NCBI GenBank assembly: GCA_014871385.1
Contig: CM026426.1
Coordinates: 79,093,566 to 79,157,565 of the forward strand
Origin: Ceratodon purpureus
Taxonomy: Eukaryota; Streptophyta; Bryopsida; Pseudoditrichales; Ditrichaceae
Direction: 5' to 3'
Length of the DNA stretch: 64,000 nt
Position 1 is the stretch's first letter, and every line of letters begins with the position of its first letter. Under the pieces are notes generated by a model, which saw nothing but the letters and a program-made list of their open reading frames with translations, was not told the DNA's origin and searched no databases. A program made the position numbers and the translations under genes. Shown here piece after piece: positions 1 to 64,000 of the stretch.

Positions 1-1033
1 GCAGAAGCTGCTCTTGAGTGTGGGCCGAAAAAAGGACGTAGCCATCCTACTATGCCTCTGGCACACCAGAAAGGCATGGCTTGAAAATGCCACCCAGAAA
101 ATCAAGGCAAATTACCTCAGGGCTGAAATTCTAGCTGCATGTGCTGATCTCATGTATGGGAACGGTATCCTTCAAGGGGACTTGGCTGTCCGGGCTGCTC
201 GTGAGCGATTTCAACATCTGAAGGCAAAGTATCCAGAGGCCAATGCCTTCTTTGCCTACTTTGAGACTCATTGGATTCCCAAGATTGAAATGTGGGTGAA
301 GGCACTCAAGATTATGCCCCATGCCAACCAGGACACAAATGCGGCTGTGGAGAGTTACCATGCCAACCTCAAAGCCATTCTCAGGTGGTCAAGACAGAAA
401 TTTGATGGGTGGAGAGTAGACTGGCTCATATACCACCTGCTCAGGGATGTGCTCATATACTACTGGTATGTTGTCCAGTGCAAGTTGTATGGATTCATCA
501 AGAACGGCAAGGCTGAGGGCATCGTGGCTAGTGCTGTGATTAGGGCTGAGGAGATTCCAGATGACCATGTCCGCATCTGTCTTGAGGAAGACATTGCATA
601 CGTTGTCTCCCAAACAAACTTCCCAAATATATTCGTTATCACTAGTCCCAATTCAGATTAGGCACATTGTATCTGTTCATTGGAAATGAGGGGCAACATT
701 TGTAAGCACGTTGTCAAAGTTTTTAGGATGCTAAATGTGGATGCTCACCTAGGAGACATCATCCGTTATGCAGGAACTTTGAGGGGGACTATTCAGGTTG
801 GTTGTGCCCCAACTGGAATCAGTAAAAATGTTGGGGACAGTGAGGTGGCAGAAGTTCCAGACAGAGGTCAGAGCAGTGCCCTGGTTGATGACCCTGAGCG
901 GGACCTGGTCAGCATCAACTCTGCTTGGGACGAAATGCAGGCCCTCATACTGAACAACATTGGTCCGAGCAAGAATTTTTTGGCCATAATGAACGAGGCA
1001 AAGGGCAAGATGGTGACATTAGGAGAAAAATGA
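1..1033 (+). pseudogene. Mutator-like (MULE) transposase, C-terminal part with SWIM zinc finger, broken by TAG
   Basis: The reading frame starting at base 2 is open from the window edge, so the N-terminus lies outside. It shows the block LLCLWHTRKAW (about 50-85) and HANQDTNAAVESYHANL (about 320-370), both typical of plant Mutator-like transposases. A TAG at 659-661 interrupts it. The same frame continues into C-I-C-x8-C-K-H (668-709), a canonical CxCxnCxH SWIM zinc finger that binds DNA or protein in MULE and FAR1-type proteins. The frame closes with TGA at 1031-1033, which falls inside a foldback insertion, so the original C-terminus resumes after 1403. Seen: motifs and stop. Inferred: a dead transposase remnant. 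A domesticated FAR1-like gene is less likely given the two disruptions. Confidence 0.75.
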
Positions 1034-1415
1034 GCTCAAAATAAGGCCGTATAAGCCTGCCCTTTCTAGGTGAACTCCCTACTTTGGGCACCTCTGCCGC
1101 TGGCAGCGGATGCCAGAGTTGCTGCCCGCACAGAACTGCGTGGCGCACTCACAACAAAGGTCCTCGGAATATTAGGCGAGACATGAATGCCTCGGCTCGG
1201 GCTTTGGTCCCAAGTGGGCAGGTTGTGTCAGCCCGACACTGTAGATGTGCCCTCCACACGCCTCGCTCGGAGGTCATTGGTTCGAGCCCCCGTGGCGGTT
1301 GCTGGCACCACGGTGGCACCTCACATGCCATGTCAAAAAGTACGCGGGCAGCGCCCATTTTTTTCTCTCACGTGCCGCTTACACGGCCTTTTTGTGACCT
1401 GCTTTTCTCCTAATG
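1017..1415. repeat. Foldback (MITE-like) insertion inside the MULE gene, with a tRNA-like internal segment
   Basis: The 13 bases CATTAGGAGAAAA at 1017-1029 are repeated inverted as TTTTCTCCTAATG at 1403-1415. Similarity continues inward for another ~30 bases, where both arms carry AGGCCGT.TAAGC. It splits the MULE coding frame, so it looks like an insertion. A TA dinucleotide lies just inside both ends and could be the target duplication, but no longer duplication was found. Within it, about 1225-1285 resembles the 3' half of a tRNA: a CCTCC/GGAGG stem, a variable AGGTC, then GGTTCGAGCCC, which fits a polymerase III B box. The superfamily is uncertain. Confidence 0.55.
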
Positions 1416-1570
1416 ATTTGAAGCTGAAGTCTGATTCAGGGTTTTTGCATCCCTTATCTCAGCCATCCTTCAAAGTTAATGCTGGACCAAAGAGCTTGCG
1501 GAGATTCAAGGCGTGCTCCAAAACTGGAGCAAAGAAGAAGGGTGGTCAGAGTAGGAAGTCGACCTCTTAG
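1403..1570 (+). pseudogene. C-terminal tail of the interrupted MULE transposase
   Basis: The frame used by the upstream SWIM-finger remnant resumes after the foldback insertion. It encodes NDLKLKSDSGFLHP and ends in a Lys/Ser/Gly-rich basic tail (KKKGGQSRKSTS) before TAG at 1568-1570. Basic tails are common at the C-terminus of MULE proteins. It has no start of its own and would only be expressed as part of the larger gene. The link to the upstream remnant rests on shared frame, strand and position; no homology motif lies in this piece. Confidence 0.45.
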
Positions 1571-3400
1571 GACATCAATGGTACAGTAGTGTACTTAGAA
1601 GATATTGTCCATCTAGGAGGATGTAATATGTGATGGTTACTGTGATATAATGTACATACTGGATTTTTGGATTTCATCGCGTGTATAGAGTGATCTAAAT
1701 TTCATTTTGTTTCCATATGCTATCGGTCCAGGGAAGCACTCCATGTACATTGAATTCTTTATCATATTAATAATGAATTGGGCATAACCTGTCCGGACTT
1801 ATATCTGATGGGACTGTTATATGTCCGGGTACTCTTTTACCCGCCCGGGATGTCATAGGGCCTGGCTAAATATATGTTTAATAGTTACCCGTCCCTCTTA
1901 TTCCTGTATTAGACCCGCCGTCCAATTAAACAGTCTTATAGTGTAGGTGTATCTCAAACTGTTCCAATTCTGTACCTTCTAGCTCTATGGAAGCTGCATT
2001 GAAAGAGATTCTTATTTTAATCTCTACCATGGTCAAGAATGGTTTCCAAGAACATTGGTTTAGATACCTAATCTCAACTTTTCTGGGTAATGGTCCATTT
2101 CCAGTAATCAAGTTTGACATACAAGAATTGATTTCCAGAATTAGGTATTGACTCAAAGGTCATGCCTATTTTGTTATCATCGCTACTAAAAAGAAAAAGA
2201 AAAATATTGGTTCCATTTTGTTAAATAGAACCATATACAGTGAAGAGCTTGGTGTACTCCTCAGTAAGAGGGTACACCAAGTAATCTTACTGAGGCACGC
2301 TCACCAAGGGTGGTTGGCGGGCTTTTTTCTTTTTTTTTCTTTTTTTTTCTTTTTTAAATATTGGGAAGATCTTATACCCGTATTTAATTTAGAATTTATT
2401 TTCTAAATAAGGTTTTATTACAATGATTCAGACAGAAGTTGCACTCTTCAGTTATGTAGGCTTGCAAAATAAATTTGCACATTACTTGTAAAACTTTGCA
2501 AGCAATTACATAGTCATTTTATTATGGCATGATATGCTGAATAAGGTGTAAATTAGTGAAACCCATCCACCTCCCTTACACATGGCTTACTGGTAGTTAC
2601 TCCAAACTTGAAGCTTACTTTACTTGAGGCTTACTACAAGCTTGAACTTTACTCCAGCAAGTCACTAATTTGTGACCATTTGATCTAGGTTAACCTTCAT
2701 CTAAGGGTCAGAGATGATTGGACCAGCGAGGCTATTCCTGTCCATATAACAAACAAGTGAATCTCTAGAGACTTCTTTGAGGGTATAAAACCTTGGGAGT
2801 TTCTTTGCCATATGCATCTGTTTACTTGTCTGCTTTGAAAATAATTCTAGTTTGCTACATGTGTGTGAGAGATTTTTAGAGCTTGTGAAGTTTTAGTTTA
2901 TGGTGGTGTAGAGCTGATTCAACAAAGTGCAACATGGCTGAGTCTGGTGGAACTACTAGTTAGGTCTTCTAATTTATGTTTGCAATTAGACTCTTTCATC
3001 TCTCTCTTTGATTTGTATGTTTGGTGTAGGGTTTGATTTTTCTTGTGACTGCAATAACAAGCTGTAAAGGGCTATTGACACCTTGTCTACAAACATAATC
3101 CTAACTGTGGTTTTAGTTGTGTTTATGGGGACAGGTGAGGTCCTTTACCTCTGGATTTTTCTTACTTTACTACACCAACATTCAAGGAATGAGAAGATTT
3201 CTGGAGACTCAAACTATTTTGTGTTTCATCTTGTATTGTCAATTTTAAGACAAACTTTTCTCTATTATTTGGATTTTTTTGTCATACACTACTATATTGT
3301 AAGAGTAGTGTGTTGATTGAGAATTCTTTGGTGAAAAGCACTATGTGTCTATACTGGTAATTTGGAATTACAAGAGAGTGTACAGATTTGATTAGGTTTG
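1571..3400. other. Non-coding, AT-rich spacer
   Basis: No supported gene. Short open frames here lack recognisable motifs. A TATA-like element (GGTATAAAACC) occurs near 2781, followed by a short open stretch from an ATG near 2934 encoding MAESGG, as at the start of many copia gag proteins, but it stops after nine codons. An interleaved inverted repeat lies at 2248-2294, followed by T-runs at 2321-2356. Confidence 0.5.
2248..2294. other. Interleaved inverted repeats with pseudoknot topology
   Basis: Two 9-10 base inverted repeats are interleaved rather than nested. CTTGGTGTAC (2248-2257) pairs with GTACACCAAG (2272-2281), and CTCAGTAAG (2260-2268) pairs with CTTACTGAG (2286-2294). The order A-B-A'-B' would form an H-type pseudoknot in RNA from either strand, or alternative hairpins in DNA. 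A partial extra copy, CACCAAG, follows near 2303. No gene is attached to it. Confidence 0.6.
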
Positions 3401-3479
3401 AATTGAGAATGGGCTGATTGAGAATAAAATTTGGTGAGGAAGGTGATAAAAGCTGCCCTGTAAAGGGATGTCCCGCCCA

Positions 3480-4280
3480 CCCACCCTTAGGGGTAGGGAA
3501 GTTTTTTTCTTTCCCCTTTCTTTTCCATATATCCTTTTTTACTTTCATTTTCATTATTTTTTTATTGTTTTTTTCAATTAACCTTATTCCTTTCATTTTC
3601 AATTTTCCTTTTTCCTTTATTAAAAATAAATAAAATCTTTTCACGACTTGCATTTCTTCTTTCTCATTTCTCACATCTGTCCCTTCTTACATTTCTCTCT
3701 ACCTCTTCTCTTTCGTTTTTTTTTTTTTAATTTTTTTTTTTAAATTTTTTTTTTATATTGAATTCTTTTGAGGAATTCCATTTCTAATTTCTCATTACTT
3801 ACATTTGTGACTTCTTACATTTCTCTCTTCTTCTTGACATTCTTTTTCATTTAATTTTTTTTCCTAATTTATTTTTATTACTGTACTGTTATTTCTTCTT
3901 TCTCTTTAATCATTCATCTGTCCCTTATTACACTTCTCTCTCATGCTTGATAGTCGTTTTCTTTTCATAAATTCTTTCCCTTTTAATTTTTCATTTTTTT
4001 TTCATTTTTCTATTGCCACTTTTTATTTCTCAGTACTCTTCTCTCTGTCCCTTCCCACAAGAGAGATTCGTCCTCCTTACTTGTATTTCCATTTTACATT
4101 TTTCAATTTTATTTTAATTTCCCTTTCACATTGCCGGATCTTTATTAATCCCCCTTATTTTTTTTTGTTTTTTTTTGTTTTTATCTTTCCTTTTAAAGGC
4201 GCCCAGTTGCCTTTGCTATTCACCCCCTTTTCTTCTCCTTCACTTTACTCCTCCTTTTTTTTTTTTTTTTTTAATAAGCT
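3480..4280. repeat. T-rich low-complexity tract with divergent ~120-bp tandem units
   Basis: The plus strand is dominated by T-runs. A segment like CATCTGTCCCTTCTTACA followed by TTTCTCTC recurs near 3675, 3800, 3915 and 4035, giving a degraded tandem repeat with a period of roughly 115-130 bases. Open frames here are Phe/Leu/Ser-rich artefacts of the base composition. No gene is supported. Confidence 0.6.
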
Positions 4281-4549
4281 GTTTTGTTTTTCCAAAACCA
4301 TTACGGTATTAGGGATTATTGTTATTTCTCCGTATGTTTATTCATTGTTTTCCTTAAGTTGCTTTATATTCTGTGCGGTGCATTTGCCCCGGACAAAACC
4401 TCCTTTACCGTTTTAGCATTTTCCCGGGTTTCTCCCACAGAGAAGAATACAGTTAAGCACATCTCAGAGCTGCACTACAGCACATGGACAAGGAAATGAG
4501 TAAATATTCAAGTCATTCCAATTTTTGAAAATTTAGGAGTGTCTTCTCT

Positions 4550-4638
4550 GGACATACAGCTGTCCTAGTAAAGACTGTCTAGAAATTCTGTTCACAATCT
4601 CTGGACAGACGTCTGTCCCAAGAAAGACTGTCACGACC
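4550..4638. repeat. 53-bp tandem duplication, each copy with a 16-bp palindrome
   Basis: GGACATACAGCTGTCC at 4550-4565 (near-palindrome) and GGACAGACGTCTGTCC at 4603-4618 (perfect palindrome) are 53 bases apart. Both follow TCTCT and both are followed four bases later by AAAGACTGTC. The perfect copy has a GACGTC core of the kind bound by plant bZIP factors. They sit just beyond the 3' end of the decayed minus-strand gene. Any regulatory role is inference. Confidence 0.55.
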
Positions 4639-4990
4639 ACAGAACTAACATCGTCATATACACTAGCGGCCTCGTATACGTATATATCCTTTACAAAAAT
4701 TATCACCTCTACAACTAACCAGTTCGTCTCTACACCGTAGGCAATGCAACAAACGGAAAGCAGGAGGTAGACACGGCCTCTGATTCCAGCCCCCGCCCCT
4801 CTGTCCCCTACTCAGACCCGGAAATACCACCCAAGTCGCATGTACTCTGAAGTAGATCCCGTGGGCTTCCCTCGTTGGCCGAATTGCCATGCTTCGAAAT
4901 ACTCCATCGTTCATCCTCCTCGCTGTCCAGGCTACGCTCAACCTCCTTCTACATCAACCCCTATCCGTCACCAAAACTCCTTTGACGGTC

Positions 4991-7312
4991 TCAGGTGCAC
5001 AAAATCTGCGAAGCTCTAAAGAAGTCAAGATCTTCGAGCTCTTTCGTGACGTTCCAAGCTTGGAGCTTGGTATGCAGATGGTGGTTGCTCTCCTTCAGCA
5101 ACCCCTTCGCAGCCTCAAACAAATCGTCAGCCGATGCAGGCCATGTCCCGGTGGCCTCCACGGAGCCAATACAGTAACTAAGATCAATGTTCTCCATGTA
5201 CAGGAGAACCCTTAGGAAGATGTGTACCACCGCCTCCTTGTCCACCTTCTCCCTTGCCACCCACATACTCCGAAGGATGTCCTCCTGTTCGAGGCCAATA
5301 GTATCCAAGCAAACGCAGATGAATGTATCGCGTCTCCAAGCTGTGAACTTCCGGACGTGGTCTCCCTGGTCACCTCCATCGTCGAGCACGCACCTGAAGA
5401 CCTTGAAGTCTTGCCCCTCCATGTCCAGGTTTGGGAAGTATATCTTTCCCACCCTGATCAACTCCTCCATGGCGATTATGATTTGATTAGTACGGGTCAG
5501 AAGAACCTCCATGGTCAGCCCCCCTACTGAGCATAACATGGGCATCTTGGCCCTAACCTCGCTTCTAGCAAGAAGCTTTAGTGCTCTGGCCATATGCAGA
5601 GGGCCGTTCACATCCCCAATCCGCTTCTTCTCCATCTCCATCCACTTTCTAAGGCCCTTGAATTCGTCTTCAGAATGCTCATAGGGCCTGGAGAGGACCG
5701 CGGGCTATCAAAGGCATCTTATCTCCACGAAGAGTGGGGACCAAGCCCAATCCTCGTCTTCTACTTTGATTCTCACCATCCGGGCAAACCTGGCCATGTC
5801 TTCTGCCACAAATGCCTCCCGTTTCATCTCCACCGCCACAATGGAGTCCTCGAATTCTTGTTGCTGCCTCCTGAAGGTAAGGACGTCATCCTGGTAGAGA
5901 TAGAAATCCTGGATCTCTCTTTCTACCAAATCCTCGGACTTTGCCACAAGGGCCGCTTTAAACCGCTCTAGTGCTTCCACTGTCTCCTTTGGCATAGTCT
6001 TCTGCCATTCCAGCCCACCCCTTTGTAAACAATGTGCATCTTCTCACACATGGAACCCCACGGAACCCGCCTTCAACACCCTGTCCGGAAATTTCCCACA
6101 GAAACTGTTTTGGTTAGGGAACTTACCATCAGCTCGGGATCGAATTGCAGGTATTCTTAAGCCGTTGACACCTTTGCAAGAAACCGTCCCTCATTGAAGA
6201 ACTGCCATAGTGCATCAACTGAGGCGTGGAGCTCTCCCATCAACTCCCTTGGCACCAAATTCCCGCGTTGCTCCCGCAGTTCCCATAGTCCTGGAGGGTT
6301 TCCTGGCGGCATTGGTGCTGATTGCGGGTCAATGTCTGGGAACATCTCCCGTGCCTTCATTGCCGCTGCAGCCTTCACTAGCGGTCGCTGCAGAATTTCC
6401 CTTTCTTGTATCCTTTGTTCATGTCGTTCTTCATCTTCCTCAGTGACCAATGAAGCCGTCGCACCCCTCCTCCCCCCCATCCTTCTCCTCTGTCTATGGC
6501 TCTTCTCTCGGTAGTGAGCCAATATCGTGTGGCACCTCAACCTCCGGTGTTTTCTCCTTCCTTGTGACTGTTGGCGGAGTCCCTAACTCCATAACCTTCA
6601 CCTCCTCGTCATCTTCCCTGGGCGTGTTCATATGCCGGATCGTCTTCCCTTCTACCTCCGGCGTCCCCCCTGTCGCCTAAGCAAGGGCCGCCATGGTTCT
6701 TTGTCCCACACCCGTCACCTCTGGCGTCCCTCCTCTTGGTACCGGCCATTGCTGGGCCGATTCCCCTCCGTACTTAGCAGAGTCGTACTCCGGACAGTGA
6801 CCCCCCTGTCGGTGCCATTCCAATGTCGCTTTGTCCACCATGTCTCCATCGCAATACTTACAGACGAAGGGGATTTTGTACCGCTGCTTGCCTGACTCCT
6901 TCGGCGGCGGTCCCTCCCTCCTCCACAGCAAGTTCACTTCCACTATCAACTAGTCATGTTCCAACATGGTGAATGCGGAGCGGTTTGCCTCGTAGCCACT
7001 TGGGGCGCTTGTACAGACAACAACCTCTTTTGGCCCGAATTTCCCTGGCACCAACAGCTGCAACCAGAATCGGAGCATTAAAAATCACCAGAATTCAGAG
7101 GGTTAGAGGGAGAACTAAAAAGAGCAAGCTGATGAGGGAGTTGCAGGACCACTTACCCCTTTGATGACTCGAGGCTTCCACGTGTTTATCTTCTCCTACC
7201 ACTCCTTGGAGAGTGTTTTGACGTCAAGAATCGTTGCTCTTCTTCTGAAGACGAAACAGACATCTGATCGGGAGAGGCGAGACAAATCAGGAGTTTCCGG
7301 TTGGTTAATCTG
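4991..7312 (-). pseudogene. Decayed multi-exon gene: C2H2-like finger and coiled-coil protein, function unknown
   Basis: Exons can be followed on the minus strand through consensus splice sites. The first is 7312-7157 (donor GGG|GTAAGT), the second 7057-6127 (acceptor TTGCAG|, donor ATG|GTAAGT), and the third runs from about 6093 to a TGA at 4993-4991. The second exon encodes C-x2-C-x12-H-x5-H, a C2H2-like finger, near 6855-6785, then a charged helical region. The third is rich in Glu/Lys/Arg and likely coiled coil near its start. In-frame TAG occurs near 7200, 6955 and 6690, TAA near 6160, and TGA-TAG near 5705. Frameshifts are needed in the G-run near 6475 and at about 5985. No family was recognised; a transposon companion protein is plausible because every neighbour is one. 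Confidence 0.45.
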
Positions 7313-7339
7313 CACAAACAGGCACATGTTAGTGGCAAT

Positions 7340-8430
7340 TGACAAATAGAGGGTTCGGAAGAAAAAAAGGTAAAGAAACAAAGCAGGAGAGACAAAAAGA
7401 GCCTCAAAGCAATACATTGCCAACTCGGACACACAAAGTCCAAACCGGACACCTCCCCCCCTTTCTCCGACAAGAGAAGACACACTCGGACAGTCAAGGA
7501 CACCCCCGAACAGACCCTGATAACCCTTACGTGGACTTCGACAATTCTAGGACAGAAGTGACGACGCGGAAGGAGACTTATATAGACAGGCAAAAATGCC
7601 AATGGTAAGGAGTACACTCAAGACTAAGGGAAGTCAAGCAGCAACCACCCCAAAGAAAAACAAAGAAAAAAAAATTGGATAGAAAACCGTCTAAACAAAG
7701 TGGAAAGAGGGGAAAAAATGGAGGAATTGAAAAGCGGGAAATTTTTAAACAAACCTAAGTTCTAGAGAAATCAGCGAAGATGAACCGTAAACTTGAAAGG
7801 AGGTAGGTAAATGAGAATAATGGATCTCAAAAAATAAAAAATAAAAACGAGAAGAATAGGACAGAAAACCAAAACAACGAAGTGAAAAAATAAACAAGGA
7901 AAATTTGATAAGAAGAAAATAATTGAATACAAAATTGGAGCCAAATCAGCAAAGGCGGGAAAAAACCTGAATGAAGGTAGGTAAATAACAGCATAATGAA
8001 TCCAATAAAAAAATAAAAAAAATAAATAAATAAATAAATAAAAAAGAAAAAAAAAAGAGGGAGAAGACAAACACAAAGAGAAGGCCGATACCAAATGAGA
8101 GACAATGGCAAACAATGTAGGGGAAAGTAGGGGGTTAGAAGTAGAAGGAGACTACAAAAGGTACGACAAAACCAAGCATGGAGAAGAGGAATACATGTAA
8201 CTAATGAAAAGACGCAAAACAAAAAAAACAAAAAAAAAAGAGAATTTTAAGCTGAAAAACAGTGTAAGTAACAAAAAATGTACACAACTTTCGGGAAAAC
8301 CTAGGGAAACAACGTGAAGACGACTATGCACCATACAACAAGGACAGATCATCAATACACACTATCTGGACAGAGAAACCCTAACATGAGGAGGCAAAAA
8401 AAAGGATGAAACCATAATCAACTAACTAGG
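7340..8430. repeat. A-rich low-complexity spacer
   Basis: Long A-runs and AAATA/AAATAAATAA tracts dominate the plus strand, especially 7655-8280. Minus-strand open frames here are Phe/Leu-rich artefacts. No gene is supported. The tract mirrors the T-rich one at 3.5-4.3 kb on the other side of the decayed gene, but I could not align the two as terminal repeats. Confidence 0.55.
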
Positions 8431-9527
8431 TCCACTAGACGCGCCATCGTCCTCTTCTCCAGGCGCTCCGCTGCCCCTTCCGGTGGCGCTGAAGTACCAG
8501 CATCCGGATACGCCATCTTGCCTGCAACGTCGTGGAGTCACTCCCCCGAACCCCTTCACCGATGTCGAAAAATGCTCCACCGATTCTCCTCAAATCACCG
8601 GCTCTTCTGAAATCACCCGCAGGACCTAAACCACGCCAAAGCACTGTGGTTGCAGTCACCAATCGAAGTACTATCGCACCTAAGCACCATCAAACCGCAC
8701 AAGCTTGCTAAACTGCATCAAACTGCACCAAACTGCACTAGAAATCTAGCTGAACCTAACTTCTAATACACATATTGGCAAATTCCATAAACCCTAAGTA
8801 CAATGCAACCATGGTGCGTAGACACTCGCGGTATCGACATGCAGCAATGACAACCTCCCGGCGAGAGAGACAACGCCTCCCCCCCCACGAGAGAGAAGAC
8901 GTGATGACAACGGCGCGGGCATGGATGAAGCCGCACGGTGGCGCGGTTGGGCAAGACCGGGTGCGAGGGCGGGGGTTCCACAGGGACGGGCGGGCTCATG
9001 GCGGGGATGGGGAGGGCCTGGGCGAGCTGGGCTGCCCCTGCTCACGAGGCGGGCGACTGCACTGCTCTTTCGGGGAGAATAGAGAAACCCACATTGGGAC
9101 CGTGCATAGCCAAGGAAGCGATCACTACTGCGACATGCCAAGTATGGATAGTGAGGGCAAAAGCGCCGATACAGACAAAGGGAACGGTTGATGGGAAAAG
9201 GTTAGGAAGGAAATGTTTGATAGACTCATGGCCGACGGTCGTATCCGCATCACTTCTCCTAAAGAAGCGGAGTTATACCAAGATGACAATATACTTCGTC
9301 TCGGGAGGCTCCTCTACCAAAAGACAGTGACATAGTAGATATTTTCTCTGCAGAGGACATTGCCGACACTGCAAGTTTTGGAGGGCATAAAAGGGCACAA
9401 CCGTCAACCTTGGTACTGCCATCTTCAAAGAGGGTTGTTGTCCACAGTTTGAGCGGTTCCTCTTCACACTTAGTCAACAATGAAGGATAGTTGAGCCTCA
9501 AATGGAATTGCGATTTAAAATTCTGGT
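8431..9527. other. GC-rich spacer next to the hAT insertion, no gene supported
   Basis: Base composition rises sharply near 8440-9130 and open frames exist on both strands, but none shows a recognisable motif or a convincing start. A small tandem of AAACTGCA-type decamers lies at about 8708-8745. The stretch ends at the target site of the hAT transposon, whose other flank continues at 19,631. Confidence 0.4.
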
Positions 9528-9535
9528 ATCATTAG
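9528..9535. repeat. Left target-site duplication of the hAT element (ATCATTAG)
   Basis: ATCATTAG directly precedes the CAGGGTTGT terminus at 9536. The identical eight bases follow the opposite terminus at 19,623-19,630. Eight-base duplications are diagnostic of hAT transposition. Confidence 0.93.
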
Positions 9536-9615
9536 CAGGGTTGTCATAACGGACGGACATGGGCAAAATTTCCGGACATGGACGGACGGACGGACAGACT
9601 GGTCGGTCCAAGGTG
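9536..9615. repeat. Left hAT terminus and subterminal GGAC repeats
   Basis: The 9-bp terminal inverted repeat is followed by a cluster of GGAC motifs, including a run of four GGAC units near 9583-9598. The right end has a matching cluster in inverse-equivalent orientation. Clustered short subterminal motifs are where hAT transposases bind. Confidence 0.7.
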
Positions 9616-9739
9616 AAAATTGGACATTGAGGGGAGGAGGAAAATTACTAGGTTAGTTTTTTTTTTTTACAACTTACATATAGGGGAAACATATTGATGA
9701 CATGGACAACCAACGCTGACGGGGAATTCCACATATGCA

Positions 9740-9912
9740 AAAGGGGCGCCAGCGTGTTTAGGGGGGGGCGCCAGCGGGTTTAGAGGGGGCGCCAGCAAGG
9801 TCAAAGGCGGTGCGAGCGGGTTAAAGGGGGGACGCGAGCAGGTTAGGGGGGGCGCCAGCGGGTGGGGGGCGCGAGCACGTTTGAGGGGGGCGCGAGCGGG
9901 AATGGGGTGCGG
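9740..9912. repeat. Minisatellite array 1 (G-rich on plus strand)
   Basis: Imperfect units of about 20-24 bases, of the type GGGGGGCGCCAGCGGGTTTA, are repeated about seven times. The array lies downstream of the RING gene. Successive G-runs could form G-quadruplexes. Confidence 0.75.
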
Positions 9913-10175
9913 CCCATTTTGTAGATATAGTAAATTTTCGACAATGCAAAAAAAACTAACATTTCCATTAGAATAATATATTGGGGCTAAGCGCAATGAC
10001 AACTGTGTAAATTCAGCATAGGAAAAATGAGATACTCGTGAGCCAAAATACATGGACTTTGCAATGTTGTCTACATTTATGAAAGTAAAAGCATTTCATT
10101 ACCATTTCAAACCAAAACATTACAAAAACTGTAGTATACGAAAACTAGACTCTTAGTACTAAGTTGTATCTATTA

Positions 10176-12553
10176 CTACTCATCTGCATCTACTCCCGCC
10201 GTGCCACTTGGTCCCGCTCCATCGTCCAGCGTCAAGGTGCGCCTGGCTCTCGTCCGTGTCCGCCGAAATGGGCCATTGGTTTCACTGAGAGAATGCAAAA
10301 TTTGCGAGTTCCTCAATTGTGCCAATGTACGCAATGTTTGTGGAGAGTGTTCCTCTAGAAGAAAGTCAACAGCTTCATTTTTGAAAAGATACTTCCACTC
10401 CGAAAGAGACATTTGGACTGCCTCTTGGGCGGTAAGAGTGGCTTGACCTTCATTGTCTGTAATCAAGTTTCCCTCCTTGTTCCATATGAGGCCTTGTGGG
10501 TGCGTACTAAGTTGGAACTTCTTATGCTTCGCATCCCAGTATCCATTCAAAGTCTGATAGAAAAATTTTTGTTTCCTTGGTCCTCCTTCGCTGATCCAAT
10601 TATCTTCTTTGCCACCCTCACAATCTGCTTGTCGTCATTCTCCCACCTTAACTCGTCACTTACATTGCTCTTGAAGACCGAGTGAGTCAGGGCCCGCCAA
10701 CTCCAAATCAAATCTTCCTTCCACATATTGCGGTACTCTTCACTCGGTGTGTTTTCGGGATTTCTCTCATGGCTTGGTGACATGTATGGAGTGAGTCCAA
10801 AAACCTTGTACAAGCGTTCATGGAACGGGGATTTGCACATTGGGCAAAATCTCCTGACCAAAAAAATGTTAATTAAACACATTGGATGGAACATGTGGGT
10901 ATATGATCCATCTGCCCATCCACCCTCCGGACCAAATGGATTTAGACACACCATACATTGTTTCGAACCATCCAACATCCATGGTTGAGAATTTGGCCAA
11001 AGCTTTCTGCTTTTAACTCCTTCATTCATTTGAAGATCATAGCACGAAGTTGCGTTCGCCACATCAAAATCCAACTTCGCCCAATCTATGAGTTTAGAAT
11101 CCGATTCTTGCATTGGCAGAGTGAATGGAAACATATCATCTGCATTAATCCATGAAGTGAGGCCAAAATCACTTTGTCTGTTGTTTTGCAAGTACGATTT
11201 GTTGATCTTCTTGAACTCTAATGCAATTTGGCGACCGCGATCAACGCTGAGAATGGTTGCCACTTTCCACTCGTAGTATGATTTAGCGAACATCGAAACA
11301 AGGAGCCGCAATTCATCATTGGCTCTCATCAATGTCTCTACTTCTTCTGTTTGAGCATTGGATGGAAATGACAAGGAATCTTGACTTAATGGTCCATCAA
11401 TGTCCACATAGGGTCGCGCGTATGGGGCTAGTGGAGGCAATATCACTCCAACCCGTTGTCGTTTTGCTGGTGTGGAAAAATTCTCCAACACACCGGCCGT
11501 TGCAACATCAACTGTGTTGTTGATGTAAGATTCATCCACCAACATTGGATCCTGAACTACAGGTATATCATTGGCTTGAGAAGACTGAGGTCTTACTCGT
11601 TCTTGCAATTGATTGCGCTAATCTGTTATTACTGCATCTTTTCCTACTGATTCCAATTGTAGATTTTGGATGGTCTCTTGTAACTCTGCAATCAAACCAT
11701 CCTTTTCTATAAGCTTTAATTGCAACTCCCTGACCCCATTGGTTTGGTTAGACTGGTCATTTCTAACTATAATCGACATGCCAAGAACCATCGTAGGTGC
11801 AATTTCGACCACCTCCAAATTAGCTGCCGGATTCGGATCGTTTTCCATGAAGATGATGTTCACATCGTCGTGAGGTTCTGTGGCGTCCGCTGGATGGCTG
11901 ATTGGAGGCTCTACAGCCATATTTGCCGGTGCTGCAATTCTACGTGGCACTCTTTCTCCACGACGACCATCGGAATCCGAATCTGGTTCTGACTCTGCTG
12001 TATCAGGCTCCGGCACTTGTGTTTTTACCTTCATTTTTTTCCCCAGGCCACCATCGGGGTACTTCCTTTGTTTGGGAATGTCACGCTCTGTCGGCGTCCT
12101 AACACTCCTTGTGGGTTTGATGGTGGACCAATCCACCACTTTGTGAAGCACCACCTCAGCATACACCATTCTGCAAATGAACAATGGTGCTTCATTGCGT
12201 TCTACAGATTGTTGCTTGTACAGATGCTGGTAAACTTGTATACAACGTTCAACAAACTCCGCATTGAAGCAGAAGGTGAGGTTTGCCTTGTCTAAGATCC
12301 TGTGATTTTTGTGGCGCTCGTGCGGAAATTTTTTTGTGATGTGGCACCACTAAATGAATTCCTCGCATGTGGAATATTTCCACGATTCTGGCTCATCTTG
12401 CCAACCTCTAAATGCCAACTTTGTCGGGTTGTTCAACACATGAAGCCGCTTCTTCATCATCTTACCACCACGCTTCCCTTCACAATCTTTGATTCACTTC
12501 CTTTCTGCCTTGGTGAGTGGCACTGCCGCTGCCGGAGCTGGGTTTCCCTCCAT
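10176..12553 (-). pseudogene. Passenger gene in hAT: coiled-coil and RING-finger protein, broken
   Basis: An ATG at 12,553-12,551 opens a single-exon frame (start MEGNPAPAAAVP) of about 790 codons. Order of features: a basic N-terminal region (KRGGKMMKK), a Ser/Asp-rich acidic linker, a Leu-rich coiled-coil segment near 11,700-11,600, then a RING-type finger at about 10,958-10,828. The finger reads C-M-V-C, then HMFHPMC, then RFCPMCKSP. The C-terminus is Arg-rich, then GAGPSG, ending in TAG-TAA-TAG. RING fingers usually mark E3 ubiquitin ligases; that role here is inference. In-frame stops are TGA at 12,496-12,494, TAG at 12,352-12,350 and TAG at 11,620-11,618. A one-base shift is needed in the A/T homopolymer near 10,560-10,570. 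It is transcribed towards the left end, away from the transposase. Confidence 0.7.
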
Positions 12554-12664
12554 GGTGGTGTACTCGGAAAGTTGAGTGTGTTAAAAAACACACCAACTCC
12601 TCAAAACTTCGCCCAAATGATTTTACAAATCTCCTATGTGGTTAATTATGGTATTTTAACGATA

Positions 12665-12840
12665 ATTTATGGCCCACCCAAGTATTTAGCAATAAGCCAC
12701 CGTGAGGTAGTTTAGGGCCCATATTCCCGGATGAGCGTACAAAATAAGGTTGAAAGATGGTAAGTGGCGTTGTCAAAACACTGTAGACCCCACCCAAGTA
12801 CTCAGCAATAAGCCACAGTGAGGTAATTCAAGGCCTGAGT
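12665..12840. repeat. Two-copy ~118-bp repeat upstream of the RING gene
   Basis: The block CCCACCCAAGTATTTAGCAA... with AAGCCACCGTGAGGTA (about 12,669-12,722) recurs with few changes at about 12,786-12,838 (CCCACCCAAGTACTCAGCAA, AAGCCACAGTGAGGTA). The copies lie 110-290 bases upstream of the RING gene start on its 5' side, where promoter elements would be expected. No TATA box was assigned. Confidence 0.65.
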
Positions 12841-12897
12841 GCCAAGGTGGAGCTTAAAAAAGTGAGGGGAGGAGGCTCCCACTTCACTTATATAGTA

Positions 12898-13125
12898 AGG
12901 GGGGGGGGGAGCGGATTCGTGGGGGGCGCGAGCAGGTCGAAGGGGGGGGCGCGAGCGGATTCAGGGGGCGCAAGCGCGTTTAGGGGGGGCGCGAGCGGGT
13001 TTAGGGGGATCGGGGCGCGAGCGGGTTCAGGGGGCGGAAGCGCGTTTAGGGGGGGGGGGCACGAGCGGGTTTTGGAGGGGGGGAGGCGCGAGCGGGTTCA
13101 GGGGGGGGGAAGCGAGAGGGTCATG
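12898..13125. repeat. Minisatellite array 2 (G-rich on plus strand)
   Basis: About nine imperfect units of GGGGGGCGCGAGCGGGTTCA type. It has the same core as arrays 1, 3 and 4 (GCTCGCGCCCCCC on the other strand). It lies between the divergent RING and kinase-like genes. Confidence 0.8.
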
Positions 13126-13926
13126 GAGCTTGAGAAAAAGGCTCACTCGTGGTTCCCACTTTCTGTAATTCCAATATTGTACACATCAAATTTGAAGATA
13201 AGTAAACGAAGGATATTAGTAAAATGTTTAAGGAAAGATATAAAATATAAAAAAGAAAAAAAATGGAAGATACCATTTGTTACGAAAGAAAATTTCAAAA
13301 AAAAAAAAAAAATGATCTTCAATAACTATATGAACCTTAATATTGGAAGAGACATCAGAATTATAGAATCAGCAAGCATGTCTACACAATTGCAGAGCAC
13401 TGTCTTTGTTTTATTTTGAAGTATAATCAAAACACCATTTGCTTCAAGAAAATAAAAACCATATAAAATCATTGCAGTAGCGTTGAAGAAGGTTGGAAGA
13501 CAAAAATATAAACAAATATTAAAATAAGGAATACTGATTTGAAAAATTAGGGGATGAGACAATCAAATTATATAAAAACAATCATGACTATAATAAGAGA
13601 CTCGGGATAAAAAGGGATAAATAAAATAGAATGAAAGAAGTTATAAAGATAAATAAATCTCATAATGATTAGAAACTGAGTTATGCCTTAACGGAATAAT
13701 GATCTAATGTAGAATTAATAATAAAATGTTGACAGTAAAAAAGATCGATATTGGAAGAGATAAAGGGAATAAAATAAAATCAATAGCATGGAGTCGAAGA
13801 AAGTTGGATTAGAGATTAAAAAATCAATCTATATATTTTATTGAACATACGAAACAAACAATGCTCTAACATATAATTAAAAATATAAAAAACCATTACA
13901 ACGGGCTCAAGGCAATTGGATCTGAA
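13126..13926. other. AT-rich intergenic stretch inside the hAT element
   Basis: AT-rich DNA between array 2 and the kinase-like gene. It probably contains the latter's promoter and 5' leader, but no clear TATA box or ATG in frame was found. No other gene is supported. Confidence 0.45.
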
Positions 13927-15395
13927 TTGCATACTAGTTCTACTCCTTCATCTAGCTCGAAGGGGAAAAAGAAGAAGAGTATTGCGGCGCACGAGAAGGA
14001 TGACGGTTATCCACCATTGGAGTATACGCATTTCATCAGGAAGGTGACCGTCGAGTACTACAAGGCCCGTAGCATACGAATGTTGAAGACAATATACCTC
14101 GATCAAGGAGAGAATGGTATCTACAACTTCCAACGTGATTTGGAAAGGGAATTTTGGAGCGCATTGGAAGGGTCAGAGTTCTACATGGATTGCACAAAGT
14201 ATTATCACAGCCCGAATTGGTTGGCACAACAAGTGAGCAGTGATACGACAAATGTCATTCATGTGTTTGAATCACATGTGAAGAAACCACAAGGCGAAGA
14301 ATGGAGCAACCAAGACAAAGTATTTATTCAGAAACTGACAACGGTTCAGGAAGCGTGTCAGAGATTTTCCAAGGGGAAAACGTAGATTATGCCTTAGAAT
14401 GAACAAGCTTTGAACTCAGCATTGGAAGCACACATGTATGGTTCACTGATCTGGATTCCGGTTACAGCCAAAGTTGTGCCATTATTTGGCTTCAATGCCG
14501 AGGGGGGGTATGGCAAAGTGCAAAAAGTGCGAATAGCCAATATGAAGTGTATTCCAATTCACATCGAATTTGCGGGAAAACTTTCCAAGGCTAAAACTGA
14601 AGTGGAGCAGCGAGAGCAACGAGCGATTGAGGCCATGGTTTGCCCAGTAGAGCATCCGGGTCTGATAAAATTTTGGGCTTGTCACTCCAAGACCATGGAA
14701 GCTATCCTGTGGTGGAACGGAGATTGCCTCCTCAACTTACTCAAATTAAATGAGAAGGCGTCTGAGGCATCAAGTTACAAAGAAATTTTGAAGCTGAAGG
14801 AAATGCCCATGGAAAACTGCCAGAAAATTGTTGCCTATCGAAAGAACCGAGGAATGTTGGCATGGAGTCTCATCTACGTTATGGACATAGTCCATAAGGC
14901 TGAAATCCTCGACAACAACTAAACGCAATCCAACATTTTACTCCACTTTCCACCTCATGACAAGGATACAGTATATATTGGTGTGTGCGATTGGGGTGTG
15001 GCAAGCAGAGTCATTGAGAAGAAGGCCTCCCCTTATGGTTTGAGGAACGCCGATGATCTACCACGATTAGAGGAGAGGAGGGTAGGAGTTGCACCGGAGT
15101 TGTTTTTTTTATATGGCGACAAAGATGACGAAGAACGCTATTTGGAGCGCATGAATGTACGACGCAATCTGTTGCATTTTCGGTAGGCCATTTGGCAAAG
15201 AAGATATGGAAAGAGGAAGAATGCCCAGAACTCTTCAAGGATCCAATGTCAATGATTGCATTCTCATCAAAGTTGGATGGCTTGGTTAACGAAGATCATG
15301 CAAAGAGACTTTCACTTGGAAAAGTTGTGGATGATTTGATGAGTCCCCCTTACAACTTCCAAGCTCCCAATGGTTGTTTTAGATACACATTGTAA
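13900..15395 (+). pseudogene. Passenger gene in hAT: protein-kinase-like domain protein, broken
   Basis: One frame can be followed from about 13,900 across TAG at 14,383 and 14,395 and TAA at 14,920, then shifts by one frame between about 15,130 and 15,170 before TAA at 15,393. After an N-terminal region comes a glycine-loop-like GFNAEGGYGKV (about 14,482-14,514) and a possible ATP-site Lys in EFAGK. A catalytic-loop-like ILDNN-stop-TQSNILL follows (about 14,905-14,943), then CDWG (DFG-like, 14,986-14,997), an APE-like VAPEL (about 15,089-15,103) and SVGHLAKKIW (subdomain IX-like). In the catalytic loop the usual His and Asp positions read Asp and Asn, so catalysis is doubtful even without the stops. 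The start codon was not found. A kinase-like protein as transposon cargo is unusual; its role is unknown. Confidence 0.65.
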
Positions 15396-15596
15396 TTCCA
15401 TAGTGATTTACGTTTGGAACATTTTGATTGCCTATGTGGCCTTGTTTGCACGTTTCTAATATTTTAATAAATCATTTTTTCGGCGTATATGTGCTCGGGT
15501 GGAACATGAAATGATATTGCTAGTTTTGTAATGGAATGAAAAAATGTTTTAAAAAAAAAATGAAAAAAACTGTATGGCCCATACACCGGGACTGCC

Positions 15597-15862
15597 CCCT
15601 CAGAAGCTCGCGCCCCCCATTACAGAAGCTCGCGCCCCCCCCCTCCACTCATGCTCTCGCCCCCCCTTTCCCCATAAGGATTCGCCCCCCCCCCCCCCCC
15701 CTTCCCCAAAAGCACTCGCCCCCCCTTCCACAGAAGCACTCGCCCCCCCCCCCCTCTAGAAGTACTCGCCCCCCCTTTCCCAGCGGTACTTGCCCCCCTT
15801 GCAGAATCTCAAGCACCCCCTTGGAGAAGCTCGCGCCCCCCCTTGCAGAAGCTCGCCTAATT
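15597..15862. repeat. Minisatellite array 3 (C-rich on plus strand)
   Basis: About twelve imperfect units of GAAGCTCGCGCCCCCC or GAAGCACTCGCCCCCCC type lie between the kinase-like gene and the transposase. The orientation is opposite to arrays 1 and 2. Open frames across it are proline-rich artefacts. Confidence 0.8.
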
Positions 15863-16033
15863 TCATTTCAAATCATGGCCTCTAGTCCCGGAACTCCTTG
15901 TGGGCTCCTTGCTTGAGACTATGTGCACCACATTGGCCTGTGCTTGATGTCTACACATACCATTTTTTTCTCACATGTATCAGACTAACACTTGCGGACA
16001 AGAGATCATTGTACTTTTCCAGAGACACGGAGA

Positions 16034-18953
16034 ATGGCAGGTCAACAACGTCAATTGACAGCTGAGTGGGCTCCGTGGTGGACGTTCATTGATAAGGACC
16101 ATGTTAAATGTGTGTGGTGCAATTTCACTTTTTGTTATAAACAACAAAGAGCTATGAAGCACTATGGATGGGGTGAAGGTTCAAGCAAGAGTCATTGTTC
16201 AAGGCCCCTACCGCCGTATTTAGACGCTTTGCCAGTTGTGGTAATGTAATACCGAAAAGAATGACACATGTCTACCGTCCACCAGCGTACAACGCAATGC
16301 GAACCAAGCACATCCAGCCAACAAAGCAGCTTGTCAAGACAAAAATAGAGGAGAAAACCAAGCAGTGTATTAGCTTGTACGGGGCAACTATTTGCTCAGA
16401 TGGATGGGACAACGTTGTTCGTCGGCCGTTGATGAATGTCATGCTTGTGTGTCCAGTATGAGATATATTCCTTGGTTCCATTGATACAACGGGGAACAAG
16501 AAATCAAAAGCATACATAGCTGGAAAATTGAAAGAGTACATCAAAGAAGTTGGACCGCAGAATGTGGTACAGATTTGCTCTGACAATGCTAGTGCGATGT
16601 TGGGAGCCATGGACCAGGTGGTAGAAGCTTACCCACACATTTACAAGCAAGGATGTGCAGCTCACATCATGGACCTCTTACTAGAAGATTGGGGGAAGGA
16701 AGCAACCTTCAAAGAGCTGATTATCTTGGCAAAGTGCATACCGAATTTTATACGTCGTTGTCATGTGACCATGGCTTTGTTTTGCCAATTTAGCCCAAAG
16801 TTTTCTTTATTGTTACCAGCGGAGACAAGATTTGGATGCCAGTACTTGATGATTGTTCGATTGCTTGAGCTGAGGGAGGCACTTATTCAGGTGGTAGTCC
16901 ATCAGAAATGGGACGAATATGTGGGTACTTTATTCAATCGCCAAAACGGGCATCGTGCTCATGCCTTAGCAGGTCAAGTATGGAGTACCATTCTTGATGA
17001 GACATTTTGGTTACGTTGTGAGGATCTTGTGCATGTTATGAAGCCAGCTGTTGTGACTTTGTAGACCTTTGATGGACAAACACCGGCAATGGGGAGGGCG
17101 TGGTTGGCCATGAATAACCTGAAGAAGCATGTGTTCCGTCTACGGGGTGATCCTTTTTTCCTAGACCCCGATATAGCAGGGCGCTTTGAGAAACATTTTA
17201 CGAAGAGATGGAAGATGATGTTGACAGATCTCCAATACACAGGTGCCATGTTGAATCCCTACATTTTCCCGGAGAGCCACGAGCTATTGATTAACGGTGT
17301 TGCAAGGTGTGCACTCTTGCAAGTGCTAATTCGTTTAATTGAGTGCCTTGGACTGGACCATGATACTCTGATGTTGGAGCTAACACAATTTGAGGAACGC
17401 ACCGATCCATTCAGCCCTTTGGAGGCCCCAAAATTTCAACAGACTCGGATGCTACCTCATCAATGGTGGTAGCTGGTTGGGGGCGATGCGTTGCCCTTGA
17501 TAGCAAAGCGCATCCTTTCGTTAACATGCTCGGCATCATCATGTGAGCGAAATTGGAGCATGTATTCCTTTGTTCACAGTAAGGTTCGCAACCGATTGGC
17601 CGTGAAGAAGGCAGAGTACTTGGTGTACATTTACACCAACAGTAAGCTCCTTCGAGAACGACGTGGAGCGGATCCTGTTCTTTGGTACAAGAACCAACCA
17701 TTCTCCAAAGACTTAGATGAAGAAGTTCCAGCCATGTACGATGAAGAAGTATGTGATGATGATGGAGATGAAGGATTCCACGATGGAGTTGAAGATAATG
17801 AAGGCGATGGTGACGACGGTGGAGTTCATTATACTCCTGCTACTATGGATGATGAGTATCCAGAGTTACCCGTGGACAATGCTGGTGGTGACATGCCACG
17901 CACTGAACCCGTTAACCAGCCGAATGGAGTTTTTGACTGGGCAGGATTTGATGAAGAGGCAGCTACTTCGCCTCACCACGTTGTCAATGAAATACAAACT
18001 AGAGGCGAGGTCGCATACGATCGGGCAGAAGATGATATTGACGATGAATTTGAAGTCGAAATGACTCAGCATCAAAGCGACGATGGTGGCGATAATGATG
18101 ACATTCACCCCGTTCGTAGCGTTTCCAACAATGACAATGAAGGAGGGGGTAACAACATGGGAGAGCAAATTCCAATTCCACAAGACGTTGAGGGAGTAGA
18201 AGAAGTTGAACAACTTCGAGGCGCTCTGCCAGAAAATGTTGAGGAAACAATCACGTCCGGAGGTTTGAATGAAAGCCCTCCAAGAAATGAACAATCAGAG
18301 ACAGTTAGAAATGGACAAGAGGATGAAATTCCTATTGGCCAATTGTTTCAAACACCGCTGCCCCAGAGTACACCTTCAATCGGAGCAGTACTTGCAGGGT
18401 TGGGTAGACCTCCCCCACCTCGTTCAAGCAGATCTACTGGGCATGGTTCAATTACTCCAACATTGAATACAAGTGTTCCACTCACTTCTTCTGGAGGAGG
18501 TCTACCGGCTGGACCTTCTACGACGCGTCGTGGAGTAATACGGTCACGTAAAGGTCCAACAAACGTTCGCCCTTTTTTTCAGGATATACTGTTGGGACGA
18601 CCCCGTCTTTACCTATGGCTGTAGGTAAACGTAGATTACCCGTAATGAATGTGGACGGGATCACCGATAAGACCAAAAGACGGAAGGTCAAAAGAATTGT
18701 GACTACGGTGGTGGATGGTACAATCGATCACGTATTGCGCAACATTCATTCCACGGTGGAGGAGTATGTGCCTATTAATTGCGGAGATGGAGATGACGAG
18801 GGCTCAGAATCCTCAGATGGATCGGATTCATCGGAAGATAGTCGCGCAGAAGCACCTAATGATGACGACATTGTTCTAAGAGTACCATTGGGTATGCTCG
18901 GTACTCAAAGGAATCCGGAGCGGCGCACCACCAGAAAAAATTTAAAAAAGTAA
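16034..18953 (+). pseudogene. hAT transposase (BED finger, DUF659, C-terminal dimerisation region), broken
   Basis: ATG at 16,034 opens a BED-type finger with WAPWWTF, then CVWCNF and MKHYGWG (about 16,070-16,190). After a frame change near 16,200 the DUF659/RNase-H-like core follows. It has CSDGWD (about 16,393-16,410), CSDNAS (about 16,576-16,593) and CAAHIMDLLLEDW. The dimerisation region carries SSCERNWSMYSF (about 17,536-17,571). The two Asp and the Glu of the hAT catalytic triad are therefore visible. A long acidic Asp/Glu/Asn-rich tail and a Ser/Asp-rich end (to TAA at 18,951) follow. Breaks are TGA at 16,459, TAG at 17,062 and TAG at 17,470, plus a shift in a seven-T run near 18,571. 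It would cut and rejoin the element's ends in the nucleus. About 960 codons, longer than usual because of the acidic tail. Confidence 0.9.
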
Positions 18954-19227
18954 TACATCTTTCAGCATATTACATATAGAAGTTATATAGACAAAGTATA
19001 ATATATATGACTCCAACAAAATTTAAAAAAATCACAAAAAAATATAATATATATATTTATACGTAGATACTTATATGTTAACCTTAGTCAATGTCCATAA
19101 AACATTAGCTAAGGCTATTGAATGTAATTTTGTTTCAACATGAATTGAAACTTCTCTCATTTATGTCACTATGAAAACTTCACTCATGTCTTAATTTCCT
19201 TCAATGCCTGATTTTTGTTCCCCGCTC

Positions 19228-19329
19228 GCGCCCCTCCTTCGCAAGCGCTCGCGCCCCCATCCACCCTCTTGCTCGCGCCTCCCCTCCCCCCGCCCCCTCG
19301 CTCGCGCACCCCCTTTACAGGCGCTCGCG

Positions 19330-19365
<36 letters not shown>

Positions 19366-19396
19366 CCCCCTCGCTTGCGCCCCCCTCCCCCAAGGC
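19228..19396. repeat. Minisatellite array 4 (C-rich), with a 35-base C homopolymer
   Basis: Units of GCTCGCGCCCCC type flank an uninterrupted C-run at 19,330-19,364. The array lies downstream of the transposase, with the same orientation relative to it as array 3. The homopolymer length may be unreliable. Confidence 0.8.
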
Positions 19397-19539
19397 GTTG
19401 GCGCTCTTCCTCTTAGCCACGTCATCCTCCGTGTAAACTCTAAATGTGGAATATTTGGTGACATGTCAGACGCGTGGCATCCTAGGTGGCCAAGGTAACT
19501 TCCATTTCACCATTTGGACGGTCAACCGTAAGTCTCGGT

Positions 19540-19622
19540 CAAACGGACTTCCCCTGACCTTTAAAGGACGGACGAGCGGACCGGACGGACGGACCGGTCT
19601 TTATGTCCCATGAACAACCCTG
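19540..19622. repeat. Right hAT terminus and subterminal GGAC repeats
   Basis: GGACGGACGAGCGGACCGG-type repeats at about 19,565-19,600 precede the terminal ACAACCCTG. They mirror the motif cluster at the left end. Confidence 0.7.
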
Positions 19623-19630
19623 ATCATTAG
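19623..19630. repeat. Right target-site duplication of the hAT element (ATCATTAG)
   Basis: Identical to 9528-9535. Together the two copies define the exact insertion boundaries. Confidence 0.93.
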
Positions 19631-20790
19631 TCTACCAAATCCGATCCACTGTGACAGAATTCTTTTGTATGAAATGCTATGCCTAATTTCTTTACTATTA
19701 ACTTGAAATACATGAACAGTCTCTAGAACTACAACTCCCATTTTTGCGAATGAGGAACTATCTACCTATCGGTACCGTAATTTTTGTTTAATACATGAAG
19801 CAAAATGTTCGACAATATATATAATAAACAAATACTACAGGTGCTTGCTTCACTATTGGCTACATTTTATGTCACGTATTTTAGAGAGCTGTAGAAAGTG
19901 GTACCTTAAAATATTTAATTACTTATTTCCTTCATTCCACAATACTCTCAATGATACACTGCGAACATATTCTTAGGAAATGCCGGAAACTCAGGGATAA
20001 TATGCATTTACAGAACTTGCAAAGGTCTTCTATATGCGTTGTGTCTTAATATCATCAACTACATGTAATTGAATGTACTCTCATGGTACTTGTGAATAAA
20101 AACAATTACCTGCCTATAAAGTCGGATGATATGACATACCTTTTATATATATATATATATATACTTGAAGTTAAAGTGAAACACATAGTCTTTCCTTCAT
20201 AATAATTACTATTTCAACGAGTGAAAACATTGATCAACCGAGTGTATATCAAAATTCTACATTTCGTCCTTTTCAAAACAAAACAAGTTCTTGTAGACTA
20301 TCCTCTCCACCTCCACATCGCAATCTCCAATACGACCATTCTCCTCCCCCTTCGCTTAGATCTCCATACCTGACATGGAATATAACAGGTAACCATAGTA
20401 AATGTCTTTTGCCCCTACTTTTTCCTCTTCCGCTACCTTCTAAAGTTCCACACTACGCCTACACTTCCACTGCCTGCCACAGAGTAAGTAAAATGCTCTA
20501 GAAAAGAAGATACGGGGCTGACATGTTATCACATAACATCTTCGAATACCGATGCCAATTTGTAAGAGATTTTCTGAAAACTATAATTGGACGATGAAGG
20601 AACCACATCCTGGGATAAGTAGTCGTTCATGATCTTAATTCCGGACTTACCTTCTCAAAAGTTACTTCGTACCCTTTTTGAGGTTCTCTTGTACTGCCGG
20701 TTTTTTTACATTATCTCCACTCCCCGATTTTCCTCCAGTTTTCCCTGCTTGCATTCTGTCGAACGGTGATTTGAAGCGGGAGGATTGACT
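19631..20790. other. AT-rich spacer, no gene supported
   Basis: Continues the DNA that preceded the hAT insertion. It contains a short TA dinucleotide run near 20,143-20,162. No motif-bearing open frame was seen. Confidence 0.4.
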
Positions 20791-20808
20791 GCGCTGTGTG
20801 ACGTTCTC

Positions 20809-21570
20809 TCACACTGTTGATGGTTTTGATGACTCGGTATCTTCAACTGTATCCATAGTTGTGTTCTCGGATTTCTCCAGTGAGTTCAAGGAATACCTTG
20901 ACGACTCAGATAAATCGACGAATGGAACTCCAGAGTCCTTGCTCTTCAGTTTCAGGCTCCAGAGGAGCATTGCCTGCGCGAGGGATGCGATCCATCCTGC
21001 ACAGGAATTGCGTGTCTCCTCATCGCGTATGGATTTAGGGCGCCATTCCTTCCGCTTCTCTCGGCCACGTCCTTCGGAGGTATTCTCATTCACTGGTAGC
21101 GCGGTAGGGACACGACCCTGGCGTACTAAGGACGAAGGCGCATACTCCAAGTTCTACGTCCCTGTCTCTGGCCGCGTCGGACATGGAGTGTGCATTTTTC
21201 GAGGCAGGTGCATTATCCATGTGGTGTGGGCTACAGCTTGAAACTGGAGGAGCGCCTTTACGGTCCCTATCCCATTCCACTCAGACATTAAGAGACGCCG
21301 GACAACGTCGAATTTGGGAAGCTCAAGACTTGTGACCTCCTGAAACATTGTGACGCATTTTAACCACTGCCGCAAACACTCAAATGTGACGGGGGCGTCC
21401 TTCAGAAACTGATACCCTGTTCCACGCCTTATAGCGGAAAGCTACCAAACCGGGAGGCGCTTCTTCTCGAAGCTCGTCCTAAGAACCAGCATCTTCTATG
21501 GCTCCCGATTTTCTCTCCGATCTCCAAGGAGCTCCTCCTCTCCAAAAACGTGTTCCGTCTTCTCGGCCAT
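20809..21570 (-). pseudogene. Hypothetical protein, one frame with three TAG stops
   Basis: ATG at 21,570-21,568 (start MAEKTEHVFGEEELLGDRR) opens a frame that stays free of TAA and TGA until TGA at 20,811-20,809. TAG interrupts it at 21,498, 21,444 and 21,156 (first base of each codon). The product would be about 253 residues with a central Leu-rich, possibly helical region (SLELPKFDVVRRLLM), then a basic stretch (GRGREKRKEWRPK) and a Ser/Thr-rich acidic end. No family was recognised. It lies next to CACTA-type DNA and may be a transposon companion gene. The single frame across three stops is the main support that this was once coding. Confidence 0.4.
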
Positions 21571-23060
21571 CTTCACGCAGATTGAGGAACGTAGAAGTCA
21601 CTATTTTAAGCTCCACCGCAACTTGGAATCCCACTGCCAGAATGGAAATTCTAAGAAATTAGAAAGCATAGAAGGAAAAAAAAAATAAAACATTTTGGAC
21701 TAGATCAACAGGAATACAACGGAGTCGATGCATGGAACTGTGTGGAATGATGCACAAGTAGGTCTCTTATATACAATCTGGGGCAAAAATAAGGGACATT
21801 ATTACAACCGCAGCAACAGCCGGCTTTAGTTTCCACTTCCCAGTTAGTTCTCATTATATCTCCAAATGAGTGGATGCTTTCATAAGACTAAAGGCCCATT
21901 CGCACTTGGCATTAGCAAAGAGCGTGCTTACAAATTTAACAACTCCACAATTTGGGGAGCAATGCCTTCTTTTTGGAAAAGGTGTAATCAATGAGGTTTG
22001 TAAAGACCTTATCAATAAAAAGGGGATTATGTAATGGTCCCCCAAATGGGACAATACATAAAACCACTCTTATAAGAAGAAAACTAAAGAATCTTTCCAA
22101 TATAGGTGGCCCTATACGTATTGCCTACTATTTCTTAAAGCTCTTTTTTCTTCTTAAATATTAACTAATACCCACTCTTGAAAGTGTGCCATGTGGACAT
22201 CCATGTAAGATTGGTAATTACTAAAGCATGTAGGTGGCAACACACACTTTTTAAAGGAGATAACACCCCTCCTAAGACCTCCTCTAAGGCCAAGTGGGAA
22301 CATACCTTAAGACACCGTGACTCTCATGAGAATGACGTTTACCAAAGAATCCTATCGTAAATGCATTCAGGCATATGTAAATACATCCAATGTATACCTT
22401 TGTATTTATACTCACAATACAATAATATACTATTTAACACAGCCCTCTACTATCAAATGATACGTCTTCATATACTAAAGTATTTTAGAAACATTTTTTT
22501 TTCTTTGGAATTTAGTATACCGTCTTTAAATGTTAACACTACAAAATGGATCGAAGTTTGTATTTATATAGGTGTTAACAATTAACAATTATAGAATTAC
22601 GTTTATGAGTCATATTTAAATTATAACATTTACGATTATAAGCAATTGTGAAGAGTCTTTGTTAAAGAATACCATTCACCTCATTGCAAATCCATCCTAT
22701 CATTTCTACAATATCAAGTCATGGATACACCGAGGATAAAATTTATGTGAATGTGTTGTATTTATCATACACATTATGTCTATACTTCAAATGTTCACAT
22801 ATGTAGAGTCAAATTTTGAAAGGATTAACACCCATAGGTGAAAGATTTATAATGGGTGCTATGCATATTATAAAATGAATGTATTTATATTCGGTTACTG
22901 GCATATGAAAGTAGGATCTATACTGCAAGATCTACGATTCATATGATACAGTAACCGATGATTTACTATGAATACAAAGTGACCATTCCAAAGTAGACAT
23001 TTCATACTTCAAGAATTCACTGTGTTATTATTATGACACCTAGGGTGATAGAGCTGTAAC
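21571..23060. other. AT-rich non-coding stretch
   Basis: No gene is supported. The sequence is AT-rich with several short inverted repeats, the clearest being the hairpin at 22,881-22,977. Confidence 0.4.
22881..22977. other. Long imperfect hairpin
   Basis: TCGGTTACTG at 22,891-22,900 is exactly inverted at 22,949-22,958. The arms continue inward (CATATGAA against TTCATATG, GTAGGATC against GATCTAC) to a loop of about ten bases, and outward (GTATTTATA against ATGAATAC). Either a short foldback transposon or a small-RNA precursor would give this shape. Confidence 0.55.
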
Positions 23061-23915
23061 TAACACTAGTGGAAACTGCCCTCAACTATACCAAGGGATT
23101 AAACCTAAGATCTTGTTTGGTGTTGAAATAATTTGGAAAGTCCTCACTGATTGGCTGTGAGTTTTTTTTGGTGTTGAAACCTAGAATCTGTACGAGTGGA
23201 ACCGTGAGGTGCATAGGTACTGTTCATGTGAGAAGTTCCGACCAATAAAAATCCAAGTTATTGCGGGCCGGTGGCATATCTGTCAGAGGGACTTTATGGT
23301 CCGGCCCTTGGTAAATCCGGAATTATTCGTGATCTTAAGTTTCACAATTTACAATAAATGGACAGAGGTTTGGAGATCAGTACATCCAAGATATCCACGC
23401 ACTGTAACTCGACTTTACTTGGATGGGGTCCGTGAGGTAACTTGCAACTATTACACGGACACGGCGGTTCTCAATTCTGGACTTCTGCGGGGATGAACAA
23501 TGAATGACTGATCTGTCCATGGAGGTTTTTTCGTCAAGGATGTCAAGTGTACACGTTGCTCACTGGGATTGGCTTGTGCTGCTGTGCGATTCAAGCATGG
23601 CACACTTTGTTTTGAAGACCAGGGATAACACAAAGATAACAAACTATATATTCAACAACGTCACCAAAGGGGCTTCAAGGTTACATGAACTCAATATACC
23701 GGTTTAGAACCATGAAATATTCAAACGGTTTAGTTTGTACTGCTATGAGTTTTTCGGTATAGTAATGCAATTCCACAAGTTCACTGTGTGAGGGAAACAT
23801 GATTCACATTAACCGTCTAGCAACATTAGGAAAATTCTACCAAAACAATACCGTCTTAGATTGCCAATGAACTGGCTAATGACGCTAACATGTTGGTGAC
23901 AACTATTTCATGCAA

Positions 23916-25300
23916 TTAAAGCTCTGTGAGGACCTCCGCCACCACCTGAAGGTTTGCAATATCCATGTCTACGTTCATGAAATTGTTCGCATATGTTGCC
24001 TCAGCTGCCTCGAGCTCTGCGTGCACTTTAGCAATGACCGTGTCTTGACGCCGAGTCTTTAATTCCCACGCATTGAATTGATGTTGACAATTTCCGGCGT
24101 TCTCATACCAGGACTGAACCAGGGATTCGCACATCCTGATGAAAGCCTTCTTCGATGCTAGTTCTTTTGTTAGGACATCACGAGCTCTCTCATACTCTTC
24201 TTCCGCTCTGTCTCGGGACTGGGCCTTCTCTGCTAACTCACCCGTCAGAAATTTCAAACGTTCCTACTCTTCATGAGGACGAAATCCACATTTCTCTATT
24301 TCAGCGCCCGCGTCGTGTCGGCCCTGGCTGAACTTTGCAATCTCCGCATCCACGACAACAGCAAACTTGTTACGCATAGTTGAGAAACCACCATACGCTC
24401 GAGGTCCAACAATGGGAAAGCCTTGACGTGTTCGACCGGTGCGTGACAAAGAACTACGACGACGAGGATTGTGCTGCTCTCCCTTCACAACAAGTTGTAC
24501 CGGGTTTGAGCTGGTGGATCCAGGACATCTATTCTTGCCATGTTCATTTGCAAGGTCTGTCCCTAATTTTGTGTGACATGCGGTATCCACCAGCGACGGA
24601 ACGGGCTGCAATTGTGTCACCATGCACATAAGTATGACGACAAATGATATGGAATTCAAGCGATGCTGAGCCATATTGCAATGAGAACTTAATAAAAAAA
24701 ACAAAACGACCTCAATTGTATTGCAAGAGTCTATCACGATTATGACATTCTGGGCGGGCAATTATATCGAGAGCAATTTAAACAGCAGATGCCAAGATAA
24801 AACCAGAGAATTAAGGACAGTTTTAAGAAAGAAGATAGAGGGGGGCTGGCAAGACGCATGTACTTGAACATGCGATGTTGGCAGAGTCTTCTCAATGAGC
24901 TCCAGGGGTGGTCGAAGACGCTCGAACTCCGGAAGAAGTCGAGGGTGCTTTGTGCTGCTTTGATAAGGATGCGTCATTTTGTAAGCAAACTCGCTCCAAT
25001 TCACCTCCTTGTGCATCGCTTCAGCTAGAATACCCCGTGCAAAATGAAATGGAATGACTCTCGATACCGGCCACTGCAATTGAAGGAGAAGCTTGTAGAG
25101 TTCCTGTACATACTTCTTGTACTCGGAATTCCCGTGGCTCTCAAAGGTATACCCTGATCCATGCTTTGGCCCGAAGAATTCGCTCAGCTGACGGCGGTTT
25201 GGCAAATACTCAGTAGGAGTCATCGTCGGCACAATACTGTCGCTGGAGAGTCTCATGTACATAATGAACCAAGGAATCGTCAAAGCGCCAAGCTTCTCCA
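23916..25300 (-). pseudogene. Two-exon hypothetical protein with C-terminal coiled coil, TAG-interrupted
   Basis: ATG at 25,300 (start MEKLGALTIPWFIMYMRLSS) opens the first exon, which likely ends near 24,857. A second exon begins after a good acceptor (CACAATTGCAG|) near 24,608. It carries TAG at 24,266-24,264, then a Glu/Lys/Ala-rich coiled coil (GELAEKAQSRDRAEEEYERA) and ends near 23,916. It lies directly downstream of the TNP2 transposase on the same strand, so it may be the element's second gene, but it does not resemble TnpA that I can recognise. Exon 1 has Trp-, Phe- and Pro-rich blocks (PFHFARGILAEAMHKEVNWSE) without a known family. Confidence 0.45.
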
Positions 25301-25929
25301 TTGAGTCTCCGTCACAGGTATTCTCCCATACAAATTACGCTCTAGACTGCTCCTACACATGAGCAACAAGATGAAAATAAACCATGTTGCCTCATAAGGA
25401 AAACAGAGGATATGGAGTATAAGCCTGGGGAAACGAAGTAATGCTCAGGGTACCTAATTACGAGCTCAATCTAATGATGGCTAAATCGGATCAGATATAA
25501 TCATTAACGAGGCTTAGGGTCTTACCTGTCTTGTCCGATGGGACAGCTAGGAACCCAGAAGTGGGCGCTCAAACACCAAAGGTCTCATCAACTATCTGGA
25601 AAACAAAGACTGACCAATTACCTCTCAAGTGAAGATAGATATGGGTGTCTCTAGGAATTTCAGGTATACGTTGCGGTTAAATCTAGCCTACGGGTTCCCA
25701 ATGCGTACGTGATCTACCTAGAAAAATTCACTCCTTAGTAGTTTTTTTAAATACACTACATAACGACCTAGCTACCGTGTAGATATTCACTACTTTGCGT
25801 TTTATTATAATAAAGCATTTATCTTCATAGATAGAAGGGTCATTCAATACTTTCAGCTCAAACAGCACTAGAAATGACAAGGAAGCATGATACATTGCAA
25901 AACATAATTGCAGGTCAAGAAGGTTCGAA

Positions 25930-27874
25930 CCTCCCAATATGGCAATTGAAAGAGTGCAAACACCCTTTTTATGCCGAACAGGCGTGCTGGGTCTTCTGAT
26001 GCAGGACTGGAGCCATGAGCTACCCAGCTCTCACAAAGATGGCCCCATCTTTGAACGTCTTTTGCACTCACTTTGGCAGGTGGTCCTCGATGTTCCTCAA
26101 CACTGCCCCACTCTGGACTGCCCCTTCTCCACGGATGATCCTCTGGCAAATAACGGCAGTACTGATTATCATAAACATTTTTGTGTAGTGGCAAAGACCG
26201 CCGTGAAATAGTGTTGGGGCTGCAAACAGGGCACCCACGGTAGCCCTTTGACACACAACCTCCGACGACCTCGTATGCGGGAAAGTCATGAATTATCCAC
26301 ATTAGAATCGCTTTCATGTCGAAATGTGAAGAGCCCTGGAACCGCGACACATCATTTGTTGGCACACCTAGTTCCATAAGATCTGTAGCTCTTCTAGAAG
26401 AGACTGCAGGTAAACATCAAATTTTTTGCGCGTAACAGATCTTTTGCCGGGTATAGTGAGACTCAGCATTATAAAATGCCTCTTCGTCGTCATCCAAGGG
26501 GGCAAGTTATAGTTCAAGATTAAGACTGGCCAAGTACTCCACGTAGAGCGTTTGACCAAGAAGGGATTAACTCTGTCCATGGCAAGTCCAAGGCGCAAGT
26601 TCCGCGGCTCGTTCGCGAATTCATCCCTCCATTTCCAGTTAATGTACTTCCACTGATGTGAGTCGACAACTCCCCGCATCACACCATCCTTGCTCTCCTG
26701 CCTGGCATGCCATGTCATGTAGGATGCCTGCAGCGGAGTGCTATACATACGTTGCAGCCGTGGTATCAGAGGGAAATGTCTCAACACCTTTGCTGGCACC
26801 TTGCTCTTCCCAACCATCTTGTATCTTTCTGCATTAGACTTAGGACACTTACTGAGGTTGTCGTAATCTAGCCTTTTAAACAAGATGCATGTCTTTGGAC
26901 TAGGACAACAGTGGATGGTTTCATATCCTAGACCTAGTTGTTTGAGCACCTAAGACGCCTGGTACTCATTTGAAGGCAGAGAATTCACCTTAGGCAATAT
27001 ACTCTTACTCAAGATTCCAAAAATTTCATTCACAAGCTGGTTGGAAGCATTGTGAGTACGAAGTGAATTGAGTAAAAGAAGGGTACCACCTAGTTGAGTG
27101 AGACCGCTCCCTGGGAAAAGCGGGGTGGTTGCGCTCTCTTCGAGAATTTGATGCTGTGTAGGAGGACCTTGCTCCATTGCTCTAAGATCATCGTCAGCCA
27201 TGTTGTCATCCATGGCCTTTGCAGCGTCAAGAACAGCTGCAACATAAGGAGCTTCTCCACCTCCCTCTACCGGCTCTTGCATCAGACCAAAGTCCTGATC
27301 TCCACCCGTTTCGTTTTCCCCTTGGGCGGTGTCTTCAAGATCTTTGTCCTAAACGTTGTTAATGGTACCGACCAGAGAGTCGTACACATGGAAAGTGTGT
27401 TGCACTAATCGCTCCATGTTTGCCCCCTGGTCCAAAACGCGCCTAGCATGTTCTCAATTCGCTTGACCCCTTGCCTCGTACTGCTCCCTTATGTCTTGGT
27501 CCCACTCACTATCAGAATCATCAGGATCAAAACCCTAAGCAAATAAATTGTTAGCCCAGGAGCAAGTTGAGCGAAAGCATGTTATATTGCGAGCAAATGA
27601 TCTAAGGGCATTAAACGCTGGTTAATAAATTCAAGAAATCAAGTATTCTTACCTCTGTGGAGCCTCGGTGCTCTGGATGTCGACCATATGTCTGTAGGTG
27701 TTGACGAATAACGGCACGGAACCTCATCGACGAGGTTTGCCCTAGGCAAATGTTACATGGGCATACCCGTTTCTGACTCCCTGACCTCTCGACCAGAAGC
27801 TCCTCTCTGAAGTTCAGCTTCTCATCTCGTCGAAGAATACGAGCCTTATCCCGCAATTGACCAGCGCTCTCACT
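25930..27874 (-). pseudogene. CACTA (En/Spm) TNP2-type transposase, broken
   Basis: Exon 1 (27,874-27,653) encodes a zinc-binding start, CPCNIC...HLQTYGRHPEHRGSTE, typical of TNP2 N-termini, and ends at a GAG|GTAAGA donor. Exon 2 (27,534 to about 25,930) opens GFDPDDSDSEWD. It continues with KQLGLGYETIHCCP, then NPRNLRLGLAMD-type and RHFIMLSLTIPGKR blocks, DFPAYEVVGG, KGYRGCPVC, CRYLPEDHPWR and LPYWE before a possible donor. These are the standard Transposase_21/TNP2 landmarks in order. Breaks are TGA near 27,455, TAG near 27,345, TAG near 26,945 and a one-base shift near 26,378. The C-terminal part after LPYWE was not found. The enzyme would cut and move a CACTA element; termini were not identified. 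Confidence 0.85.
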
Positions 27875-29542
27875 CTGTGTCAACATTATAAAGCAAAGAA
27901 ATGGAAGACACACTGTCGGACTAGTCGTTGTTAACACAGGACAACCTCCTTGAGGACTGATGCATTTATCTCTGTGAAATGAATGAGCAGTGTCGTTGAT
28001 ATCATTGCAGAACGGTCACATTGAGAAACTCATCAGTATGAAAGTACATAAGTTGGATGAACGTAAAGGGTACTCCGTTTATTTAAATATAGAAAATAGC
28101 ACCGAATATGTAGAATGCCCACTGCTTACAAGCGCCAAGGTATTGATGCGGCGCTTAATTCTAAACAAGTCTACTTAAACCCAGGACTCAAGTATGCTAT
28201 GCTACCATAGACTGAAGCCACGACTATGTGGCATAGGTTCAACCAATTCCACTAAAACCTACATCTGACTTTCTGATTCACTATCTCATAGTCTCCTACA
28301 ACACGCAGTGATCTAGATGAGAGCCCACACAGAAATCAAGAAGTGTCTGCATGAGATCGCACCATACCGAATCTGCCAACTTGTGCAATATCCGAATGAC
28401 GTGTAGCACAATTGCTCCAGAGACGAAAAGGCTCAGATGACGGCAACCCCCCTTCATCATTCCGAATCCTTCAAGCGTCTCGCAAAACCACTACGGTTGA
28501 CGGTGCAGGTCACAATGAAAACTTGTTATCAGCTCATCTTCGGAATCTCGATCGACGCTGTCCTCCACCACCCTTCTTCTCAAGTCATCGACTTCTAGAA
28601 TAGTCGACACTTGGAACCCCGACTATGTCAGACCATCTCTTATCTCATCGTCACGATCAGAAGCATACATTGGAACTCCTATCAGCAATGAAGATATGGA
28701 GTCACATCGAGTGTAATCGCCTGTATCTTCGCAATCACAGTCTTCACGAATCGTTCCACTGGAATCCACAAACTCGGACACAAGAGCAGTGTCTTTGGTT
28801 CCACTGATGTGCTCAAAGCGAGATGCCCGATTGTAAGAACACATCGGTGTAATGCTTATGGAATTACTAACCCGTGCCATCCAAGGGTCACACTCTACGT
28901 GAATCACACCTGCAGAATCCCCTCAACAACCACACGAGTGTCCAAACACTCCTTATCCTCAAAATCTCTGAGAACATCCTCAAGGTCACCAAAGTTCCAA
29001 ATGCTAACAATTCTACCGTAAGAGTCCCTGTGCATAAGTCCAACCCGTACCATTGTCTCCGGACTCCATCCCTCCATGATACCTATTGCAACTTTACGAA
29101 GGCAGTGGCGAACACCGTGATCGAAACTGCTATCACGAACTAAGATGCATGTCGAAGAAACTCTCCAGCATTGAAAGCCCTGCGGTTCTTAGAAGTGTTC
29201 CCAATCCATGTTACCAACTGCTAGTTCCCATAGTTCCCTAGGCTATCCTCATCTTTGAATGTGATCTCCCATGGATCCTAATACTACCTTCCGTGTCAGG
29301 CTCGGAACGGAATGTAGAGGCTATAGGAAGGGCGCCGGCCACTGCAATTGCAGCGCAAGGAAGATCATGCCTACATCAATTAGACTATAATTGAAACCTC
29401 TAACGTGAGAAGGACAGATAGCGCTTCCGGTTTAGCATATCGACGCCTTTTCAGGTGTCCATGATCGTAAGCACTTTCTAGCAATCTATTTTATTCCAGA
29501 TCCGCCTCCGACCTAGTTGCTCATCACTGTCTTGCAACCCTA
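27875..29542. other. Spacer between divergent CACTA-type genes
   Basis: No motif-bearing open frame. It presumably contains the 5' region of the minus-strand TNP2 gene and of the plus-strand genes further on. No clear terminal or promoter repeats were seen. Confidence 0.35.
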
Positions 29543-29764
29543 ATGGTTGGATCGGGAGCTAGCGCCCATCTAGATTTCGTGGACTTTGATACAGACTCGG
29601 AGGATTCTTCGTCTCAGGACAGTTCAACCTCGACGCTCACGAATCCATTCGCAACTCTCCGTGGAAGACAGTGGTGTACTGAAGAGAAGATGGCCGTCCC
29701 CGCCAAGGTGTCCGGACATTCGCTTATTGATGGCGTCCCTTGCGACCACACCAACAGAGATTCA
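29543..29764 (+). CDS. Possible first exon of a hypothetical gene
   Basis: ATG at 29,543 opens MVGSGASAHLDFVDFDTDSEDSS, an acidic Ser/Asp-rich start, and the frame runs to a strong donor (ATTCA|GTAAGT) at 29,764/29,765. The most plausible acceptor downstream (CCCTGTAG| at 30,319) gives a frame that stops at a TGA near 30,394. The join to the TnpA-like gene is therefore unproven. Confidence 0.3.
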
Positions 29765-30371
29765 GTAAGTTTTTCCTATCTGCATAACATCATCTCTTTG
29801 AATTCGGATTATGCACTCAGGGAAGGGCCTACTCAACCCTGTGCTTAACAATTCACTAGAAGAGTCACGTTTTTGCTAGTATAATTACACGTATAACATG
29901 AGTGGATATGCTAGAGGAACTGCGGCGTTCCACTTGGGATTGTTGCAGAGATTGTCTTCTTTTGAAACACGGAGAAGATATCTCATTCCTCTAACCAGTT
30001 CAGAAGGCACATCACCTCCACAGCTGCAACCCTGTAGTTGTTAGATACAGAATATAAAGAGGGGATAAGAATTGAATTTATTTGTTATGCATGGTGCCTT
30101 AGGCATACTCATCAGGACTGATCTCTAAAATCAGTGAAACTTCACCAACTAACTAATATAATAATCCTCGACACTTGTTTAGAATGTAACCAGAGTTTGT
30201 ATGAAAACTTAGGGCTGGGGGGAATAAAGGAAAGGCTCAGGGGAAGTCCATGTTGTCTTTTGAACGATCAGCGTATGAGCTAATGATTTTACTGATGCTT
30301 TCGATGACAATCCCTGTAGCCGAAGATGAATTGGCAAAGGGTAGCAGCTTCCTCGCCCACCACTAGGAGCC

Positions 30372-31885
30372 ATGGCAGCTCATGGTTCCTAGACTGAGGA
30401 GCGAGGTGCTTCATCTGGTCAGGCAAGATCAATTCCTTTGCTAGAGCAAAGGGAGCGGCTACCATCTGGCACTAGTATGTATTGGCGTCCTCAGCCTTCT
30501 CCGAGCAGCAAAGCTATAACTCCAGAGTGGCGCCAGAATAGCGATCATCCTCCAGAAGAGCGCAGAGCAGAAGGAAATAAAAAACGCTCTGCAAACCGTG
30601 ACTTCCAACGTCCATTTCTGAAGGAGATGGCAGCCGCCCACGCTCAAAACAGGGATCCCAGCATCGAGATACCAGTTTGTCCTTCAGGTACGGTGCTTGG
30701 TTTGAAAAGCGAGTGGCATAGGTCTGCACGTCTTTGTGCTATACAGACCATCAATTACAAGGTTAGGTCGTATAAAGCTAAACGCCCATATTGGGAATCA
30801 CAAGTCTAGATTGTTGCTGAAAAACTGTCTAAAAAATTCACGTATAGTAGACCATTAGACATCAGATATTTAGGAATGTTTTTAAAAAACACATTGAAAA
30901 ATGATAGAAAGATATGGAAGAAGCATTTTATTGACACGGGTGGATTAAGACATCCTAAGTGTCTAGAGGAAGCTTTCACGGAATGGAAGAGGTATTGGGT
31001 GAGTGCAGCACGGAGGGATGAATCACAACAAATGACAGAAATGAGGAAAGGGAAGAATAAATTACCTCGAAACATGCAGCATCGAGCAGACCCAGAACTT
31101 GATGGGAGCTCTAACCCGCTAGAAAATCAGGTACGTTTGCCCACGAATTTGCCCCCATCCATAGTACTGAATTAAATCTGCAATATTTAATGCTGCAACC
31201 AACATTGGTCTCATGATTTGATTTAAAACCAGTGTTTCCCTTGACTCAGGTATTCTCCACTCCTTCGAACCAGGACCCCTCCAACAGATTTGCTAGCGTT
31301 TCTACTTTCAATAGCGACTATTCAGCCAATCACCATGTTACGACGGCAACATCCGCTCAAGGTCCCACCTACGACGAGACAACACCGAATTTCCCAAGGG
31401 TAAGTAAGCTTCACCAGCTAGCAATCACCATGCCTCGTGTATACACGCACTCTGTCTCATAGTGTCCCTACTTCATTTACGTCGCTGCACCCATGTATAA
31501 CATGTTTATTGAAGTGGTTCCCCTTCTTGTATATTATAACATACCCCACAATGGATTTTAGAGGGCCGTGATGCCTCCATACGCTATACAAGAGGCGACA
31601 AGAATCAACCTACTGGAAAGCACCGATCAGCGAATGGCGTCTGACTTGACAAGCAGGTAAAGAACAAATAAACGAAGTGAAGCAGCTTCTACTCCGCCTA
31701 ATACACCCAACGCTCCCATCGAGCCCAGTACGTTTGAGGATGTTTACACCAACAACAAAGCAACAAGGCGAACCTCTGACTGCCCAAGTGATACAACCAA
31801 CGACACTGCCCTTACAAGACCCGCACTACACAATCCCCCGGGACATCCCAGAGAGGCGAGTTTCATCACGCTTAAATGGAATTGA
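30372..31885 (+). pseudogene. TnpA-like (Transposase_24-type) CACTA gene, three exons, broken
   Basis: ATG at 30,372 (start MAAHGS) opens exon 1, which runs to 31,130 (donor CAG|GTACGT). Exon 2 is 31,250-31,399 (donor AGG|GTAAGT) and exon 3 runs from 31,562 to TGA at 31,883-31,885. All junctions are in phase. The block KNDRKIWKKHFIDTGG... with FTEWKRYWVSAARRDES and MRKGKNK has the layout of plant Transposase_24 proteins, which accompany TNP2 in CACTA elements. Breaks are TAG at 30,390, TAG at 30,807 and TAA at 31,658. TnpA-type proteins bind subterminal repeats. Divergent to the TNP2 gene rather than co-directional, so it may belong to a different copy. Confidence 0.55.
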
Positions 31886-32625
31886 CGAGGTTCATGCAAG
31901 TGTAACTGAAACAACAACAATTTGCCATCAACACGAAGACCGTAACATGCCGATCGCTGTTCACCCGACGGTGCAAAGTCCGTCTTGGGGCAGTGGCAAA
32001 ACAGTTCCTATTACTCCCAACTCCCTCTTGCAGAATTTCACCAACAAAATGCCAATAGGAGCAGCGACCTCAACAGACGTATCTGGTTCTTTCCGTTCAT
32101 ACCCAATATCAGTCCAACAATTCCATGTCAAGCCCCCTATTTTATATTTAAAATTCAACATGGCAACAATGGGTTTGGACGTACGAGGGAAGTACCTCTC
32201 TGCATTAGTTGTGTCCAAATGAACTCAGTAATGGAGAGTTGAAAGAGAGCCAGTCTCCTTCACTTCTTCACATGTAACATTGCTAATTATATACAAGTGT
32301 GACTTTAAAACCACAGGACCAATATAACGGAACATGTGCATGGACCGGGGCACTTATTCTTGAGCGAGAGGCGATGACTTTTAGTAGCAATGATTTGTCC
32401 CTCCCACAATGTCCTTGCAATGGAGGTGTTGTCATCCTCCTAGCCCACATCCACGTTTGTGTTATTTCTGTTATCTCTATATAACAAGAACGGTATTTGG
32501 TAAACTGTGCGTGGAACACCCCGGCCGCGCCTTTATAGTGTGTCTTTGGTTCCCGGACAGATTATTGTTTCTTCTAAGTACATTTACCGTTGTATCATTT
32601 TGATTGTAAATTTGTTGAGGGTGCG

Positions 32626-33348
32626 ATGGACGACAGTATTCGGTGGCGTGTTCCAGACAAAGAAAGAATCCGTCGCCAAGAGAGGAAGCTCTTGGACAGG
32701 GAGCTCAGGTATGCCGAGATGACGGGATTGCAAAAATTGCATTATAATTGTAAGCTTTGCACGAGGGAGCAGCACTCTCTAAAAATCTTTAGCAATTATC
32801 AGAGGTGGGTGACTCAAAATCGACGGCACCCATGGTTCTTTGGGTCTTCAGAGGTGATACCTCCTAAAACATTTGTTTACAATTTAGGGTTTCCTGTGAA
32901 GGATAGTTCATATCTTCTCAAGTTCCATTTCAATTTAAAAATTTATCGCTGATATGTAGGTATATAAGTAGGGAACAATGTATAAGACTCTGGTGTCAAT
33001 TTCACGTTGTTTTGAATGAAATGGCATTTGATAGTATTCACCGAGGAAATTTTAATTGAACTTAGGGCTACAACTGTGGCACTTCAGACGACAAATGGGA
33101 CGACCATGTCCAATGGTATTACAAAGCCCAAGCATCTCTCCAAGTTATGAGAGGCGACAACAGCGGCCTCGATCCAGATATAGATCTATAACGAATGGTC
33201 ATTGACACATTGAATAGAGCAGATGCAATAAGAACAGATGCAGCAGCTCTGTGGGAGAGAAGAGGAGATGAAAATATTAGGCATCCAGAAGGTAGATACA
33301 AGGGGTACACGCCGCTCATGGAGACTGCATTTCCATTGAAGAAGGTGA
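32626..33348 (+). pseudogene. Start of a second TNP2-type gene, cut by gypsy element A
   Basis: ATG at 32,626 (start MDDSIRWRVPDKERIRRQERK) opens exon 1 with a zinc-binding block, CKLC...WVTQNRRHPWFFGSSE, ending at GAG|GTGATA (32,853). Exon 2 starts at 33,066 (ACTTAG|) with GYNCGTSDDKWDD. The same two-part organisation occurs in the minus-strand TNP2 gene at 27.9 kb (CNIC...RHPEHRGSTE|GFDPDDSDSEWD), including the intron position. The two genes are thus paralogous. A TAA lies near 33,191. The coding sequence is replaced at 33,349 by the TG end of an LTR. Its continuation is not in the window or was not recognised. Confidence 0.55.
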
Positions 33349-34386
33349 TGTTAACCGGGGATTTAAGGTAGAATAGAGGGGCAGTAAAATTGTAGGGGAG
33401 CTGTAAAACTGCAGGTACTGGGGGATGACCATATTCGATATTTTGAGACAATTTCAGAACTTTGAGACTTTTTGCCCACAATTTCAGCAATTGTTTTTAG
33501 ACAATTTGAACTTTTTTTTGACTTTCTAATTATAGATTATCCTCGACTCAAGGATAATCTCTTCATATATAGTCAAATTTTTTTTGACAAATATAGAATC
33601 AATCAAGAAATCAATGAAAAAGCTATAGTCAAGCATTAAATTGAGACTATGAAAAGTCTCAATATAACGAATATGGTGTTGGGGGGCAATAAACTGTTAA
33701 GTTGCTGTCCTGCCGTGCAGTAACTCTGTTTTAAATGAAAACTGCTTGTTTTGGATGAAAAATGCCAGATGGATGAAATTTGGTGGTTTGATGAAGTCTG
33801 GTGGTCGGATGAAAACTGTTGGCAATTAGGATTTTGGACGCCGCGGCTAGGGTTTTGGATGGGGTTGTAGGAGAGGGGGCTGCAAAGCTCATTCTCTCTC
33901 TCTCCTTCTTAGTTCAGAGCTCTCAGATGGTAGTGTGTGTGTAGGACATGTTGTAGGACTATAGAGGAGGTGCTGTTAGGGTAGTGTTCAGGATCCTAGA
34001 GGGTCCAGACAGTGATAGCAGTAGGGAGCAGAATCATGTACGGATTTGTAGTAATTAATGAAAAGGAATTGAATATATTTGTGTGTGAATGTATGGAGTT
34101 GCAGAAATGAGTGGTTAAGGAACCAAGTTGGTCAATTTCCCTAGAGGGTCTTGTACATCTGGTGTTTAAATGAGTGGGTATTGTACATTAGACCAAGGAG
34201 AGTAGGAATATGTATGAGATCTAAGGAAAATTCCTACAAAATTTGAGTAGATCTGAGTTGGCAGTTTCATATCTAGGACCAAGATTTAGGACAGTTTCAG
34301 GGGCAGTACAGAAATTTTTGCAGGATTTCAAAGAGTTTTAAGACAGTATTCATTTTTGAAGGAGTAAGGGAAAAACTCCTTTCACA
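33349..34386 (+). mobile_element. Left LTR of gypsy element A
   Basis: Starts TGTTAACCGGGG and ends CTTTCACA, with the primer-binding site immediately after. The start shares TGTTAACCGG with the LTR of element B. At 1,038 bases it is about twice as long as B's LTRs. Its partner LTR is absent, so the end was set by the CA/primer-site junction. Confidence 0.65.
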
Positions 34387-34404
34387 TTGGCAACCATGCT
34401 AAAG
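34387..34404 (+). promoter_or_regulatory. Primer-binding site of element A
   Basis: TTGGCAACCATGCTAAAG directly follows the LTR. Element B has TTGGCGACCATGCTTTAG in the same place, so both elements appear to prime with the same tRNA. The tRNA was not identified. Confidence 0.6.
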
Positions 34405-35879
34405 TTCAAACCATGTGGCTCTTGTTGCACACACCAGGATAGCACCATATCAGTATTGCTCCAGGGATGATAGGTAGAGTAACAATTCAAGGTATGTGAG
34501 AAGCAGATCTAATAGTTGCAGTGACAAGATTTGTGACACTGAAGGGTATAGTTTCCGGATCTACAACAGTACGAGTTTTTAAGCAATAAGGGGAGGGATC
34601 CATTAGTGACGACAGGACCAGTGCAGTTAGGACCAGGTCAGAGCAGTCAACAGCCGGCTGGAAAAGAGGACCATTCCAAAAGCTGAGGGCAGCTCTACAG
34701 CAAAAGGGGGATAGTCAGCCTGATCCAGGTTAGTTACTGTTTACCACTAATTTGAGGTTGCATTGCAAGGAACGATAGGCGGAATGTTTGATCAGTAGTA
34801 AAATATGCAATGGTCAGTAAAACATTTGTAGATTTACTGTCTAGGTGAATGTATGGACAGTAATAATGACGCAGTAAAAATTGAGGTAAAAAACGGAGTA
34901 GTAAAATATTAGGGTAAAAATGGGGCGATAAAAAGGAACTCCAGGATTAAATGAAGGAAAGGAACCTAGGGCCGAGTAATGGGAGTTTGACCAATAAATC
35001 ACTAGATCTAGGTAAAATAGTAAAACTGGACCAGAAGAGTGTAAAACTAGACCAGATTCACTGAAAAATTATAGAGGCTGGATTGGAGGGACCAAGACAA
35101 ACCTTTTGGAAAAGATTGTAAAATTGTATTGCTGTGAAATGCGGTAGAATTCTAGACTAAGGACAAACTTGAAAACCTAAAAAGCAGCTACGACCAACCT
35201 AAGTAGGAGCAGTAGCTATTGGCAGATCCACAGAGGACTAGACTGAGTGGCAGACAGATGTACTGACACGGACCAGGTGTACAAAGTACTAGCACGCAGG
35301 GACCAGACGAGGGCTGGGACAGAGATCTACAGTAACTACCCAAGAGATCACCTGGAGGGGCAGACTTGACTTACTGGAGAAGCAGACAGACTAGAAGATC
35401 GCCAGCAGGAAGGACCAGGAGGGAGAAGCAATAACTACCCTTTCATAGAAGGCGGCTACCAACGGTTGGACAAGGAAGAATTGGCTAGAAGACAAGCAGC
35501 AGAGAGGCTCGCCAGATACGAGCTCAAGGAGCAGCAGTTGAACCGGGAAGGAACATGGGAGAGCAACCCAGCTCTAAGGAGAGCATTTCCAAAGGAAAGA
35601 CCAGAGACTTGATTGACATCGACCTGGCGGGAAAAAATTCAAGCCAGGAAACACTGCTTGGAATAAGCAGGAGGACAGGATCAGCTAAGGGCTAACCTAA
35701 TCCCAATTTCAAGAACTGGCAAGAATATGAAGAGATCAGGAGGTATGATGGCTCACTGCCATCACTTAGGACCAGCAGAAGGAAGTTTTCAAGACCAGGA
35801 GTTGGAGGCACCTAGCACAGTTGGATTCCGGAACTGGAGACAGCAGTAGCATATGACTAGTTTCAAGAGGAGGACAAGA
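34405..35879. other. Untranslated leader of element A
   Basis: Purine-rich sequence with many ACCAG/GACCAG motifs and no long open frame. Contains one polypurine AAAAGGGGGATAG tract near 34,700. Confidence 0.45.
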
Positions 35880-36819
35880 GAAACACCAGCCGACCTAATT
35901 CACCAAGACCAAGAATACAGACACCACGCGACTTGGTGCAGACGCTAGAGACACTGAAGAAGAAACTGGACCAGGTCAAGAGTGAAGACAGGGCCTCACG
36001 AGAAGCAATACCCACTTTAGACCCAACCAGGACTAGCAGACACGGACAGCAGGCCACCAGGAAGCAAACAGTACAGTTCGTCCAAGACCAGTTCCAAGGA
36101 CCAGAGCAAGATGAAGAAGAGGAAGATAGGAGATAGCTGGAGCAGATCAAGGCCAGAAAGCAGGCTAGGAGGCAGGCGGAGCAGGCCAGAAAGGACCAGT
36201 AGACCATGGAAGAGATGTACAGACGCCAGATGGAGGACTTTGGACAAGCCACGAGGTTCAAGGAAACCATGCAGCCTTGGGAGCAGAAAAACAAGGAAGA
36301 ACTTCACATGAAGGAAGCCATGTGGTTATGGCAGGAGACCAAGAGGATAGAGGAGCAGGACCAGGAAAATTAGAGGCAGGAAGCCGTTAGATCCTAGCAG
36401 GAGGCTCAAAGGAGGGAAGAGATCAAGTAGGCAGCAGAGAAGCAAGAGGCCATAGAGGAGGATCTTTTACGCCAGGAGGCTTTGCGCCTGTGGCAGGAGG
36501 CCCAGAGATCGGAGGACTAGAAGAAGAAGGAGGAAGAGAAACAAGAAGCAACCCGCAAGTCTACCTTATACAGGTGGCAGAAGGAATCAAGGGAAGAAAG
36601 CCAGAAGCTATAGGCCAAGCAGAAGGGGAGCCTGTGGCCAAGTTATGAATAGTGTGAGGTACACGGTGGAAGATCTAGTCCTGCAAGATCAGCACAGGTG
36701 ATGGGGGTACCAGTACCAACAACTGCTATACCCGAGGGATCAGCAGAGAGCCATTTCCACCACCAGACAAGACCAGCAGGTCCATTGGGAGAAGGAGGAG
36801 CATCAACGACCTCTGTAGA
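35880..36819 (+). pseudogene. Element A gag N-terminal region: Gln/Glu-rich coiled coil with eight TAG codons
   Basis: One frame, read from about 35,905 to the junction with element B, encodes a Glu/Gln/Arg/Lys-rich coiled coil (for example RQAEQARKDQ and RQEALRLWQEAQRSED). It is interrupted by about eight TAG codons, the first at 36,134 and the last near 36,648, but by no TAA or TGA. The frame continues into the gag part beyond element B at 51,379. Coiled-coil N-termini are common in plant gypsy gag proteins. The TAG sites fall mostly where Gln would fit. Confidence 0.6.
36815..36819. repeat. Left target-site duplication of element B (GTAGA)
   Basis: GTAGA precedes the first LTR of B and is repeated directly after the second at 51,374-51,378. 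Confidence 0.85.
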
Positions 36820-37328
36820 TGTTAACCGGAGATTCCCCAATCTCCCCTTCCCTTAGCTCCCCTTAGTCTCCTTTCAGTTTTCATCCTTACCTTAGACAGT
36901 CATCCAGTCGATTGGATGAACTCTGTCACGAGCCGACTTGGATGAACTTTGTCGCGAGCCGATTGGATGAACTCTGTCACCAGCCGACTAGATGAACTCT
37001 GTCACCAGCCGACTAGATGAACTCTGTCACCAGCCGATTGGATGACTTCCGCCAGTTCGGGAGGTTTAAGAGGCAAGATTAGGGTTTCCTGTAATCATTC
37101 TACACTAGAGCAAGTAGAGTCAGAGAGGTCTGAGAGCTGTTAGGAGCTGCTGTACCATGTTTTGGGGCTGTTTTGACCCATTTTATGCAGTTTTGACCTC
37201 TTTTCGCACTTGTATTGTACATTTCCAGCATTCTATGAGGGTTTGGAGCACTTAGTTTAGTTGGGTTCTGTTGGATTTGGATGGGATTGTGAAGGCTAGG
37301 GTTTAGTTGGTAAATCCTCCCTTTACCA
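36820..37328 (+). mobile_element. 5' LTR of element B
   Basis: 509 bases, TG...CA. Contains a run of about six ~25-base units of GGATGAACTCTGTCACCAGC type at about 36,905-37,055. The partner LTR has three fewer units, which accounts for the 76-base length difference. Confidence 0.9.
36905..37060. repeat. 25-bp tandem repeat in the 5' LTR
   Basis: Five full units of GATGAACTCTGTCACCAGCC followed by GACT(A/T)G or GATTG, plus a shortened last unit. It lies in the upstream (U3) half of the LTR, where enhancers reside. The 3' LTR has only two full units plus the shortened one. Confidence 0.85.
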
Positions 37329-37346
37329 TTGGCGACCATGCTTTAG
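37329..37346 (+). promoter_or_regulatory. Primer-binding site of element B
   Basis: TTGGCGACCATGCTTTAG immediately follows the CA end of the 5' LTR. It is near-identical to the site in element A. Confidence 0.65.
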
Positions 37347-39118
37347 TGTGTACCATGTGATCTCTTGCTTGTTGTAGGCTGTTCCACACACTTTAGAGGT
37401 CTTGACGCTCTGAAATCGGGTTTGCAGAGGTGCAGCAGTTACTGTTGGGAGTCTATAGGAGTGCTGAACTGCTGTCAGTGAAATTCCAAGGTGCTGAAGA
37501 GTTCGTGGTTGGTTGGATGTAGTCACTGTAGTGGTAGATCAGGTTGGCAGATGCTGTCCAACCACTGGAAGGGGTCCAGGAATCAATCGGGAGGTGAATT
37601 GTTGGAGTAGAGGGGGACAGTGAAGCAAAGAAGTTTCAGGTGTTTTCAGGGGTGGAAACACAAGTGCACCGACAGATGCAGTCCAGCACGTGTCCATGGA
37701 GCAGTAGCAGCAGATAGGTTTTGTTGCGAGCCGGTGGGCGCAGGTGCTGTGAAGATTAAAGGACCAGGTTTTAGGCAGCTGACTCGTGTGAACAAAGGGC
37801 TGTTCACCACTCAAAAAAGGGGATAGGGCGGCTACACGTCAGAACTGAAGTCCATCTGTACAAGAGGTGAAAGGCGAGTAAACCGTAATTCTAGCATTTT
37901 GAAATTCAAAATCTCAAATCCGAAAATTTAGGATCTTGAAATTTGAAATTTGAATTGTGGACCTCGATTTGAGACCTCGGTCGGCTGTGGAAATTTTGAT
38001 TTGGGACCTTAGTCGACTATGAGACTTGGTTTTGGGATGTCAGCTGAGACTTAGCACTTGTACGTAGGGGGCAGGACGAGTCAAATATAATTGAAAAAAC
38101 AGTTGCTGAGAACATTTGGCAAAAGGGGAACTTCTGTCCAAATTAACCACGACTGTAACCAATGGACTGAACTTCTAAAGATTAGTGCAGTGTGAAAAAG
38201 GGGATAGGAGTAGCTAACATACTGATGTAGTGAATTGCTTCGATCTATTTCTACTTGCTCGGAAACTGCTTGTTGTTTCTAACCCGACTACACAGCCGAC
38301 TTGCTGGCGTCACTTAGTGCTAAATTGGCAGGTATAAGGAAAGGGTAGCTGACTGACTGGAGCCTGGAGGAAGCCAAGTAGAGCTGACCAGACCAGTAGC
38401 AGAGCAGCAGCTGCAGACATTAGGAAGGAAAAACAGTGGACTGGAGCAGCTATGGAAAGGGTATCTGACTAATAGGAGCCTAGAGGAAGCCAAGCAGAGC
38501 TGACCAGACCTAAAGCAGAGCTGCAGCTATAGACATCAAGGAGGAAACACAGTCAACTGAGCAATCGAGCAGTCAACATCCATGGAGGACGGTGACCTGA
38601 CCGACTTGAGAGAGCGACAAGCCATAGAGCGCTACAGACGCTACATGCAACGGGAGGAGCGGACAATAGAGCCGACTCCAGTAGAAGGGCAGGGCTGACT
38701 TAGTTCGCAGGGGACTACGGCTAAGCAGGTCATGGAGCTTGTCGACATGGATGTGGAACACGACCTGTCATCATCAGATGGGAGGTTGAGGGTGAGAAGA
38801 TTTGGAGGGGGAACACAGTTCAAAAATGGGGATAGGATGAGTAGTTAGCCAGACTCGACTGGCGTTCCTTGGAGGTACCAGGACATGAAGCGAACGGCGT
38901 CATTCAGGAGGGACTTCTCTACTGCTGTAGACGACTACAACACCTTCCGTGAAGAGAGACGACAGACGTAGGAAGTCTTCGCAGAGCGGACCGAGTGGCC
39001 CTGTACAGTCACTAGCAGAGCAGACTTAGAAGCGGAGCCGACTCAGCTACGCCGTCGACCCGTATCTCCAGTACGCCTACCAAAGACTCTAGAGACACTG
39101 CCAGCCACATTCCAAATA
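37347..39118. other. Leader of element B with repeated polypurine tracts
   Basis: No convincing open frame. Polypurine tracts of the form AAAAAGGGGATAGG or AAAAATGGGGATAGG occur near 37,813, 38,197 and 38,824, resembling the tract that precedes the 3' LTR at 50,927-50,940. A 116-bp direct duplication lies at 38,338-38,562. Confidence 0.5.
38338..38562. repeat. 116-bp tandem duplication in the element B leader
   Basis: The unit starting GGAAAGGGTAGCTGACTGAC (38,338) recurs with scattered changes from 38,454 (GGAAAGGGTATCTGACTAAT). Both continue through GGAAGCCAAG and GAGCTGACCAGACC. Confidence 0.75.
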
Positions 39119-41978
39119 TTGAGGCAGAAGTTGGAGGAAACGAAGAGTCGATCAGCACAAGAGCAGGGTCTTGCACACCCGACTAAAGGTGGCCTAGGTA
39201 AGAATGTGCACTTCCTGGATGAGTTCCGACTAAAATCGGAGTGGGAGCAAGAAGAGGAGGACCAAAGGGCAGTTGAAGCATTCACATCAGACCTGTTAGC
39301 CAAGCGGGAACGGGCCCGTCAGCACCACCCGACACAGACTCACAGTTGGCCCGACCCAGGTATATACCTCCAGCAGCTGGAAGCCCTGCAGCAGAATGCA
39401 CCTTCAGGTTTAGCGTCGTTACATCACTGGTATACAGAGCCGTAGTGGCCGTCAGAGCAGCATCGTACTTCGCTGGAGGTGGAGTTTAAGCGACGAGTGC
39501 AGGAGGCAGCTCAACAGTTGGCAGCTCAGCAATTGGCAGCACAACAGTCGGCAGCACAACAGCTTGCTGCGCAGCAGAATGAACAAGAACGGCTGGAACG
39601 GGAGAAGCACGAACTAGCACAGATGCAAGACCTGTGGGAGGAGCAGCGAAGGTGGCAAGAGCAGGCGCGGACTGAGGGAGATGCTGCACGACCACCTTAT
39701 TTATTTAGTTCAACACTAGATGTGACGGTGGATAAGAGTGTACCCGGACCACTTCTGGCTGTGACTACCTCGACCCCACATCGACTCCCAGAGTACGTGG
39801 ATCATCTTATGGGCGACGTGTACCAATCTGCGCAGCCAACCCAGTCAGCACGGTATCCCGGGAGACTAGCAGACTCGACTTTTTGAAGATCCACTCCATG
39901 GAGCTGCCCACGTGGGGCGATCTACATGTGTCCCACCATTTGCTACCCCTATCGGCTACAGTACCGCCGCCATTCTCAAAGGTTCACTCACTGCCCCAGC
40001 TGTTCCTCACTTTCCGGTACATTATACAGCGCCATTGACAGTACCCCCTCTAGTATTGCCACCGGTTCGCACAACCGACTTCACGTCAGCAACACCCCGA
40101 CCGCCGGTCAGTGCACTGAAGAAGCAGTTACCATACAGGGCCTACAAGGAGGGAAACGACCCCGACGCTCATCTCAGGTATTTCGACAAGTGCGCTTGGT
40201 TTAATGGTGAGTTTGATGAGACAATAATCATTACCCTGTTTGGGACTATCTTGGTCGACAAAGCCCCGCGCTAGTTCGATGACTGGCTGGATCATCACCC
40301 TTACTGCACCTGGGAGGAGGCTAAGGAAGCGTTCAAGCCGCATTATAGGGAGCAAGATTCTAATGAGCAGGTCTACATGACGTTGCGAACATTCAAGCAG
40401 GGTGAAGGGGAGAAAATGCAGGATTACTACGAACGATTTATGAAGTTGGTCAAATGCTTGTAGACCGATGTGGGTGAAGGGTTCAAGCTGACATACTTCA
40501 GAGCAGGGTTACTTGAGTATCTGAAGGTGACCACTAGTCGGTCTACAGCCAATACCCTCACTGAGTTAAAGGAGTTGGCCCGACGCTGTGAGACCAACTG
40601 CACCGACGCCTCGCCTAAGAAGCTGTATTTCGAAGCTAAGAAGACGGAGTCGACTGGCAGTCAAGCCGTAGCCACCGCAGCCCAGGCAAAGGGAGTTAAG
40701 ACTCTAAACCGAAGGTTTTGCGCTGTTTGTAAGAATTTTGGACATGAAGACATTAACTATTTTGTCAATTTGGCCAACCCCAACAACATGTTACCTAGAT
40801 TTGAAGGAAAGCCGACCGTACGAGTCCATGAAGTATCGACTACAGAGCCGACCAGTGTCTCTGGGAGATCCGTCACCAGCCGACCAGGAGGGTATTAGAA
40901 TGGAGGATCGAGCAGGATCGATGGATGCTTCCTTTGGCTAGGAACTGAACATCAGATGCGTAATTGTCGTTTATGCTTGAAGTTGCAGCAGTTACAAGCT
41001 GCTGAAAAACAAGGTACTAACACTGTTGGTGTCAACAGTGTGGAATTGCAGGAGATCGATGACCCGGAGGAGGCCACGATATTGACCAGAGCAGCCCGAA
41101 TACAAGCTGGACTGCCCCTAGAAGACAAGGAGGTGAAGGAGCCTGAGTCCAATAGCCAAAAACACAAACTCACTGAGAGAAGGAAGAGCGCCTTCGAAAG
41201 GAATTCATCGCTTTTACAGAGGAGATTAACAGAGAAAACGAGCTGGCCTGACAGGCTGAAGAGGCGCTGCAGAAGGCCAATACAGCCGACTTGGAGACCA
41301 ATACTCCTGAGGGGCCCAATTTTAGATGGCGACTGGGTCTAATTCCTCGACCCCGATTGTCTACAGGAGGTACCAAAGAAACCCTTGGAGGTAGCCACTG
41401 AGGAGCCGGTCAATTCACAGGCGCATGCATTGGCCAAAACAGTCAGTCGACAGATTCTGCAGACACCAATCACAGTGTCTTTAGGGGAACTGCTAGAGAT
41501 GGCCCCCAACCTCACAGAGTATGTCAGGGCCAAAGTATTCCCTCAAATTCAGGGTCTGTCCAAAACACCAAATGACTCGACTCATTTCCCTGTGACCTTC
41601 AAGATGCCACAGCCGACTATACACCCGACATCGACTTCAGCACCAAAGCTGTGTTCTACCGACTCACAGGTACATCCCAATCTTGTTGTAGGAGCTATGG
41701 ATATTGATCGGGGTCTTCCGGTTATTTCTATGCAGGTCGGGCAGTCAACGCTGGAGAACGTGCTGTTGGATGGAGGCTCCAGCGTCAACTTGATTACAGA
41801 GGAGGAAAGGATTCGAGTGGGACTCAAGGATCCGTCTCCAGCACCCTATCGATTGCGTATGGCTGACCAGGCAGTGGTGGAACCAGTCGGCCTGATCCGG
41901 AATGATCGTATTCACATCCACAGTATTCCGTACAACATCAGTCTGACTGTCATTTGAAACAAGGAGGTTAACGAAGCT
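39119..41978 (+). pseudogene. Element B gag and aspartic protease, broken
   Basis: The gag region opens about 39,119 with a coiled coil that includes five AAQQL-type repeats (39,508-39,570). The frame changes near 39,890, then the capsid domain follows (FDKCAWFNGEFDETI, YREQDSNEQVYMTLRTFKQ, DYYERFMKLVK). Two degraded zinc knuckles lie near 40,720-40,765 and 40,928-40,975. Protease is recognised by NVLLDGGSSVNLITEEE at about 41,757-41,807. In-frame TAG near 39,443, 40,272, 40,461 and 40,896, TAA near 41,340 and TGA near 41,955. After NKEVNEA the coding sequence jumps to RNase H, so reverse transcriptase is deleted. Confidence 0.8.
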
Positions 41979-41999
41979 GCATGCTGCCGTCTCGACCAA

Positions 42000-44185
42000 C
42001 CGCTGTAAAGGTGCCTGGGTGGAGATCAAAGACCGGTACACCAATGCACCAATCCTGATCGCACCCAGGTGGGATCTGGTATTCCATGTTCACACCGACG
42101 CGTTCGACATCACTGTTGGAGCTATGCTGGCTCAAAACTAGACAAGGACGTGTGACTAGCCCATCTCCTATGCATCCCGACTGCTCAATTCTGCTGAAAG
42201 GAATTATACTACCACAGAAAAGGAAGCATTGGCTATGGTGTATGCCTTGACTAAATTCCGTCATTATCTGTTGGGTAACAAGTTGGTATTTTATGTAGAT
42301 CACATGGCCTTGGTTCATTTGGTTAACAAGCCCCAAGTGTCGGGGCGTATTGCACGTAGGTTGTTGCTTTTCCAGGAGTACGATTTCACTGTGGTGTACA
42401 AGCCAGGCCGGACACATGGTGCAGCCAACTTACTCAGCCGACTTCCAAATGGCGAGCCACCCACAGGCGTGCCAGATCAGCTTCCTAATGCAGGGCTATT
42501 TTATGTCAAACCGGAGTGGCTGCAGAACGTCATCCACTACGTGAGAACTATCGAGCCGACTGCGACTATGACCAAGGATGAGAAGCGGAGGTTACTGCTG
42601 CGAGCCCTCCCGTATACTTTGGTTGAGGGAGAGCTGTACAAGAAGGGGCAGGACCTGGTCCTGCGCAGAGTTTTAGACCCTGTACAAGCCGACACAGTAA
42701 TGAGGGAGATGCACGACGGCTGTGCAGGTGGTTGTTTTTCCGAGGACATTACATCCAGGAAGATTCTTGATGCTCGTTACTGGTGGCCGACCCTGCACAA
42801 GGACGTCTCAGAGTACTGCAGAGCCTGCGACAAGTGCCAGCGGGTTGAGGGGTTAGCCAACACAGGGCTGGCTCAGTTAGTCACCAGCCTACCGGCGGAG
42901 CCATTCATGAAGTGGAGCCTCGACTTTGTTGGCAGCAGCTGGGACCGGGAATAGGTACATTTTAGTTGCCACCGACTATTCGACAAAGTGGGTGCAAGCT
43001 AAGGCTCTGCGCACTAATACGATGGTTGTGACCGCCAAGTTTCTGTACGAACAGATTTTGACACGTTATGGTTGCCCTCTTACCCTCGTTAGTGATCAAG
43101 GGACACATTTCATCAACGAGGCAATTGAGTATTTAGTGCAATATTTCCTTCTGCAGCATCGGACATCTACCACATACTACTCCCATGGAAACAGGCAGGC
43201 TGAGTCGACCAACAAAGTTCTAGGTCGGCTGTTGACAAAGCTGGTCCGTGACAACCGAACCGACTGGGATGAGCATTTGCCTACAACCGTCCTATCCTAT
43301 AGGACATCATTCAAGGTCACCACCGGATATACTCCTTTTCAGTTGGTTTATGGGCTACATCTTTTCATGCCCACGGAATACACGGTTCCTACCCGTAGGA
43401 CAGACGGCACCATCGACTATACTACAACTAGGGTCTTACAGGCCCGCATAGCCGACTTGGAGCAGTTAGACGGTCATCGAGTGGTGGCACAGGAATAGTC
43501 GGAAAGTCGACAGTGGAGTTGGTCACTGTGGAGTCAACAAGATTATCGACAGAAGGATTTTCAGGTAGGAGACCATGTACTCTGGTATCCTAAAGGTGAG
43601 AAGGAGCATGCAGGGAAGTTCAAGTGTCGCTGGTTAGGGCCATATCGGGTGCAATACCGACTTCCCAACAACACAACGTTATTGGTGATCGAAGCCCATT
43701 TTGAGCCAAACCCAATTATTGTCAACATCAACAAGCTCAAGCCGTGTCGATTTTATTCGGAAGACCGGTTAGTTACAATCGGCTCCAAACAGCTTCCACG
43801 TGGCTCATCCACGTCTACGACTGACGCAACTCCGGGTGTTGCCGTTGCTGAACAGGCTCCCCTATCCTCTGACAACACTACTTCCCCACACTCCCCTTCT
43901 GGTGATCCTCATTTCTCTCTAGAGTCAGCCGCTTGTTCACGGGTAGCACCCCCATCTCCAACCCATTTACCAATTCTCTTCGTCAACAACATTAACGAGA
44001 TGGCTGGTCCAGCCGTACCATCTAAAATTCCCTCCATACCCTGTTTGGCGGACGAGGTCCTACCGTTGACTACAGCACCCCGTATTCTACCCACGGAGCG
44101 TCCTGGGCGGCTGCCTCATCAAGTCCCTTCACCAACTCTGAACTACCAGCCCCCTTCTGCGACCCTTACAGAGCCCTCTCATTAG
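42000..44185 (+). pseudogene. Element B RNase H and integrase, broken
   Basis: RNase H begins just after 42,000 (FHVHTDAFDITVGAMLAQN, then EKEALAMVYALTKFRHYLLG). Integrase follows with CRACDKCQR of its zinc domain, where the usual second His reads Cys (GGCFSED). The catalytic residues lie in [16 protein letters not shown] and RQAESTNK, giving the D,D,E triad. The C-terminal part has GDHVLWYPKGEKEHAGKF and WLGPYRVQ. Two TAGs lie near 42,140-42,160, a frame change near 42,940, TAG at 43,496 and end TAG at 44,183. With reverse transcriptase missing upstream, this is part of a non-autonomous element. Confidence 0.85.
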
Positions 44186-44207
44186 TCGGCATTTGTTGAG
44201 TTAAGGT

Positions 44208-46176
44208 TTGGTCGAATGCAGAACCCGTCGGGTCATCTTCTCCTTGCAGCTACGTCGTGATCCCTTTCTCGCCCTTCCCAACCCCAGTTTTTTCTACCTT
44301 CTAGTACCACGGTCTGCCCACCAATCCTTCTCCGCAAACCCGACACTGGCGGAGTTAGCGCGGAGTGCACAGCCAACTCCTTGCGCAGCACCTGCTCAGG
44401 CTTTCTCGGTGACCTAACAAGCGCAACACCGCATGGTGCAACGGCCTGAGGTGGACCCATATCACGCCCTCTTCCGGCAACTATCGCGCCGTCGTTACCA
44501 CGACTAACCGTTACACTCTCCTCGATCGCGACACTGACAACGAATGCTCCCGCAGCCATCAGGTCCGATTACCCCTCGTTTCTCTTCAGTTCCAGCGGCT
44601 CCTGTTTGTGGTCTATCGACGGGATGTCGACTTCCCGCTACATATGCTTTTCGGGATGCTACACCCTCGCCTTCTAGGGTTCTTCCAGGTTTTGTTTTAT
44701 TGTGAAGACAGAGCGAGGCTTAACCACGTCTGGTGCTGCTCAGCACCACACTGGAGTTGTCTTAGGCCGCGGCCACGCGCCTTACTCGCTGCTTCGCCGA
44801 AACTTTGAGTCTCCGAGGTTGCAGCTGCCTGCCCGTCCCGCAACACCGTTACGGACTTCTATTGGAGAACCTTCGTGCGCCACCAACCACCAATTACCTT
44901 ACAGCGCCTTCACAACATCAGACTCAGGTACCTCTTCCGATTGTCTCGATTTTCCGGTGGTCTGCTCTCAACTTTTCGACTGGGCCACCTCTACTCCGCC
45001 ACAGGTTGCGAAGCTGTCTCTACGTGCTTATTCACACGCCATCGCCGATGGGCTACCCGGGGGGTCGTTGGAGTGCTATTTCTCTCGCGGTAGGCTACCT
45101 CGAGCCGGCAGCGCCGAGTCGATGGAGCTTGGCGGCCTCAATACTCAGCCGGTTGCCGCACCAGCAATGGCGGAAGTTGCAGCCCCTCCACCGGAATGGG
45201 CGTTGCCACCTGCCTTGCCAAGTGCATCCACACAGCCGACTGCAGCTATTGCCGAACTTGCAGCCCCTCTACCAGCGACGGCGTTGCGACCTGCCTTGCC
45301 AATTGCATCCACAAGCCGACTCCAGCTATTGCGGAACTTGCAGCCCCTCCACGAGACACAGCATTGCCACCTGCCCCGCCGACAGCATCGACACAGCCGA
45401 CTGCAGCCACCCACCCGACTCCCACCGACCAGAAGGGAGGTGTCAAGCGGAAGTTCACAGCCATGGATGCAAGGATACCATAGACCGTGCGTATCTCGCG
45501 GAACCTCCATCGTCAACTGGACATTACATTCGAGCCGCATACACAGTGGGACGCTTGAGACAGTCGGAGAAGGCCGGGCTTCGACAGCGAACCTTGGACT
45601 GGTCTTATTTTGTCCATGCCAATCTGCGACGTCATTTGATCTACCTCTACTCCCAGCCGGGGGAACCACGCCGACTTCGTTGCGCTGCTGTCATAGATGC
45701 CATCCTCTCCAACTGGTTCCCGGAGGCTACCGACCCCCCGGCAGTTGATTCCAGCATCGACACCATGGACGGTAGCCACGAGGGCGCCCCCGTTAGTCCA
45801 CCTCTCTCACAGCCTACAGCCGCACAGCTTTGGGATCGCACAAGTGGCGACGGTCACCTCCCGACTCTGAGTGCCTTAGCCGACCTAGCAGACACCGACT
45901 CGACTTCTTGATTACAGGAAGGTTCCTCTGATGTCGACTGCTCCACCCGCCGACTCCTCTGACAAGGACAGCATATTCGCCAGCCAGCGTTCCCGGACTC
46001 GTCTCCGACTCAGCAGACTCCGCCCCAACGATCTGCTGCCCCTAAAAATCCGGCATCCCCGAGTTGCAGATACTCCCTACGCTCCCGTAATATCCCCTGA
46101 CGATATTGCAAGGTATCCTAAGAGTTCGATCTTCGGGGTCATCCACCAACTGCTTGTGGAAAGTGATTTCCACGGT
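44208..46176 (+). pseudogene. Extra 3' ORF of element B, first part, broken
   Basis: Downstream of integrase, coding-like sequence continues in shifting frames. It is Pro/Ala/Ser-rich, includes a three-unit 27-residue repeat (AIAELAAPL...PASTQPTA type, 45,160-45,420), then a more structured region (LDWSYFVHANLRRHLIYLYS; IDAILSNWFPEATDPP) and IFGVIHQLLVESDFHG just before the inserted element at 46,177. The reading appears to resume after that insertion. It is not an envelope protein that I can recognise, as no signal peptide or membrane span was seen. Function unknown. Confidence 0.4.
45160..45420. repeat. 81-84-bp coding tandem repeat, three units
   Basis: Units starting GCAATGGCGGAAGTTGCAGC, GCTATTGCCGAACTTGCAGC and GCTATTGCGGAACTTGCAGC each encode an Ala/Pro/Thr-rich 27-residue segment. 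A base change in spacing shifts the frame between units two and three. Confidence 0.8.
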
Positions 46177-46532
46177 TGGCACGCCGGAATACTAATTCCG
46201 GTAGAAAAATGATAAAAATTAAAAAATTTTGTGTTAGGAACACGGAAGTACTACTTAGATAAATGTAACAACTGGTTAAGACGATTGGCTGAATAAATAA
46301 GAGAACCGGAAGGTCAGCCGGGTGAGATCCGCTCGTCAGAGTCAAAGGAGAGGAAGCACCGTCCATGTGACGGAACCCTGACCTAGCGGACTTAGGATAA
46401 CAGCCGGAGGGTGCGATTCACGCGGGAAAAGTGGCTGCGACCATTAAAGCGCCGCCAACCGCGACCGTTCAATGATGAAAGGCTACGACCGTCCGTCATG
46501 ATGAGCTACGAACGGGCAGGAGTGAATGCAGG

Positions 46533-46540
46533 TATAAAAG
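46533..46540 (+). promoter_or_regulatory. TATA box of the insertion N gene
   Basis: TATAAAAG in a GC-rich context, 202 bases upstream of the gene's ATG at 46,742. Position and sequence suit a core promoter. Confidence 0.6.
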
Positions 46541-46741
46541 GAGGAAGAGCAACCGTGCTCCTCCTTTCTTTTGTCATTTTATGGCGCGCTAGATCCTTGT
46601 GTTCCTCGGCGGAGTGCGCAGTTAGGGTTGTGACGGTAGGAGAGAGACGGTGAGACGGAAGTGTTTCCGTTAGTTGAGGGATTCTGGTGAGGATCGTGCG
46701 TGCAGGTGCTACCGGAGTGACAGTGATGAGGACTTAGCAGG

Positions 46742-48568
46742 ATGGGTAGGAAGGGGAAAGAGCCGGCGGAGGAGGGACAATTGTTGAAGGTACAACGGGT
46801 CATGCCGTTGATGCCGGTAGACGACGGAGAGTGCGAGCTCCTCCGAACCGCCTTAGAGGTCATGGGCTGTGCGTTACTATTGGACAAGGCGTGGGGGTGG
46901 AGACATTCCCTTCCGGCACAGGAGATCCTCGTTAAGAACCCCGACAATCGAGGAACCATCCGGGGAGAACCGGAGCAGTGGACGGCACAAGACTAAAGGG
47001 ATACGTACGGCTTCACCAATGTTGGGGAGATCTCGATACTGGAGGCCCGGGACTTCGTGTGGAATTATATCACGGGGTCCGGAGACAAGAGAGAGGGGTG
47101 GGACCTGGACGACATCAAGGATGCGAGAGCCCGGAGGGTAGTAGGGTTTATGAACCCTATTTTCCATCCGGAAAAGCCCAAACGAATCACCATCAAGTGG
47201 GCGTCTATTTTCCTCGGAGCCATGGACGGTGAGATCTCCGTAGACTGGGGCCTCATGATAAAGACGATAGTCGACTGGCAGGTAGCCAACCTCCGAAAGA
47301 CCAAGAAGCAGGCCACCTGCCTTACGTCTTTCCTCGTCCACCTCTACTGTCACCGGGGGCTGTTGAACCCTAAGGAGATCCTGGAGTATGACGAACTGAA
47401 GAGCATGCAAAGGTACGCTGAACCGGAAGAGGTGTCTGACCAGGAGGATGATGACGACTGTATGGAGGTCTCACCCACGCCGGCTAAGAGACCCCGTCCC
47501 AGCCCGGAGAAGGGACAGCCGTCCGGATCACCTCGGACTCCCACCCCGACCAAGCGGAACCTGAACACGGATGTCCTCAAACCCACCAGACCACCGGACC
47601 ACACTAGGGACCCGTGCCAAGACTTAGTCAACCTTTTGGAGTAGGTGTCGGCGTATGCCCAGTTCCTACAGTCAACTAGGCAGCTGGAGGTCCGGTGGGC
47701 GAAGGAGGTGGTTTCACTTACGGGCACTAACCGGTTGGAAGACTGCCTGGTTATCCTTCGCAAGCACCGGGACCTAGCCAGTATGCAGGCCAAGCACATT
47801 GACCTGATGGAGCAGTACCGGGAGAGGATCAACAAGCTCGAGCTGGAGGTACATGATGCCCAAAAAGACTTCAATGACGCCGGTGACCGGGCAGCCCATG
47901 CCATCCAGTCGGTTGTAGAGGTCAAGGCCACCTTAGCCCTTCCAGTGGATGTGGCCAATCAGTGCGCCGTCTACCAAGCCTTCTTGACCCGCCAACCGGA
48001 TCCGGCTCGGAAGTTGATCGTGAAAATTATGCACGACCGGACGCAGGTGATGAGGAGCACTTGGTTGCAGATGAGACACTTCGTGGAGATCATCAGCGCC
48101 GGAAAGGACGGTCCGTCACGACCACCAGAGCCACCGGCAGATCGAGAGGAGCCCAGACCATCGGCACCAACCATGGGACCGGCATAGGTACTACCTTTAG
48201 CCTCTCCGGTATAGTCGACCATCCGGCCAGTGCAACCAGAGCCAGGACAACCGTTGGAGGATCCTCTCCCGGACACCTTGGACAGTTTGCACAATCTGCC
48301 CACCCTGGCTGTAATTGAGACTGTTAACCCCGGGAACATCTCTTTGGAACCGGACCAAGGTCCACCACCGGAAGACTTTGTTCCGGTACAGGGATCTCCG
48401 AAAGATCTCCAGGTGGATCTCAGCGCAACCCCGGTGGCTGCACGATCTCCCTCCGCGGCGGTCCAGGCAGGACGAGCCCGGAAGGCTATCGACCAGCCGG
48501 CAGCTGATACCCCGAAAGAGGGCCCCTCGCTGAAGAGGCTGAAGAAAGGAGCACAGAAGAAGGATTGA
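46742..48568 (+). pseudogene. Gag-like / plant-transposon-protein gene of insertion N
   Basis: ATG at 46,742 (start MGRKGKEPAEEGQLLK) opens one frame of about 608 codons to TGA at 48,566-48,568. It is interrupted by TAA at 46,994, then TAG at 47,642, 48,185 and near 48,218. The central block has VGFMNPIFHPEKPKRITIKW, then ASIFLGAMDGEISVDWG and FLVHLYCHRGLL. It resembles the 'putative plant transposon protein' domain found in gag-like ORFs of plant retroelements; I am only moderately sure. An acidic/proline linker with a nuclear-localisation-like PAKRPRPSPEK, a coiled coil (about 47,790-47,900) and a basic end (LKRLKKGAQKKD) follow. Confidence 0.5.
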
Positions 48569-49653
48569 CCGGATGCAACCCGGCACAGCCCACGGTTCGA
48601 TAAGAACAAGGAGTAGAAGTTAGGATAAGGACCGGATAAAATGGCAGCGACTAACGATGGGGCTCCAGTGCACCCGGCTGTCAATCCGGGTAGATAGCGG
48701 CAATAACTAGGAACAGAAGGCGGCCACCGGTCCGGGATTCCCGGATCCAAGATCCGGAATTTCTGGATCTCGGTTGGCCACTTGGTTGCTTTAGGACCGA
48801 TAGGTTTTAGTACTTAAGCTGGACGTTTTTCCAAGGCCGGGGCCCTGTTTTGTACGCCGTTTTGTTGTTGCAATTGAGAATGCACTTTTGGATTTGTTGT
48901 GTCGACTGGCTGACTGACGGGTCCGTTACCGTAATGGTTTGTTGGTACTATTGTCTTAAGTAGTGTTCCGGAGGAGTATTGAGCAGTGGGATAGTTTGGA
49001 GAGCGCCCGGAGAGATTGGGAAGGTATCAAGCGTCGAGTGTTGACGGTTTCCAGTCCCGGAAGGAGCCTAGAGGGGAGGAGAGACGTACTGCAGCAGGGC
49101 TGGTAGTCTTAAGGACAGGGAGGGCCGTGTGTACACCGGGATCCGGAAACGGACCGGTTGCTTCCTGTAGATGGGATAAAAGCCGGATTTCCTACAGAGA
49201 ATCAATCCGGAAGGGAGATGATATAGTTAGTATGCCGTACAACCGTAAGGTGATGTCGTTGTAGTATGATTTCCGTATCCATAACCGGCACTGAGTAGCT
49301 ATCCGGACCGGTATCTAGCCATACGGAAGGATTATTACTCCACTCTCCGGGTGGTAGATAGGAATAGTGGGGTGTCCAACCACTTTAAGTCACGAGACGG
49401 TGGAGAATCCAGCCACTTGAAAGGATAGACGGATCAGTGGGAACCGGCCACTAGACTAAAAAGCTGGAAAATAGGAACGAGGCAAAAACTACCGGACCAG
49501 ACCGACTGGTCAAGAGACGGAAGACGGTTGGATTTGGGTGGTGATTTCCGTTATGATCTAAAAGGAGGAAAACTATAGGTCTTCGTGGGAACGAACACGG
49601 AGTGGTTTACTTTGGAGAGCAATTAGTGTCAATTAAGTGCCTTCCGGAGAAAT
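48569..49653. other. 3' region of insertion N, no gene supported
   Basis: CCGG-rich sequence (many GGACCGG and CCGGA motifs) without a convincing open frame. A weak similarity between about 46,232 (GAACACGGAAGTACTACTT) and 49,594 (GAACACGGAGTGGTTTACTT) could be the remains of terminal repeats. Confidence 0.35.
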
Positions 49654-50865
49654 ACGGTTACCACGTCGTGCTACATTGCTGCTGCTACGCCACCCAACTC
49701 CATCATCCACCTGGAAAGATCCACAGGTACACCGCTCGACCCACTCCCCACGTTATCTGGCTCCCCATCACGTCGTTCAGCACCACGCTCTTTCGCAAAA
49801 ACACAGCCAACTGCCGCTGTTTCCGCCACCGAGACCCTGGCCTCAACGCTCCCGGAATGCTCTTCGTCCCCTCAGCTCAGGCCTTCCTTGCCTCCCATGG
49901 AGCTCATTGTATACACTCAACCAGTTTGATCAGTGGCTCCAAGGTCGGCTACGGCACAACCTCCCACTGGCGTCGACGTCGACGCTGCGATACCTTCCGC
50001 TGGTGCTGGCCCCTCATTCGATGCGGCCCTTGCACCACACCAACCTGAGGGCCCGTCTCAACCTCTCCAATAGCCACACGATCAGCCCCCAGTTTCACCT
50101 ACTGCACCTTCCTTTGGCTCTGCTTCGACCCTAGATTATCTGGTTGTTCTTCACAACCTTCACGCCATCACCAACACCTTGGTTCAGACCCGTAGCGGCG
50201 CTCAGCAGCTCGAGCACAGCCGCCAACAAGTGGCCACGGCAATCGCAGAACGTGACCTCACGATCCATCAGCTTCACCTCCTGGTTGCCGCACGCGACTC
50301 CAATCCTAACACCCTTACGGCGACTCATACCAGGCTGCTTCGCGACCACACCACCCTTCAGCAACAGGTACAGGCCTTACAGGCCGACTTGGCTGCCCGA
50401 GTTCCAGCCCCACCAACACTAGCTCCATCTATTCGCAGATTAGAGTTAGAGTCCACCCTCAGTGCTCGTCTCCAACTGGCTGACATTCTCTTCTTCGAGA
50501 ATCAACAATTGAAGACGGAGCTAGCTTTGTACACCCTACAGCCCTGGGAACTTAGCCGTGCTGTGCGGGATTATGCTGCTACGAAGCAGCGTGATTTAGA
50601 GATTGTGCTGACCGCCTAACGCGCCGACTTGGACCGTCAGCAGCTTTGGTTGTCTAAGTTTGAAGAGCGCGACCCGAATTTCGAGCCGTGGCTGGACACC
50701 GACGACCGGACTTCTGCACCACCGACCAAGGCACAGCCACTTCGCACCAAGCGACTGCCTGACTTCACACCCGACATCTTCGACTGCCACTCTCATTTTT
50801 GTAGTTTCTTTAGGGCTAGCAATTTTGACATTTTGAGTAGCTTAGACATTTTATTTTTTCTCTAG
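49654..50865 (+). pseudogene. Extra 3' ORF of element B, second part: coiled coil
   Basis: After insertion N the Pro/Ser/Thr-rich frame resumes with TGA near 49,927 and TAG near 50,071. It becomes a Gln/Leu/Ala-rich coiled coil (MVQTRSGAQQLEHSRQQVAT from 50,179; HTTLQQQVQALQADLAAR), carries TAA near 50,617 and ends at TAG 50,863. Together with 44.2-46.2 kb it forms an additional gene between integrase and the 3' LTR. Confidence 0.45.
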
Positions 50866-50926
50866 GATGGTTTTCATGTTTCCGCTCTTTTCCTCTGTAC
50901 CTCACGTCCTGGGGACAAAACTACCG

Positions 50927-50940
50927 GAAAAAGGGGATAA
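50927..50940 (+). promoter_or_regulatory. Polypurine tract of element B
   Basis: GAAAAAGGGGATAA lies immediately before the TG start of the 3' LTR, where plus-strand priming occurs. Similar tracts are repeated in the element's leader. Confidence 0.65.
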
Positions 50941-51373
50941 TGTTAAACAGAGATTCTCCAATCTCCCCTTCCCTTAGCTCCCCTTAGTCTCCTTTCAGTT
51001 TTCATCCTTACCTTAGACAGTCATCCAGTCGACTGGATGAACTGTGTCGTAGCCGACTTGGATGAACTCTGTCACCAGCCGACTGGATGACTTTCGCCAG
51101 TTCTGGAGGTTTAAGAGGCAAGGTAAGAGTTTCCTGTGATCATTCTACACTAGAGCAGGTAGAGTCAGAGAGGTCTGAGAGCTGTAAGGAGCTGCTGTAC
51201 CATGTTTTGGGGCTGTTTTGACCCATTTTATGCAATTTTGACCTCTTTTCGCACTTGTATTGTACATTTCCAGCATTCTATGAGGGTTTGGAGCACTTAG
51301 TTTAGTTGGGTTCTGTTGGGTTTTGATGGGATTGTGAAGGCTAGGGTTTAGTTGGTAAATCCTCCCTTTACCA
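50941..51373 (+). mobile_element. 3' LTR of element B
   Basis: 433 bases, TGTTAAACAG...TTTACCA. Colinear with the 5' LTR apart from scattered substitutions and three missing 25-base units. Followed directly by the GTAGA duplication at 51,374-51,378. Confidence 0.9.
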
Positions 51374-51378
51374 GTAGA

Positions 51379-53640
51379 TCACCTGGTTGATGATCTATAC
51401 CAGCCAGAGGCATCGTAGTTAGTGTACTGGCCAAGTGGGCGAGCAGACCTGGGAGCAAGAGCGCCCAGTGTGGGGATAGGATTTCGAAGTCCAGTAGAAG
51501 CAGTTGGAGGAACATCATATGGGACCAGACCACTAGTGGGAATTGGAGTACCAGTGGCCACAGCGGCCAGCAGTCACCCACAACAAACGATACCACAAAT
51601 GTACCCACCAGATGGAAGACCTAGGGTACTATCAGTCTAACCACCAGTTAGAAGACCAGGCGTACCACGAGTTTACCCACCAGTTGGTGGACCACTCGGA
51701 CAACCAGTATCAGGACGGTCAGTGTAGCACATAGGATACCACTGCAATACTCCAGGTACAAAGAAGGTACAAATCCTGATGCTCATATTCGTCACTTTGA
51801 GCGCACTTTGTGGCACAATGGAGAAACTGATGAGCAGGTTATTGTCAACCTAATGGGTACCACCTTACTGGACAAGGTCGGAACTTGGTATGAGAATTTT
51901 CTGGAGAGCCACCACTAGTGCTCATGGGACGAGGTCAAGGCAGCCTTTAAGAGAAGGTACAGGGACCAGACAACTGATGAAGCAGTCTACGGGGAGTTAT
52001 AGTCCTTCAAGCAGGTAGATAGGGAGAAGGTGCAGGATTACTATGACATGGTTATAACCCTGATCAAGTGTCTGCAGTTAGACCCTAGTGAAGGATTTCG
52101 AATCACTAATTTCATGACAGGTTTACTCGAGTACATCAAGATTACGACCAGTATAGCACCGGTCAAGACCGTAACAGAGTTGGTGGATGCTGCTCTGAGG
52201 TGTGAAGAAAACTGCACCGATTCAAATGGTAAGCCAACCAAGATTGAAGTCAAGAAGGTGGAGACCACCAGTAAGGAAGCAACAGTGACGAGGAAGGAAC
52301 CAAGTCAGGAGGCGCTCAGGAGAATGTGTAGCATTTACAAGAAGATAGGCCATGACGATGCTAACTACTGGTACAACCCAGCAAACCAGAGGAGACCTGG
52401 TACAAAGAAAGAAGGAGAGAAACCAGTAGGAGTGAATGAGGTGTCTGCCCCAAAGTCAACAGCCACCTACAATAGTAACTACAACAAGGGATACCAGAGG
52501 TCACCAAACACCAGAGCAGGTATTGGCTAGCAGTGTAGTTATGGTGACAAGCCCGAATGTTGTTTTTTGTGTGGGGGGATAGGACACAGGAGTTGGAACT
52601 GCCCTCTGAAGGCCGAGTGGGACCAGTTTCGAGCACAAAGGGACTTGGGAACCAAGAAACCAAACCACCAGGTAAACAATGTGGAGATAAAGTTATTGGA
52701 GGATCCAAAGGATTAGGTGAACATGGCGAGTATGACTAAAGCACAGAGGCGGAAGGCAGGACTGCCTCCAATTGAAGACAAGTCCAAGGTACCAGAACCA
52801 AAGAAGGTCAGGACCAGTGAAGACTGGCAGGAGGAGGAACAACTCAGGAACTCTATGATAGAGGCCCTAAAGGAAATTCAGCTCAAGGAGGAGGAGGAGA
52901 CTAGAGCAGAAGATTATGCCAAAATAGTTCAAGCACCAGAAGCTAAGGACACAACTGAGGGGAATTTACTAGACAATGATTGGGCTGGGTTTCCAGATTC
53001 TGACGCCCTTGATTATAGTGTGAAGATTGAGCAACATGGACCAGGAGTATCGGCAAGGACCAATATAGAAGGGAGCCAAGGGCATTACTATACAGATTTT
53101 GTTGTTAGGAAGATATTGGACAGTCCAGTTACAATGTCTTTGGGGCAGTTACAGAAGGTAGCTCTAAACATCACTGAATATGTCAAGGCACATCTGTTCC
53201 GGGAGTTAGGACCAGACAAGAATTCTGGACCAGACCAGACACCAGAACTGAAGCCGAGGACCAGTACGACTAGTAAGCCAGATATAATTAGCAGTCTGGC
53301 TATAGATGTTGACAGGGAACTGCCGGTGTTGACTGTGCAGGTTGGCAATGGGACCTTGGACAATGTACTGCTGGATGGTGGATCTGGTGTCAACCTGATA
53401 ACTGAGGAGGAGTGTAAGTGTTTGGGACTGATGAATCGTCAGCCTGCACCCTTCAGACTAAGGATAGCGGACAAAACAGTGGTAGATCCGGTGGGGATGA
53501 TTCAAAACATGAAGATTCACATTCATGGTATTCCTTACCTTATCACTTTGACTGTAATTAAGAACAAGGAGGTCAATGAAGCATATAGTATGTTGCTAGA
53601 TTGTCCTTGGTTAATTGATGCTAAGGTGAATCATGACTGA
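51379..53640 (+). pseudogene. Element A gag (capsid, zinc knuckle) and protease, broken
   Basis: This continues the frame cut by element B. A Pro/Gly/Val-rich stretch is followed by capsid (HFERTLWHNGETDEQVI; DQTTDEAVYGEL; FKQVDREKVQDYYDMVI) and a clean CCHC knuckle, C-F-L-C-G-G-I-G-H-R-S-W-N-C (52,562-52,603). A Lys/Glu-rich helix and the protease follow, with NVLLDGGSGVNLITEEE near 53,370-53,420. TAG near 51,418, 51,917, 52,000, 52,528 and 52,714, TAA near 51,638, and TGA at 53,638. Protein order matches element B, so the two elements are related families. Confidence 0.8.
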
Positions 53641-54896
53641 GGTAATAACCTGGTTACAATCAGAGGTAATGGAACAATTAAAACTATCTCAGTCAGTCAG
53701 AGGAAAGGGCCCAGGCCTAAAGTGCCTGAGGTCTTGGTCTATTAGAATTTCACTGAAGGACTAATAGACGAGGAGGAAGAAAGATGGTTGGCTACAAAGC
53801 AGGATCTAATGGCCATCCGGACAGTCACTATACCGGGACTGGACTAGAACCAGATCAGTTTTAGGCCAAGGACCAAGACTAGTTCAAGGCCAAAGACTAG
53901 GATCAGGACCAGTTAAAGGTCAAGGACCAAAAGAGGGACCAGATTATATGTCAAGTCCAAGGACCAGGACGAGTTTAAGGCGCAAGACCATAACTAGGAC
54001 CAATTCAAGGTCCTGAATCAGAAGAAGGACCAGTATACAGACCAATGACCAGGATCAGAGTCAGGACTAGTATACGGACCAGGAAGGGGGACCAGGTCGA
54101 GCCTATCAAGACCGGTTCTATATCTTTGAGGAGGGTGATATTGAGGTAGACGAGACACCAGCCAAGGAGAAGGTGTTGAAGTTGAAGATTGCTGCCTAGA
54201 CCCTACTAGACTGTGAGCAGTTAAGGAAGTTGAATCTGGGGACAGAGCAGGACCCTTAGTAAGTGCAAATTAATGCAAATCTTAGTCCAGAGCAGGCCCA
54301 GGAAGCAGAGGCCCTATTCAGGGAATACAAGGATGTGTTTGCATGGACCTAGAAGGATCTGAAGGGTATTCTACCATCAATTGCACAGCACAGGATAGAC
54401 CTGGAGAAGGACATACCGCCAACACACCAGGCCAAATATCGGATGAATCCGAATTATGCTAGTGAAGCATGATGTGGACAAACTGCTTTAGCCTAGGTTT
54501 ATAGCACCAGTGGAGGATGCCACCTAGTTATCACCCATTGTTATTCTGCCCAAGAAGAATGGAAAATTGAGAATTTGTATTGATTTCAGATGGTTGAATG
54601 CTACTACTAAAAAGGATTCTTACCCATTGCCATTTATTGAAGAGGTGTTAGATTCTGTGGCAGGACATGAGATGTACTCATTTCTGGACGGGTACTTTGG
54701 GTACCACCAGATTCAGATAGCACCAGAGGACCGGTACAAGACTGCCATTGTGACAGACTGGAGGGCGTTAGTCTGGGTGGTGATGCCATTCGGGCTGAAG
54801 AATGCTCCACCAACCTACCAGAGGGCAGTAAACCGTGCTTTTCGAGATTTTATTGGTGAATACATGAAACTGTTTCTGTGTCATTGTTTACAGTGA
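53641..54896 (+). pseudogene. Element A reverse transcriptase, truncated
   Basis: After a degraded linker with many ACCAGGAC repeats and TAG codons (53,745-54,100), reverse transcriptase is recognised by HQAKYRMNP, then KNGKLRICIDFRWLNATTKK, then YSFLDGYFGYHQI and MPFGLKNAPPTYQRAVNRAF. The similarity ends at GEYMKLF, directly before the expected position of the catalytic Asp-Asp motif. TAG near 54,220, 54,351, 54,491 and 54,529. The enzyme would copy the element's RNA; here it is dead. Confidence 0.85.
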
Positions 54897-54926
54897 CATA
54901 GTAAGTCATCTGGTCAAGTTGAGACT

Positions 54927-55052
54927 ATGTTTTCAAAAATGTCGGAAGTATGGCATATGCCTGAACCGGGGAAAGTTAGCATGCGTGCGGCGAGCGGCGA
55001 GCGGCAATTGGAGAGCAGAAATTCGACCTTTCATCAACTTTTTTGAAAACAT
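54927..55052. repeat. 126-bp foldback element
   Basis: ATGTTTTCAAAAA at 54,927-54,939 is exactly inverted at 55,040-55,052 (TTTTTGAAAACAT). The interior contains GCGGCGAGCGGCGAGCGGC. It sits about 50 bases beyond the point where element A's coding sequence is lost. No target duplication was found. Confidence 0.5.
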
Positions 55053-55292
55053 GTGAACCCTATTACCGTGGACAGTTTCCTAAATTACAAAACTATTTTT
55101 AGATTTTAGAAACTAAGTGTACCTAATTCCATGAAAATAATTAGATGAAACCAAATTATTTATCTAGATTTACATTCAGGTGTTAAAATTAGGGCTGATG
55201 TCATGGTGACGTCATGCCTGTTAATAGACTTTGCAAGCATTTTTAAATCCTATTTCTTGTTATGTTTCATATACCTTCTCGATTGACAACAG

Positions 55293-56203
55293 GAATTCAT
55301 CTTTCTGATATGTTTTCTGATACCATGAGAACAGTGAAAAAACATTTAGAAAAAAAGAATGTAAAACTTCCTTGTGAAAGGTTTAGGGTGCCTCATTGCT
55401 TCTGTCACTATATGATAAAGAATGCAAAGTAGAAAGTATTTCACTGAGGAATGTAAAGCATGCCTTTGGGATCTGCTTAAGATTTCTATAAAATCGTGCT
55501 CAATTATTGTATTGCTAAGTCAAACTTTTATCCATCCTAAATTTGCTTGTCCTCACTGATAATTCCACGACTAGAGATAGGATCTACCATAGCTTTTTAT
55601 TTCTCTCACATCCATTTAGACTGTCGAGGTTTCTTGAGTATTTGTTTTGAGTCATATGTTAAAACACAGAATACTGCAGAGTTTGAGCAAATGAGCGATT
55701 CATTTAAAGTTGTTGCTTGTGAAACTATTCTTCAGGATCTGCTTCGCCGGATGGCAGATGGACCTGACCTGTGGGAATCAGTGTGTCTTAGTACAACTCA
55801 GAGGTGGAGACCTCCAGTAGTGATCACGTTTGAAGATGTGGAGAATGTTCGTGATGTGTCGAAGCTCTGGAAACGTGAGATTGACAACAGTCTAGAATAC
55901 GAATGCCTGCGACTTGCAAAGTGGGATTATGATTCTAACTTGGAGGGACACTGGACTCCCAAGAAAGACTATGAAGCGTTTCGCTTCAACGTGAACTGGA
56001 ATATTTTTAAGAGTTCCTAGATTCTAGCACATCCGATTTGCAATGACAGGTTAGAAAGAACGTCATTTGGTGAACTTAGTTGCAGTGAGTTAGATCAGTT
56101 GAGGTCATTCCTCATTGATAATAGAAATAAACCAATTTGGGTGGAACCCGGAGAGAAAGTCATTCATCGTGATGGAATTTGGGTCTCTCCCAAGCATAGA
56201 TGA
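55293..56203 (+). pseudogene. Last exons of an unrecognised gene
   Basis: Exon 1 follows an acceptor at 55,292 (GACAACAG|). It encodes SDMFSDTMRTVKKHLEKK and CERFRVPHCFCHYMIKNAK, ending near 55,428. A second exon starts at 55,670 (AAACACAG|) with NTAEFEQMSDSFKVVACETI. It runs through ESVCLSTTQRWRPPVVITFE and CLRLAKWDYDSNLEGHWTPK, crosses TAG at 56,018, and continues with KPIWVEPGEKVIHRDGIW to TGA at 56,201-56,203. No family was recognised. The continuous frame after TAG and the good splice acceptors support former coding. The 5' part is missing or replaced by element A's flank. Confidence 0.45.
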
Positions 56204-57042
56204 GAGTGGTACGATTAATATATTATGAATGTAACACAGTTGTATATGAGTTGGGGAGTATTTGTACTCTGAGACTTCAAATTGTAGGTGCATTCAGGCT
56301 AATTGCCGGACTTGCATTATTTATTTATTTATATCTATGAATGGTCATATTATATTTCAATAAATTTACAAGAGAGCCTTTTACAGCTCACTAAAATCAT
56401 AATTCAGTATGATCAAGTTTTGAATAACATTGAAGGATCGTTGATAACACACACTTGGCTCTTTTGCAATGTATATCACTCATGAATTTATAGTCAGTGA
56501 TTCCATAGCTGATACATGGTAAGATATATTGATCAAAGGAGACTTTCAGATGAAAGGATGTGGACTAGTACTGTTACAGTTGAGGTTTGGAGGTTTAAGG
56601 GGTAGGGGTGTAGATCAATAGATGCACTCCTTGACTCCAACGTCTTAAGGCGTTTCAATGTACCTCACGCTAATATGTATTCCCCTCATGACTGTACAGA
56701 TCCGGGAGGTCCAATTCTAATGACCTTGTATAATAAAGGTGCCTCCTATAAATCAATGCTTTCACACACTCCTAATGTGAATATTTAATATGGGCATGCA
56801 GTTTGCGGCTTGGACCATCATTACTTCTTGGCTCACGTTCTCTGAGCTTGGTGCATCCAATCCAGCTTGTAGGTCTTCGTTATACTCCTTGTTTACTCAC
56901 ACATTGTAATGTGTCTACGCGGGATTGCTTTGAACAGTCCATCTACTTGCATTACCAGTGAAACGTTAGTATGTTAGTTTGCTTATCTTGGAGAAGTTGA
57001 AGGCAGACCGTTGATACATTTCAGGGGTGTGTTAGAGAAGAG
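56204..57042. other. AT-rich intergenic stretch
   Basis: No gene supported. An acceptor-like ACATTTCAG| near 57,025 just before the next ATG suggests an intron in the 5' leader of the downstream gene. Confidence 0.4.
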
Positions 57043-58535
57043 ATGACGTCGAAGAGGAAGAAGACTAGCAAGCAGCAAAGACCTAGACCTCGCAATTCTG
57101 TGCAACATGTATTAGAGGTCCAAGACGTTAGTGACGATAATACTGTAGTTAGAAGTGATGGAGAAGGCAGTTGTGACAAAGTATTCAGTACCGAGGAGTT
57201 CAGTGACCCGTTTGATCTTGCTGACTTTGAGGAGGGTCTGCGTGAACGGATGGTTGTTGCGGCTCCTATGCTTATGGGGCGTGATGCTGAGTATGGGAGC
57301 GACTTCTTCACTAGGGTTGTAGGGCTCTGTGATAAGGGTCCGCATTTGAAGGATGTGGCGAAGTCTTACAGTTTCATCTCAGATGAGGAAATCGGTGCGG
57401 TGTGGAAGACAAGAATGTCGAAGGGGCGGTACGAGTTCTCAAGGTGTGAAGACGATGGCCAAATGAAGATCTTTGGACAGCAATATTTCAAGGTGTATGG
57501 TAATCGGCCCCATAACAACTACTTTTGTCTTCAATTTCTAAGAGCTTGTTTTGCAACTTATGTGTATGGGAAGCAAGTGAATTGGTGCGATGAAGCATTG
57601 GACCGACACCAAATGCGACAGAAGTCTGCTAGTCGAAATCCGTCAAAGCTGGGCCCAGTTGCAACAAGATGTCAAGTGGAGGGATTGTGTCGGATAATTA
57701 AGGAACTCTCTCACTCAGGTACAACTGTGGCCCAGCCTGGTCATCAAGGTCGTGAGCTGAAGGCAGCATTGGAGCTAGAGCAACTGAAGATGACTGCATT
57801 ACAGTCAGTCGAGGATCGCCTTCACGACACACGACAGAGGTACAATGCTAGTCTAGAGAGAATGAGAGGTGAATCAGTTGAGAGTGTTGAAGAGGATTTG
57901 AATGAAAAATATTCTTCTAAACTCAAGGAGGCAAGGCAGATTCTACGTAGGGAGGGTGCTACTATGCAATACAAAAAGACCATTGCCGAGTCTGAGGAGT
58001 TGTTCAAGGACCTCGCTTACATGAGGAATGTTGATGCTCAAATCCGGCAGACTGTTGTTTTTTGGAATTACAAATGGGAAATGAAGCTAGAGTCTTGGCG
58101 GAAATCAAGGAAGAGTTAGATCTCTGTAAGATAGCAGTCAGGCTCTCAAGAGAGAAGATGCTTATTCTAAAAACACCAAGAGTGTTTGAATATCCAGAGA
58201 TTCAGTCCATTCCGCCCTTGGGTATACCAGGTAAAGATGCTTGTGCTTATTGTGGGCTCCGATTTATCTGGAAAGGAGCTGTACTATCTAGTTGCGGTTG
58301 TTTCTTGCATCCTCCATGTGCAGCAGAGATTATTTTGTTGCAGAGTTATTGATGCATGATTTGCAAGGTCCTTCTCGTGGCGTCGTCTCCACTTCATCTT
58401 GCGGAGCCTTGGGTTGCCCAGTTTGGTGGTGAGCTGAACAGCCAACAAGAGGCGGAGTGCAGTAGTTTCACAAAAGTTCAAATGGCTGCTAAAAATAATA
58501 TCAAGGGAATAGCAGTGAATGGATCCAAAAGTTGA
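57043..58535 (+). pseudogene. Second RING-finger / coiled-coil protein gene, broken
   Basis: ATG at 57,043 opens a Lys/Arg-rich start (MTSKRKKTSKQQRPRPRN), then an acidic Asp/Glu region and a helical domain (FGQQYFKVYGNRPHNNYFC). A long coiled coil follows (about 57,750-58,020). A one-base shift in the T-run near 58,052-58,057 is needed to continue. A RING-type finger follows at about 58,242-58,365: C-A-Y-C, then SSCGCFLHPPC, then C-M-I-C-K. An in-frame TGA at 58,350-58,352 lies just before the last Cys pair. The frame then runs to TGA at 58,533-58,535. Domain order and finger spacing recall the RING gene of the hAT element. E3-ligase function is inference. Confidence 0.6.
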
Positions 58536-58779
58536 GAAGACCTTTCCAGAGCTTCATGGAGTAGTTAGGCGCTCAAGTAATATGGGCAGCTTCAATGGTA
58601 GTCATGTTTTGGCAGTTCGTAAAAAATACTGCTCTACTGTAATTACTGAATATCAAAAATTTTGATATATACTGTAACTACTGCTTTAGATGGACAAATT
58701 AAATTGTTATTAGTGATTTGAAATTTTGAAATTTTAAAAGAATTGTCATAAGTGTCATGAGGATAGGGAGTTACTGCAA

Positions 58780-59290
58780 GTAAATGGGAAGGGATATGGA
58801 GTGAAAGCAAGGGGGAGGTACGGGGGAGAGGGATAGGGAGTGACCGTGGGGGAGGGGTGAGGGGGAGGGATAAGGAGTGGATGCGAGGGGAGTGGTAAGG
58901 TGGGAGGGGTACGGGGTGATAGTGAGGGATGGGTGAAGAGGAGGGATAGGGAGTGGCCGCGACAGGGTAGAAGGGCTGAGGGATAGGGAGTGACCGCGAG
59001 GGGGAGGGGAGGGGGAGAGGGACAGGGAGTGACCGTGGGGGAGGGGTGAGGGGGCGGGATAGGGAGTGGCTGCGAGGGGAGTGGTAAGGTGGGAGGGGTA
59101 CGGGGTGATAGTGAGGGATGGGTGAAGAGGAGGGATAGGGAGTGGCCGCGACACGGAGAGGGATAGGGAGGGAGGGAGAGGGAGAGGGACAGTGGAGAGG
59201 GAGAGGGAGAGGGATAGGGAGGGAGGAGAGGGAGAGGGACAGTGGAGAGGGAGAGGGAGACAGACAGTGGAGAGGGAGAGGGGGAGGAAG
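58780..59290. repeat. G-rich minisatellite with higher-order duplication
   Basis: Units of about 28-30 bases built on GAGGGATAGGGAGTGACCG. A block of about 115 bases at about 58,841-58,960 is repeated almost exactly at about 59,032-59,150. The last 130 bases collapse to GGGAGA repeats. Open frames in it are Pro/Ser/His artefacts. Confidence 0.8.
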
Positions 59291-59389
59291 ATAATTAATT
59301 CCTACATAACCACTGTCCTAAATGGATTAATTACCTCGATTGGGACAAAATCCAGTAAATGAAGGAATCCAAGGAGGGCTGAAAGGGGA

Positions 59390-59740
59390 AGGAGGGCAAA
59401 AAAAAATTATGAGAGAAGAAGAAAGAAGAAGTGTGAAAAAAAATTTAAAAGAATGAAAGAAGAACAAGAAGAAAGAAGAGGGGTGGAAAAAAAAATAGGA
59501 AGAAGAGGAACAAGAACAAGAGGAAAGAAGAAAGGTGTACAAAAAATAAAAAAATAAAAGAGGAAGAAGAAACAAGAGGAAAGAAGAAGGGTGTAAAAAA
59601 TAAAAATAAAAAATAAAAGAGGAATAAGAACAAGAAGAAAGAAGATGAGTGAAAAAAAATAAAAGAGGAATAAGAACAAGAAGAAAGAAGAAGAGTGAAA
59701 AAAAATAAAAAGAATAAAAAATAAAAGAGGAATGGAGGGT
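59390..59740. repeat. AAG/AAAAT-rich low-complexity tract
   Basis: Repeats of AGAAGAAAGAAG and AAAAAATAAAAGAGGAA with a period of about 45-60 bases. Open frames on the minus strand are Phe/Leu/Ser artefacts. Confidence 0.7.
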
Positions 59741-60007
59741 TATGTGAATCATGATTAGTGAACCAATTAGTCATGATTATGTTGGTTAGTGCCCTATGTT
59801 GTACCATTTCTGAATTCCCCTCCCTCCCTACCACCAAAGTTCTCATACACCGGGAGACGCCAAAGAGTGGAGGGGAAAACAATTTAAAAATCAAAATAAA
59901 ATGAGAAGTAAAACCCCCTTCTCAAAGAAGAAAAATTACAAATGAAAAAAAGAAAGAAAAAGAAAACAGTGGAAGGTCTTGAATCACAAAGACACCCAAG
60001 AGTTAAA

Positions 60008-60010
60008 TTT

Positions 60011-60059
<49 letters not shown>
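60008..60059. repeat. T10-A42 homopolymer junction
   Basis: About ten T followed by 42 A without interruption. It is immediately followed by the second block of the G-rich minisatellite. It could be the end of a retroposed sequence, or a poorly resolved region of the assembly. Confidence 0.6.
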
Positions 60060-60060
<1 letters not shown>

Positions 60061-60079
60061 ATAGAGCCGGGACACCCAT

Positions 60080-60300
60080 TGGGAGAGAGGGAGAGGGAGA
60101 GTGGAGAGTTGATAGTGGAGAGGGAGAGGGAGAGGGAGAGGGAAAGGGACAGGGAGTGACCGCGAGGGAGTGGGAGAGGGACAGGGACACAGAGTGACTG
60201 CGAGGGGGAGGGGAGAGGGAGTGGGATAGAGAGTGACCGTGGGGGAGGGGTGAGGGGGAGGGATAGGGAGTGGCCACGAAGGCAGGGTAAGGTTTCAGGG
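60080..60300. repeat. Second block of the G-rich minisatellite
   Basis: Same GGGACAGGGAGTGACCGCGAGGG unit as at 58.8-59.3 kb, preceded by GGGAGA repeats. A degraded copy also occurs in the methyltransferase-like gene's intron at about 62,165-62,200. Confidence 0.75.
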
Positions 60301-60501
60301 GATAGATAGGGAATGACCTCGATGAATCTTCAACAGGTTATTCGGAACAGTCTCCAATCCATTGTAGTTGCCGGCAATGCTAATGAGTGGTGAGAGACAT
60401 GTCAAAACGTAAATGTCATGTCAAGATAAAAAAAAGAGTAAAATAGAAATGTAATGTGCAGGCTTGTTAAATATAGTTAAAATGCAAAATTCCATAGACT
60501 C

Positions 60502-63500
60502 TCATGGAACAAATTCATCTTCACTCTCAGAGGCACTAACATCTAAGAAAATCCGCACCCTAGGATCAAAAGGGTCTCCAGAAGATGAAGTCTTGCTAGA
60601 GCCTTGGGAAGACTCCTCTGCCATTCTGGTTGCAATATTTTCTGTATAACATGGAAGTAGAAGGTCGGAAGTAGTCGGTGATTTGTATCCTGTCCAAGAG
60701 CTCATTGGACTGGATAGATTAGAAGTATTCAGGGACCCTTCTCTCGTCCAAGAGCTCATCTGACTCAGACTGCAAAACAAGACAACGATTTGCTCAAACA
60801 CGAGTCTTGCAGTTCCAGAAATGTGAAAGAAAAATAAAACATTAAAGGACTTACTTACAGAGGTCAATTCGCTCCATGTCTGGTAATGGTTCGTCTTTGT
60901 CCTACATGTCCACATCTGATGCATTCGGGACCGGGTTGATCTGGAGAGGCTTCAAAACCTCTTCGTAGACTTTTGAATCACCTTCGAGAGCAACAATATG
61001 TCTTCCAGTGTTAAGTGCCGCTCGGATAGAAGCTCCTGAGATAAATTCAGCAGTTAGAAGAGTACTTTAATGAAATGCATTTAGTTGACATAAACAAAAA
61101 AGCGAATGTATCGTACCAATTCCAGCATTCAGGTCGATGACTATGCCTTCATTCGGGCAAAGGCTCTTAATAAACAGCTCAAGTAAAGGAACAGCTTTCT
61201 CCTTAGGACCTCTCCACATTGTCCCATCCCTCTTCGTTTTGAGAGTTGTTTCCTCAGTGACAACGTTGTGAATGCAATCATCCTTCACAAGGTTGACTTT
61301 ACCGAATCGAGGGTCATTCTTAATGACCAGCTGTTTAGGCTGCCTCAGCGATGCATCAAGGGATCGAACGAGCAGAGTGGCTTTGAACATCAAAGTCTAC
61401 GATAACAACAATCAGATCATTAGAAAGCATTTGCATTATACAAGTTAAGGAAGAAATGGAATACAAAAAGTTCACTTAAAATCTTACATATTTGGAGGGC
61501 GTGGTGGGATGAGTAAGATGCATTGAATTAACAATCATCCAGTCATCCCTGAATTTAAGGTCGTTGTTGTTTAGCCAAGCGGCAATCTCTTTCTTGAGCT
61601 GCGGGTTGTCTGGATGGAACAGAAGCAGGGCCCCGTCGTCATGCATGTACTTCGCACAGAAACCAATGACCATTTTCAGCTGGTCCGGTACCAACTCATT
61701 CCAAGCAGGCACTATTGTGGCATCAGAAAAGACTCCTGGGACTGGCAGTCCATCCGGTATTTCTCCAATGACAAGATCCGCAGCTGGCCTGGTGTCAAGT
61801 AGTCCTTTGAAAAAGAACTCCCTCTTTGCTCCTACCTGAATGTATATAGAAGTATCAGTTTACATGGTATTGGAGTGATCCATTGCCTTGGCCGTTGACG
61901 GCACACCTAATTCTAGATGAGAGACCGGGTGAGAAAGGGTCATAATGGGAGTAAATAAGGAATTTGTAGCAAGAGGGCGGTACTGAATAGGGGGATAATG
62001 AGTGGCTTTGAATGACCAAGAGTTAGAGGGTAAGGAGACTAAGGTAGGGCGTCATAAAGAATGGCTTAGAAGGAAGAGACAGAAACAGACCGTCAGAGAT
62101 AGGGGTCTGGGAGTGATATTAAGAAAGAGTGAAGGAAAGAGGGTTAGCGAGTGACTTCGAGGGTGAAGTAGGGGGGGCAGGGACAGGGAGTGACCCTAGA
62201 GGATAGGTACGAGGAAGTACGGGTAGTAAACGCTAGGGAGAAAGACGAAAGTTACAGGGATTGTTCGGAGAGGGAGAGGTCTGCTGGCACTGCCGGCACC
62301 AGCAACACACACGGATGGGATAGAGATTTTCATTTCAGGTAAGAGAAGAAATTCAGACTAACAAAATGGAAAGAAAAAACCCGTACCTTTGAAAGGAAGG
62401 AGAGCAACTTCTCAAAAGCCTCTGGAAATTTCTTGTGCAATGCCTTGTACTTGAGAATCCCCTGAAAGGACTCGTTGATTATGAGAACCGTGAAGGGACT
62501 ATTAGGCGATGTTGCCCCTTGGGAGAGCGCCATGCTTTTCACCGAAGGAGGTGTGAAATCTAGGACCTTATCAGCAGTAGCTTTCGCTACCTTCCCGACA
62601 ACGCTCCCAATCCGAGTTCCATCCTGTGCCAGTTTCTTAGGTTCAGGAGCCTGAGTTTCGATGATCCTCGTGTCGGGTACATGAACCTCCTCTTGTTCTC
62701 CATGTGCTCTCTTGTCATTGGCCGCGATATCCTCGTCATCACCGAGATCAATTGCTTTTCGTTTCGCACTGCGAGATTTCCCTTTCTTCCCAGGGCCTTT
62801 ACCCTTATCCACGAGAGACTGTGCGTCGGACTGAGGAGGAGTGCTAGCTTGAAGCTTTGCCAGTGCAGATTGAAGAGAGTCTCGAAGAGAGACATTGAAT
62901 GAAGGAGGCTTCATTGGAGGGCAGTCCAAGTACCAGCCACAACGTTCGTAGTGGCATGGATCCCAGGCCTTCATGATGGCTTGGGTGTACATGCACTCCA
63001 AACCAGTGGTGTCGGATTAATTCGCATAAAAGACTGGCACCTTCGAAACAGCCTTTCTGGAAAACAGGATGTATTTAAAATAACGGTAAATAACCCTACG
63101 CAGGGCCTGGTTGAAATTAGGTTGCTGCTGAGCTGTCTTGTTCTTGTGCACTGCATCAGTTCCTTTGAATTCTCGAAAGAATGCCGTGTCCCAGAGATTG
63201 CACCGCATCGCATCTACATAATCAACTATTGTTTCTATAGGGTCTTGTCCGTCCGGGTTGTAGTTGATTTCAACTCCCATATCCTCCACCACACCATTAA
63301 AATGCTCTTCTACCTCAACAGCCAACTAGGATAAAACATGTTTAGAGATAGGTTTATATGTTTTAGAGTTATGCATACGGAACAACTTGCCTAGGGGTGC
63401 ACACAAAGAATCAGTGTGCTAACAAAGAAATTGACGATAGAATGAACAAGATTACAAAGAATATTAATATTATCTCAATAAATGAAAGCTAATGTTAAGA

Positions 63501-63922
63501 ATTCGTACCTGTGCCCACCAGGTAGCACGCTGTAGCTATACACCAAATACAACATCAGAGAAATTTTTTTTAGGAAATCTGTGAGACTCCCTCATTTTCT
63601 CAGACATATTCCACCTTTGTAGCCATTTAATTTTCATTTGGGTCGGCATTGCCGAGGTCGCATACATGTAGAGTTTCTCCTTGAGCATCTCTGGAGGGTT
63701 AAACTTTTCGTAGTGGATTTTAATCTCCTCTAGAAAAGCAGGAGTGAGATCAGGATCACCGATTGGTAGCAATTTTTTCAGCTCAGACTCCTAACTGTCT
63801 GCAACCTTTTTCACCGCTGTCGAGACCCAGTCATCAACTGACTTTCTGGTCCACTGGCGCTCATCGGGATATTTCTCGTAGAAACTCCTCTCTGCCGCTG
63901 CCGCAGCTTCACCTAGCTCTTG
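60502..63922 (-). pseudogene. N4/N6 DNA-methyltransferase-like gene, at least six exons, degenerate motif, 5' end outside window
   Basis: Six exons join in phase at consensus splice sites: 63,922-63,509, 63,326-62,388, 61,835-61,488, 61,396-61,117, 61,035-60,855 and 60,769-60,502 (TGA). The first two are Lys/Glu-rich and include a nuclear-signal-like GKKGKSRSAKRK. The catalytic half has the permuted order of N4/N6 (beta-class) DNA methyltransferases. First comes a motif-IV position DLVIGEIPDGLP, where DPPY would be expected. Then come GALLLFHPD, MWRGPKEKAVPLLE, and a SAM-binding motif I, VIDLNAGIGASIRAAL with GRHIVALEGD. Loss of DPPY suggests no catalysis. In-frame TAG at 63,793 and 63,538, TAA at 63,019 and TAG at 60,904 (first bases), but no frameshift. 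No related plant gene was identified; transposon cargo is possible. Confidence 0.6.
61836..62387 (-). other. Intron of the methyltransferase-like gene containing minisatellite remnants
   Basis: The longest intron seen in this gene. It carries GGACAGGGAGTGACCCTAGAGG and related degraded copies of the minisatellite that lies outside the gene at 58.8-60.3 kb. No open frame of interest. Confidence 0.55.
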
Positions 63923-64000
63923 CTGAGATACAAACAATTATTAGCTTTATAATCCACGGCATTGCAAGTGCTATGCATTGGATATATTGAAAAAACAAAA

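Follow-up and report, generated by a model that had tools for sequence, protein, structure and literature searches.

A decayed hAT element of the moss Ceratodon purpureus probably represents a three-gene transposon family with protein kinase and RING-H2 genes

To our knowledge, few transposons encode regulators of their own, and those that do mostly carry proteases or small anti-silencing proteins. A locus of the moss Ceratodon purpureus, in which genes for a RING-finger protein and a kinase-like protein lie beside a transposase gene between one pair of transposon ends, raises the question of whether the two additional genes are part of the element or its passengers. The window analyzed here comprises 64,000 nt of contig CM026426.1 (assembly GCA_014871385.1, positions 79,093,566 to 79,157,565 of the forward strand), which, from the meaning of the contig tag, we take to be the V chromosome; many other repeats fill the window. 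We consider it likely that the element in this window is a dead member of a large, autonomous hAT family with three genes, in which the kinase and the RING protein would serve as accessory factors acting via repeat arrays.

Positions 9536-19622 of the window constitute a single decayed hAT element copy of 10087 bp, as read directly and by script pairing of the ends. The copy begins with CAGGGTTGT and closes with ACAACCCTG, its terminal inverted repeats being CAGGGTTGTCAT on the left (9536-9547, + strand; the terminal 201 bp are repeated across the genome) and ATGAACAACCCTG on the right (19610-19622, − strand), both recognized by sequence reading. A perfect 8-bp target-site duplication, ATCATTAG, flanks it at 9528-9535 (sequence reading and script match) and 19623-19630 (sequence reading). 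The exact boundaries that a sequence-only reading had drawn from the inverted termini and this duplication held on re-reading and script matching.

Between these ends, three decayed genes alternate with arrays of a ~21-bp unit. The left subterminal array (9743-9910, + strand, with G on the + strand) has an GCGCGAGC/GCGCCAGC-type core and a G run, and is followed by a RING-H2/coiled-coil protein gene on the minus strand (10176-12553, upper end placed by eye), upstream of which lies a G-strand array of the GCGCGAGC-core unit (12899-13116, + strand). The protein kinase gene (13900-15395, + strand, start approximate) is separated from the transposase gene (16034-18953, + strand), which has DUF659 and Dimer_Tnp_hAT regions, by an inverted, C-strand array of the same unit (15600-15860, − strand), and a further C-strand array of this unit is subterminal on the right (19220-19390, − strand). 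All three genes are broken by stops, the RING and kinase genes each also by a frameshift, and the transposase misses ~120 codons relative to intact copies. In Pfam searches with pieces of the window copy, the transposase matched DUF659 (3.2e-21) and, exactly at the cut-off, Dimer_Tnp_hAT (2.2e-4), the RING piece gave a weak match to PF13639 below the cut-off (1.1e-3), and the kinase pieces reached no Pfam kinase family. Together with Pfam searches of intact homologues, described below, these results bear out the proposed content of transposase, RING/coiled-coil protein and kinase-like protein.

The window element is more than a chance arrangement, because its termini recur, at 91-100% identity, in the best 40 of 538 candidates (a count that includes the window copy itself), and because four further complete elements of 11.7-13.4 kb are each flanked by their own perfect 8-bp duplication. 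The duplications of the five complete elements are all perfect and all different. In the four further elements, the RING-H2 gene (minus strand), the kinase gene and the transposase gene occur in identical order and orientation, so the search for additional copies with the same termini, the same cargo order and different duplications, which the earlier reading had called for, was successful. Comparison of the copies also recovered intact open reading frames: of the five complete copies, two (e06 and e08, among the four outside the window) keep all three frames open, and the intact proteins measure 792-793 aa (RING-H2), 526 aa (kinase) and 1094-1097 aa (DUF659/hAT transposase).

Ten copies were fetched by hand-picking, eight with long transposase frames and two diverged (e09 and e10). 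The kinase was present in 10/10 and the RING gene in 9/10, e03 having no RING within the fetched stretch and e07 a partial one only; the case that would have spoken against the cargo, copies sharing termini and transposase and never the cargo, is not what these fetched copies show. Both ends and the duplication were found in 4/10, and e01, e03, e04, e07, e09 and e10 gave no end pair with the exact motif used within the fetched stretches, to which the end pairing applies. In the genome-wide searches, 70 of the 82 scored kinase matches lay 1435-1727 bp upstream of a scored transposase match, and of 57 scored RING matches, 47 had a scored kinase (within 8 kb) and/or a scored transposase (1.5-14 kb) as a neighbor with the expected order and strand, and 28 had both. 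The agreement of 47, 47 and 43 members was chosen after inspection. Since these searches score the best candidates only, favoring copies that resemble the query, the genome-wide counts are lower bounds. The scored copies are many and recent and are spread over contigs C1-C13, with decayed relatives alongside, and similar copies at different sites lead us to infer that the element has been excised and reinserted. The three-gene linkage is known from this genome alone; other organisms yielded the separate proteins only.

Short inverted termini of the CAGGG type are the consensus of hAT elements, and the family combines such termini with 8-bp duplications, a C-terminal dimerization region and a D/D/E set. 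The transposase of an intact copy matched PF05699 (1.6e-6) and DUF659 (5.6e-33) in Pfam, and among 15 sequences D244 and D305 were conserved in ≥90% and E626 was invariant; from known motifs we take these residues to be the catalytic D, D and E of hAT transposases. The transposase carries an N-terminal Cys/His segment, but no DNA-binding domain reached significance in Pfam.

The two cargo proteins retain the residues on which their predicted activities depend. The kinase of intact copy e01 matched PF00069 (1.3e-10, 41.5 bits, cut-off 31.7), and the family shows the Lys/Glu pair, HxD...N and DxG of eukaryotic-type kinases: in 25 sequences, Lys250, Glu267, Asn363, Asp364 and Asn369 were invariant and His362 and Asp388 conserved in ≥90%, and in 51 sequences Lys250, Glu267, His362 and Asn363 were invariant and Asp364, Asn369 and Asp388 conserved in ≥90%. 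We conclude that the cargo gene encodes a protein kinase whose active-site residues are conserved and whose activity is predicted. A divergent kinase, P0012, used as query in the C. purpureus genome, retrieved the same family only (47-48%, best 81 of 1367 candidates), and thus no second kinase family was seen among these 81. A viral origin of the kinase was considered and rejected, none of 38 pattern matches in viral contigs being confirmed; prokaryotic genome contigs gave at least 592 pattern matches and one confirmed relative, on a MAG contig, with 34% over residues 340-395.

The e01 RING protein scored 28.5 bits against PF13639 (cut-off 27.3). Among 17 sequences, C533, C536, C551, H556, C559, C570 and C573 were invariant and position 553, judged by eye, was H or C in all 17, giving the eight zinc ligands of a RING-H2 finger, whose nearest solved relatives are RNF24, RNF38 and Arkadia. 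The protein, which also has a conserved basic N-terminus, is RING-type ubiquitin-ligase-like and a predicted E3.

The earlier reading had also proposed a test for purifying selection on the cargo codons. When pairs were pooled, nonsynonymous changes fell below the neutral expectation in all three genes, a modest result (p = 0.0075 for RING, 0.016 for kinase) at a neutral share set by hand at 0.78, where synonymous site counts imply ~0.78-0.79. The pooled pairs were hand-picked (e06-e08 and e01-e05 throughout, with e02-e04 for RING and e03-e04 for kinase and transposase), and not all are intact-intact, because the RING frame has one stop in e04 and a frameshift in e02, and the kinase frame of e05 has one stop. 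Single pairs of young copies gave dN/dS from 0.10 to 1.00, and some non-coding segments, namely the termini and the stretch behind the transposase, are conserved between copies as much as the genes.

Capture of host gene fragments is common among plant DNA transposons, and the kinase and RING genes could be such captures, taken up by chance through Pack-type transduplication and carried along without a role. The cargo has no transposition domain, and its dN/dS approaches 1 in single young-copy pairs, as passengers would; however, 76 of 82 scored kinase matches and 47 of 57 scored RING matches are full-length and without stops, the cargo is constrained when pairs are pooled, the families keep their active-site and zinc residues down to 24% (kinase) and 39% (RING) identity, and one array core stands ahead of both cargo and transposase. 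We regard chance capture as quite improbable. Even less probable, to a degree that makes it hardly credible, is that the cargo genes are parts of other transposons nested inside the element, as the abundance of other repeats in the window might suggest: gene order is constant, the kinase-transposase spacing is as narrow as given above, and in five elements a single outer duplication pair encloses the whole arrangement. The earlier reading had named nesting as one refuting case; order and spacing speak against it.

The cargo might instead serve the host; it could, for instance, be a kinase or E3 ligase of the moss that the transposon has dispersed. Many public data sets do contain homologues, which frequently lie on contigs roughly as long as a transcript (27/105 kinase, 19/26 RING and 19/35 transposase rows, hand-chosen and about full length), yet the numerous recent copies with their decayed relatives form the pattern of a transposon burst, and no single-copy host orthologue was identified among the best-scored matches; we find service to the host improbable. 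Because the order is linked, the frames are unbroken and the catalytic and zinc-binding residues are kept, we conclude that the cargo genes are a conserved part of the element and that passengers or nested transposons are unlikely.

The moss family resembles the hAT superfamily (Ac/Ds, Tol2-like; DUF659 branch) in its 8-bp duplications, CAGGG... inverted termini and subterminal repeats, and in a transposase that combines DUF659 with Dimer_Tnp_hAT and conserves the D, D and E residues. By contrast with that superfamily, it adds two conserved genes, its four longer complete copies reach the lengths given above, and its end-repeat unit also stands ahead of genes. VANDAL elements are Mutator-like, not hAT, and VANC belongs neither to the kinases nor to the RING proteins. 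The sequences targeted by the Arabidopsis VANDAL anti-silencing protein VANC are often arranged in tandem and differ from one related element to the next (PMC5735166). VANC offers a likeness as an element-encoded accessory protein, and its repeats may be functionally comparable to the GCGCGAGC arrays, whereas the moss element has a hAT-type transposase and 8-bp duplications and is not Mutator-like; anti-silencing by it would be an analogy drawn from the repeats. Pack-type elements carry host gene fragments and are likewise DNA transposons with non-transposase coding sequence, but the moss cargo is complete, conserved and common to the copies examined. CACTA, Mutator and Zisupton elements can carry Ulp1-type proteases, and so they too pair their transposase with a conserved enzyme linked to ubiquitin or SUMO; theirs is a protease, whereas the moss element, of a different superfamily, has a RING-type ligase-like protein and a kinase. 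Titles and abstract openings of the literature searched gave no description of a hAT element with kinase and RING genes, in line with the earlier reading, to which no described plant hAT family with both was known.

Arrays of the ~21-bp unit stand at both element ends and ahead of genes, which suggests one shared target, so that the GCGCGAGC arrays are a candidate site for an element-encoded factor. The transposase would cut and paste the element, and an element-encoded DNA-binding protein would bind the arrays, conceivably the transposase, through its Cys/His segment, or the RING protein, through its basic N-terminus. The kinase and the RING protein would then act on the family through the arrays, either by modifying the transposase or by marking host silencing or repair proteins through phosphorylation and ubiquitination, which would let the element be expressed and transpose. 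Given the many copies with unbroken cargo, the kinase and RING proteins probably promote the spread of the element or its resistance to plant silencing. More tentatively, and with rather less confidence than not, we speculate that kinase, E3 ligase and a DNA-binding partner act on the arrays as one operator at family ends and promoters, disarming silencing or repair at those copies and driving the recent burst across chromosomes including V.

With many unbroken, similar copies in a culturable haploid moss, the family poses a direct question: can a transposon turn phosphorylation and ubiquitination against its host? It would also let one ask what effect such systems have on large U/V sex chromosomes that do not recombine.

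We found the element at window positions 9536–19622 (10,087 bp), flanked at 9528–9535 and 19623–19630 by ATCATTAG, exactly where the sequence-only reading had placed its termini and 8-bp duplication. The transposase, RING and kinase-like genes assigned to its interior are likewise all present in pieces: reading frames and Pfam matches identify DUF659/hAT transposase pieces on the plus strand and RING-like protein pieces on the minus strand, and the kinase gene between them was recognised by comparison with intact copies. Each of the three genes is broken in this copy. Within its coding stretches (window 16034–18953, 10176–12553 and 13900–15395), C-to-T type changes were ~3 times commoner at CG (57/526) and CHG (41/419) than at CHH sites (69/2072), consistent with methylation of dead copies.

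The window spans positions 79093566–79157565 of contig C6 (110,524,308 bp of a 362.5-Mb genome), which we take to be the V chromosome, "VG" in locus tags presumably meaning V; the C. purpureus protein KC19_VG232100 was among the protein matches to the transposase. With window 9536–9736 as the query, 22 of the best 40 left-end copies lay on C6, which makes up ~30% of the genome, compared with 20 of the best 82 kinases, and judged from these best matches older copies may be accumulating on the V chromosome. By eye, other frames in the window resemble a CACTA-type transposase (24264–28015, minus strand), gypsy-type LTR-retrotransposon gag-pol remains (38972–44185 and 52003–53640, plus strand) and, as a 372-aa open frame (57001–58119, plus strand), a frame beside copy e02 on contig C1, perhaps from another repeat family.

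A genome search with the terminal 201 bp gave 538 candidates, the best 40 at 91–100% identity, at least 12 of which had one or more element genes behind them, and a transposase piece gave 955 candidates, with many of the best 150 lying in open frames of ~1109 codons. Among ten hand-picked further copies (e01–e10), transposase and kinase occurred in all ten and RING sequence in nine (partial in e07, none within the fetched stretch of e03). Both termini were found in four, each carrying cargo and having its own, different perfect duplication: e02 (11,677 bp, AAGCTGCC), e05 (11,722 bp, GTCCGCGC), e06 (13,356 bp, CTTCCGGA) and e08 (12,450 bp, AACACGTG). Intact ORFs were also recovered, with all three genes unbroken together in e06, e08 and e01, the left end of the last not being found; e05 retained the RING and transposase frames and e02 only that of the transposase. 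Unbroken single frames encode 792–793 aa (RING), 526 aa (kinase) and 1094–1097 aa (transposase).

The three genes are linked genome-wide, and all linkage counts, resting on the best-scoring matches of longer candidate lists, are lower bounds. The best 82 of 1414 candidates for the intact kinase were all full length, with internal stops in six, and at least 70 had a transposase match 1435–1727 bp downstream on the same strand, the remaining 12 having none among the best matches within 6 kb. For the RING protein P0107, the best 57 of 1701 candidates (ten with stops) had a kinase match within 8 kb in at least 32 cases, a transposase match within 1.5–14 kb in at least 43, both in at least 28 and neither, among the best matches, in ten; 21 of the 28 doubly linked loci had no stop in RING or kinase.

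All five complete copies, including that in the window, carry arrays of a ~21-bp unit that comprises a G run and the core GCGCGAGC. These arrays lie at both ends, upstream of RING and in the kinase–transposase interval; the four long copies have an additional one in front of the kinase, which is mostly absent from the window copy. Units in the left half are oriented with the G strand on top and those in the right half with the C strand on top, except for one C-strand unit beside the kinase array in each long copy, and the fetched flanks outside the elements held 0–2 units per copy. In e05, spacers vary between arrays, for example before the transposase, and the core is constant, which places a single short site at each end of the element and in front of its genes. 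Window-like left ends also occur in deleted derivatives. L002:1501–1958 is a 458-bp miniature with both ends, the left array and no gene, its duplication TCTTCTAA/TCCTCTAA matching at 7/8 bases and its right terminus changed by one base. At L004:715–1699, in a derivative adjoining the right end of another copy, the left end is followed by inverted kinase 3′ sequence, and L005 shows the same left end beside inverted kinase 3′ sequence, the same rearranged derivative twice. Given these derivatives, the ends by themselves may suffice for mobilisation, as in other hAT families.

Tested as suggested, purifying selection on cargo codons showed in pooled comparisons and less clearly in single ones. 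In hand-chosen close pairs, some including a copy with a stop or frameshift, nonsynonymous changes fell below the neutral share for RING (46/71, p = 0.0075), kinase (22/36, p = 0.016) and transposase (44/75, p = 0.00013). In single young-copy pairs dN/dS ranged from 0.10 (kinase, e06–e08) to 1.00 (RING, e01–e04), reaching 0.91 even for the transposase, so the within-genome evidence is modest; against decayed copies it was 0.29–0.77, as expected with neutral decay added. When e05 is compared with e02, e06 and e08, identity is 97.8–99.1% in the genes and 91.6–93.0% in the RING–kinase gap, but the left terminus (97.8–98.7%) and the stretch behind the transposase (97.6–98.9%) are as alike as the genes, and the contrast is therefore not simply one of coding versus non-coding sequence.

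Conservation across the protein families makes the stronger case for constraint. The intact-copy kinase exceeded the cut-off for PF00069, and the RING protein narrowly exceeded that for PF13639; against solved-structure profiles, the RING matched those of RNF24, RNF38 and Arkadia (best E 1.2e-6) and the kinase those of various protein kinases (best E 4e-5), chiefly near the catalytic loop. A collection of 5.8 billion proteins held 105 kinase homologues and, with the best ~8000 candidates scored for each, at least 26 for RING and at least 35 for the transposase. Identities by rank ran 97, 76, 67, 68, 65, 62, 56% and on for the kinase; 96, 76, 69, 63, 75 (84% covered), 60, 66 (85% covered), 58, 57, 50% and on for RING; and 79, 64, 62, 82 (a Ceratodon fragment), 56, 56% and on for the transposase. 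One rank step (56, 50 and 56% identity, respectively) counts 47, 47 and 43 member sequences for kinase, RING and transposase, a match spotted post hoc that hints, without proof, that the genes may travel together elsewhere. Catalytic residues are invariant or near-invariant across kinase homologues, the RING-H2 ligands are kept across 17 sequences, and a tree of 33 kinases, in which 20 of the 30 inner branches have strong support, groups the Ceratodon protein within the family. One kinase homologue (P0099, 28% identity) is labelled as from a Bacilli metagenome bin, perhaps eukaryotic contamination. Among chosen homologues of about full length, contigs exceeded the frame by at most 1000 nt for 17/27 kinase, 12/19 RING and 14/19 transposase entries, as transcripts would, from which we infer that they may be transcripts.

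Taken together, the element is a probably autonomous hAT transposon with a conserved three-gene set, of which we found no description in the literature searched, most subscription papers and Repbase entries lying outside that search. VANC of Arabidopsis, outlined in PMC5735166 as a transposon-encoded anti-silencing protein whose targets are often tandem repeats, provides a precedent for anti-silencing by a transposon-encoded protein and a candidate parallel for the arrays. The most economical explanation is that the two conserved regulatory enzymes and the shared operator-like arrays would form an accessory system for the expression or movement of the family.
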